This document shows positions 1 through 40,903 of a stretch of DNA of 40,903 bases, piece after piece (position 1 is the first letter of the stretch; each line of letters starts with the position of its first letter). The notes beneath the pieces were generated by a model. That model did not search any database. It worked only from the letters and a program-made list of their open reading frames with translations, and was not told where the DNA came from. The stretch covers positions 1 to 40,903 of IMG/VR virus record IMGVR_UViG_3300013103_000022; one strand, written 5' to 3'. The position numbers and the translations under genes were made by a program. This DNA is from a virus.

Positions 1-612
1 AATTAAATTTGTTTCGTTAAAACTACCAGTTCCTAAAACTTCTCCTGTTTTAACATCTCTTATAACAAGTGCTATTCCATCTTTACCAACCGCGTCAGAT
101 GTATCTAAACCTATTACTATTTTATTATTTCTTATTGAATTGTTTAATACTTCTTCAGTAACATACCAATTTAATACATATCCATGTTTTGATATTTCTG
201 TATATAACGGATCGGTCATAGACTTATTTAACTTTTCAATATTCTCCTTAGAAATAGGTGATGAAGCATTCGCATCTACCCAGTGATTTAAGAATTCACT
301 ACGAACACTTATCTCATCAGCCATAGCCTCTTCTATTTTCCGATTTAACCATTCATCGGTATATCCTAACTGTCTATGATTAAATTCTAAAATTAACATA
401 GGGGCTCTACCAGTAGAGTTTTTTCTAACTATGTCTTTTAATTCTTTTTTACTAGAACAATCAAATAACTTTTCAGTCCATTTCATTCCAGTACTAAACA
501 TTTCATAAGCAAACTTTCCTGACTTAGAACTTCTTCTACCCGCTGTAGTTGTAAAAATTGTACCATACGGACTTCCAGAGTTTATTGCGGCATCTCTAGC
601 GGCCTTTTTATT
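1..612 (-). CDS. terL: Terminase large subunit, exon 2 (nuclease part, truncated by window edge)
   Basis: This is the C-terminal part of the DNA-packaging motor ATPase/nuclease. The minus-strand reading frame is open from 612 to the window edge (204 codons) and continues outside. It begins NKKAARDAAINSG and soon shows FTTTAGRR, a TTAG-type coupling motif after Walker B in gp17-like terminases. Near the edge it has VIGLDTSDAVGKDG, which fits the first catalytic aspartate strand of the RNase H-fold nuclease. It joins exon 1 (2311-3048) in frame after removal of the 613-2310 intron, giving ...ALAAGG|NKKAARD. The junction is inferred from frame continuity and the group I rule (U before the intron, G at its end). 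The gene end is not visible. Confidence 0.85.
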
Positions 613-2310
613 CAAATGATGTCGTTACCATCACCCCGCACCTTGACGTGCAACGCTACCCCTTTCGTAAAAGTCCACCTTGGACTGGGTAGAATAGATC
701 ATATCATAATCTTATTTAATCTAATTATTTTAATATTTTTATTATCTAAAGAATTTAAAACGCATTCAATTGTAATTTTTGATATATTTTTATAGAATAT
801 ACTCTTATCTTTAATATATGATTTCAAATGTTCTAATAAATTATGTTTTGTAAATATTATTTTTTCAGTATCTAAAATTATTACTTTATAAACTGGTGAA
901 TTTAGTCTTTTGAATTTTCTACTATTCAAAACTTCTTCTAATGAGAATCTAGACCATTCTAAAATATCTTTTTTATTATTATACATTTGTAAACCATATC
1001 CTAAAAATAGTCTATTATTTTTACCATTAAGTTTTATATTTGAAATTACAACGTCATTAACGTTTATATTATGATTTTTTAATATAAAATCATTTAATTC
1101 TTTTCGATTGTTAAAACAATGCATGTCATTTGACAACATGTCTTTTAGTATTATTTTCTTATATCTTTTTACATATGGTCTTTTTAAATATAAAACTCTA
1201 TTATATTCTATCTGGCTGGTGTTATATTTTTTATCTGGTTTTATCATGTTACTATTACTACTTACCATATACCCTAAATGAAGTAAAAACTTACTTGAAA
1301 GCTTATTCATACTTCTCAATCCGGTATAATAACTAGCAACTCCAATGCTATTAAACTCATGTTTTACATTATTAACTAAATCAAAAATAAACATTTTTTT
1401 ACCATGTTTTTTAGAATTTAAATTATTAATAAGTGATTCTTCATCCACTAATTCAATTACATATCTATCCATAAATGGATATTTTTTTGAATGTTTTATA
1501 TATGATAATAAATGTTTTTCGTCTACATCTAAGTAATTAGATAATAATTGTATTGATCTAAAATTATTTTTATTTTTATTTTTTAAATCAGTAACGACGA
1601 CATTAACATTTAGCGAACTTAATCCGCTATCATAAGCATGATCAGTATTTTCTTTAACTGTAGCCCATTCTAAATTATTTGAGGAGTTATTCATTTTAAC
1701 ACCATCTTTATGATTAACTGTTTTTTTATTTTCAGTATTTTCAATATAAGTTTCAGCTACAAGTCTATGTATGGTTTTATAAAATTTTTTACCATTAACA
1801 CTTAATTGTATTTTTAGATACCCGTATCTATCAATAGATGATTTTAACACTTTACCATTTCTAAAATTTATAACATTTCCATTTTTATCAATTCCATATT
1901 CTTTAAGTGTATTTATATGTTTAAATTTTTTCATTAAAATCCTTTAATCATATAAACGCACGGGATATAAAAAATATTCTATTAAATAAGATTGACTTCG
2001 TTTCGATTTAAGGGATTAACACCCACTCACTTGAGCCCTACACCGTGGCAAACGGTTGATCGTTGAACACATACACTCTACTATACAGTAGATCACTCTC
2101 GTGGTTTAAGGTACTTCGCTGCGTCGATTTCCCATACATTTATATCAAGACGTTTTTACTATGCCCATTGGAAACATTACTCCATGGGTATTACAGTATA
2201 TTTCTATCTGTAAGTAGTAGTCTTAATCTTTAGGGGGTTCCCGCAATTAGGAGTCTAATACTATAACGTCGCCATCATAGTAGGCAATGATAGCATCATG
2301 CTATCAGTTT
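613..2310 (-). ncRNA. Group I intron in terL, with homing endonuclease gene in P8
   Basis: This self-splicing intron of about 1.7 kb interrupts terL. On the minus strand it has the conserved P4 strand AATTGCGGGAA, then GACGCAGCGAAG (P4/P6 side), then GTTCAACGATCAACC (P7 5' strand), the block AGGGCTCAAGTGAGTGGGT (P7.1/P7.2-like, suggesting subgroup IA), and TGATCT (P7 3' strand). P3 can be drawn as GACT with AGTC. The exon ends GGT and the intron ends in G. An in-frame stop follows the 5' splice site after four intron codons (KLIA), so unspliced mRNA gives a truncated protein. The endonuclease ORF lies between P3' and P7'. Confidence 0.9.
699..1934 (-). CDS. NUMOD4/HNH homing endonuclease (411 aa) of the terL intron
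   Basis: This is a predicted site-specific DNA endonuclease that spreads the intron. The N-terminus is NUMOD4-like (YGIDKNGNVINF). Residues about 56-92 form an HNH domain with TIHRLVAETY, VNHKDG and NNLEWAT. The remaining 300 residues contain four weak repeats of the form xxDxxxxxxxxFxSIxxLxxYL, resembling NUMOD1 DNA-binding modules (for example IFDLVNNVKHEFNSI). The start ATG has an AAAGGA ribosome site. The stop TGA falls inside the intron's P7 3' strand. It is a full-length paralogue of the endonuclease at 25467-26696. The family assignment is firm; the target site is inferred to be the intronless terL junction. Confidence 0.88.
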   Translation of the reverse strand: MKKFKHINTLKEYGIDKNGNVINFRNGKVLKSSIDRYGYLKIQLSVNGKKFYKTIHRLVAETYIENTENKKTVNHKDGVKMNNSSNNLEWATVKENTDHAYDSGLSSLNVNVVVTDLKNKNKNNFRSIQLLSNYLDVDEKHLLSYIKHSKKYPFMDRYVIELVDEESLINNLNSKKHGKKMFIFDLVNNVKHEFNSIGVASYYTGLRSMNKLSSKFLLHLGYMVSSNSNMIKPDKKYNTSQIEYNRVLYLKRPYVKRYKKIILKDMLSNDMHCFNNRKELNDFILKNHNINVNDVVISNIKLNGKNNRLFLGYGLQMYNNKKDILEWSRFSLEEVLNSRKFKRLNSPVYKVIILDTEKIIFTKHNLLEHLKSYIKDKSIFYKNISKITIECVLNSLDNKNIKIIRLNKIMI

Positions 2311-3048
2311 ACCGCCCGCTGCTAAAGCAGCTGGTAATGTTACTTCTATATTATTAATAAATGCAACTTCATCAATGTGGAAAATAGGACTAGTGAGACC
2401 TCTACCTAGGTTAAGGGCTGCCTTCTCTGACATTTGTCCTATATGTGTCGTATAGGTATTACCAAGACGTAGTCTAGTAATTCCTTCAGTGTTATTAGAA
2501 TCCTTTTTTCCAGTCATTTGTAAATACTTAGGAAACTCTTTTTCAATTTCTTTTAATCTCTCAATATTTGCAGCTCTTAGTTTAGCATCTTTTGTTAGTA
2601 AGTTTATATTTGTATTCCATGTCCAAAAATTCATTATACCATTCATCAAGACATCAACGTTTAAAGACTTACCAGTTTGTCGTATTTGAATTAACATTAA
2701 TGTTATATTATTAAAGAACGTCCAAAATAAAGATATGTTACCCCTATTAGCCATTAACATACCAGACTCTAACCCTGATATTGATGGTACCCTAACTACC
2801 TCTCTAAGATAGTACCAGGGGTTCTCAGCGACCTCTGTAGATATCATTATTATTTCTTTAGTAGTTAATTCTGAATTAAATGGATCTACTCCTTTTAAAT
2901 CAGGATTATGTAGAGCTAAAATAAATGCATTATTCTTAACACCCATTTTCTTATATAACCCAGCTAATCTAATAAAAGATTTATTTTTAGTACTTAAATC
3001 TATTATAGCGTTTGGATGTTTTTTCCAATCATCATATTGCAATATCAA
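2311..3048 (-). CDS. terL: Terminase large subunit, exon 1 (ATPase part)
   Basis: This is the N-terminal ATPase half of the packaging motor (246 codons before the intron). Walker A is IRQTGKS at residues 122-128 and Walker B with the catalytic glutamate is IFHIDE at 222-227, both typical of gp17-like terminases. The intron enters after Gly246, about 20 residues past Walker B and shortly before the coupling motif in exon 2. The best start is a TTG at 3048 (TTG ATA TTG CAA) preceded by AAGGA, a less common start codon. Upstream lies a divergent promoter for the gene at 3181. Confidence 0.88.
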
Positions 3049-3114
3049 AACAGTTCCTTTTTATTTAAATTATTCATATAATTACAAACTTTACATAATC
3101 TCAGTAATAATTTA

Positions 3115-3147
3115 TAACTATATTATTAAGATGGTTATAGATAGTCA
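3115..3147 (+). promoter_or_regulatory. Promoter-like motif (family copy 1)
   Basis: ACTATATTATTAAGATGG followed by TTATAGATAGTC. It matches the recurrent motif at 4829, 18654, 19936 and 30582 and sits about 35 bases upstream of the start at 3181. Promoter function is inferred from its repeated placement upstream of plus-strand genes. Confidence 0.6.
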
Positions 3148-3180
3148 TAACTAAAAAACATTACTTAATAGGAGATTACA

Positions 3181-3513
3181 ATGACATGTGCTGATAACAT
3201 AGAACAAGTTAAAAGTTGGTTAAAACGTAAGTATATAAAAAATGAAACTGGGATTGGTGCTGTGAAAATAGAAAATGAAAGTAGGATATTATATTACATT
3301 CTACCTAGTAAAGAGTGTTATGATTTAATTTACCCTAGTACTATATTAGAAATAATAGATTTAGATAAAAGACGTGACATGATTAAAAATAAGTATATAG
3401 AACTATGTAAAAAACATGGAGACGTAGAACTTATTCATATATTTACAGATCGTAATGTACATGTTGTTGATTGTACTAATAATAAATTTGGTATTATAAA
3501 AAACATGATATAG
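3181..3513 (+). CDS. Hypothetical protein, 110 aa
   Basis: Not recognised. It is a small soluble protein with an N-terminal helical, lysine-rich part (QVKSWLKRKYIKN), predicted beta strands around SRILYYILPSKE, and a central charged helix (LDKRRDMIKNKYIELCKKHG). A ribosome site TAGGAGA precedes the ATG. It is a single-gene transcription unit, with the family promoter at 3115 upstream and a bidirectional hairpin immediately after its stop, shared with the convergent gene ending at 3544. The promoter type and small size fit an early host-takeover gene, but this is only an inference. Confidence 0.75.
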   Translation: MTCADNIEQVKSWLKRKYIKNETGIGAVKIENESRILYYILPSKECYDLIYPSTILEIIDLDKRRDMIKNKYIELCKKHGDVELIHIFTDRNVHVVDCTNNKFGIIKNMI

Positions 3514-3517
3514 TTAT

Positions 3518-3542
3518 ATGCAGTAGTCTTAGACTACTGCAT
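3518..3542. terminator. Bidirectional hairpin terminator
   Basis: ATGCAGTAGTC / GACTACTGCAT stem of 11 bp with a 3-base loop, between the convergent stops at 3513 and 3544. The T-rich run (TTATTTATATTTATTTTTT) lies on the plus side. It belongs to a recurrent stem family in this window. Confidence 0.75.
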
Positions 3543-3543
3543 A

Positions 3544-4758
3544 TTATTTATATTTATTTTTTACAATAGCTCTAATGAAAATGTATATTGGTAATACTAA
3601 GGATATGTTGACTAGTAACCACTTACTAGATCTACCGGTACCCTTTTTAGTAATGTCTTTCATTTTTTCTTTTACTTCCAATAAGTGTTTATCACTCACC
3701 TTTGATGAACTCCAGTATCCTCTTAATAACCTTATTACACTTGTAATACGTTTATCATACGGTGGATACATTTTTGTTACATATAAATAATTTATACTAG
3801 CTTTTAATGTAGTATCAAGAATATCATTTACCGTAGTAGGATCATCTATAGATAAATCACATAAGTAATCTAATGTCTTTCTAAACTCTTTGACTTTTAA
3901 ATTCTTAAACATCTCACTACAAATTTCTATTAAATCGTCTTTAATAAAATCTTCTTTCCTATGTACAATGTGTTTAATAAAAGTATAATAATCATGATTT
4001 AAATTAGTTACTTCCGATATAACATCATTACCCTCTGAATCCATAGAATTTAAAGATGATGAAACACGTTTAATATTTTCTTCCTTTAACTCATATACTA
4101 TAGTAACTTGTTCATTAACGATTGATCTTAACCGACCTTGTAAGTCGGATATAACTAACGTAGCATTCATAGCTGTTAAATTAGTTAATTTCTTAACGTG
4201 TAAACCATCTTTTAATAATACATCTCTAGCTCTATATTCAAATACAGCTTCCCAAGATCCTTTTGATTTAATTAAATATCTATTACTTAAACTTTCAAAA
4301 ACAGCATGAGCGGTATCCTCATCTAGGTTATATCCAAATCTATGTGATATTAAACTACTAAATACTTTATAAGAAAATATTAAATACAATTCTGTTAATA
4401 TTAAATTCTTATTATCATCACTAGCCGGTGTCATGATAAACTCATGCATTAGACAAACTATAGTTAAGTAAAAAACATTACTTGTAACTTTTCTTTCTTT
4501 ATAAATATCATCTAATTTAAAAAAAGCTTTTTCTAAATCCTTCTCATCAACATCTAATAAATCATCAAAAAACTCTCTCTCATCCTCTTTAGTAAATCTG
4601 ATAGGATGAACTCCTATTAAATTACTAGATAAGAAATCAATATGTGTCTCTGATTTATTCATCCATCTTAATCTAAACTTCTTTAACTTAGCATATAATT
4701 TCTTATCATATCTAAGATGACCCGTGTGTTCTTTAAATATCTTTTCTATATCAGTCAC
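3544..4758 (-). CDS. Hypothetical tail-anchored membrane protein, 404 aa
   Basis: Not recognised. It is mostly alpha-helical, acidic and lysine-rich over the first 370 residues (for example FDDLLDVDEKDLEKAFFKLDD). It ends with one hydrophobic segment, WLLVNISLVLPIYIFI, at about residues 383-398 and a short basic tail, KNKYK. That pattern indicates a single C-terminal membrane anchor with the bulk in the cytoplasm. No signal peptide is visible. The ATG is preceded by AAAAGGA. It ends 2 bases from the hairpin shared with the 3181 gene. A virion or membrane-associated assembly protein is possible, but no motif decides it. Confidence 0.75.
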   Translation of the reverse strand: MTDIEKIFKEHTGHLRYDKKLYAKLKKFRLRWMNKSETHIDFLSSNLIGVHPIRFTKEDEREFFDDLLDVDEKDLEKAFFKLDDIYKERKVTSNVFYLTIVCLMHEFIMTPASDDNKNLILTELYLIFSYKVFSSLISHRFGYNLDEDTAHAVFESLSNRYLIKSKGSWEAVFEYRARDVLLKDGLHVKKLTNLTAMNATLVISDLQGRLRSIVNEQVTIVYELKEENIKRVSSSLNSMDSEGNDVISEVTNLNHDYYTFIKHIVHRKEDFIKDDLIEICSEMFKNLKVKEFRKTLDYLCDLSIDDPTTVNDILDTTLKASINYLYVTKMYPPYDKRITSVIRLLRGYWSSSKVSDKHLLEVKEKMKDITKKGTGRSSKWLLVNISLVLPIYIFIRAIVKNKYK

Positions 4759-4828
4759 ATAGTATCCTTTTAACTTAATTTCATTTAAACTATTTAAAAC
4801 AAATAACGTTAATTATTAACACTATTAC

Positions 4829-4861
4829 ATACCTATATTATTATAGGGTACATAGATAGTC
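4829..4861 (+). promoter_or_regulatory. Promoter-like motif (family copy 2)
   Basis: TACCTATATTATTATAGGG followed by TACATAGATAGTC, one of the best matches to the window-wide consensus, 34 bases upstream of the GTG start at 4895. Confidence 0.65.
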
Positions 4862-4894
4862 TGTGTATCAACCAATTTCATATAAGGAGAAAAC

Positions 4895-5491
4895 GTGAAA
4901 AATACTAACTATGTCAGATTTAAAGAAAAGGCAGTGTACTCAAAGTTACTAGGAATAATAACTTGGGTTTCACTAACAACATTTATGCTGGTAGCAAAAA
5001 ATGAAATAGGTATAAGAAATATACCTATTTTTGAAACGCTTATTTTCGTTACCTCGTTGATATCAACGAGGTATATTTATAGTATGACAGTGAGTATAAA
5101 AACAGTTGTCGGTATAAACATACTTTTAGAAACTGTGTTTCTAATATGTTTATACTACATACTACTGACCAGTGATAATTTAACCATTGCTGGTGTAGCT
5201 GTTTATGGGGTAATCATATTTAATGCATTTACGGGTCCAATGGAAAATGAAACCATGAGACATTTTGAAGATAAAAAACTAAAGCATAGTCTATATAAGA
5301 AACACTTTAGAAAGTTAAGAAAACAATATCACCTAGTTGGTACAATAGGGGCTGTAATAGGATCCTCTATAGGATTACTTTTCCTAACTTACTTTAAAGT
5401 AGACTTAATAGAATTTACTTTAATAATGTTAATATTAAACATATTAACAAATGTCTATGACTATTACTTATGGCATAAATATTTAAAATAA
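4895..5491 (+). CDS. Multi-pass membrane protein, 198 aa, unknown function
   Basis: Not recognised. Six hydrophobic segments are visible: about residues 18-36 (LLGIITWVSLTTFMLVA), 45-62, 67-90, 94-112, 146-166 and 170-190. A central charged loop lies between TM4 and TM5 (EDKKLKHSLYKKHFRKLRKQ). The start is GTG with AAGGAG six bases upstream; no nearby ATG competes. It is an isolated gene between a family promoter and a bidirectional hairpin. The coding sequence holds several perfect inverted repeats, including a 22-base palindrome at 5051-5072 and a 9-bp stem at 5006-5028. It may act on the host membrane early in infection, which is inferred only from the promoter. Confidence 0.75.
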   Translation: MKNTNYVRFKEKAVYSKLLGIITWVSLTTFMLVAKNEIGIRNIPIFETLIFVTSLISTRYIYSMTVSIKTVVGINILLETVFLICLYYILLTSDNLTIAGVAVYGVIIFNAFTGPMENETMRHFEDKKLKHSLYKKHFRKLRKQYHLVGTIGAVIGSSIGLLFLTYFKVDLIEFTLIMLILNILTNVYDYYLWHKYLK

Positions 5492-5518
5492 CACCAGTAG
5501 CTTAAAAGCTACTGGTAT
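5492..5518. terminator. Bidirectional hairpin terminator
   Basis: ACCAGTAGC / GCTACTGGT stem between the convergent genes ending at 5491 and 5530, followed on the plus side by TATTACTATTTTTTT. Confidence 0.75.
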
Positions 5519-5529
5519 TACTATTTTTT

Positions 5530-6777
5530 TTATATTTCTACATCAAATTCTAAAGTAACTCCACCTTTTGAAGCTGAATCAGATTTTAAAGTAGCCACTA
5601 GAACATCACCTGGAGATAAAATAAAGTCTGACAATGAACTACTTGTTTCAGTCATCTTAGCAAAATCTTTTTCTTGTCTAGATGAATATACTTGATAGAA
5701 AGCTTGTTTATCTAAATTAAATGCGTCATTTAAGTCAGAACCGGCTCCACCTATAATAAATTCATTTAGACTATATACTCCAATATGCCAATTTATTCCT
5801 TCAACATGAGGCATATTTATAACTCTACCTACCCATAGACTATGAATAGCTTCATCCTTACAAAATGATGTCATCTTAGAAAATAAAGTATCTCTAGTAA
5901 ATAATTTACCATTAATACTAGTAGGTATTTTAACAGCTAACATTGCTGTACCAGTTGTTTCTGTATTTAACAAATTATCACCAGTAGTTTCACTATTATA
6001 TACTAACGACTTCTCACTACCACCTTCTGATGTAACATCTACACACCCTGCTTGTATTAAATATTCTTCAGTTATACATCCACATGAATACGCCACAGGT
6101 AAAGCTGGATTAGACGTTGACAGATGTTCTAATGTACCTAAGAACTTATATGAGAATATTTCTTGTAAATCAATAAAGAATTTAAAGTCGCCAACACCTC
6201 TCCACTGCATTTGTATATCGTATACATGACCCTTTGTGACATCAAAATTTTCTGGTAAAAGTTGTGTAATATCAGTATTTTCAACTATACTACCATCTCT
6301 TCTAACAACTACTTCCATTTTATAATCAGTACCATCCCCAGATACTTTAAAGAAAACTCCGTTATCCTTATTAAATAAGCCAAATTCAGCAAATCCATTA
6401 TTTGTTGGATTTGGTATATTAATAGCTGTACTATAAAGATGTCCTCTATTTGGTTGGTATCTTGGGTGTTGTTTTGATCTAATTGTTTTTATATCTCCGA
6501 CAGTAGAACCAGATGTTAATGTTAACATACCGTCTTGAGAAGTAGCATTTAAAGTTCTTTGCTGCTCTGTCATTGTAGATATATCTAATCCTGTTCCATG
6601 ATACTCCAACCATAAAGCTACAGGTACATCATATGTCCATAGTCCTCTAAATAAACTAATGTCAGTAATGGTTTTTTGTCTACCCCATGCATCTCTAACT
6701 AATGCATTATTACCTAAAAATTTAGGTTTTGAAAAATCTTTTTGTAACTCTGTTATTGATGGTGTTAAATTATTCAT
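5530..6777 (-). CDS. Probable virion structural (tail/fibre-associated) protein, 415 aa
   Basis: No enzyme motif is present. The sequence is rich in Thr, Ser, Gly and beta-prone stretches. A region at about residues 50-215 (LTLTSGSTVGDIKTIRSKQ through RYQPNRGHLYSTAI, FGLFNKDNGVFFKV and a DFKFFIDLQ strand) looks like a jelly-roll/lectin-like fold of the kind found in phage virion proteins. I recognise the pattern but cannot name the family. It lies 1 base after the 139-aa gene upstream on the same strand (GGAGCATAAAATG, stop and start almost touching), which suggests translational coupling. It is last in a minus-strand run that includes the RCC1 proteins, supporting a role in the tail or receptor-binding apparatus. 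Confidence 0.7.
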   Translation of the reverse strand: MNNLTPSITELQKDFSKPKFLGNNALVRDAWGRQKTITDISLFRGLWTYDVPVALWLEYHGTGLDISTMTEQQRTLNATSQDGMLTLTSGSTVGDIKTIRSKQHPRYQPNRGHLYSTAINIPNPTNNGFAEFGLFNKDNGVFFKVSGDGTDYKMEVVVRRDGSIVENTDITQLLPENFDVTKGHVYDIQMQWRGVGDFKFFIDLQEIFSYKFLGTLEHLSTSNPALPVAYSCGCITEEYLIQAGCVDVTSEGGSEKSLVYNSETTGDNLLNTETTGTAMLAVKIPTSINGKLFTRDTLFSKMTSFCKDEAIHSLWVGRVINMPHVEGINWHIGVYSLNEFIIGGAGSDLNDAFNLDKQAFYQVYSSRQEKDFAKMTETSSSLSDFILSPGDVLVATLKSDSASKGGVTLEFDVEI

Positions 6778-6778
6778 T

Positions 6779-7198
6779 TTATGCTCCTAAATTATAATTT
6801 GATTTTAGAACTAAAAGAGTTCTTTCTTCTGACATTACTAAGAAATCTATTACAATTTCATCATGTGGATTTAAGCCCATTAAAATTTCTCCGGCTGGAC
6901 TAAAGAAGTTATCATAATCTATTACTAAATTATGACCTCCTACATCATCTTGCTTTATATTAATAATACCTTGACTACCTTTTACTAAATTAATAGGACT
7001 CTTAATTATAGAATCACCAATTAATGTATATTCTATAAACTTGTTACTAAGATCTGGTACTATATTATCAATTATTTCTTCATTAATAATTTTTATTGTA
7101 TAAATTTCTTTTTCAGTTTTTTCTTTAAATTTAAAGTGACTTTCTACTAATGCATTAAACTCACTAGGAAACACAATAAAATCTTTTATAATCTTCAT
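6779..7198 (-). CDS. Hypothetical protein, 139 aa, probably virion-associated
   Basis: Not recognised. It is a small beta-rich protein with an acidic middle part (DDVGGHNLVIDYDNFFSPAGE) and alternating hydrophobic strands near the end (EIVIDFLVMSEERTLLVLKS). A ribosome site AAAAGG precedes the ATG. It is coupled to the 415-aa gene downstream, whose ribosome site GGAG lies inside its last codons. The preceding RCC1 gene is separated by a hairpin, so this pair may have its own promoter. The structural role is inferred from context. Confidence 0.7.
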   Translation of the reverse strand: MKIIKDFIVFPSEFNALVESHFKFKEKTEKEIYTIKIINEEIIDNIVPDLSNKFIEYTLIGDSIIKSPINLVKGSQGIINIKQDDVGGHNLVIDYDNFFSPAGEILMGLNPHDEIVIDFLVMSEERTLLVLKSNYNLGA

Positions 7199-7238
7199 AA
7201 GTAAACCTTTTATTATTTATTTTATTCATTAACAACTA

Positions 7239-7264
7239 CATACAGTAGTCTGACTATTGCATAT
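7239..7264 (-). terminator. Imperfect hairpin of the CAGTAGTC family
   Basis: ATACAGTAGTC followed by GACTATTGCATAT. It is a decayed version of the common stem with G-U pairs. It sits directly after the stop of the RCC1 gene at 7267 (minus direction). Confidence 0.55.
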
Positions 7265-7266
7265 AT

Positions 7267-8031
7267 TTATAAAAATAAATTTATTGCTAACGTAGAACTA
7301 CTACCTACATTATCTTCAATCTTAAGTCCTGTATCAGTAAACGTACTTCTAGCGTAATAATCATTTAATCCTAATTGACCTTGATTATTATTACCAGTAG
7401 ATAATAAACTACCATCTTCTAATTGTACTTGTGTAAAATTTCCATAAGATATTACATCAACAACGTTTTCTAAATTATTTATTAAAACACTAGTTGAAAT
7501 ATCATCAGTATGTCCAACTCCTAATTGACCGTCTAAATTAAAACCACATACATATAATTTCTTATTATTTTTAATATAAAAAAAATTATTACCACTACTA
7601 GTAAATATCTTACTTACGTCTCTGATACCTGAATCAATAAACAATTGTTCATATCCACCATTATTAGGATTTCCACCGTGTACAGCACCAGCAAACCAAA
7701 CACTACCATCATTCTTTAAGAGTATTGAAAAACGTTTTCCTCCAAAGGTTCCAATGTCCTTAACATCACTAACATTCAGAACCGTTGTGAAAGTGTTTCT
7801 ATCATAACTATCACCTAAACCTAATTGACCACCATAATTTTCACCAGTTGTCATTATAGTACCATCATTCTTTAAGAGTATTGAAAACTCACCAGCACTT
7901 AAAACTTTTTTAACGTTTTGAATATCAACAACTTGAAACTCATTGTTAACTACATCATTGTGACCCAAACCTAGTTGACCAAAGTCGTTATTACCACATG
8001 CAATTAAAGTATTATTATGTATATATAACAT
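7267..8031 (-). CDS. RCC1-repeat (beta-propeller) protein without leader domain, 254 aa
   Basis: The protein consists of RCC1-type repeats from its first residues: ACGNNDFGQLGLG, TTGENYGGQLGLGD, VCGFNLDGQLGVG and STGNNNQGQLGLN are the blade signatures, roughly every 50 residues. It lacks the CxxC leader domain of its neighbours. It starts 12 bases after the stop of the 208-aa gene upstream, in the same frame, with its own AAAGGATAATAAG leader. The two together (about 466 codons) match the length of one intact paralogue, so they may be a split gene. RCC1 propellers are protein-interaction scaffolds; in this cluster a surface or fibre role is likely but unproven. Confidence 0.8.
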   Translation of the reverse strand: MLYIHNNTLIACGNNDFGQLGLGHNDVVNNEFQVVDIQNVKKVLSAGEFSILLKNDGTIMTTGENYGGQLGLGDSYDRNTFTTVLNVSDVKDIGTFGGKRFSILLKNDGSVWFAGAVHGGNPNNGGYEQLFIDSGIRDVSKIFTSSGNNFFYIKNNKKLYVCGFNLDGQLGVGHTDDISTSVLINNLENVVDVISYGNFTQVQLEDGSLLSTGNNNQGQLGLNDYYARSTFTDTGLKIEDNVGSSSTLAINLFL

Positions 8032-8043
8032 CTTATTATCCTT

Positions 8044-8670
8044 TTAATTATATTCTGTAAATGTATTAGTAAAATTTTCACCAGCAGCAAGTTTTACACC
8101 ATCATTTCTAATTATAATTACACTAAACCTATCAGTAAATACATCTTTTACATTACCTATACCTGTATCAGTAAACGTATTTCTATTATCACTATCACCA
8201 AGTCCTAATTGACCGTCGTCATTACATCCAGTAGCCCATAATGTATTGTCGTTTTTAACTATAAAAACACATAAGTGTCCAATATAAATTCTTTTAACGT
8301 CAGTAATTATTAATTCTTCAAACGCACTTCTTTCATAGGTATCACCTAGTCCTAATTCACCATTACTATTATTTCCTGCTACAAATATTTTTCCTAGCGT
8401 GTTAATATAATAATTAAACATATTATTACCAGCATGATTTCTAATTATTTTAGGCATAGTTTCACCCTCTACATCAGCATTAATTACACCAACTGGTAAC
8501 CAATCATCATTAGAGTTTTTTCTTAATACATTATTCTCGTCTACATGATAATCATCATGATTAATCATTAATTCTAACGCTGTTGATCTATCTTCAGCAC
8601 TTAACATATTTAATAAGTGTTTACTATTTTCACATGTTTTACATAATTTTACTTTATTTACAAGTGTCAT
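8044..8670 (-). CDS. RCC1-repeat protein with CxxC leader domain, 208 aa
   Basis: The leader domain at residues 1-70 (MTLVNKVKLCKTCENSKHLL, then a helical part and NDDWLPVGVIN) is shared with the proteins at 8958 and, more distantly, 10508. It is followed by about two and a half RCC1 repeats (VAGNNSNGELGLGD, ATGCNDDGQLGLGD, and a final incomplete AAGENFTNTF). It is short for this cluster and ends where another blade would begin. The next gene resumes the repeats in the same frame after one TAA. The leader may anchor the protein to the virion, which is inferred only from its conservation across paralogues. The ribosome site is AAAAGGG. Confidence 0.8.
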   Translation of the reverse strand: MTLVNKVKLCKTCENSKHLLNMLSAEDRSTALELMINHDDYHVDENNVLRKNSNDDWLPVGVINADVEGETMPKIIRNHAGNNMFNYYINTLGKIFVAGNNSNGELGLGDTYERSAFEELIITDVKRIYIGHLCVFIVKNDNTLWATGCNDDGQLGLGDSDNRNTFTDTGIGNVKDVFTDRFSVIIIRNDGVKLAAGENFTNTFTEYN

Positions 8671-8708
8671 ATTATTACCCTTTTTTTTATTTACTCATTA
8701 AAAGATAT

Positions 8709-8733
8709 ATACAGTAGTCTTAGACTACTGTAT
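8709..8733. terminator. Hairpin terminator, CAGTAGTC family
   Basis: ATACAGTAGTC / GACTACTGTAT perfect 11-bp stem, almost identical to 10478-10502. It follows the decayed RCC1 stub at 8739 and carries over the same flanking bases as the intact gene at 10508, so it was duplicated with that gene. Confidence 0.75.
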
Positions 8734-8738
8734 GTGTT

Positions 8739-8946
8739 TTATAAATCCAGTTCAATACTTCTAACAGTTACATCATTGTTTTATATTTATTTCTTTTTAT
8801 AATATACCATCGGTTAAATAGTATTTTTCATATACATCAACCATTACATTTAAAATATCTTACAGTTCGCCACCTTCAAACGTGTTTAATAAATACTTAG
8901 TATATTAATACACATCACACTCTACTACATTTTCTAAAATTGTCAT
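8739..8946 (-). pseudogene. Decayed RCC1 gene stub (paralogue of 10508-12157)
   Basis: Reading the minus strand from ATG at 8946 gives MTILENVVECDVY, stop, YTKYLLNTFEGGEL, stop, DILNVMVDVYEKYYLTDG. This aligns with the N-terminus of the 549-aa protein (MTILEKVAECDTC, LLNMSEGDEL, DVLNAMIDVDEKYHLTDD). After a large internal deletion the sequence resumes as NDVTVRSIELDL and a stop, identical to the last 12 residues of that protein, followed by the same hairpin. About 1.45 kb of repeats is missing and there are two in-frame stops. It also fills most of the 8671-8957 gap. Confidence 0.85.
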
Positions 8947-8957
8947 ACTAAATTACA

Positions 8958-10433
8958 CTATGCGATGGTTATTGAATAACCAGGCGTTGGTGTTTTTAAT
9001 AATAAATTAGATTCTGTTAATGAAACTATAGGGTCACGATGACCTAGTCCTAATTCACCATTAGGATTATACCCACATACTAATGTACTACCATCTTCTT
9101 TAATTATAAAAGTACTCATTCCATTAGAAATTACATGTTTAACATTCGTAATACCAGTAGCTGTAAGAGTTGAAATATAATCATCCTCGGTTACATGTCC
9201 AATACTTAAAAGCCCGTTATAACCACATGACCATAAACTAGAATCTTTCATCAATGCTAGTGTTCCAGCAGCCGTTAAATAAACTTTTTTTACATTTAAA
9301 TTATCATAATGAACAAGTTCTTTAAAAGTGTAAACAATGTCATCATCATCACCAACTCCTAATGAACCATAATCATTATATCCAGTAGCAAAAATTCTAT
9401 TTTCAGAAGTTACTAACAATGATATTCCATTAGCCGTTAAAATTGTTGCTACATCATCAACGTTAATTAAAGTTGGAGATGCTATAAATTCTTGGACACC
9501 TGAACCCAGTTGACCAGACTCGTTATTACCCCATGTGTATAATTTACCATCATTACATAATGCTAAAATAGCCCATTCACACGAGCTAATTAATTTTACA
9601 TTTGAAATATTTACTTTGGTAAATACATTAACATCATCATAATCACCTAGACCTAATTGACCATTGTCATTACGTCCAGTAGAATATACATCACCGTTTT
9701 TTAAAACAGCTATAGATGTACCATCTGCATAGTAAACTTCTTTAACGTTACTTAATCCAAGAAATTCTTCTTCCATTACATTAACATTATGACCCAAGCC
9801 TAATTGACCATCTGAATTTACACCAATCCCCCACAGCGTATTATCATTTTTAATTAATAATAATGTTGGTTCAGAAACTCCATTACCACTAATATCTTTT
9901 ACATCATCAAATGTATTAACAATAATTAAACCATCTTCTTCATCGTCAAATACGTATTTTTTACATACTCCATCATTATATAAAACTAAAACACCCTCAT
10001 AAAACGGACATATTCTTTTTACATCATCAAAGCTACTTATTTCAAGATAGTCTAAATCAATGTCCCGATGGGCAGGTATGCTATTACCAACCTCGTTTAA
10101 TAGTAATTGACCATACTCGTTATCACCGGATGCAATTATTCTACCATCTATAGTTCTTAAAAACGTTGAATCAGTATCTTGTAAATCAACGCGTTCACCA
10201 AGTCTTTTACCATAAATTTCTGAACTTTCTCCATCAGTATTAATTACACCAACTGGTAACCAGTCATCATTAGATGCCATTAATAATGTATTATTTTCAT
10301 CAACACCGTGTACGTTACTTACATTTATAAGATAGTCTAATATCTCACCACGATCGTCATTTGATGACATTGATAACAGCGTTTTCATGTTATTACACGT
10401 TTTACATATTTTAGCTTTTTCTATTAAATTCAT
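8958..10433 (-). CDS. RCC1-repeat protein with CxxC leader domain, 491 aa
   Basis: The leader domain at 1-70 (MNLIEKAKICKTCNNMKTLL, SNDDWLPVGVIN) precedes about seven RCC1 blades with signatures such as GVNSDGQLGLGH, GRNDNGQLGLGD, WGNNESGQLGSG, GYNDYGSLGVGD and CGYNPNGELGLGH. Seven blades is the classical RCC1 propeller size. No catalytic motif, signal peptide or membrane segment is visible. The start ATG has AAAAGGT. It is the B-type partner of an ancestral B-A gene pair; the A-type partner downstream survives only as the stub at 8739. A fibre or host-binding role is plausible from its position among virion-like genes. Confidence 0.85.
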   Translation of the reverse strand: MNLIEKAKICKTCNNMKTLLSMSSNDDRGEILDYLINVSNVHGVDENNTLLMASNDDWLPVGVINTDGESSEIYGKRLGERVDLQDTDSTFLRTIDGRIIASGDNEYGQLLLNEVGNSIPAHRDIDLDYLEISSFDDVKRICPFYEGVLVLYNDGVCKKYVFDDEEDGLIIVNTFDDVKDISGNGVSEPTLLLIKNDNTLWGIGVNSDGQLGLGHNVNVMEEEFLGLSNVKEVYYADGTSIAVLKNGDVYSTGRNDNGQLGLGDYDDVNVFTKVNISNVKLISSCEWAILALCNDGKLYTWGNNESGQLGSGVQEFIASPTLINVDDVATILTANGISLLVTSENRIFATGYNDYGSLGVGDDDDIVYTFKELVHYDNLNVKKVYLTAAGTLALMKDSSLWSCGYNGLLSIGHVTEDDYISTLTATGITNVKHVISNGMSTFIIKEDGSTLVCGYNPNGELGLGHRDPIVSLTESNLLLKTPTPGYSITIA

Positions 10434-10477
10434 AATTTTATTACCTTTTATTATTTATTTTATTCATTAAAAGATAT

Positions 10478-10502
10478 ATACAGTAGTCTAAGACTACTGT
10501 AT
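10478..10502. terminator. Hairpin terminator, CAGTAGTC family
   Basis: ATACAGTAGTCT / AGACTACTGTAT stem directly after the stop of the 549-aa RCC1 gene (10508, minus), with the same flanks as 8709-8733. Confidence 0.75.
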
Positions 10503-10507
10503 GTGTT

Positions 10508-12157
10508 TTATAAATCCAGTTCAATACTTCTAACAGTTACATCATTGTTTTTGATATATTTACCAGTACTAGTAAAACTGGTTACTTCATCAAAATTACT
10601 AACACCACACTGACCATTATAGTTCGCACCGGCAGTATGTAGTAATCTATCTTTTATTAAAAACGTAGTATTAAAACAACTAATTACTGTATCATTACTA
10701 GACACGTTAAAACCAGTATGAGTTAAAGTCGGATTTTTAGTACTAATAGCATTAATACCTAACTCACCATCATCATCACCACCAGCAGATAATAAATCAC
10801 CATCCTCGTTAATAACGTATATTGCCGACGGAGTTACAAAAAAATCGCTCACATTTTCCAATGGATGTTTAATTAAATTAACACTTTCATCTAAGTTACC
10901 CAATCCTAGTTGACCAAATTTATTATAACCAGCTACCCAAAAATCATTTTCATTAGTAATAAAATATGTAGTAAACATACCTGGACAAAATTTTTTCATG
11001 TTTTTAACGTTTAATCCACTATTTATAAATGTTTTAACATAATCATCATTGTTGTTAAGATCTACATTACTAACACCAGTGATACCACCGGCATTAATTC
11101 CTGATACATGAATACTACCATCATCTGTTATTATATACACCACGGCTGGCATGGTTAATGACGTTTTTATTTCTTTAATATTATCAATATTAATTTTAAC
11201 ATACGATAAAACATCATCACAATTACCTGTTCCTAACCCTCCTGCTTGATTCCACCCTGTAACCCATACAGTATTATCATTCTTAATAATTATACTAACA
11301 GGATTCATTATGACATCTTTATTAAAAAATAAAGTTTTCACATTAGACATTCCAGTATAGGTAAATGTATTTCTACTAACAGTATCACCTAGTCCTAAAG
11401 CACCATAATCATTAAATCCTACACTCCAAACTGTATCATCGTTTTTTAATACAGTAGTACTTCCCGTGTTAGTAATAACTTCCTTTACATTAGACATTCC
11501 AGTATCAGTAAGTACATTTCTATTTACAACATCACCTAATCCCAGTTGACCGGATTGGTTATAACCACATGTCCAAATAGTACCGTCATTTTTTAAAATA
11601 ATAATAACACCATAATTTAATATCACTTCTTTAACATTAGATACAATTAGTTCTGTAAACTCGATAACATTATCACTATGACCTAAACCCAATTCACCAT
11701 AAACATTTTTACCAGTGACATAAATTCTATTATCATTAGTAACAACTAATGTAGAATGACTAATGTCAAACATTACATTTTTAACATTAGTAATACCGGT
11801 GTCAGTATACTCATTTCTATCAACAGTATCACCTAATCCCAGTTCACCATAACCGTTGGACCCTACTGCAAGTAATTTATCATCTTCGTCTATGATAAAT
11901 GAATATGGTATTCCACCTTTAACAAATATACTATCTTGACAATTACCGGGAGTGACGTTATCGGTAACGTTACATAATTTACACCAAGTTTCATATTTAT
12001 TTCTCTTATATAACGTATCGTCGGTCAAATGATATTTTTCATCTACATCAATCATTGCATTTAAAACATCTTGCAATTCGTCACCCTCAGACATGTTTAA
12101 TAAATGTTTAGCACCTTGACATGTATCACACTCTGCTACTTTTTCTAAAATTGTCAC
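10508..12157 (-). CDS. RCC1-repeat protein, 549 aa (largest of the cluster)
   Basis: The N-terminal domain at 1-75 (MTILEKVAECDTCQGAKHLL, then YHLTDDTLYKRN and WCKLCNVTDN) carries two CxxC pairs and is a diverged form of the leader domain in the 491-aa and 208-aa paralogues. About nine RCC1 blades follow; the clearest are GSNGYGELGLGD, GKNVYGELGLGH, GYNQSGQLGLGD, GFNDYGALGLGD and GYNKFGQLGLGN. Later blades are more worn (GINAGGITGVS, GANYNGQCGVS). The start codon is GTG with AAAAGGA upstream. Upstream lies a decayed B-type gene stub; the hairpin at 10478 ends the unit. The function is inferred only from repeats and context. Confidence 0.85.
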   Translation of the reverse strand: MTILEKVAECDTCQGAKHLLNMSEGDELQDVLNAMIDVDEKYHLTDDTLYKRNKYETWCKLCNVTDNVTPGNCQDSIFVKGGIPYSFIIDEDDKLLAVGSNGYGELGLGDTVDRNEYTDTGITNVKNVMFDISHSTLVVTNDNRIYVTGKNVYGELGLGHSDNVIEFTELIVSNVKEVILNYGVIIILKNDGTIWTCGYNQSGQLGLGDVVNRNVLTDTGMSNVKEVITNTGSTTVLKNDDTVWSVGFNDYGALGLGDTVSRNTFTYTGMSNVKTLFFNKDVIMNPVSIIIKNDNTVWVTGWNQAGGLGTGNCDDVLSYVKINIDNIKEIKTSLTMPAVVYIITDDGSIHVSGINAGGITGVSNVDLNNNDDYVKTFINSGLNVKNMKKFCPGMFTTYFITNENDFWVAGYNKFGQLGLGNLDESVNLIKHPLENVSDFFVTPSAIYVINEDGDLLSAGGDDDGELGINAISTKNPTLTHTGFNVSSNDTVISCFNTTFLIKDRLLHTAGANYNGQCGVSNFDEVTSFTSTGKYIKNNDVTVRSIELDL

Positions 12158-12168
12158 ATTAAATCCTT

Positions 12169-12266
12169 TTATTTAATACATAATAAATAATTAGATTCTG
12201 TCAACGAAATAATCTCATTATCAAACCTAGTTTATCACATAAATTTACTTTTTTTATTAAATTCAT
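12169..12266 (-). pseudogene. Decayed RCC1 gene stub (paralogue of 8958-10433)
   Basis: On the minus strand, ATG at 12266 starts MNLIKKVNLCDK, matching MNLIEKAKICKT of the 491-aa gene, and has the same AAAAGGGTAATAAAATT leader. After an internal deletion of about 1.4 kb a second frame reads EIISLTESNYLLCIK, matching PIVSLTESNLLLK near that protein's C-terminus. The remnant links the cupin gene to the intact 549-aa gene. Confidence 0.8.
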
Positions 12267-12285
12267 AATTTTATTACCCTTTTAT

Positions 12286-12756
12286 TCATTTATTCATTAA
12301 CACTTCATCAGGCATCCCGTTTTCTTCTTCAAACTTATTAACAATTTTCATCCAATCATCATCTTTCGCGTAATCACTATCAACGACTTCATCGTTTTCG
12401 TTTCTAATAGCTTGAATACAGTAACCAAGAGTATCATCTTCTAAAGCTATAATATCATGATAATGTTCTTTAGGTACTTTAATCCACGCAGGGGCTTTAT
12501 ACTCACCTACATAAATAGCAACATGTTTATTTTTTGGATCATAAACACTAATTCTAATTGAACCTTTAGCTAAAAAATGTAAATGATCAAACTCATGTTT
12601 ATGACCTCTTTTAATTTGACCTGCTTCATCAAATGATAACTCTCTAGTCCATATATTACCATACGTTTTCATAGCCGTTTCACATTTAGGTTGTGGTTTA
12701 CCACCAACTCTTCTAGCTACGCTTTTATTTATAATTTTATGTTTTTTTTCCACCAT
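12286..12756 (-). CDS. Cupin-fold protein, 156 aa
   Basis: A single cupin barrel is visible. The first cupin motif is GHKHEFDHLHFLAKGSI (about residues 50-67) with three histidines and a glutamate suitable for metal binding. The second is VPKEHYHDIIALEDDT (about 94-109) with His-x-His. The N-terminus is basic (KKHKIINKSVARR). Cupins range from metal-dependent enzymes to sugar-binding or isomerase folds, and the substrate cannot be told from sequence. It heads the minus-strand RCC1/virion cluster. Its last codons (MNK, TGA) overlap the leader-like sequence of the next, decayed gene. The ribosome site is AAAGGAATT before the ATG. Confidence 0.8.
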   Translation of the reverse strand: MVEKKHKIINKSVARRVGGKPQPKCETAMKTYGNIWTRELSFDEAGQIKRGHKHEFDHLHFLAKGSIRISVYDPKNKHVAIYVGEYKAPAWIKVPKEHYHDIIALEDDTLGYCIQAIRNENDEVVDSDYAKDDDWMKIVNKFEEENGMPDEVLMNK

Positions 12757-13055
12757 AATTCCTTTAGTAAATATTTATTTTAAAAACTAATAATGTTTTC
12801 ATTTATACATTTATATATAAATTTTTATTTAACTAGTTTTATTTTATTATTAAATGAGATGTTGTTGACATTGTCTTAATAATAAAACTAATACACTATA
12901 GTCATTAATTGTAATAATATGACATTTTCCAATTTAACAAAAAAAGATTTTTTATCCTTTCCTGGCCTCCTTCATGTAATTTTAAAATACCTTTTTTCTA
13001 CTAAAATTTTAGACTCCTCCTGGTGTTTAACAGCATCTCAATTAAAAAAAAACTA
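12757..13055. other. Gene-free intergenic stretch
   Basis: No ORF with a ribosome site is visible on either strand. It is AT-rich, with a C/T-rich patch at 12957-12973 and a possible but weak host-like promoter on the plus strand (TTGACA, 18 bases, TAATAC, about 12854-12883). The minus strand next to the cupin gene holds AAAACATTATTAG, which might be a late phage promoter. Nothing here is firm. Confidence 0.4.
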
Positions 13056-13085
13056 CATACATAGTAGCATATGCTACTATGTATG
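13056..13085 (-). terminator. Perfect 30-base palindromic terminator
   Basis: Stem half CATACATAGTAGCAT, fully self-complementary, followed in the minus direction by GTAG and a run of nine T. It ends the minus-strand unit 13935-13077, whose stop codon (TAG) lies inside the stem. Confidence 0.8.
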
Positions 13086-13658
13086 ATCCATATTTTCTAT
13101 TATATCGATATCACCAACTGTCCAAATATCACCATTAAACTTAATAACCTGTTTAAGTTTATTACCATCCTTGTCAACACCTGTCCATCTTAGTACAGCA
13201 TTACCAGTAACCTCTAATAAAGGTGACGGAGATATGTAAATATCATCACCTCTGACTTTACCGGAAAAACCAACTCCAAGTTCTAATACATTTTTAGATA
13301 CCTCATACTTAACATCCTTATAAAAATTATTAGGAATATTCCACAATACTATGTAATCATTAGTATGTTCATCTATATTATCAGAATCTAAATAATACAT
13401 ACCATTACCTCTACCATCGATGATTTGTTTACCATTTCTTTTTATTGGTAATAGTATATAGTTATCATCTATTAATTCTACCTTGTCTTCATCATCATTA
13501 ACCTTATGAAGTCTATTTGACACACCAAGTGTGTATGCCCAAAATCCTGATTGATGTGATCCATGTCTAACGTTATGATATTTAGCATTACTCTTAGACG
13601 TAATGACAACTGTTTTTACCTTCTTAAGACCCTGTGATCCCAACGAAATTATTTTCAT
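13077..13658 (-). CDS. Hypothetical protein, 193 aa
   Basis: Not recognised. It is a mixed-charge protein with predicted beta strands (VKTVVITSKSN, NDYIVLWNIPN, DDIYISPSPLLEVTGNAVLRW) and several Gly-rich turns, which look like a compact beta-rich domain. No catalytic motif, signal or membrane segment is seen. The ATG has TAGGAG ten bases upstream. It is downstream of the 78-aa gene on the same strand (40-base gap) and may share its transcript. A minor virion protein or DNA-metabolism accessory are both possible; nothing decides. Confidence 0.7.
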   Translation of the reverse strand: MKIISLGSQGLKKVKTVVITSKSNAKYHNVRHGSHQSGFWAYTLGVSNRLHKVNDDEDKVELIDDNYILLPIKRNGKQIIDGRGNGMYYLDSDNIDEHTNDYIVLWNIPNNFYKDVKYEVSKNVLELGVGFSGKVRGDDIYISPSPLLEVTGNAVLRWTGVDKDGNKLKQVIKFNGDIWTVGDIDIIENMDHT

Positions 13659-13698
13659 TTCTTTTCTCCTAAAAATTTAAAAATTATAAAACTAGTGC

Positions 13699-13935
13699 TT
13701 AATTTACATTATCGTATTTTTTAAGAAGTTTTCTATATGCTTTATAAAAAACTAAATTCTTATTAATACTCATTTCAAAAATTACACCATTTGTAACTAT
13801 GGTATGACGCTCTCTATTTTTAACACGTTCATCTATATCAATTGAATCATCAATTGAAATTTCTATATTTTTAATAAAACTTCTATCCTTATCCAGTAAT
13901 CTTTTGGATATCATCATTGGTAAGTATACTAACAT
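13699..13935 (-). CDS. Hypothetical protein, 78 aa
   Basis: Not recognised. It is small and charged, with an acidic centre (ISIDDSIDIDERVKNRE) and a basic C-terminal helix (YKAYRKLLKKYD). The ATG is preceded by TAAGGAAAAAA. It is divergent from the plus-strand gene at 14033. The shared intergenic region contains a 28-base perfect palindrome overlapping the promoter motif, so both genes may be driven from the same site. Confidence 0.65.
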   Translation of the reverse strand: MLVYLPMMISKRLLDKDRSFIKNIEISIDDSIDIDERVKNRERHTIVTNGVIFEMSINKNLVFYKAYRKLLKKYDNVN

Positions 13936-13981
13936 TTTTTTCCTTATGTGATTTTTTTATACATCATGTTAATGAATGTTT

Positions 13982-14016
13982 TATAATAATATATGCATAT
14001 ATTATTATAGGGTATT
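13982..14016. promoter_or_regulatory. Promoter-like motif embedded in a 28-base palindrome
   Basis: TATAATAATATATG / CATATATTATTATA is a perfect palindrome (13982-14009). Its right half plus GGGTA forms the family promoter motif TGCATATATTATTATAGGG. It lies between the divergent genes at 13935 (minus) and 14033 (plus), so bidirectional initiation or operator function is possible. Confidence 0.6.
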
Positions 14017-14032
14017 AATATAAAGGAAAAAA

Positions 14033-14302
14033 ATGATTACAATACATTACGATTTTACAAACGGAACTGAAGTTAGTTATTTAGAAGGATTAAAATTAGA
14101 AGATGATTTTACAACTTGCTGTACAAACTTCTTTTCCTTTAATAATGATAAAGATGTAATCGTTATTAAAAAGAATGGTGACTATATTATTAAAAATGAT
14201 TTACTTAAATTTAATAATGGTTACATTTTAAAAGAAATGCGTATAACTCATAACATAGAAAACATGTTAAACACTGGAAGCTTTACATGGAAAAATGAAT
14301 AG
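14033..14302 (+). CDS. Hypothetical protein, 89 aa
   Basis: Not recognised. It is a small acidic-basic mixed protein with short beta-prone stretches (MITIHYDFTNGTEV, KDVIVIKKNGDYII). The ATG is preceded by AAAGGAAAAA. A single-gene unit runs from the palindromic promoter at 13982 to the hairpin at 14307, which it shares with the convergent recJ gene. It is likely an early or middle gene by promoter type; no function can be assigned. Confidence 0.7.
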   Translation: MITIHYDFTNGTEVSYLEGLKLEDDFTTCCTNFFSFNNDKDVIVIKKNGDYIIKNDLLKFNNGYILKEMRITHNIENMLNTGSFTWKNE

Positions 14303-14306
14303 ATAT

Positions 14307-14334
14307 GTTACATCAGCTTTTTAGGCTGATGTAA
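14307..14334. terminator. Bidirectional hairpin terminator
   Basis: TTACATCAGC / GCTGATGTAA stem with a T-rich loop, between the convergent genes 14033 (plus) and recJ (minus). The recJ stop codon lies within the stem. Confidence 0.75.
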
Positions 14335-15802
14335 TATCTTTTACTAGTATCTTTATTTTTTTCTTTTCATAACTTATTGTATAAATTATATTACAATATT
14401 CATCATCCATAAACTTTAATACTCTACTATCAAATGATGGATAAAAGGCATGTAAGTGTTCATAACCATTACTAGGATCTATCTTTAAGATCATGTGACT
14501 TTTATCAGCACCTATCTTAAATGATTTACTAACCCTTACTTTAGATTTTAATAACGGGAAATTCCATGAATTACCAAATGGACCAGCTTTATTAATTTCA
14601 TCAAGAAGTTGCTTAGTTATTAAAGTTGATGGTATATCTAAATCATAATATCTAACTTCCTCTGTCTTTAAAATAACCTTTTGTTCTTTAGTAAATTTTT
14701 CAAACAGTGTTAAGAACTCCACTAACTTATCAGGTTTAATACTTAATCCAGCAGCCATTTTATGCCCACCAGCCTTTATTAAAATATCTGAATTTACTTC
14801 TCTAATCCGTTTAAATATCTTTGTTAAATCAAATCCGTTTAAAATACCTCTACCACTACCAACTAAATTACCTTCCTTATTTTTAGCCAAAGAAAAAATT
14901 GGTTTATTGTACCTCTCACCTATATTACCAGCTATAATTCCATTAACACCCTCTGATTCTTCTGGTAACAATGTTACTAATGTATTATTAAACTTCTTAG
15001 TATATTGCTTAACCTGTTCTACAGCCATTACCATTAATCTATTTTGAAGCTTTTTTCTAGCAGTATTATTTTCCACTAAATCATTTAATAAAAACTTAGA
15101 TCTTTCTAAATCTGAACAGGCCAAGAATTCTGTAGCTAAATGAGCATTACCCATTCTACCAGCGGCATTTAAAATAGGACCTATTAAGAATCCTATCGTA
15201 TTCTCATTAACATGATCTGGTAGGTCAATCATACTTTTAATTGTAATCCAGGGTATATCATTAACCCTATTTAATTCAACCATACCTCTAATTAGAAGAT
15301 GTCTATTAATAGGTGCTCTTAACGACATTTGATCTGTTAAAATTGTATTAGTAACAATTGGTAATAATCTATCTAGATTATCATCTCTAGAAACTTCCCT
15401 ACCGTGAAATTTAAATAACTTATATACCTGTAACATTACTAAATATATAACTGTAGCACCAGATATAAATTTACTTAACTCACAACCATCCTGTTGTGGA
15501 TTAACAAACTCATTTACATTTTTAGGAACCCCTGTTTCTGGTAATATGTGATGGTCAGTTACAATTATATCAATGTTATTATTTTTGATAATTTTAAATC
15601 TATCATCATCGTTTGAACCATGATCAACAGTAATAACTAAACCTACACTATTAATAGAATTTATATCTAATACCCTTTTAACCATTTCACTATTAACACC
15701 ATTACCATATTCTCGTTCATTAGTTATTATATCAACCCTGTCGTCAGGTACTCCAAAATAATCAACCAGTACTCGTTTTGTAAATGCTCCAGATGAAACT
15801 CC
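14321..15802 (-). CDS. recJ: RecJ-like single-strand DNA exonuclease, exon 2
   Basis: This is the main part of a DHH-family 5'-3' ssDNA exonuclease. Exon 2 starts GVSSGAF, completing the DYDADG motif begun in exon 1. Further motifs, in spliced numbering, are VDHGSND (about 143), TDHHILP (DHH at 167-169), ILNAAGRMGNAHLA (typical RecJ motif after the DHH domain), GSGRGILNGFDL, and GGHKMAAGL of the DHHA1 domain. An OB-like C-terminal part follows. Spliced length is about 577 aa, close to bacterial RecJ. It probably acts in phage DNA recombination or repair, or in host DNA breakdown. It ends in a hairpin shared with the 14033 gene. Confidence 0.9.
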   Translation of the reverse strand, partial: GVSSGAFTKRVLVDYFGVPDDRVDIITNEREYGNGVNSEMVKRVLDINSINSVGLVITVDHGSNDDDRFKIIKNNNIDIIVTDHHILPETGVPKNVNEFVNPQQDGCELSKFISGATVIYLVMLQVYKLFKFHGREVSRDDNLDRLLPIVTNTILTDQMSLRAPINRHLLIRGMVELNRVNDIPWITIKSMIDLPDHVNENTIGFLIGPILNAAGRMGNAHLATEFLACSDLERSKFLLNDLVENNTARKKLQNRLMVMAVEQVKQYTKKFNNTLVTLLPEESEGVNGIIAGNIGERYNKPIFSLAKNKEGNLVGSGRGILNGFDLTKIFKRIREVNSDILIKAGGHKMAAGLSIKPDKLVEFLTLFEKFTKEQKVILKTEEVRYYDLDIPSTLITKQLLDEINKAGPFGNSWNFPLLKSKVRVSKSFKIGADKSHMILKIDPSNGYEHLHAFYPSFDSRVLKFMDDEYCNIIYTISYEKKKIKILVKDITSA

Positions 15803-16335
15803 CATTACATTCCAATATACTCGTTGAGGTTATCTCTCTGTATAATGCGATTGGTTTATTTATAATACTACCTGTAAGTAGTATAACCAATCAGCTATGA
15901 CTCTCATCATAGAATAGACTATATCTTCATCTACAGCATTATCCGTTTAGATGTTCTCCACTTCGATTTAAGGGATTATTACCCACTCACTTGAGCCCTA
16001 CTCCCAGCTACGGGATAGTCGTTGAACACATCTCATATCTAAAATAATAGACTTAGAGACTTCGCTGCGTCGGTTGTCCAATTCTAATAGGTTTTTACTA
16101 TTCTCACTACTTCCATTAATGGAGTGAGTATCATACTATATTTCTATATATGAGTAGTACTATTAGACTCTAAGGAGTTTCCCGCAATTCAAAGAAATCG
16201 ATTAGATATTTCTATTCTAATCGGACATACATGTTCTTATGTTATAATTTCTATATTTAAAATTATCATAATATTACCTTTTCATTAACAACTTAATAAA
16301 AAAATAATAATCACTTTCTAAGCACATGCTTGTTT
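15803..16335 (-). ncRNA. Group I intron in recJ (533 nt, no ORF)
   Basis: Minus-strand landmarks are AATTGCGGGAAAC (P4), CCGACGCAGCGAAG, GTTCAACGACTATCCC (P7 5'), AGGGCTCAAGTGAGTGGGT and ATATAGTCT (P7 3', pairing TAGTC with GACTA). P3 can be drawn TTCTT with GAGAA, and P8 begins CATC/GATG. The 5' exon ends GAT and the intron ends in G before GGAGTT. A stop lies six codons into the intron (KQACA, stop). Its 3' region, with the long ATTGGTTA...TAAACCAAT stem and GAGATAACCTCAACG, is almost the same as that of the nrdA intron. Confidence 0.9.
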
Positions 16336-16587
16336 ATCAGCGTCGTAGTCACAGATTATAACTATTAAAGAATCTTTTAAAATATGGTTATGAATTAAAT
16401 TAGCTGCGTTTTTAGAACTCTTTAACTTATCTAAATCAATTATAAAATCATCTTTAACATCTGTCATAGATCTAACCTCTTCAGGTGTATCTACTCTTTG
16501 TGAAAATATATAAGCAGCTATTTTATCATATCCTAATATAATAGCTTCTTTGTAAATTTCATTATTATTTTCTTTAATTTTATACAT
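16336..16587 (-). CDS. recJ: RecJ-like exonuclease, exon 1
   Basis: These are the first 84 codons of the RecJ-like exonuclease. The exon ends VIICDYDAD, the first aspartates of the metal-binding DYDADG motif. The glycine and the rest of the motif come from exon 2 at 15802. Thus the intron splits motif I of the active site exactly between GAT (Asp) and GGA (Gly). The start ATG at 16587 has AGGAG five bases upstream. The gene is divergent from the 353-aa gene at 16668. Confidence 0.88.
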
Positions 16588-16600
16588 AGTTAACTCCTCT

Positions 16601-16625
16601 TAATATATTATTATCAAATATATTA
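16601..16625. promoter_or_regulatory. Inverted repeat in divergent promoter region
   Basis: TAATATATT / AATATATTA, a perfect 9-bp inverted repeat with a 7-base spacer in the 80-base gap between recJ (minus) and the 16668 gene (plus). Each arm resembles the TATATTA core of the family promoter, so it may be a bidirectional promoter or an operator. Confidence 0.4.
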
Positions 16626-16667
16626 GTAGTGAGTAATTATTAAATGATTAATAAAAAGGATAGAAAT

Positions 16668-17729
16668 ATGGAAAATGAAAAAGAATTATTAGCTAGTCAT
16701 AATAGAACTAGTTTTAACGTAAGATATTTATCAGATCAAATATCTAGAGATAAAGATGAGATAATAACTATTTTAGAGGACAGTATATTAAATGGTAGCA
16801 TCTCTTTAGAATCCTTAGATGGTGTTAAAAAAGGTATTTTTGAAAAATTAATTAAAAACATAGATAATAATACAAAAACTTTATTAACTAGCGCGGGTGA
16901 TTTAAAAGCTATTGTGAACAAACTTAAAAATTATAATTATAAGATAATAGAACAAGCTATTACAGATTTAAAATATAATAAAATAGTAATGATAGAAAAA
17001 GAAGAAGCTCAGGATACTAAAAAACTAAGAGAAGATCTAGGTATTTTCTTTTTAATGGGTGGGGACTTATCAAAGTCTACTAGTGGTCTATCTGAATTTC
17101 TTTTAACTCAAGTTAAGATGATTAGTGATGAGGGATTATATAGTAGTATAACTGAATTTATTAATAGTAATATTTTAAATCCTAGTAGTGGTAATATTCC
17201 TGATCACGATATTTCTTTAAAACATTTAGATTCTATTAAAGATCCAAAAATTAGAAAGTGGTTAAATAAAAATACTAAATTAGCAATAATGAATAAACAC
17301 ATTGGTAACGATGTAGTTATAATTAGTATTATAGAAGATGAAAATGGTGTTAACACTAGAAGAGATCTTTTTAAAGTTCCTAGTAAGTATAATTTTGATA
17401 GTAGAATAAAAATTCTTGATAAAAAAGAATTAATAAATCTTCTAGAAACTGGTATCGAAGTTGGCAAGTATGGTAAAAAGAATGAAACTGAAAGTAAAAA
17501 GTATTATAATGGATTAAAAGATCATTCGTTTATAGGTGACATAAGAAAACACTTTAGTGATAAAAGTAGTTCTTTAATAGATTTAAAAGATTTATTAATA
17601 AAAAATAGAAAATTTAATAAATTTCAAACGTGGGTAAATGAAGCCATTCTACATCATAACTCTGACTTCATTAGAACTCCTAGATTGATAATGGACTATG
17701 TAAAATGCTCTACAACTAAAAATGATTAA
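16668..17729 (+). CDS. Hypothetical protein, 353 aa
   Basis: Not recognised. It is a lysine/asparagine-rich, largely helical protein with an early charged coil (residues about 20-110, e.g. DKDEIITILEDSILNG) and a more globular middle (HIGNDVVIISIIEDENGV). No membrane segment or enzyme motif is evident. The frame also has an ATG at 16644, but ATG at 16668 is preferred because AAAAAGGA lies just before it while the earlier one lacks a ribosome site. It is divergent from recJ and followed by a decayed region without a clear terminator of its own until 17949. Confidence 0.7.
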   Translation: MENEKELLASHNRTSFNVRYLSDQISRDKDEIITILEDSILNGSISLESLDGVKKGIFEKLIKNIDNNTKTLLTSAGDLKAIVNKLKNYNYKIIEQAITDLKYNKIVMIEKEEAQDTKKLREDLGIFFLMGGDLSKSTSGLSEFLLTQVKMISDEGLYSSITEFINSNILNPSSGNIPDHDISLKHLDSIKDPKIRKWLNKNTKLAIMNKHIGNDVVIISIIEDENGVNTRRDLFKVPSKYNFDSRIKILDKKELINLLETGIEVGKYGKKNETESKKYYNGLKDHSFIGDIRKHFSDKSSSLIDLKDLLIKNRKFNKFQTWVNEAILHHNSDFIRTPRLIMDYVKCSTTKND

Positions 17730-17837
17730 ACAACGGTTCTATGAGTACAGATATTTTACATGATACTATTAGTTAGAAGATTTTTCATTATTAATAATCG
17801 AGTTATATCAACTTAGATTTAAAATATTAAATACAGT

Positions 17838-17949
17838 CATATTCCAATAAACAGGAACGAGACATAAGTTAAATGTAATAAGAAAGTATTTTACTAGAAC
17901 ATATAATATTAAAGAAGGTGAAATTGTAGAGTATGGTTTAGATAAGTAA
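17838..17949 (+). pseudogene. Probable 3' remnant of a decayed gene
   Basis: A frame with an early stop reads VIFQ, stop, TGTRHKLNVIRKYF and then TYNIKEGEIVEYGLDK before TAA at 17947-17949, where a strong hairpin begins. The protein-like tail placed directly before a terminator, with no start codon or ribosome site, suggests the end of a lost gene. The family is unknown. The rest of the 17730-18067 gap shows no gene apart from this, the hairpin and the promoter at 18002. Confidence 0.4.
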
Positions 17950-17978
17950 TTTACAGTAACTTTAAAGTTACTGTAAAT
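17949..17978 (+). terminator. Perfect palindromic hairpin
   Basis: Stem half ATTTACAGTAACTTT, fully self-complementary over 30 bases, followed by ATTTATTAAT. It lies right after the stop of the remnant frame. Confidence 0.65.
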
Positions 17979-18001
17979 ATTTATTAATCTCACCATGAAT
18001 G

Positions 18002-18042
18002 CATGCATATATTATCACAGAGTAGAAGAGATGGTCTACCAA
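18002..18042 (+). promoter_or_regulatory. Promoter-like motif (family copy, variant downstream part)
   Basis: TGCATATATTATCACAGAG then TAGAAGAGATGGTCTACC. It shares its downstream AGAAGAGATGGTCTAC with 18654 instead of the TAGATAGTC form. The first sigma-4-like gene starts at 18068. Confidence 0.6.
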
Positions 18043-18067
18043 TTATATAATGCCATAGGAGGTAAAG

Positions 18068-18550
18068 ATGTATAAAGCTAAAAGTATAGAAGATATGAAA
18101 CTGGGATTTGAAAAAATCATTAATGAGTTAAATAGATTAGAAAAGTCTTACTCTTTAGACTTAACAGATCTAAGGAGTAAGACAGAATTGACCATCAGAC
18201 GCTTAAACGCGACTGAAGCAGTCATGATAGAGAGTGGAATTCATTACGATGGGGGTTGTAGTCTAGCGCATATAAGTAAAATACTGGGTATTTCCTCCAG
18301 AGAACGCGTGAGACAAATAGAATCTAAAGCTATAAAAGAGTTAAAGACTCCAAAAAACTCCATAAAACTGAAAAAATATTTATATAACAACAATTCAGTT
18401 GCCACTAACTACTGTGATATTAATGATTTTGAGATAGAGTTGTACGATGACTCTACCTCAAGATGTGAGCTTGAATCACTGTTATATGTAAATGTAATGG
18501 GAGGGTCACCGTATGATGCGGTGAAGCATGGAAGGATTAAAAAATGTTAA
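18068..18550 (+). CDS. Sigma-70 region-4-like HTH protein A1, 160 aa
   Basis: Residues about 66-93 (LAHISKILGISSRERVRQIE then SKAIKELK) match sigma-70 region 4.2, the part that contacts the -35 element and the RNA polymerase beta flap. Regions 2 and 3 are absent, so it is not a complete sigma factor. The N-terminus is a charged helical coil and the C-terminus (ELYDDSTSRCELE, LYVNVMGGSPYDAVKHGRI) is shared almost unchanged with the 18721 gene, 170 bases downstream. The ribosome site is AGGAGGT. It could be a transcription co-regulator for host or phage polymerase. Anti-sigma-like competition is an alternative. Confidence 0.8.
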   Translation: MYKAKSIEDMKLGFEKIINELNRLEKSYSLDLTDLRSKTELTIRRLNATEAVMIESGIHYDGGCSLAHISKILGISSRERVRQIESKAIKELKTPKNSIKLKKYLYNNNSVATNYCDINDFEIELYDDSTSRCELESLLYVNVMGGSPYDAVKHGRIKKC

Positions 18551-18611
18551 ACTAAAAATAAGTAGGAAACTAAGAAACTACTTTAAAGGTGATAAAGGGT
18601 ATACTAGTTAA
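18549..18611 (+). pseudogene. Remnant of a type-C sigma-4-like gene tail
   Basis: Directly after the A1 stop, the frame KLKISRKLRNYFKGDKGYTS and a stop repeats the end of the 111-aa protein (19559-19894) codon for codon, but without its beginning. It shows that an A-B-C operon was duplicated and that the first copy lost B and most of C. Confidence 0.85.
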
Positions 18612-18638
18612 TTCTAGTATGCCTGGTATTTTTTTTTT
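18600..18638 (+). terminator. Hairpin with T-tract
   Basis: TATACTAG / CTAGTATG-type stem with a 6-base loop, then GCCTGGTA and about eleven T. It is a classical intrinsic terminator after the A1 unit. Confidence 0.75.
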
Positions 18639-18653
18639 AATCTTACCATTAGT

Positions 18654-18692
18654 ATATACCTATATAATTACAGTGTAGAAGAGATGGTCTAC
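18654..18692 (+). promoter_or_regulatory. Promoter-like motif (family copy)
   Basis: TATACCTATATAATTACAG followed by TGTAGAAGAGATGGTCTAC, about 30 bases upstream of the A2 gene's start. Same family as 19936, with the variant AGAAGAGATGGTC tail. Confidence 0.6.
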
Positions 18693-18720
18693 TAATGATG
18701 TAATACTGTAGGAGGTAAAG

Positions 18721-19203
18721 ATGTATAGAGTTATGAGCGTGGAAGATATGAGACTGGGATTTGAAAAAATTCTAGTTGAGTTAGACAGACTAGAGGAATC
18801 TTACTCCTTAGATTTAGCAGATCTAAAGAGTAAGACAGAATTGACCGTTCAGCGTTTAAACACGACTGAAACAGCCATGGTAGAGGAAGGAACCTGTAAT
18901 GATACAGGGTTCAACTTGTCCTACGTGGGTAAACTTTTGGGCGGAGCATCCAGGGAGAGAATTCGACAGATAGAGGCTTCTGCCATTAAGAAGTTACGGA
19001 ATCCGATGACAAGACTGGTCTTAAGAAAATACTGGAAGGTTGACGACCTCCCGGTCATTAACTATTTTGACGACAGTCAAATTGAAATAGAGTTGTACGA
19101 TGACTCTATTTCAAGATGTGAGCTTGAACCACTCCTATATGTAAATGTAATGGGTGGTTCCCCGTACGATGCTGTGAAGCATGGAAGGATTGAAAGATGG
19201 TAA
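18721..19203 (+). CDS. Sigma-70 region-4-like HTH protein A2, 160 aa
   Basis: Paralogue of A1 with the same length and layout. An N-terminal coil precedes the HTH at about 66-93 (LSYVGKLLGGASRERIRQIE), and the C-terminal module ELYDDSISRCELEPLLYVN is followed by GGSPYDAVKHGRIERW. The HTH carries GGAS in place of GISS, so the turn may differ. The last codons overlap the start of the next gene by 7 bases (GAAAGATGGTAAG), so A2 and B are translationally coupled. The gene is first in the intact A-B-C operon. Several strong inverted repeats lie in the coding sequence (for example 18799-18835). Confidence 0.8.
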   Translation: MYRVMSVEDMRLGFEKILVELDRLEESYSLDLADLKSKTELTVQRLNTTETAMVEEGTCNDTGFNLSYVGKLLGGASRERIRQIEASAIKKLRNPMTRLVLRKYWKVDDLPVINYFDDSQIEIELYDDSISRCELEPLLYVNVMGGSPYDAVKHGRIERW

Positions 19204-19559
19204 GTAAAATAGTAAATAAAGAAGAGTTAGATGGACTTCTTTTAGATTTAAAGAATACTAGAACGAGTATTCTTTTGTTAAAAAAGAAGAAGGGGTTAAA
19301 CCTCGAGGAGAAGGAAGAATTACAGAACTTCCTACTACGTATTAACGGTGATATTCAAATCGTCGTTAATAAAAAAATCCCGGAGGGAGACGGGAATAAA
19401 AGTCAAACTCTTGAATCGATAGGGGACATTCTCGGAGTATCTAGGGAGAGAGTTCGACAGATAGAGGCTACAGGACTAAAAAAACTTTTAACTCCTAAAA
19501 CAGGGAGAGCTTTGAGACCATACCTTGGTATGAACATGTTCAACAGGGGTGGTCAGTAA
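19197..19559 (+). CDS. Sigma-70 region-4-like HTH protein B, 120 aa
   Basis: A lysine-rich coil (SILLLKKKKGLNLEEKEELQ) is followed at residues 71-97 by the closest region-4.2 match of the group, TLESIGDILGVSRERVRQIE, then ATGLKKLLTP. It is too short to be a full sigma factor. It overlaps A2 at its start by 7 bases and C at its end (TAATG, 1 base). It probably acts at promoters by binding RNA polymerase or -35-like DNA. Perfect stems such as AAGAATACT/AGTATTCTT (19251-19274) lie in the coding region. Confidence 0.8.
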   Translation: MVSKIVNKEELDGLLLDLKNTRTSILLLKKKKGLNLEEKEELQNFLLRINGDIQIVVNKKIPEGDGNKSQTLESIGDILGVSRERVRQIEATGLKKLLTPKTGRALRPYLGMNMFNRGGQ

Positions 19560-19894
19560 TGAAAAGAAAACTAACCCTATTTGAATTGAAAGACGAGTTG
19601 TCTCTCACCATAAAGCAAATAAAAGATTTGCTAAACAAGTGTATGTTAGATACTTGTTTTATCGAGGAATTAAAGATTATTGAAAATAATTCTACTCGCG
19701 ACTTACGTGTAGTAGAGAATGAAATTTACAATATAAACACTAATGAGAAAACAATGGTTACTAAAAAAATAGCCGATAAACTCGGTATTAGTAAAGAAAA
19801 AGTTTTGACACTAGAAGGAAGTGCTACCCGTAAACTAAAAATAAGTAGGAAACTAAGAAACTACTTTAAAGGTGATAAAGGGTATACTAGTTAA
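19559..19894 (+). CDS. Degenerate region-4-like HTH protein C, 111 aa
   Basis: This is the third gene of the coupled operon, starting in the TAATG overlap with B. It has the same general layout as B (coil, then HTH near residues 69-93), but the recognition helix reads ISKEKVLTLEGSATRKLK instead of SRERVRQIE. It is therefore likely altered in DNA or polymerase contact. Its final codons are repeated at 18549-18611 as a remnant. It ends at the hairpin at 19883. It may be a partner that dimerises with A or B; this is inferred from coupling alone. Confidence 0.75.
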   Translation: MKRKLTLFELKDELSLTIKQIKDLLNKCMLDTCFIEELKIIENNSTRDLRVVENEIYNINTNEKTMVTKKIADKLGISKEKVLTLEGSATRKLKISRKLRNYFKGDKGYTS

Positions 19895-19960
19895 TTCTAG
19901 TATGCCTGGTGGTTTTTTTTTAATCTTACCATTAGCATATACCTATATAATTACAGTGTA
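19832..19960 (+). repeat. Direct repeat, copy 2 (about 129 bp)
   Basis: Second copy of the 18549-18677 segment: the end of gene C, the hairpin, the T-tract and the promoter up to CAGTGTA. Confidence 0.85.
19883..19922 (+). terminator. Hairpin with T-tract
   Basis: TATACTAG / CTAGTAT stem, then GCCTGGTGG and a run of nine T. It ends the A2-B-C operon. Confidence 0.75.
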
Positions 19961-19972
19961 TATAGATAGTTA
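19936..19972 (+). promoter_or_regulatory. Promoter-like motif (family copy)
   Basis: CATATACCTATATAATTACAG then TGTATATAGATAGT. The upstream half equals 18654 and the downstream half equals the TAGATAGT type. The gene at 20008 follows. Confidence 0.65.
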
Positions 19973-20007
19973 TATATTCATACATATAAATACTTAGGAG
20001 GTATAAT

Positions 20008-20292
20008 ATGATATACGTTATAGATTTTACTGGTGGAAAACATACTACCAATCAACAAGTGGCTAACTTGTTGAAAAACGAGTCCACTTATCAACCCATT
20101 GAAATAGATGGTGAAATGGGCTTCGTGGACGAATTAAATTTCACTGAACTTCTAAAGAAGGTAAGTGATAGCGAAGATGATGAACTAGTCATCTTCGTAG
20201 AAAGCGTTGATGGCCCTAGTTTTAATAGAAGCACGTTTGAGTGGATTAAAAACTCACTAAGCGTAAAATGCTTCGTAGCTAATAACATTTGA
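20008..20292 (+). CDS. Hypothetical protein, 94 aa
   Basis: Not recognised. It is a small acidic protein (VSDSEDDELVIFVESVDG) with alternating beta/alpha character. A strong ribosome site AGGAGGT precedes the ATG. The coding sequence is packed with perfect inverted repeats, such as CAACAAGT/ACTTGTTG (20053-20073) and CGAAGATGA/TCATCTTCG (20172-20197). It is followed by two hairpins in a row. The family promoter and size suggest an early gene. The acidity could hint at DNA mimicry or binding of a basic partner, but this is speculation. Confidence 0.75.
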   Translation: MIYVIDFTGGKHTTNQQVANLLKNESTYQPIEIDGEMGFVDELNFTELLKKVSDSEDDELVIFVESVDGPSFNRSTFEWIKNSLSVKCFVANNI

Positions 20293-20309
20293 GGAGATGT
20301 TATTAGCTA
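20276..20309 (+). terminator. 13-bp hairpin over the stop codon
   Basis: TAGCTAATAACAT / ATGTTATTAGCTA perfect stem with the TGA stop of the 94-aa gene in the loop. No T-tract follows directly, so it may be a 3'-end stabiliser instead of a terminator. Confidence 0.6.
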
Positions 20310-20315
20310 ACAATT

Positions 20316-20344
20316 ACATACAGTAGTCATAGACTACTGTATGT
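20316..20344. terminator. Bidirectional hairpin, CAGTAGTC family
   Basis: ACATACAGTAGTC / GACTACTGTATGT perfect 13-bp stem with a 3-base loop, followed by GTTTTATTTT on the plus side. It lies between the 20008 gene and the convergent nrdB. Confidence 0.75.
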
Positions 20345-20433
20345 GTTTTATTTTAACGACTTCTATTGTTCATAATTATTTACCTATGTAAATAATAATA
20401 AATATCATAGATTACACTAACATTACTCTAGAA

Positions 20434-21468
20434 TCAAAAATCTACAATCAACGTTCCTTTGGAATAATCCACCACATTCGTTTCAAAAAAAGCTGACCTT
20501 GTTTCTAATTCACCTCCACGTAATCTTGACTTTAAAAGTTTACCTAGTGGATTATTTTTTTCTTCTTTATACATCTTAGGAAAACCTAAATTATTACATA
20601 CGGAATTCGCTTGAGATTCTATATATACTTTAATAGCATTATCAGAAAATCCTAGTACACCCTTAGTAGCATACTTAGTCCATCTAATTTCAGCATCAGT
20701 CATTACCTTAATTAATTCAGTTCCCTTGTACACTACATCTATTGGTATAATTCCATTAAACTCTTCGTGAACTGTTGTTCTAAAAATGTTTTTAAATAAA
20801 GGAACATGGCTGAGAGTCTCATCTTTTGCTATCTCAGCTATCATGGCACCAGTACCAGACATCTTATCATCTATTGAATACATGGCTACAAATCCACCTG
20901 GGAATACTAATTCTTCAAGAATTTGATTAGCTAAAAATATCATTAACATATCTTCTTTACTAGGATCATTTCCTGTATATAAACTCTCATACATATTTTC
21001 AACTTTAGAATTCTTAAGTGTTAACTCATCATCATACTCATGCATTCTATATATTCTATCAGTATCCTTAGCAATATCTTCAGCCATTACGGCGTATGAG
21101 TCGCTGTGATTCGCTTCTTCCATCGCCTGTACCGCTAAACAAGCATTTACAATTGGTGATGTAATGTAACTATTAACTCTATCCATTAGTTGATTAGTTT
21201 GAATACTATCATTAGCAATTAACTGGGCTAATACTAAATCATACATTCTTTTTTCATCTTCAGTAAGATTTAGATAATTACTAACATCATTAATAATACT
21301 AACTTGAGCCGGGAACCATGTCCTAGCTTTCATGTTATCATAAATAGTCTTAGCCCACTTATGATTAGTTTGATTAAAGTTCATAATACCATTAGGATTA
21401 CCTCCAATAATTCTAGCTTCATCAAACGCTTCTCTACTCTCATGATTAAAAATCTTTTTTACTTCCAT
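20434..21468 (-). CDS. nrdB: Class I ribonucleotide reductase, beta (radical) subunit, 344 aa
   Basis: This subunit generates the radical used by NrdA to make deoxynucleotides. Visible R2 features are RTWFPAQVSI near the start, LIANDSIQ (first metal aspartate), MEEANHSDSYAVM (ExxH iron ligands plus the radical tyrosine), QILEELVFPGGF (glutamate ligand) and KDETLSHVPLF. The last motif should be ExxH, but one extra residue makes it ExxxH. The C-terminal tail VDYSKGTLIVDF suits docking to NrdA. It starts 13 bases after the nrdA stop with AAAGGAG, forming a two-gene operon. The length is normal for R2. Confidence 0.9.
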   Translation of the reverse strand: MEVKKIFNHESREAFDEARIIGGNPNGIMNFNQTNHKWAKTIYDNMKARTWFPAQVSIINDVSNYLNLTEDEKRMYDLVLAQLIANDSIQTNQLMDRVNSYITSPIVNACLAVQAMEEANHSDSYAVMAEDIAKDTDRIYRMHEYDDELTLKNSKVENMYESLYTGNDPSKEDMLMIFLANQILEELVFPGGFVAMYSIDDKMSGTGAMIAEIAKDETLSHVPLFKNIFRTTVHEEFNGIIPIDVVYKGTELIKVMTDAEIRWTKYATKGVLGFSDNAIKVYIESQANSVCNNLGFPKMYKEEKNNPLGKLLKSRLRGGELETRSAFFETNVVDYSKGTLIVDF

Positions 21469-21481
21469 TTAAACTTCTCCT

Positions 21482-22714
21482 TTAATTATTACATCCAAAA
21501 CACGCTATCTCATCATCTTTAGCAATGTTAGTCTTAGGCGGTTTTGATCTTAAGTAGTATAGTGAACATAAACCTTTCTTCCAGGCGTATAAAATAACTG
21601 ACTTTATCTTACTGGCTTTTAAACCAACTGGATCTAAATAAATATTTTGACTAATAGTCATATCTAAATGTTTTTGTTTTACAGCAGTGGCATCTAGTTG
21701 TTTATAAATGTCTACCTCATATGGATTTTTATAAAATTGATAATTTTCTACATTTAAATTAGGAGCAGTCATTTTAAAAACTCCTAACATATTATCTTCC
21801 ATCCATATCCTATTATAAACCAGTTCATGTGAATTAGTAGTTCCAGCAAAAATACCTGATGTACTATTTGGAGCTACGCATAATCTATATGCATTTCTAG
21901 TACCTTCTATAATGCAACTACCTTTTTCATTAGCTAGATCTTTTGAAGCTTCAATTGATTCTTCATTTACTATTCTATAGATGTTATCTATTAACTCTAA
22001 GTGTTCATCACTACCATAATGTATTTTCATATTAGCTAACATCTCTGCTTCACCCAACATTCCAATTCCTATAGCCCTACGATCCTCTTGAGTCCTCTTA
22101 GATTTCTCACTGGGATAATTAGTTAAGTCAATAGTATTATCTAGCATACGAGTTCCTAGGCGAACCACTCTTCTAATATCTTTTTCAGTATTTACTCTAG
22201 CTAAATTCACTGAACCTAGGTTACATACTGCCGTATGTTCATCATCAGTAGGTTGAGCCATTTCTTGACATAAGTTCAAAGATCTAATTATCCCCAATTC
22301 TTTATGAGGGTTATTACGGTTAGTAGTATCTTTAAACATCCAGAATGGACCACCTTCATTATTATAAGAAATAACCAAAGCTCTCATTAGATCATTAGCT
22401 TTAATTACTACCGTGTTAGGATTAAAGTTTTCTGGATTATTTCTAAACTCTTCTTCTAATCTCTCATATTCTACTTCAAATTCTTTACCATATACTTCTG
22501 TTAATAATCTAGCATCATATGGATCAAATAATGTCCACGTTGCATCAGTTTCTACTCTACTCATAAATAAATCACTAGCACTAACTGCTAAAAATAAATC
22601 TTGAGCTCTTTTTCTCTCTTCACCATTCTTCTTCTTTAAATCTATAAAGTCAAATACATCAATATCCCATGTCTCTATAAATACTGCAAAAGCACCTGGT
22701 CGTGTCGTTTCATT
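21482..22714 (-). CDS. nrdA: Class I ribonucleotide reductase, alpha subunit, exon 2
   Basis: This is the C-terminal 410 residues of the catalytic subunit. The exon begins NETTRPGAFAVF, restoring the QKGN..RPGAFA motif with exon 1. In spliced numbering, the active-site triad NLCQE is N440, C442 and E444, and TAVCNLGS supplies the second redox cysteine C457. LYAWKKGLCSLYYLR carries the two radical-transfer tyrosines. The tail ACFGCNN gives the C-terminal CxxC pair that is reduced by thioredoxin or glutaredoxin. All key residues are present. The spliced protein is 703 aa. Confidence 0.92.
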   Translation of the reverse strand, partial: NETTRPGAFAVFIETWDIDVFDFIDLKKKNGEERKRAQDLFLAVSASDLFMSRVETDATWTLFDPYDARLLTEVYGKEFEVEYERLEEEFRNNPENFNPNTVVIKANDLMRALVISYNNEGGPFWMFKDTTNRNNPHKELGIIRSLNLCQEMAQPTDDEHTAVCNLGSVNLARVNTEKDIRRVVRLGTRMLDNTIDLTNYPSEKSKRTQEDRRAIGIGMLGEAEMLANMKIHYGSDEHLELIDNIYRIVNEESIEASKDLANEKGSCIIEGTRNAYRLCVAPNSTSGIFAGTTNSHELVYNRIWMEDNMLGVFKMTAPNLNVENYQFYKNPYEVDIYKQLDATAVKQKHLDMTISQNIYLDPVGLKASKIKSVILYAWKKGLCSLYYLRSKPPKTNIAKDDEIACFGCNN

Positions 22715-23104
22715 CCATGTTAAGCGTTGAGGTTATCTCTCTTTAACATGCGATTGGTTTATTTATAACATCTCAGGTATGATGTAACCAATCAGCTGCA
22801 TATCTCTATACAGACTAGACTATATCTTCATCCTTAACTTAATAGTAGGATGTTCTCTATTTCGATTTAAGGGAATACACCCACTCACTTGAGCCCTACT
22901 CTCCACGTGGAGATAGTCGTTGAACGTTCTACATATGAAATATTCACTTAGTAGCTTCGCTGCTGATTTTCTCTATTCATACTTTTTCAAACTATCATAT
23001 ATTCATTTCTGATATATTGTAGTAGTATAACTTAACAAGACGTTCCAGCAATTAAAAGAATATTACCTCATATATTACTACATGAGCAGGCTTATATTTT
23101 ATTA
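22715..23104 (-). ncRNA. Group I intron in nrdA (390 nt, no ORF)
   Basis: This is the smallest complete intron of the set. Minus-strand landmarks are AATTGCTGGAACG (P4, differing from the GCGGG of the others), ATCAGCAGCGAAG (compensating change: GCTG pairs CAGC), GTTCAACGACTATC (P7 5'), AGGGCTCAAGTGAGTGGGT and GATATAGTCT (P7 3'). The exon before it ends GGT, a TAA is the first intron codon, and the intron ends in G before AATGAA. The 3' ATTGGTTA...TAAACCAAT stem matches the recJ intron. Confidence 0.9.
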
Positions 23105-23983
23105 ACCTTTTTGATCAACTCCAACACTTATAGAATTAAATATTTTTAAAAATGGTATTTTACCACCAGCTGCGTTAATTCTCTCACCTATTTTACTACC
23201 TAACGATCTAACTCTAGACCAATCTATTCCCCAACCACTACCTAAACTACTACCCTTAGCAACTTCTTTAGCTGTATCAAAAATACCATTTATAGAATCA
23301 GATGTCGTAGCCACTAAACATGATATGGTAGACCCGTCTTTCAATCTACCATTACTATTAATAGGTGTGGCATTAATAAATTCTAAATCACATTCTACTT
23401 TATAGAACTTCTTAGCCCAGTGAACTTTATCAACCTCATTTTGAGCCAAGTACATAGCAACAGCCATATGTAAATGTTGTGGTAATTCTGAAACATTACC
23501 ATCGTTAACAATTGCATAGCGTTCTCTATATGTTACAAATCCAAGATAGTCAAATAGTAAATCTTTCTTAGAATCAATTATTGAATTAAGTTCATTAATT
23601 TCTGCATCAGTATATTTTAAATGGAAATCACTTAACACATTTAAATTAAAATTGATATAATCTTTTAATGTAACCTTATCATAAACATCTCCATTACCCA
23701 CTTTACCATACAATCTCTTGATGTCGTGATAGATATCATAGAGTGATAGTCTAGCAGCCACGAACGTCCATTTAGGAGCATCTACATCTATCTTATTTAA
23801 AGCAGTTATTATTAAAGATTTTTGTATATCGGTAGACTTAATACCATCTGTAAATAATATTTTCATATCTACTTCTAATTCTTCATAAGATAAATCTAAT
23901 CCTTCAACAGATGGTTTTGTTTGTTTTCTAACATTCTCAAATCTAAGCTTCTCTAATGTACCGTTTCTTTTTAAAACTCTCAT
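23105..23983 (-). CDS. nrdA: Class I ribonucleotide reductase, alpha subunit, exon 1
   Basis: These are the N-terminal 293 residues. Residues 1-60 look like an ATP-cone regulatory domain (RVLKRNGTLEKLRFENVRKQ), implying allosteric control by ATP/dATP. DGSTISCLVATT carries the first redox cysteine (C222). GSSLGSGWGIDWSRVRS is a typical substrate-site loop. The exon ends SVGVDQKG, and the intron enters directly after this glycine. The start ATG has AAAAGGTT upstream. The pairing with nrdB downstream shows an aerobic class I enzyme that supplies dNTPs for a large phage genome. Confidence 0.92.
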
Positions 23984-24091
23984 TATTTTTAACCTTTTTA
24001 TTTTCTATTTTGTCAAATAAAACTCACTTTATAATTATAATATAATATTACTGTTTAGTAATAAATATTTTTATTTAAGTCTAAATCACAA

Positions 24092-24122
24092 CATACTTAT
24101 ATCATTACGTTGAGTACATTGT
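24092..24122 (+). promoter_or_regulatory. Promoter-like motif (diverged family copy)
   Basis: CATACTTATATCATTACGTT then GAGTACATTG, resembling the family motif (TACMTATATCATTAYAGGGTA), 35-60 bases upstream of the ankyrin-like gene and phuZ. Confidence 0.45.
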
Positions 24123-24154
24123 ACAAGTACTTAAAAAAAATAAAAGGATCGTAC

Positions 24155-24760
24155 ATGGGAAAATTTGATTTAGTGGAACACATCGAAAGCTTAACCATTA
24201 AGGGTAAACTTGGTGAAATGAAAAAGTTATTCAAAGAGAAGCATTTAATTTGGCTAGATTTTTCAGATAATATAATGGTAACTGCTATTATACATAATGA
24301 AATGAAAATTGTAAATTTCTTATTAGAAAGAAATTTTGTTCACGATGAAGTTATTAAAGAAGCTATGATGACATCGGTAAGAAATAATAATATACCAGCG
24401 TTTAGAATGTTAATGGTTAGTTTCATGAGAAATGACCTAAAAACAAGTATGTTTGAAATAGAGTTAATGAGAGAAGCAGTAAACTGTAATAACTATTATA
24501 TTCTACAGGAAATGCTTATACTAGACTTCCTTACGGAGTACGGATCCATATCCATCTTAGACATGGCTATTGAATATGAACATTTTCCGTTAGTGAGACT
24601 ATTAATAAATCATGGTGCATCATCTCTTAAGAGTAAAAATAAACTACTCAAGAAGTTCCGTATGCATCATGATAAATACAAATCAGATAAGGTGAAAAGA
24701 ACTATGAGATTTATGATAAATCATTTTTCTAACCTCGTTGATATGAAAACTGGAGATTAA
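24155..24760 (+). CDS. Ankyrin-repeat-like protein, 201 aa
   Basis: Helix-turn-helix pairs of ankyrin type are visible. IMVTAIIHNEMKIVNFLLER, then MMTSVRNNNIPAFRMLM and EAVNCNNYYILQEML precede the clearest, LDMAIEYEHFPLVRLLINHG. The protein is probably a binding scaffold. ATG at 24155 with AAAAGGATC is preferred over an upstream TTG at 24110, which has no ribosome site. It ends 2 bases before phuZ, so the two are co-translated. This pairing suggests a role linked to the phage spindle or to positioning, though this is an inference. The C-terminal 35 residues are basic. Confidence 0.7.
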   Translation: MGKFDLVEHIESLTIKGKLGEMKKLFKEKHLIWLDFSDNIMVTAIIHNEMKIVNFLLERNFVHDEVIKEAMMTSVRNNNIPAFRMLMVSFMRNDLKTSMFEIELMREAVNCNNYYILQEMLILDFLTEYGSISILDMAIEYEHFPLVRLLINHGASSLKSKNKLLKKFRMHHDKYKSDKVKRTMRFMINHFSNLVDMKTGD

Positions 24761-24762
24761 AA

Positions 24763-25098
24763 ATGAGTAAAATAATCATACATGCAATGGCAGGTACTGG
24801 AATTAATATAGCGCATAAGTGTGTTAATGATCTAGTAAAGTTAGGTGTGGGATTTGCCAATATAAATTATAAGTGGTTGGATACAAGTAATGCCAATTCC
24901 TTTAAAGTAAATAAAGGTAACCTACAAGTAATTAGTAGTAATAAATTAGCTACTAAAGATATGGCTGGTAGTGGTGCTGAACGATCTACTAATTCTGAAG
25001 ATATTATCATTGGTGTTAATGAATATATGGATCATAACGGATTTATAGAAAATGATAGTAATGAATTTCATATTGTAATCTTTAGTGGTAACGGTGGT
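24763..25098 (+). CDS. phuZ: PhuZ-like phage tubulin, exon 1
   Basis: These are the first 112 codons of a tubulin/FtsZ-superfamily GTPase. The start KIIIHAMAGTGINIA corresponds to the first GTP-binding loop, KDMAGSGAERS to a second loop, and the exon ends HIVIFSGNGG. The intron enters between the glycines and serine of the tubulin signature; splicing gives SGNGG|SGSVLGPILVKELL. PhuZ filaments centre and transport phage material in host cells infected by nucleus-forming jumbo phages. The gene follows the ankyrin-like gene by 2 bases. Confidence 0.82.
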
Positions 25099-26770
25099 AA
25101 ACTTGTAGCATAACGCTACATGCCTGTTATGACAGTGATGTCATAATAATCGTCTCCTAATTGCGGGAATTCCCTTAGAGTCATATAGTACTACTCATAT
25201 ATAGAAATATAGTATGATACCCATGGAGTAATGTTTCCAATGGGCATAGTAAAAACCTATATGAATTGGGCAACCGACGCAGCGAAGTACCTTAAACCAC
25301 GAGAGTGATCTACTGTATAGTAGAGTGTATGTGTTCAACGATCAACCGCTAACCACGGTGTAGGGCTCAAGTGAGTGGGTGTTAATCCCTTAAATCGAAA
25401 CGGAGACTATCTTATTGAAAAAAATAATTATTACATTTATCGGGTAAATGTAATAGAAAGGAAAAAATGATTTGGAAAAAAGTAAAAGATACCAGTGATT
25501 ATTTAATTAGTAATAACGGTTCTATAAAAAGAATATCTACAGGTAACATATTAAAACCTGGCATCGATAAATACGGATACCCTAGATTAACATTAATTAA
25601 TACCAAAGGTAAAAAAATATATAGAACAATTCATAAAATGGTAGCTATGAGTTTTAAAGATAATCCAAATAATTTACCGCAAGTGAATCATGAGGATGGT
25701 GATAAATTTAATAATAACGAAAGTAATTTAAAATGGTGCACTAGTAAGTATAATATAATACACTCTTACGAAACTGGATTAAATAAAAATACTACACCTG
25801 TTTTACTATTAAACACTGATACCGGTGAAGAAACTAGATTTAGATCTATAAAAGAGTTATCAGGATTCCTTAACATATTCTCAAGTGTCCTAATGCCATT
25901 AATTTTAAATTCTAGTAAAAATAAAATTCTAAATAAATACGTGATTACTATAAACGATTTGAGTTTAATATCAAATACATCGAATACTAAAAATTTTGGT
26001 AGAACTGTTTATGTTTTAGATTTAATTAATAATAAACACGTTAAGTATGATAGTATCTTATTAACAGCTTTCTTCACAGGACTCAGAAATCTAGGTAATA
26101 TTAAAAAACATGGTACAATTAATAAAATAGGTTACATCGTATCTTTTAAACCTATTTTAAATAACACGGTATTAAATAAAAATGAACTTAATAAGCTAAG
26201 AAAGCTTAGAAAGATATATATAAATACACCATATGTAAAAAGATCTGATAAATACTTCTTAATAGATTATTACTCTAAAAATGAAAAAGTATTCGATAGT
26301 TTAACAAAATTAACTAACTGGATAAATGATAACAATAGAATGAAATTAAAAATCTCATCTGATATAATATCATATAGAATAAGTAATTCTAAAAAGAAAA
26401 ATAAGTCGGCGGTGGCATTAGGATATGGTGTTAAAAATTCTGATTTAGAATGGACTACATATTCCGAAGAATTCATATTAAATAGTGTGTATGATCATAG
26501 ATTTTTTAAAAGAGCTTATAAACTCATCGATGACGATAACAACGAGATGATAATTTTTGGCAATCCTAAACTTTGCTTTGTTCTAGGAATTAAATTGACT
26601 AAAAAATTACTAAATGCTAACTTAAAAGAAATTAAAAAACTAATTAATAATCCCGATATATTATTAATTAGATTAAACAATAAGATAAAGATATGATCTA
26701 GTCTTTACAGAAATGTAAAGAAGTTCATAAACGAACTGATATATGTAAACGACATATATTGAATATAACG
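25099..26770 (+). ncRNA. Group I intron in phuZ, with homing endonuclease gene in P8
   Basis: Plus-strand landmarks are AATTGCGGGAATTCCC (P4), CCGACGCAGCGAAG, GTTCAACGATCAACC (P7 5'), AGGGCTCAAGTGAGTGGGT and TATGATCTAG (P7 3'). P3 is GTCTCC with GGAGAC. The exon ends GGT and the intron ends in G before AGTGGT. An early stop lies after KLVA. The start AAACTTGTAGCAT resembles the terL intron start AAACTGATAGCAT. The two endonuclease-bearing introns are closest to each other and share the P7 pair GATCA/TGATC, unlike the other three. Confidence 0.9.
25467..26696 (+). CDS. NUMOD4/HNH homing endonuclease (409 aa) of the phuZ intron
   Basis: Paralogue of the terL-intron enzyme along its full length. 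NUMOD4-like N-terminus, then HNH at about 55-92 (TIHKMVAMSF, VNHEDGDKFNNN, SNLKWCT). Four NUMOD1-like repeats follow at about 112-136 (LLNTDTGEETRFRSI), 181-207 (VLDLINNKHVKYDSI), 263-286 (LIDYYSKNEKVFDSL) and 351-375 (LIDDDNNEMIIFGN), each spaced 70-90 residues. They probably read a long DNA target. The ribosome site is AAAGGAAAAA before the ATG. The stop TGA lies in the P7 3' strand of the host intron, as in terL. Confidence 0.88.
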   Translation: MIWKKVKDTSDYLISNNGSIKRISTGNILKPGIDKYGYPRLTLINTKGKKIYRTIHKMVAMSFKDNPNNLPQVNHEDGDKFNNNESNLKWCTSKYNIIHSYETGLNKNTTPVLLLNTDTGEETRFRSIKELSGFLNIFSSVLMPLILNSSKNKILNKYVITINDLSLISNTSNTKNFGRTVYVLDLINNKHVKYDSILLTAFFTGLRNLGNIKKHGTINKIGYIVSFKPILNNTVLNKNELNKLRKLRKIYINTPYVKRSDKYFLIDYYSKNEKVFDSLTKLTNWINDNNRMKLKISSDIISYRISNSKKKNKSAVALGYGVKNSDLEWTTYSEEFILNSVYDHRFFKRAYKLIDDDNNEMIIFGNPKLCFVLGIKLTKKLLNANLKEIKKLINNPDILLIRLNNKIKI

Positions 26771-27454
26771 AGTGGTTCTGTTTTAGGTCCAATTCTAGTT
26801 AAAGAATTATTAACTAAGGGTATGAACGCAGTAGCTATCATGGTTGGAGATAATAAAGATCTATTGAGTGCTAAGAATACTCTCAATACATTAAAGACTC
26901 TTGGTTCAATTGCAAAGATAACTGATTCAGCGTTATCATTATTTTATGTTAATAATAGTGACGAAGTAGGCATTGAACATGAGCGTCTAGAGAATGTTAA
27001 CAATAGAATCACTGGATTCATAGCTACACTGGCATTATTCCTATCTGATGTTAATCTAAACATTGATAGAAACGATATGAGAAACTTCTTTAATCAAAAG
27101 AAGTATAAAACAATTCAAGTACCAACTGGTATCTATTTTATAGAATCTGTAATGGGTACTGTGAGTCCTAAAGAATTCTGTACTATAACAAACACTAGAA
27201 CCATTGTTGGTAATAGTGAACAGAAATCTCCATTAACAGTAAACTCACTACATGATAAAACTGGTATAGTTGTTAAAGATGAAGTATTTGATTTCTTTAG
27301 CATGGATAACCTACCTGTTACTTTGACGTCTAGTCAAGGGTGTCTTAAAGTAGTAACTGATGTTATTAATAATGATATTGAAATACTTAATAAGATTAAC
27401 AACAACATAGTAGCTGATGAATTAGAAGATTCTGATTCTGGATTAATACTTTAA
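26771..27454 (+). CDS. phuZ: PhuZ-like phage tubulin, exon 2
   Basis: This is the C-terminal 227 residues. It begins SGSVLGPILVKELLTKGMNA, the helix after the GTP-binding signature loop, then VAIMVGDNKD as in tubulin-like proteins. LENVNNRITGFIATLALF is the core region. The C-terminal tail is acidic (VADELEDSDSGLIL), as known for PhuZ, where it makes filament contacts. The spliced protein is 339 aa, near the usual PhuZ size. No further break is seen. It ends before the bidirectional hairpin at 27460. Confidence 0.82.
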   Translation, partial: SGSVLGPILVKELLTKGMNAVAIMVGDNKDLLSAKNTLNTLKTLGSIAKITDSALSLFYVNNSDEVGIEHERLENVNNRITGFIATLALFLSDVNLNIDRNDMRNFFNQKKYKTIQVPTGIYFIESVMGTVSPKEFCTITNTRTIVGNSEQKSPLTVNSLHDKTGIVVKDEVFDFFSMDNLPVTLTSSQGCLKVVTDVINNDIEILNKINNNIVADELEDSDSGLIL

Positions 27455-27459
27455 ATAAC

Positions 27460-27489
27460 ATACACTAGTCCATGATAGGACTAGTGTAT
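27460..27489. terminator. Bidirectional hairpin terminator
   Basis: ATACACTAGTC / GACTAGTGTAT stem with an 8-base loop, just after the phuZ stop; TTACTTATCTTTTTTT follows on the plus side. A small minus-strand frame ends at its other edge. Confidence 0.75.
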
Positions 27490-27605
27490 TACTTATCTTT
27501 TTTTACCCTTCTCCCCTTCCTCTTTCCTTTCCTCTTTCCTTGGAACCTATCTCCATTCCTATCTCCTACCCCATATCCCCATTGCATAGCATCTATATAA
27601 CTCAT
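27489..27605 (-). CDS. Candidate small basic protein, 38 aa (uncertain)
   Basis: The minus strand opposite a pyrimidine-rich tract reads MSYIDAMQWGYGVGDRNGDR, then a Lys/Arg/Gly-rich tail ending VKKDK. The stop touches the hairpin shared with phuZ, the arrangement seen for real convergent genes here. Against it, no ribosome site precedes the ATG, and purine-rich DNA yields basic peptides in any frame. It may be an intact small gene, the 3' end of a lost gene, or chance. The local base composition (C-rich plus strand) is unlike the rest of the window. Confidence 0.3.
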   Translation of the reverse strand: MSYIDAMQWGYGVGDRNGDRFQGKRKGKRKGRRVKKDK

Positions 27606-27880
27606 AATAAAGGAGACGTAGAGCTGTTTGATCTATGAATAATAGACCCTTAAGAAATACCTTATCATTGAGAATACAGTGTATTATAATATTAATTATA
27701 ATCATATAATAGAGTAATATAAAATATAATATTAAACTATAAGAATAGAACCTTAAATTAATAGTATACAATATTAACCTATAAGAAATTAATATATATT
27801 ATACTAATTAGTAACTATGTAACTAACCTAAGAAAAACTATAGATTTTATATTTATAGATTAATTATAAATAGTAATATA
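27606..27880. other. Gene-free, extremely AT-rich stretch
   Basis: No credible gene is present on either strand. A ribosome-site-like AAAGGAG at 27609 has no start codon in reach. It is made of TA-rich tracts with loosely repeated ACTATAAGAA / CCTATAAGAA units. It could be a decayed gene or a replication or regulatory tract; nothing firm can be said. Confidence 0.35.
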
Positions 27881-27906
27881 GATATATTATCATAGTGTAA
27901 TATAAG
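27881..27906 (+). promoter_or_regulatory. Promoter-like motif (diverged family copy)
   Basis: GATATATTATCATAGTGTA then ATATAAG, resembling TATATTATTATAGGGTA. It would leave a leader of about 120 bases before the 28031 gene. Confidence 0.45.
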
Positions 27907-28030
27907 CACTTTACATAGTAATCTTAATGATTTGTATTAAGAAGTAAATAGAATTGATTTAAGGAGTAATTCTATCCATTTAAAAACTATAGATGAGTGA
28001 TTTAATTGATGAAAATAAAAGGAGAAATGA

Positions 28031-28405
28031 ATGTTAAAGAACTTGACGTTTGAAGATAGTATGATAGATAAACACGTTAATAAGAGTATTAAGGAAGTAC
28101 TCTCTTTTAATAAAATAGTAAATGTAGATATACATACCCTACATAGACTTAAAAAACAATTATATACATTATGCATTGTTAATACAATAAGAGGTACATC
28201 ACCACAAACTCACATTGAATCTATATACATAGATAAAGCATTTAAAGTTAATAAAAGGAATGTTAACATAGGAATTAATGAAATAACCGAATTAATAACT
28301 TTAAAATACGGATTACATTTCTTCAATTTAGGAAATAATAAAATGTTTTTAGATGTAATAATTATTAAAAAACAAGTAATAATAGTCTTAGAGGAATTAA
28401 AATGA
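28031..28405 (+). CDS. Hypothetical protein, 124 aa
   Basis: Not recognised. It has an N-terminal helical part (DKHVNKSIKEVLSFNKIVN), a middle alpha/beta region (VNVDIHTLHRLKKQLYTLCIV) and final beta strands (KMFLDVIIIKKQVIIVLEELK). It is first of five closely packed genes. Its end overlaps the next start by 4 bases (ATGA), so translation is coupled. The ribosome site is AAAGGAG. It is similar in size and general build to the other small proteins of this operon, but no clear sequence repeat could be aligned by eye. Confidence 0.7.
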   Translation: MLKNLTFEDSMIDKHVNKSIKEVLSFNKIVNVDIHTLHRLKKQLYTLCIVNTIRGTSPQTHIESIYIDKAFKVNKRNVNIGINEITELITLKYGLHFFNLGNNKMFLDVIIIKKQVIIVLEELK

Positions 28406-29145
28406 CCATGCACAGTATATTAACATTAGATTTAAATTGGTTTTATACTAGAGTAAGTAATGTAATTAAACCACATGTAGACTTAACCCATGAACCTGGA
28501 ATATACTTTAAAAATAAAACTTATCCAATAACTAATGATAAGAATTTATTTTATACAGGTAATAATTTACAAGTAAACTTATTTACCGAGTTACCAAAAG
28601 ACAATAGTCTAGGTGATATTGTAGACATCGATCACTGTCTAGTAGCTACTAGAGAACAGATAAATAGAGGATATATTAATACTATACCATTCTTACCGAT
28701 ATTACCAGCTGAGATATTAATAAGTTACTTAGATGCCTGGCAGGTAATAAATAATCCACATAGAGAATTATACTTTAACGATAAAATACAAGTTATTGAA
28801 GATAGTATTTTATCCATAGATTCTAGTATAAAACATCCCGAAGATGTAATCGAAAGTATGTTGAATATTCCTACTGATGTTTTAGAACAGGTAAATGATA
28901 TGTATAACGAAATATTTAGTGAATTTATATCAGACTTCATGAATAATAACCTAACTAGTTATTATAAATTTAATATAGACACTACACTACTCACATGCAT
29001 TAGAGGTGATGATATTAGAGCCATTAGATATGAAATGGCTGTAGAAAATATAACTTATTCTAAAAAGGAAGATAGAATTTTAAATTTAGATGTATTAAAT
29101 ACAGATATAACGGAGCTTGTTAGTGATGACTATAATAGAACATAA
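28402..29145 (+). CDS. Hypothetical protein, 247 aa
   Basis: Not recognised. It starts in the ATGA overlap with the preceding gene. Features are an N-terminal aromatic stretch (LDLNWFYTRVSNVIKPHV), a proline-bounded segment (YINTIPFLPILPAEI) and acidic helices (DVIESMLNIPTDVLEQVNDM). It has no membrane segment or catalytic motif. The final codons overlap the next gene by about 20 bases. It is the largest member of the five-gene run and may be a structural or complex-forming component, though there is no direct evidence. Confidence 0.7.
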   Translation: MTMHSILTLDLNWFYTRVSNVIKPHVDLTHEPGIYFKNKTYPITNDKNLFYTGNNLQVNLFTELPKDNSLGDIVDIDHCLVATREQINRGYINTIPFLPILPAEILISYLDAWQVINNPHRELYFNDKIQVIEDSILSIDSSIKHPEDVIESMLNIPTDVLEQVNDMYNEIFSEFISDFMNNNLTSYYKFNIDTTLLTCIRGDDIRAIRYEMAVENITYSKKEDRILNLDVLNTDITELVSDDYNRT

Positions 29146-29656
29146 TTTCGCGGGTAGATTAATTAATGAGTGTTTAGAAGATAAAAATATAAAACGAGTT
29201 TGTATTATAAATATGTCATGTAGTAATTTAATTACAATGTATAACAAATTACAAACATGTTTATTAGTAGAAACTGAAACATCTATTACAAAAATTCAAA
29301 TGAATAACATTTTTCAATATCTAATAATGATGGTGATGGAAAATCGTAAAAACCCGCTCAAGGTAGCTATCGAATTAGAAGATATGTTAATTATAAAATA
29401 TAAAGATAGTTTCGGAATAGATATAACTTTTTCTGAAAACTTCATACACGCGTTAAAAGAAATTATAATTAATGCTGTGGATCTAATTATGATTAGCTAC
29501 AACGAATGTATAAATGATGATACTGTTAAATTTTTAGATGATGATTCTAATATAATGTTACCTAATTCATTATTTTCAATATTTAACGGATTAACAATAA
29601 CTGGTAAGGAAGACTATGAAAATTTTACACTATGTATGGTAATTTTTAAAAGATAA
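29126..29656 (+). CDS. Hypothetical protein, 176 aa
   Basis: Not recognised. It is mainly helical with methionine/isoleucine-rich segments (MNNIFQYLIMMVMENRK) and a beta-like end (NFTLCMVIFKR). The ATG at 29126 is chosen over TTG at 29117 because GGAG lies 10 bases upstream of it; it overlaps the preceding gene by 20 bases. It is part of the 28031-30565 operon. A cytosolic protein is likely. Confidence 0.65.
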   Translation: MTIIEHNFAGRLINECLEDKNIKRVCIINMSCSNLITMYNKLQTCLLVETETSITKIQMNNIFQYLIMMVMENRKNPLKVAIELEDMLIIKYKDSFGIDITFSENFIHALKEIIINAVDLIMISYNECINDDTVKFLDDDSNIMLPNSLFSIFNGLTITGKEDYENFTLCMVIFKR

Positions 29657-29672
29657 AAAAGGAGGCTAAAAT

Positions 29673-30095
29673 ATGAAAACGGTTAGTGCATTAAATAATA
29701 ATTTTAAATACGACAGTTTAGAAAACTTAGAAGTCTCTGGTGTGAAAGTTAAAAAACTATCTATGAATTTACAAGAACATTTTAAATTTATTTCAGATAT
29801 CACTAGAGATGATATGTTATTAAAAATTATTTTTGAAAGCATTATAGTAGAATATAACTGCAGAGATAGTGAAGATATTGATATATTATTAAATAGGATA
29901 AGAGGAACTGCTCTAATTACAATATATGATTTATCTAATGAACATGAACTAAATCTACTTTACAATAAACTAAATGTAGTAATAAAGAATTTATTTTCTA
30001 CATTAGATAATATAGTTTCTAATGGTGATAGTATTTATGTAGATGAATGGAGTGGTAATAGTTTAACAGCTATAATAAAAATAGTTAAAGGATAA
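29673..30095 (+). CDS. Hypothetical protein, 140 aa
   Basis: Not recognised. It is an alpha/beta protein that includes a helical core (DDMLLKIIFESIIVEYN) and a final pair of strands (DSIYVDEWSGNSLTAIIKIV). It has a strong ribosome site, AAGGAGG, nine bases before its ATG. It is separated by 16 bases from the preceding gene and 2 bases from the next, so probably a single transcript. Confidence 0.7.
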   Translation: MKTVSALNNNFKYDSLENLEVSGVKVKKLSMNLQEHFKFISDITRDDMLLKIIFESIIVEYNCRDSEDIDILLNRIRGTALITIYDLSNEHELNLLYNKLNVVIKNLFSTLDNIVSNGDSIYVDEWSGNSLTAIIKIVKG

Positions 30096-30097
30096 TT

Positions 30098-30565
30098 ATG
30101 GGAAAAAGTCTTTATGATAAAATAATGGATTATTCTGTAATAAGTAATGTAATTTTTTATACCGAAAGGAGTAATGAAGATATGATAGTATTTATGGATC
30201 TAATGACTTACAATATGGGATTTAACATCGAGTATAAAAATTACGTGGTAATTCAAAAAGATATGTCGGACTTAGGATTGAAAATTCCTAATAATGAATC
30301 ACATGAAGATAGTGATATGTATCTATTTGAAATAATCTTTTCTCTAATGTTAATAGATCATTTAGATACATCCATGGATGAAATTATTGAAGAATTGACT
30401 AGTAAAAATGAAAACTGCAAAATACCTACCTCTAATAATGTGAATAAGATAAAAATTTTTATTAAAGAAACTATTCTTAAGCAAGATTATCAACATGCTA
30501 TTTTTTTAGGGTGGAACCTGAACTCTAAGAATCATCCGTTGTGTAGTATATTAATAGTAAATTAA
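30098..30565 (+). CDS. Hypothetical protein, 155 aa
   Basis: Not recognised. It is acidic and helical with an alternating C-terminal strand (HPLCSILIVN). It begins 2 bases after the previous stop (GGATAATTATGG), with its ribosome site inside the preceding gene's last codons. It is last of the five-gene run. No hairpin follows; the family promoter at 30582 begins a new unit, so readthrough into the DHH gene is possible. Confidence 0.7.
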   Translation: MGKSLYDKIMDYSVISNVIFYTERSNEDMIVFMDLMTYNMGFNIEYKNYVVIQKDMSDLGLKIPNNESHEDSDMYLFEIIFSLMLIDHLDTSMDEIIEELTSKNENCKIPTSNNVNKIKIFIKETILKQDYQHAIFLGWNLNSKNHPLCSILIVN

Positions 30566-30581
30566 TATCATAGTATCTATA

Positions 30582-30613
30582 TACATATATCATTATAGGG
30601 TATGTAGATAGTC
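30582..30613 (+). promoter_or_regulatory. Promoter-like motif (best family match)
   Basis: TACATATATCATTATAGGG then TATGTAGATAGTC, matching 4829-4861 at most positions. The DHH phosphoesterase gene starts 72 bases downstream. Confidence 0.65.
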
Positions 30614-30684
30614 AACATATTAATATAGACGTAGTGCATGTAATGATGCAGCCAAACATATGGTGAAATAACAAAGGAGACATT

Positions 30685-31671
30685 ATGGAAAAGATTACAA
30701 ATTTAGTAAAAGAAATTACAACTGGTACTGAGTTACCGGTTGTTATAACCCATGCTAATTGCATGGACGGTACCGGAACTGTTCTAGCAGTTGCTAGAAC
30801 TTTTGGTGTAAAGCCATCAGAGTTGACAGTTCACTACTGTCAGTATGGACAAAATTTCAAGAGTGTAATCGACTCTTGTGAGGATAGAAATGTTATCATG
30901 GGAGATTTCAGTTTTAAGAAAGCTGAGTTACTATTATTGAATGATCTTAGTAATAACTTAATAGTTATCGACCATCATAAGACAGCCGAAGAAGATCTTA
31001 AGAATCTAGACTTCGCTGTTTTTGACATGAATCTTTCAGGTGCTACTCTCACCTGGAAGATTTTAAATGACGGTAAGGAGGCACCTATTCTATTAAAATA
31101 TATTCAAGACAGAGATATATGGCAATGGAAGCTGGAAAATAGTAAAGAGATATCAGCTGGATTAAGACTACTTGATAGTAGAAAACCAGATGAGTTAATG
31201 AGATACATGGATGATGTATCCGATTTACTAGTTCCAGGTAAAACGGTATTAGCGTACGAGGTTGATTACGTTAATAGAAAAGCATTTAGTGTTAACCGAG
31301 ATAATAAAATTGGCAATAGTTTTATTAAAATCGGTAACATTATGGCACCAATCATTAACACCACTACACTCATTAGTGAGGTGGGTAACAACTTGTCGAT
31401 AAAACATCCGTTTGCAGTAATGTACTTCATAACCGATGACAGTCTAGTGTTAAGCTTCAGATCTAATGAGGGGAGTGATAACTGGGTAGACGTGGCTGAA
31501 ATAGCTAGGTCGTTTGGTGGTGGTGGTCATAAGCATGCGGCGGGATGCTCGTTTAAGTTCCAAGATATAAATCTGAATACCTTCTTCAGAACATATGATC
31601 TTGACTTAGCTGTTAAGCAGTCGTTATGGACTAGATTTCTTAACTACATTAAGGCTAACTCATGGATATAA
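30685..31671 (+). CDS. DHH/DHHA1 phosphoesterase (NrnA-like), 328 aa
   Basis: This is a manganese-type phosphodiesterase of the DHH subfamily that degrades short oligonucleotides, pAp or cyclic dinucleotide products. Motifs are THANCMDGTGT (22-32, metal aspartate), MGDFS (72-76), VIDHHKT (DHH at 96-98), IQDRDIWQW, and the DHHA1 substrate loop GGGGHKHAAGCSF near residue 290. The length matches NrnA/YtqI-type proteins, not RecJ. The ribosome site is AAAGGAG. It overlaps the next gene by 10 bases. The coding sequence is very rich in perfect inverted repeats. Possible roles are nucleotide salvage or removing defence signal nucleotides; the substrate is not determined by sequence. Confidence 0.88.
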   Translation: MEKITNLVKEITTGTELPVVITHANCMDGTGTVLAVARTFGVKPSELTVHYCQYGQNFKSVIDSCEDRNVIMGDFSFKKAELLLLNDLSNNLIVIDHHKTAEEDLKNLDFAVFDMNLSGATLTWKILNDGKEAPILLKYIQDRDIWQWKLENSKEISAGLRLLDSRKPDELMRYMDDVSDLLVPGKTVLAYEVDYVNRKAFSVNRDNKIGNSFIKIGNIMAPIINTTTLISEVGNNLSIKHPFAVMYFITDDSLVLSFRSNEGSDNWVDVAEIARSFGGGGHKHAAGCSFKFQDINLNTFFRTYDLDLAVKQSLWTRFLNYIKANSWI

Positions 31672-32021
31672 TCATTCAATATCCAGATGTTTATGATAGA
31701 CTATCCAACTTGTCTTTAGGTAAGTTGGATAGAGAGTTAACTAAACAGGAATTAGTGGACTTTTTCGATTCTATTTTTTTAATATCTAGAAGAATAGTTC
31801 TAGATAGTAATAACGATGTTAATATGCACGCGTTCATTGCTGAGATAACAACTAATGAAATGGTTAACTTGTTAGAAGACGATGTTGTAAAAGAGTATTT
31901 TTCTATAATAGAAAGATTTGTTTATTTCTATTCAGATTATTTTGTTCATCATGGATTAATGGAAAATGCGTTAATAACATTTGACATAAGTTTAAGTGGG
32001 ATTCATTGTCACATAGAATAA
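31662..32021 (+). CDS. Hypothetical protein, 119 aa
   Basis: Not recognised. It is small and acidic, with two long helices (ELTKQELVDFFDSIFLISRR, VKEYFSIIERFVYFYSDYFV) and a final beta strand (ALITFDISLSGIHCHIE). It starts inside the DHH gene (10-base overlap), so expression is coupled to it and a functional link is plausible. An 11-bp perfect inverted repeat lies at 31701-31732. It is followed by a classical intrinsic terminator. Confidence 0.7.
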   Translation: MDIIIQYPDVYDRLSNLSLGKLDRELTKQELVDFFDSIFLISRRIVLDSNNDVNMHAFIAEITTNEMVNLLEDDVVKEYFSIIERFVYFYSDYFVHHGLMENALITFDISLSGIHCHIE

Positions 32022-32025
32022 ACAG

Positions 32026-32064
32026 TACTCCACTACCTTTAAAGGTAGTGGAGGTATTTTTTTT
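32026..32064 (+). terminator. Strong intrinsic terminator
   Basis: TACTCCACTACCTTT / AAAGGTAGTGGAGGTA stem of about 15 bp followed by ten T. It ends the DHH operon. Confidence 0.85.
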
Positions 32065-32108
32065 TGACGAGTAAAATAGTTTAAATGATATTATATAAAG
32101 GAAAATAG

Positions 32109-32498
32109 ATGTTTGAAATAAATAAAAGTTATACATTTAGTACAATAGCTTCAGGTATACTGGGAAGTAATTTTAAAAATTTAAAAGTATTATCACTAAC
32201 TAATGCTATAGAAGCTGTAAAGTACAGTGATGTTTTTACAATGAATGAACAAATAAATGCTGAAGTTGGAAACACTTTACCACATGCTCATAATATGACA
32301 TACGTGTTATTTGAAAACGTGTCTAAAGAAAAGATTATTCTTTCAATAGATTGGATTAACATTAATTCTATAGAAGTGGTGTCTGAGTTAAATGCTATGA
32401 TAACTATAAGAAATATAAGTAATTTACAACTACAATCAGTTACTAGAGTTCTAAGAGAACTCGGATTAATAAATACAACTATAGAAGTAGTAGATTAG
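32109..32498 (+). CDS. Hypothetical protein, 129 aa
   Basis: Not recognised. It is an alpha/beta protein with a middle strand-helix pair (EKIILSIDWININSIEVVSE) and a C-terminal helix (LQLQSVTRVLRELGLINTT). The ribosome site is AAAGGAAAA. No family promoter is visible in the 45-base gap after the terminator at 32026. It ends at a CAGTAGTC hairpin. Confidence 0.65.
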   Translation: MFEINKSYTFSTIASGILGSNFKNLKVLSLTNAIEAVKYSDVFTMNEQINAEVGNTLPHAHNMTYVLFENVSKEKIILSIDWININSIEVVSELNAMITIRNISNLQLQSVTRVLRELGLINTTIEVVD

Positions 32499-32500
32499 AA

Positions 32501-32530
32501 ATACAGTAGTCTGATGTTAGACTACTGTAT
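32501..32530 (+). terminator. Hairpin terminator, CAGTAGTC family
   Basis: ATACAGTAGTCT / AGACTACTGTAT stem with a 6-base loop, here between two genes on the same strand. Confidence 0.75.
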
Positions 32531-32569
32531 ATACTGTTTTTATGAATAATAATTTTTTAAGGAGGATGT

Positions 32570-33646
32570 ATGATAAATCTATTTAATAGAGATTACCCTA
32601 TTCAACACGGTGTAACAAGATCCTCTTCATGGGATAATGTAATAAAATATTATAAAAATGATTTAAATTTAATAGATAGTAAATATAAATCTATGGAAAA
32701 AAGAGTAAATAATGATCATATTTTAGTAAGATTAATTAAACATATTGACATAGATTTTACTAAAAACATTTTTGACTATGTTACAGCATTAGATACCACT
32801 TACATGTTTACTATAAAAGATATGCATGTATCTAGTAGTATTAATAAAGGTAAAATAATTAATAAAGAAATAATATCTGACTCCGATAGTCTATTAATTA
32901 ATACTGATTTTGAAATAGATTTATTTAATGCTGATTTAACATACTTAAACATCCCATCCATTAGAATCCTTTATCATGACGGAATTGGATTATCTATGAA
33001 TCATCCTAGTAAAATAGGTGAGCTTATTAATTATACTGTTTTCGACATAGACGTAAAATTACTCATGGTACAGTATAAAATATGGGCTTTAAAAAGAGTT
33101 GAATTAGATTATGATGTTGATCCAGCAGTTTTTGTATACACAATTTTATTAACTAATTTAATTCCTAGTTTTTTAGAAACTTCTATATTAAATAGATTTT
33201 TTTTAATAGAAGATGAAATGGAAGATATTAAAAGCACTCATTTATTTAATACTAGAGACTTATATAGTATTACCGATAAAGAATTACTTTATCTTAAAAA
33301 ACGATTATATAGAAAGAAAATGTATTATGAAGAATTTTTAAAATCAATACCTATGGTATTTAGTAAAGATGCGTATGAAACACTACACGTATCAAGTAGG
33401 GTATTAAATAGTAATAATCTATGGTCTAATTACCTAGGTCGCTCTGAGTACATTCTTTATATTTTAGAAGCATTAGGTAACAGGGGTATTAAGAAGAATA
33501 GTAATCACGTTAATGATTTAAATAGAGTAATGAGAAGATTAAAGTCATCTAATAAATTAGATACAATAGATCTAAGAAATGGTGAAATATTAATAATGTT
33601 TACATATGAAAGATTATTAGAAATAACTGAAGATAGAAGTTTATAA
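32570..33646 (+). CDS. Hypothetical protein, 358 aa, possibly structural
   Basis: Not recognised. It is a long, mostly helical soluble protein with an N-terminal region (FNRDYPIQHGVTRSSSWDN), a hydrophobic middle (FVYTILLTNLIPSFLETSIL) and a basic helix (LLYLKKRLYRKKMYYEEF). The ribosome site AGGAGG is strong. It is followed after 10 bases by the 260-aa gene, then by the 599-aa gene in the same direction. The context suggests a virion or assembly group, but no signature proves it. Confidence 0.7.
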   Translation: MINLFNRDYPIQHGVTRSSSWDNVIKYYKNDLNLIDSKYKSMEKRVNNDHILVRLIKHIDIDFTKNIFDYVTALDTTYMFTIKDMHVSSSINKGKIINKEIISDSDSLLINTDFEIDLFNADLTYLNIPSIRILYHDGIGLSMNHPSKIGELINYTVFDIDVKLLMVQYKIWALKRVELDYDVDPAVFVYTILLTNLIPSFLETSILNRFFLIEDEMEDIKSTHLFNTRDLYSITDKELLYLKKRLYRKKMYYEEFLKSIPMVFSKDAYETLHVSSRVLNSNNLWSNYLGRSEYILYILEALGNRGIKKNSNHVNDLNRVMRRLKSSNKLDTIDLRNGEILIMFTYERLLEITEDRSL

Positions 33647-33656
33647 AGGATAGTAA

Positions 33657-34439
33657 ATGAACGCTGTAGTAAATGCAATACAAAACATTAGAAACCATAT
33701 TCCACTAGAAATATTAAATCTAGCTTTTACAGATCCTAGATCTTATAACATGGAAAGTTTAGATGAAAGAATTTTAAGTAACGTTATAAGACATCGTGTA
33801 CTGGTAGATTGTAATGTAGTTGGTGGTGTAACAACCACCTTAAAAATTAAACAAGGTACTATAAATTATCATTCACAGGATGGTTTTGTAGTATACTTTC
33901 CTAAAACAACTACAAATAATAAATCAATAATTTCTGCAACATCATTAATAAGTAGTCAACACATACATACAAGTTCTACATTAGCATTCTCTGGCGGTGT
34001 ATTTCAACAGGGAATGAAGATGGTGGAAAACATGTCTACACATGGAATAATTTTAAGTTCTAAATTAGAAATTATTGGAGAAAATACAATTTTTGTACAT
34101 GAGAATTTACCTAATTTAGATTCACTTACATTAAAAGTAACTCTAGAAAATGACATAAACATGACCAATATTAATAATAGAAGTTTTTTAGATTTTAGTA
34201 CACTATGTATATTAGCTACTAAAGCTTATATTTATAATAAAATGATAATTAATCTAGATAAAGGTTATTTACATACAGGACATGAACTCGGTATGGTAAA
34301 ACAAATAATAGATTCTTATGAAACTGGTAATGAAGAATATTTAGATTTTTTAAAAAATACATGGATGGCTGTGGCATTTATGAATAATTCAAAAGACATG
34401 AATGATTTTGTAACAAACATGTTTAATAATAATATATAA
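33657..34439 (+). CDS. Hypothetical protein, 260 aa, possibly structural
   Basis: Not recognised. The middle is beta-rich with Thr/Ser/Gly strings (VVGGVTTTLKIKQGTINYHS, STLAFSGGVFQQGMKMVE), followed by a helical end (HELGMVKQIIDSYETGNEEY). This mix looks like a virion or coat-associated fold, but no family is recognised. The ribosome site is AAAGGA. It is co-transcribed with the 358-aa gene upstream. A strong hairpin with a T-tract follows, separating it from the 599-aa gene. Confidence 0.7.
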   Translation: MNAVVNAIQNIRNHIPLEILNLAFTDPRSYNMESLDERILSNVIRHRVLVDCNVVGGVTTTLKIKQGTINYHSQDGFVVYFPKTTTNNKSIISATSLISSQHIHTSSTLAFSGGVFQQGMKMVENMSTHGIILSSKLEIIGENTIFVHENLPNLDSLTLKVTLENDINMTNINNRSFLDFSTLCILATKAYIYNKMIINLDKGYLHTGHELGMVKQIIDSYETGNEEYLDFLKNTWMAVAFMNNSKDMNDFVTNMFNNNI

Positions 34440-34442
34440 TAC

Positions 34443-34488
34443 TTCTAACGTCCGTTTATTCGGACGTTAGAAAATATAATTTTTTTAT
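34443..34488 (+). terminator. Intrinsic terminator
   Basis: TTCTAACGTCCG / CGGACGTTAGAA perfect 12-bp stem with loop TTTATT, then AAATATAATTTTTTT. Confidence 0.85.
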
Positions 34489-34491
34489 TTA

Positions 34492-34651
34492 TACCTATAT
34501 TATGAGAACAAAATATCTCATGCATGTCTTTTGACATGTATTAGATTAGAGGTGTAATATTTTTTCATTAACTCTAAAAAAAGTTATGAACATATTATAA
34601 TAGTGAGGCACAAATATTGTCTTAACGTTAAAACAATTTTAAGGAGAACGA
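34492..34651 (+). promoter_or_regulatory. Long leader of the 599-aa gene with two promoter candidates
   Basis: TACCTATATTATGAG (34492) resembles the upstream half of the family promoter. It is followed by a GCATGTC/GACATGT hairpin (about 34522-34539). A second candidate is GAACATATTATAATAG (34588), which has the AACA start I associate with late promoters of AR9-type phages. TTGTCTTAACG with its imperfect mirror (34617-34636) lies just before the AAGGAG ribosome site. The assignment is tentative. Confidence 0.4.
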
Positions 34652-36451
34652 ATGGCTATACATACAACAGATACTGGCGGTATTAACACCAGTGATAATG
34701 TAGAAATAGAAAACTTAGGAGCCAATAAGGCAAAATCAGAATTTAAGCAGTTAAACTTTGGCATGGGCGGTGGATTCATGTCTAAAAAGACTATGGGTGC
34801 AGATGAGGTAGCTTTTGCTAAAGCCTTGAGTAAAATTCTTACTAAAGCTAATGATGGCATCGGCGTACATATTTTTAGTAGATCTAGTTTTGAAATGCTA
34901 GCATATGCTAACATTGTAATTACTTTACGAATGGATAACATTATTACCTATTCAAATATTCTATTAGAGGGTACTGGTAACTGTGATATGACTGTTAATA
35001 CTTTCATGGAAACTATTAACGCTCAAGAACGTCCATATGTTACAACGGACGCGATTGATGACGAGTTAGATAAAGTAGTTCGTGGTCAACTACAAGCTAA
35101 TTATCCAGAAGTTAAAGAAGAAGATTTCATATCTATGCAAGGTATTGTAATTCCAGCACAAGTAGATATTGAAGATGAAAATTTAATTCACGAAGTAGCT
35201 GTAGAAACTTATAACTCATGTCTATTAGAACTAGGATTAATTTCCGGTGAATTAAAAGATATTGATTTAAATGCATCACTATCGACGGTATCCGGATTTG
35301 TTAAATTGCGTCAATTAACTTTAACACAACCAAACATCAATGCACTTGGACAACAAACTAAGGTAGACTGGGCTGTTGAATTATCTAGTACTAATAAAAC
35401 ATCTCAAACTTCTCCTAATACAGTTGGTAGTGAAACTTCTATTACTACAGCGTTTGGTAGAATTAATTTTTTACCAGAAGAATATTCTGAAAACGTTATT
35501 GGAATGCCTCCGGTTATTAAAACTGGATTACATCCACAAATCGTAGTTACTAACTTTGAACAGTCAATGCCATCACTAGGATATACATTACTATCACTGG
35601 CTACAACAGCAGTAATGGCTAGAGATGTAAACTGGATTAAACCAATCCTTTCAAATAATGAAACATCAATTGACATTGGAGTTTTGAATAAACTTACAAA
35701 TATTGAAAATTCTGAAAAGGGTGGTAGTGCTATAAAAGTAAATAATGTCAAACTAAGTCAAGAAGAAAGAGTTTCTCTAATAATGAAATTCGCTTCATTA
35801 GCACCAGTTATCTCTTTAGATACTATTGCATTCGGTGAAAACGCTTCTGTATTGTCAACATTCTCTAGTGCTGCAAAAGGTTATAATGCTGCAAGTCATG
35901 AGATTATTGAAACACTAGCTGAGATGACAAATGGATCATTCCCAGCAAACTTCCCTATTAGTGAAATTTTTGCTAGTGAACCACTGGTAATTCCGGATGG
36001 TACTTGGATTGATAAAAATGGTACACAGAGAACTATTGATGACATTGATACTGCGTATATTCTTTCTGTAGGTGGAACAACATCTAGACAACTAGCTGGT
36101 GATTACATTTACAGTGAACTAGGAATGAGTAATAACGCATTTATCGACAGAGTAATGCTATTGCAAAAGCTTGGCATTAATGCTAAAATAACTGGTAGAA
36201 AAATGAGAATGACATTTAGTCATAACTTCATTGACACTATGCTAAACGCATTTACATCATGTGGACTTAACCCTAGATTTGAAGATAACCAAATCTTCAA
36301 TAGACCAACTGGACTTGGATTCACTAATGGTGCGTTTGATAGAGCTGGTGTTACTAACGTTAATGCATTCCAACCATATGTTGTTCAGCAGGGCTATGGT
36401 GGTCAGTTCGGCGGTAACCACTTTGGTATGAATCATAACCAAAGAAGATAA
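34652..36451 (+). CDS. Large probably abundant protein, 599 aa (structural or shell candidate)
   Basis: The family is not securely recognised. Flexible ends flank a folded middle: a Gly-rich N-terminal part (LNFGMGGGFMSKKTM, residues about 33-48) and a Gly/Asn/Gln-rich C-terminal tail (QQGYGGQFGGNHFGMNHNQRR split across the last 24 residues). The core is alpha/beta, acidic, with no membrane or catalytic motif. A long leader, strong ribosome site, single-gene unit and strong terminators on both sides suggest high expression. Candidates are a major virion protein or, given PhuZ nearby, a phage-nucleus shell protein, which also has about 600 residues with flexible termini. Neither is proven here. 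Confidence 0.65.
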   Translation: MAIHTTDTGGINTSDNVEIENLGANKAKSEFKQLNFGMGGGFMSKKTMGADEVAFAKALSKILTKANDGIGVHIFSRSSFEMLAYANIVITLRMDNIITYSNILLEGTGNCDMTVNTFMETINAQERPYVTTDAIDDELDKVVRGQLQANYPEVKEEDFISMQGIVIPAQVDIEDENLIHEVAVETYNSCLLELGLISGELKDIDLNASLSTVSGFVKLRQLTLTQPNINALGQQTKVDWAVELSSTNKTSQTSPNTVGSETSITTAFGRINFLPEEYSENVIGMPPVIKTGLHPQIVVTNFEQSMPSLGYTLLSLATTAVMARDVNWIKPILSNNETSIDIGVLNKLTNIENSEKGGSAIKVNNVKLSQEERVSLIMKFASLAPVISLDTIAFGENASVLSTFSSAAKGYNAASHEIIETLAEMTNGSFPANFPISEIFASEPLVIPDGTWIDKNGTQRTIDDIDTAYILSVGGTTSRQLAGDYIYSELGMSNNAFIDRVMLLQKLGINAKITGRKMRMTFSHNFIDTMLNAFTSCGLNPRFEDNQIFNRPTGLGFTNGAFDRAGVTNVNAFQPYVVQQGYGGQFGGNHFGMNHNQRR

Positions 36452-36461
36452 TGATAATAAA

Positions 36462-36497
36462 ACATAGTAATCCTTTTGGATTACTATGTATATTTTT
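36462..36497 (+). terminator. Intrinsic terminator
   Basis: ACATAGTAATCC / GGATTACTATGT perfect 12-bp stem with a TTTT loop, then ATATTTTTTT. Confidence 0.85.
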
Positions 36498-36519
36498 TTA
36501 AGTAAAAGAAGGAGAGGTA

Positions 36520-36999
36520 ATGGTAGTACATTATGTTAGAAAAATTAAGAATACGATAATAACACCCGTCGCGGTCGAACTTGCTCATAACATGCAAATA
36601 CGAGATGGTCATGATAATAAAGATATTAAGTTGATTGGATTATGGATTAGTAATGAAGGTATTATTGGATATGACGCTGGTGAGGTTTTTCATTGTATTA
36701 ATAAGGTGTTTATATCAGAGATAACTCGTAAGATAACTATTTCAACTACACCTATCAGATTTCCACATCATGATCCAAGTATGATGAGAACTGGTGTTGA
36801 TCATAGACATGGTGATTACCCATTAGCTAGATTAAGATTTTGTAATGAAATGGAAGCTAGGATTTTTATAAGAATGTCTAAAGAAGAGCGTTTAGAATAC
36901 TTAGCTAAGGGTAAAAATTTAGATGAAAGTAATAATAAACATAGGATCACATTTGTAAATTCAATTTACCTAACAACCCCTGTTAATGAAATAGAGTAA
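36520..36999 (+). CDS. Hypothetical protein, 159 aa
   Basis: Not recognised. It starts basic (VRKIKNTIITPVAVELAHN), has a beta-rich centre (LIGLWISNEGIIGYDAGEVF) and a His/Asp-rich segment (FPHHDPSMMRTGVDHRHGD, about residues 86-104) that could bind metal. The C-terminal half contains a charged helix (MSKEERLEYLAKGKN). The ribosome site is AAGGAGAGG. It is a single gene between two terminators. No function can be assigned. Confidence 0.7.
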   Translation: MVVHYVRKIKNTIITPVAVELAHNMQIRDGHDNKDIKLIGLWISNEGIIGYDAGEVFHCINKVFISEITRKITISTTPIRFPHHDPSMMRTGVDHRHGDYPLARLRFCNEMEARIFIRMSKEERLEYLAKGKNLDESNNKHRITFVNSIYLTTPVNEIE

Positions 37000-37000
37000 T

Positions 37001-37026
37001 ACACAGTAACCACATGGTTACTGTGC
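37001..37026. terminator. Bidirectional hairpin terminator
   Basis: CACAGTAACCA / TGGTTACTGTG stem between the convergent stops at 36999 and 37041, then CGTGTCTTTTTATTTTT on the plus side. Confidence 0.75.
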
Positions 37027-37040
37027 GTGTCTTTTTATTT

Positions 37041-39161
37041 TTAATATCCTAATTCAGTTAACGTCATATCATCTTTAAGATTATATCCCAGTGTTCCTAA
37101 AACAAGTATGAATGGAGCGGTTATATCTTTTATAATACGTTTAATGTTTATTACATCTTTAATCTCATCAGGTACACCGTGAACGGCTAATGACGTATAG
37201 GGTAACCTAAGAGTACCTAAACTATCTTTTGGATGTCTAGTCATGAAGTCAGTGAATTTTCTTTTTATAGCTTCATCTTTTATGTTTTCTAAAAAATCAC
37301 TTAGTTTTCTTTTTGTATTTAAAATAGTTGGAACTTTTAAAGCGGTTATTTGTGGCGGTTCAGATTGCGAATATTTATCAGCAAAAACTTGCTGCCATAA
37401 TTCATAATGATAATAAGGTGATCTTTCCCATTCTAATTTATACGCACCCTTATCTTTAATTTTTTCAGTTTTTAAAATAGATACATCACCTTTATGCACA
37501 GAACTTATTATCTCCTTTTCTATATCAGCTACCACATTTATCCAAAAAGGTAGATCTAGTAATTCATTCTCTGATACTTTTTTTAAGATAGTATCAATCA
37601 TATCATGTAATCTTTTTTGATATCTTACTGGTATATTAGATGCGATAAAATTTACACCTTTTAACTCTCTTTCTAACTCTACGTAAACAGATCCCTCTTT
37701 TACTTTAATACCTGCATAGTAATGTTTACTAACTGATGCTGGTGCAAAGACAGGCCAAAAGTATTCATTCTTCATTGCCAGATGATGCATGTTAGCTGGA
37801 TCTACATTCATGTTACCAGATAGGGTTTTTAGAAAATGATCAATGACTTGTGTAGTAACCGTCATTACAGCTGCAGATAACGCTATTGATTCTGGACTAA
37901 ATACTAATTTACCAAAATACCATTCTACCCAATTTGTATAACTTCCACATGTACTATCAGTATCTGATAATACTATACATCTTCTAGTCATCTCTTTTAT
38001 ATACGCTATGTCAACAGGCATTACATTACTAGTGAAAAATGCTTTTATAAAATCTTCATAATCTTTAATAGTATCATTTACACCATCTGTAGTGGCTATC
38101 ATTATATCTGAGATAACTCCATTTGGTAAATCCTTATAATCTATTCTTTTACCCTGTATTTCATCTGTACATATGTGATGAACTAAGTTCATTACATATT
38201 CTTCAGATTCTTCCATTCTTTTATAATCAGGGTTTACCGCACCAATTCGTTTTCTATGTAGTTTATTTAGAAAAATTCTCATAAATTCTTCATTATGTTT
38301 TCTAATATGGAATAAATCATTTACATATAATACTATACATTTATCTATGTCATCCATAGCCTCTACAAAATCAAATACCAATTTCTCAGTTTTTACACTA
38401 CCCCAATAGAAAAGTGTATTATATTTTACCATTTCCATTATATCATTAGTAGTAGGTGTTTTTAAACTAAATTTAATTACAGCATCAGCTACCTTTTTTC
38501 GATCAACTCCATTTATTAATGCAGCAAAGTGATTCATAACGACTTCACCGTCTTTGTAATGTCTATTTCCAGAAACCATAATTTCAGTTAACGCATTACC
38601 AATTGAAGCTACTGCCCTTGTAATTGATGTTAATGTATAATGTGCTGATGGGTTAAATAAAATAGTACTCTTACTAGCATATGCTCCAGATAGTGAGTTA
38701 TTGAAAATCTTTTTTGTTTTCTGCATAACATCGTGATAACTGGCTTTTTCTAAATTACCCTCATCTTTAAAGTTTTTAGCTAACTTTTTTTCTACACTTC
38801 TTGACTTTAAATTTATTAATACAAAGTTCTTATGTAGACTATCTTTAACATCTGTTCCTAAATACGATGTAAACGATGGTGCTAGTGATTCATTATTCTT
38901 TTTTACAGTACCTAAAAAGTTTACTAAGGATATTTTACTCTCATGCTTATCACCGTTGTCTTTTCTTTCGTAATAAGTTACTGTTGGATCTACTGCGTCA
39001 GAATTTTTTATTACATTCTTTACTTTAAAAATAGCATCTTCCAATGATATATTTTTAGTTTTACTAATATAAAGACTAGCTTGCTCTACATACGATTTAA
39101 CTGGGTTTAAGTCCATTACATAATCTTTCTTATCTAATAGGAAAGGGTTATATTTACTCAT
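37041..39161 (-). CDS. B-family DNA polymerase, C-terminal fragment (motifs B and C), 706 aa
   Basis: Polymerase palm and fingers motifs are recognisable. Motif B is KIFNNSLSGAYASK (151-164, like KxxxNSLYG). Motif C is LSDTDST (398-404, like YGDTDS with the catalytic aspartates). A KKRY-like motif is at about 490 (SKHYYAGIKV). Motif A (DxxSLYP) and the exonuclease motifs are absent, so the polymerase is split and the other part must be encoded elsewhere. Motifs B and C lie about 245 residues apart, far more than the usual 60-80. The start ATG has AAGGAG. It is divergent from the RNA polymerase gene at 39312. Confidence 0.8.
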   Translation of the reverse strand: MSKYNPFLLDKKDYVMDLNPVKSYVEQASLYISKTKNISLEDAIFKVKNVIKNSDAVDPTVTYYERKDNGDKHESKISLVNFLGTVKKNNESLAPSFTSYLGTDVKDSLHKNFVLINLKSRSVEKKLAKNFKDEGNLEKASYHDVMQKTKKIFNNSLSGAYASKSTILFNPSAHYTLTSITRAVASIGNALTEIMVSGNRHYKDGEVVMNHFAALINGVDRKKVADAVIKFSLKTPTTNDIMEMVKYNTLFYWGSVKTEKLVFDFVEAMDDIDKCIVLYVNDLFHIRKHNEEFMRIFLNKLHRKRIGAVNPDYKRMEESEEYVMNLVHHICTDEIQGKRIDYKDLPNGVISDIMIATTDGVNDTIKDYEDFIKAFFTSNVMPVDIAYIKEMTRRCIVLSDTDSTCGSYTNWVEWYFGKLVFSPESIALSAAVMTVTTQVIDHFLKTLSGNMNVDPANMHHLAMKNEYFWPVFAPASVSKHYYAGIKVKEGSVYVELERELKGVNFIASNIPVRYQKRLHDMIDTILKKVSENELLDLPFWINVVADIEKEIISSVHKGDVSILKTEKIKDKGAYKLEWERSPYYHYELWQQVFADKYSQSEPPQITALKVPTILNTKRKLSDFLENIKDEAIKRKFTDFMTRHPKDSLGTLRLPYTSLAVHGVPDEIKDVINIKRIIKDITAPFILVLGTLGYNLKDDMTLTELGY

Positions 39162-39189
39162 ACTTTACTCCTTCTGTTCAAATAATACC

Positions 39190-39233
39190 ATACTATTTAA
39201 TTTCTATATATAATATAAAAAATTAAATAGTAT
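39190..39233. promoter_or_regulatory. 13-bp inverted repeat in divergent promoter region
   Basis: ATACTATTTAATT / AATTAAATAGTAT perfect arms with an 18-base AT-rich spacer. It lies between the DNA polymerase fragment (minus) and the RNA polymerase fragment (plus), about 30 and 80 bases from their starts, and suits an operator or symmetrical promoter. Confidence 0.45.
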
Positions 39234-39311
39234 TAATTTTCTGATATTTCATATTCACTCCAAGATGGGATATTGATATATTATAAAATTACATTAAAAG
39301 AAAGGAAAAAA

Positions 39312-40436
39312 ATGGCAATACGACAAAGTTTATATAGCTTAGATGCATATTTTAACAGTACGATAGGAGATAAGATTATTTTAAATAATCTATCATATTG
39401 GGAAAAAGAGGATAAAGCGTTAGTAGAAAAAACCATGCAATCGGTTTATGATAAAGATACTATTACAATGGTACCAAAGTGTGCCTGTGGTAAAACTGAG
39501 GGAATGTTCGCAAAGGGTAAAACTTGTGATTATTGTGGATCTAAAGTAATGTCAGTATTCGGTGAAAAGGATCCGTTACTATGGTTTAGATCAATAGAAG
39601 GAGCTGGTAAATTCATATCTCCACAATTTTATACAATGATATCTAGAACAATAAGTACTAAAATAGATATCTTAAGATGGATTGGTGATAGTAACTATAA
39701 TCCACCATTAGGTGGTACTGAAGTTATAGTACAGGGATTAATGCAGATACAAGGATTTTCTAGGAGTTATCTTTGGTTGACAAAAAATCTAGAAAAGGTT
39801 TTAATTACTTTAAGCAATATGCCGAAATTCAAGAGTAAGACAACTAGTAAAGATCAGACATTTAGAGAATTAATATTAATGTTTAGAAAAGATAAGAAAG
39901 CAATATTTTCAGATTACTTACCGCTATTAAACAGACGGATGTTTGTAATGGAAAATACTTCTATGGGTAGATATACTAATATTGGTATAGCTGATGCCTT
40001 TGATGCCGTGCTGTATTTTATTAAACATTGTACCGATACTAGTCAAATAAAAAAAGAAAGAACCATGGCTAGAACAACTGCAAAGATGGCTGAACTTTAT
40101 GAAGAACATGTTAAAACATATTTATCGGCAAAAGAAGGTATATTACGTAAACATATGTATGGAACAAGATCACACTTTACAGCTAGAGCTGTAATAGCTT
40201 CAATTGCTGGTCCACATAAATACGATCAAGTTCAATTACCATGGGGAATTGGTGTTACGTTATTTAGACCACACTTACTTAATTTATTGAGTAAAATGGG
40301 ATTTAAGTATAAAGAAATAAATTCTAAGTTATTTAGAGCGGTACAACATTTTGATCAAGATGTATCAGATTGTTTAGACGAGTTAATTTCCAGTAGTAAG
40401 TACGAAAAAGGTATAGCTATTGGGATTCAAAGGAAT
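39312..40436 (+). CDS. Multisubunit RNA polymerase beta-prime-like N-terminal chain, exon 1
   Basis: These are the first 375 residues of a phage-encoded RNA polymerase beta-prime fragment. A zinc ribbon PKCACG...TCDYCG uses C57, C59, C72 and C75. GTRSHFTARAVIASIAGPHKYDQVQLP corresponds (in two pieces) to the conserved beta-prime region before the active centre, and LPWGIGVTLFRPHLLNLL to its LPxxMALxLFxPF motif. The exon ends GIAIGIQRN, the beginning of the NRxPxLHR motif, about 50 residues before the catalytic NADFDGD expected in the next exon. ATG at 39312 (after AAAGGAAAAA) is preferred over an upstream ATG at 39273. It would direct transcription of phage genes independently of host sigma. 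Confidence 0.85.
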
Positions 40437-40903
40437 TAAATAGGGTTCCATTCAGTAGAAATACTGTCTAAAAACCAGGTGAATTGCGGGAACTCCCTAA
40501 AGATTATAGATACTACTTATAACTAGAAATAGATTATAATACTCACTCCATTAATGGAAGCAGTGAGAATAGTAAAAACTCTATAATATGAACAATGGGT
40601 AACCGTCGCAGCCAAGCTCCTAAGTTTACACTTAAATATGGAGAAGGTTCAACGACTAGCGAAAGGATAATTATTGTAGTAATACGGTAATGAAAACTGA
40701 GTAGTGTAGGGCTCAAGTGAGTGGGTAATAATCCCTTAAATCGAAGTGCCTGGATCTAAGTGATCTAATGTAAAAACTGTGACAAGTTAAAATAAATGAA
40801 CTTGTTATACGATCTGGTAAGAATGTCACAGTTACCATCGTTAAATAGATTAAACATTAGATCATATGAATATGAGATAGTCTAGCCGACCAATTGGTCC
40901 TTC
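40437..40903 (+). ncRNA. Group I intron in the RNA polymerase gene (3' end outside window)
   Basis: The first intron codon is TAA. Landmarks are GAATTGCGGGAACTCCC (P4), ACCGTCGCAGCCAAGC (P4/P6 side, closest to the textbook form), GTTCAACGACTAGCG (P7 5'), AGGGCTCAAGTGAGTGGGT and GAGATAGTCTAGCC (P7 3'). P3 is CCAGG with CCTGG. P8 is a long stem, GATCTAATGT with ACATTAGATC, and contains AACTGTGAC/GTCACAGTT inside. No ORF is present in P8. The window ends in the P9 region (GACCAATTGGTCC). Confidence 0.88.

Follow-up and report, generated by a model that had tools for sequence, protein, structure and literature searches.

Sigma-type functions have been described outside complete sigma factors in both phages and bacteria. 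In phage T4, gp33 and gp55 form a split sigma that resembles the locus studied here in providing partial sigma function from a phage gene, and gp33 binds the flap but does not read the -35 element (PMC7408454). In Bacillus subtilis, the split sigma factor SigO-RsoA has region 4 as a separate polypeptide (PMC8103513). Jumbo phages that carry their own RNA polymerase (RNAP) also encode sigma-like functions, in the form of PhiKZ gp68 and AR9 gp226, polymerase subunits of 460-520 aa that lack an HTH contact and any evident similarity to sigma in sequence (PMC7618050, PMC9209446). Sigma homologues mark those jumbo phages that lack an RNAP, and the RNAP-carrying ones have been described as without recognizable sigma homologues (PMC7598289).

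The closest described proteins are small phage proteins that stand alone. The stand-alone phage Sigma70_r4 proteins of loci L112, L124, L126, L153 and L158 (64-140 aa) share with the proteins reported here their small size, an HTH near RpoD region 4.2, the absence of region 2 and the absence of a detectable region 4.1. Each of these is a single gene, whereas the locus described here holds three to four adjacent, coupled and recombining paralogues behind early-type promoters in a phage that encodes an RNAP. Phages commonly encode stand-alone 4.2-HTH proteins, so this kind of protein is already known, and what is new is the variant formed by the array in its setting.

The phage and its type

The window, that is, the whole stretch of DNA analysed, is a 40.9-kb virus record (IMGVR_UViG_3300013103_000022, positions 1-40,903) with a G+C content of 29%. 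Judged by its gene content, it is a piece of a distant PhiKZ-type, nucleus-forming jumbo phage relative, because it encodes chimallin, PhuZ, a PhiKZ-type DNA polymerase and a fragment of the nvRNAP beta′ subunit; with this last as its multisubunit RNAP, the window holds the features by which a Chimalliviridae-like phage is recognized. The chimallin (nuclear shell) gene, which marks the phage type, lies at 34652-36451 on the + strand (PF25677, 8e-12; phrog_4795, 1.4e-26), the PhuZ tubulin is encoded as two pieces (phrog_4733), and the DNA polymerase (phrog_2927, 4.3e-189) matches 278 phage records, with about 31-33% identity among the matches listed. The phage RNAP fragment reported in the initial annotation was confirmed at 39312-40439 (+) as a PhiKZ gp55-like N-terminal beta′ subunit of the nvRNAP (match to PHIKZ055, E 1.7e-38), which passes into a group I intron where the contig ends. 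The visible part amounts to about 41 kb, and the genomes of several relatives exceed 200 kb.

An assembly chimera is unlikely, since genes lying over 10 kb from the array in either direction share its promoter and leader features. The bacterial sequences nearest to protein B gave no host signal, their matches being scattered over phyla. A PADLOC search for defence and other known systems returned weak matches only, to an MzaA sigma domain and to mad1.

Layout of the four-gene array

Four adjacent ORFs occupy positions 18068-19894 of the + strand, as initially annotated, and Sigma70_r4 was found in all of them. A1 (18068-18550, 160 aa) consists of N-terminal helices, an HTH with the sequence SRERVRQIE (about aa 65-106) and a 40-aa C-terminal tail. 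Its paralogue A2 (18721-19203, 160 aa), with 61% identity, has the HTH SRERIRQIE. B (19197-19559, 120 aa) has the most canonical region 4.2 HTH of the array and structure matches to RpoD/SigA region 4, and C (19559-19894, 111 aa) has a degraded HTH, SKEKVLTLE. The net charge of the proteins varies widely, from -6 in A2 to +7 in B.

A1 is a transcription unit of its own, with a separate leader and terminator. A terminator-like hairpin (18597-18624, +; z -5.5) follows A1, and a nearly identical one lies at the end of C (19880-19907, +). Translational coupling of A2-B-C, which had been proposed from the sequence, is borne out by overlaps of 7 nt between A2 and B (ATGGTAA) and 1 nt between B and C (TAATG). 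A stoichiometric complex of the three proteins is possible, although coupling is by itself insufficient to show one. The 3′ end of the array adjoins g20008 (20008-20292, +), a 94-aa acidic ORF for which no family was found; it has its own early-promoter-like motif (19941-19961) and is perhaps a member of the array's early cluster.

A region 4.2 HTH without the rest of sigma

Matches to the Pfam Sigma70_r4 model (PF04545) had E-values of 1.7e-6 (A1), 1.7e-5 (A2), 7.6e-10 (B) and 1.7e-4 (C); against a gathering cut-off of 24.1, A1 (27.8), A2 (24.6) and B (38.6) pass and C (21.5) fails. To avoid circularity, we also used an HMM trained on 73 bacterial sigma sequences alone, with the window excluded. 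This model scored B at 57.9 bits, A1 at 46.6, A2 at 40.9 and C at 20.1, the best of 730-970 scored shuffles for each protein reaching 12.1, 9.6, 6.9 and 9.9 bits, respectively. When the model was split, the signal of the array proteins was found to sit in region 4.2. The top NCBIfam match of B was RpoD (9.4e-12), and B and C are similar to each other at E 1e-7.

The description of these proteins as region 4-like therefore needs to be divided: it holds for region 4.2, given the Sigma70_r4 matches, and fails for region 4.1, which was undetectable in all four. A 4.1-only HMM gave at most 2.2 bits in A1, A2, B and C, inside the range of shuffles; with the same model, nearly all full-length phage sigma factors reach 9-47 bits. 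Because region 4.1 is undetectable, we regard A1-C as 4.2-HTH proteins and not as whole sigma-4 domains. Some whole-model alignments begin at aa 26-39 (in B, the RpoD-type region 4 homology starts from aa 37-39), and a degenerate region 4.1, kept in position or structure without a sequence signal, is possible. Small phage proteins both without a 4.1 signal (L112, L124, L126, L139, L153 and L158) and with one (L106, L113, L166 and L168) were present in our comparison, and the array proteins group with the former.

Region 2 (Sigma70_r2, PF04542) had no match at E<=10 anywhere in the window, in a search that detected the controls. The proposal that none of the four proteins has a region 2 thus stands, and extends to the entire window. 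Unlike RpoD/SigA, the array proteins lack a signal for region 2 or region 4.1 and have additional N-terminal helices, and the 40-aa tail of A1 and A2, for which no homologue was found, is absent from RpoD/SigA region 4. They also differ from gp68 and gp226 in being short and in showing clear sigma sequence similarity. The reading of the array as sigma-derived DNA-binding proteins that lack the remaining sigma regions, encoded by a phage with its own RNAP, is supported.

Residues R584, E585, R588 and Q589 of Escherichia coli RpoD read the -35 element. A1 (RERVRQIE), A2 (RERIRQIE) and B (RERVRQIE) retain all the residues aligned with these four positions, and so resemble RpoD/SigA region 4 in both the sequence of the HTH and its -35-reading residues; C (KEKVLTLE) has K, E, L and T. 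The 4.2 HTH with -35-reading residues that belongs to a sigma-70 factor is therefore found in A1, A2 and B and not in C. This corrects the earlier view that the HTH decays stepwise with an altered A2, as the helix is intact in three proteins and lost only in C. A1 and A2 have one additional residue immediately before the helix, so their -35 specificity may be lost.

AlphaFold2 models, made as single chains from shallow alignments, were of moderate confidence. The A2 model (mean pLDDT 71) scored best at residues 11-20 and in the HTH, with predicted helices 66-72 and 78-93 within the best-scored part, and the C model (mean pLDDT 79) scored best at the first helix and the HTH. Foldseek searches with the A2 and C models gave no significant match (best E 0.39); among these non-significant matches, the three top ones of A2 were sigma factors, and those of C were sigma region 4 mixed with other HTH proteins.

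Duplication and exchange within the array

Three repeats record the history of the locus. A 267-nt repeat (17973-18239 and 18626-18892, 79% identity) covers the leader and N-terminal part of A, a 148-nt repeat (18403-18550 and 19056-19203, 83%) covers the C-terminal part of A, and a 130-nt copy (18548-18677 and 19831-19960, 98%) places the last codons of C, the terminator and the spacer behind A1, all on the + strand. The simplest account of this arrangement is that an A-B-C unit was duplicated in tandem, and that the first copy then lost B and most of C.

Between the two repeats within A, A1 and A2 diverge strongly: pS reaches about 1.0 in codons 58-112, compared with 0.39 in the N-terminal and 0.35 in the C-terminal part, and across codons 52-118 the two genes differ in third-position G+C (A1 0.31, A2 0.55). 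This divergence makes it most likely that the HTH segment was swapped in either A1 or A2. The DNA of the A2 recognition helix (18942-18978, +) is 92% identical over 37 nt to that of B (19433-19469), and all eight shared residues are codon-identical, the rare codons AGG and CGA included. The probability of drawing these codons from the codon usage of the window is about 1e-5, and the same helix codons agree at one of seven positions between A1 and A2 and at one of eight between A1 and B. On this codon evidence, the helix sequence has moved between A2 and B.

The third-position G+C of the array genes (0.28-0.43 versus about 0.14-0.22 in core genes) is in line with acquisition of the array later than the core genes. 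We rejected a shared origin for the full lengths of A, B and C: homology is shown for the HTH half only, and similarity between the N-terminal parts of A, B and C was not significant (z 0.6-1.6).

Early-promoter-like motifs and leaders

Scanning with the sequence that precedes A2 revealed a 21-nt motif with the core TATATNATYAYAGNGTA in seven copies in the window, all of them on the + strand, intergenic and 5′ of + strand genes (g4895, a small ORF at 14033, A1, A2, g20008, g28031 and a DHH protein at 30685). These seven sites scored 21-26.5 bits, the next best site 14.5 bits and shuffles at most 16.2 bits. The copies at 18005-18025 and 18658-18678 (both +) each lie 43 nt 5′ of their genes, A1 and A2-B-C, respectively. 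The motif matches the predicted promoters of phages N1M2 and OBP, which end KATATTATYWAAGTGWA and KATATTATYWWADTG and are taken as early (PMC7058600, Table 2). The N1M2 consensus, used without fitting, found seven sites with at most two mismatches, against 1.3 expected, and six of these seven were motif sites.

Where jumbo phages have two RNAPs, early motifs of this type mark the promoters used by the virion RNAP (PMC7598289). Because each follows a copy of a published-type early-promoter motif, A1 and A2-B-C are predicted to be expressed early. The window-derived motif showed no clear enrichment over shuffles in six related phages, as expected if it is phage-specific; the early motif varies between phages (PMC7598289).

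The A1 and A2 leaders contain an identical 18-nt inverted repeat just 3′ of the promoter motif. An A-specific operator was considered for this repeat and rejected: the leader hairpin of which it is part also occurs, with changed stems, in front of g4895, the DHH gene and g20008. The repeat has two exact matches in viral contigs, by our estimate about what chance would give for an 18-mer in such a collection. Hairpins lie directly 3′ of five of the seven motifs (4842-4872, 18016-18046, 18669-18699, 19952-19982 and 30594-30624, all +), with loops that resemble one another (AGATAGT or GAGATGG) and stems that vary yet pair (GTAGA/TCTAC, TATGT/ACATA, TATAT/ATATA and TACAT/GTGTA), and may represent a common 5′ leader element of early mRNAs. 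A loop-less perfect 30-nt palindrome, ATTTACAGTAACTTT/AAAGTTACTGTAAAT, lies 5′ of A1 at 17949-17978.

Distribution

Close homologues of A2, B, the A1/A2 pair or the 40-aa tail were not found in viral contigs, nor was one of the A1/A2 pair in genome contigs, and the DNA of the array had no match among 50,697 phage records. None of the four proteins was found in the related contigs in which core genes of the window occur. Sigma70_r4 was above cut-off in none of 50 related records (several exceed 200 kb and many are fragments, which makes the absence provisional), compared with four matches in the window in the same search, and this agrees with the published description of RNAP-carrying jumbo phages (PMC7598289). 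No other array of small HTH proteins was seen in about 160 loci with similar HTHs.

Proposed function of the array

We favour DNA-binding regulators because the DNA-reading part of sigma is kept and the polymerase-holding parts, by sequence, are not; A1, A2, B and C are probably early regulators of this kind and not sigma factors. Since all four residues with which sigma-70 reads TTGAC are kept, -35-like elements of host promoters would be the likeliest targets, an assignment that we make tentatively and rate as appreciably short of probable. A reader of TTGAC would point to host DNA, as a conserved -35 element is absent from the nvRNAP promoters of those jumbo phages that have been studied (PMC7618050) and the polymerase has a sigma-like subunit (PMC7618050, PMC9209446). 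Taken whole, early regulators built on an RpoD-type 4.2 HTH and reading host -35-like DNA form our best explanation, to which we give a little less than even confidence.

Under this explanation, a nucleus-forming jumbo phage would have acquired the region 4.2 HTH of a housekeeping (RpoD-type) sigma factor, and the virion RNAP would make A1 and A2-B-C at the start of infection. The retained helix of A1, A2 and B would bind DNA, and these three proteins would act in the cytoplasm, before or during shielding of the phage genome, where they may compete with the host sigma factor, or redirect it, at -35-like elements. C, which lacks the -35-reading residues, might work with A2 and B as a partner or modulate them. 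The constant ends and swapped HTHs of A1 and A2 suggest a shared partner surface with a changed DNA specificity. A bolder version, in which a phage that can do without host RNAP deploys from the outset of infection a recombining set of sigma-4.2 decoys, assembled as A2-B-C, that occupy or re-specify host -35 elements, with HTH swaps between constant ends tuning the promoters affected, seems to us unlikely. The promoter motifs, the duplication history and the exchange of helices are more informative on function than the coupling of the genes. The helix exchange between paralogues would amount to a natural experiment in which DNA specificity is altered and partner surfaces are retained.

The proteins might instead regulate the phage's own genes, for instance as auto-repressors of early operons, with the sigma-type HTH serving as an ordinary DNA-binding domain. 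We consider this rather unlikely, although stand-alone 4.2-HTH proteins without region 4.1 are present in many phage contigs and the identical 18-nt repeats of the A1 and A2 leaders would suit it; the repeat belongs to a leader hairpin that is found before other genes as well. The DNA of this phage type sits in a vesicle or nucleus, so own-gene regulators would need to be imported. Mimicry of sigma region 4 on the beta flap of the host RNAP, by which host transcription would be shut off or redirected, is improbable. Small phage proteins with this function exist, as in T4 gp33 (PMC7408454), and the RpoD-type homology that some alignments of B show from aa 37-39 onwards is in its favour; however, region 4.1 gives at most 2.2 bits in all four proteins, against at least 9 in nearly all full-length phage sigmas, and gp33 lacks DNA reading, the very part that is conserved in the array, where a flap binder is unrecognizable.

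We think it very improbable that the proteins are halves of a split sigma that has its region 2 partner at another site in the phage genome or in the host. SigO-RsoA provides a precedent (PMC8103513) and no more than about 41 kb of the genome can be seen, but unlike SigO-RsoA the locus has several region 4 genes and no region 2 partner in the window. Four region 4 genes for a single partner would be odd, there is no 4.1 signal, and none of the 50 related records has Sigma70_r4 above the cut-off. Least credible, and extremely improbable, is a role as accessory or alternative promoter-recognition subunits of the nvRNAP, for example at the middle promoters of PhiKZ-like phages, which are unexplained and for which an alternative nvRNAP form has been proposed (PMC7598289). 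In PhiKZ-like nvRNAPs, the sigma-like subunit gp68 already places a domain in the region 4 position, and subunits of this type occupy that place through a different, non-HTH contact (PMC7618050); the array genes were not found in the 50 related records, those checked encoding the same polymerase subunit. The suggestion that the array serves the phage polymerase is therefore unlikely, and binding to a polymerase or blocking of region 4 contacts has no support so far, the flap-binding region 4.1 being without a sequence signal. As judged from the proteins' sequences, polymerase-directed readings of the array appear weakened.

If the preferred explanation, early regulators that read host -35-like DNA, is right, a clustered early set in an RNAP-encoding phage would mean that a transcriptionally self-sufficient phage still invests in host promoter DNA, and the array would offer a compact system for studying the treatment of the host transcriptome by such phages. 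Should the proteins prove to be simply ordinary HTH regulators, the array remains an uncommon accessory island.

Other features of the window

Group I introns above the Rfam cut-off interrupt the genes of a RecJ-like exonuclease (15895-16240, -) and the ribonucleotide reductase large subunit (22796-23095, -). A third (40417-40901, +), 3′ of the nvRNAP beta′ piece, scored just under the cut-off (46 versus 50 bits). The PhuZ tubulin gene is split by a NUMOD4 ORF (25467-26696, +) and the terminase large-subunit gene by an HNH/NUMOD1 ORF (699-1934, -), both of them homing-endonuclease insertions into core genes. An ankyrin-repeat protein is encoded just 5′ of PhuZ (24110-24760, +), with a third-position G+C of 0.30, above that of the core genes. 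Four neighbouring ORFs at 7267-12157 (-) encode RCC1-like repeat proteins, which are uncommon in phages; the two that we tested both had strong Pfam WD40_RLD/RCC1 matches (1e-50 or better), and the position of the ORFs suggests that their products are perhaps associated with the virion.
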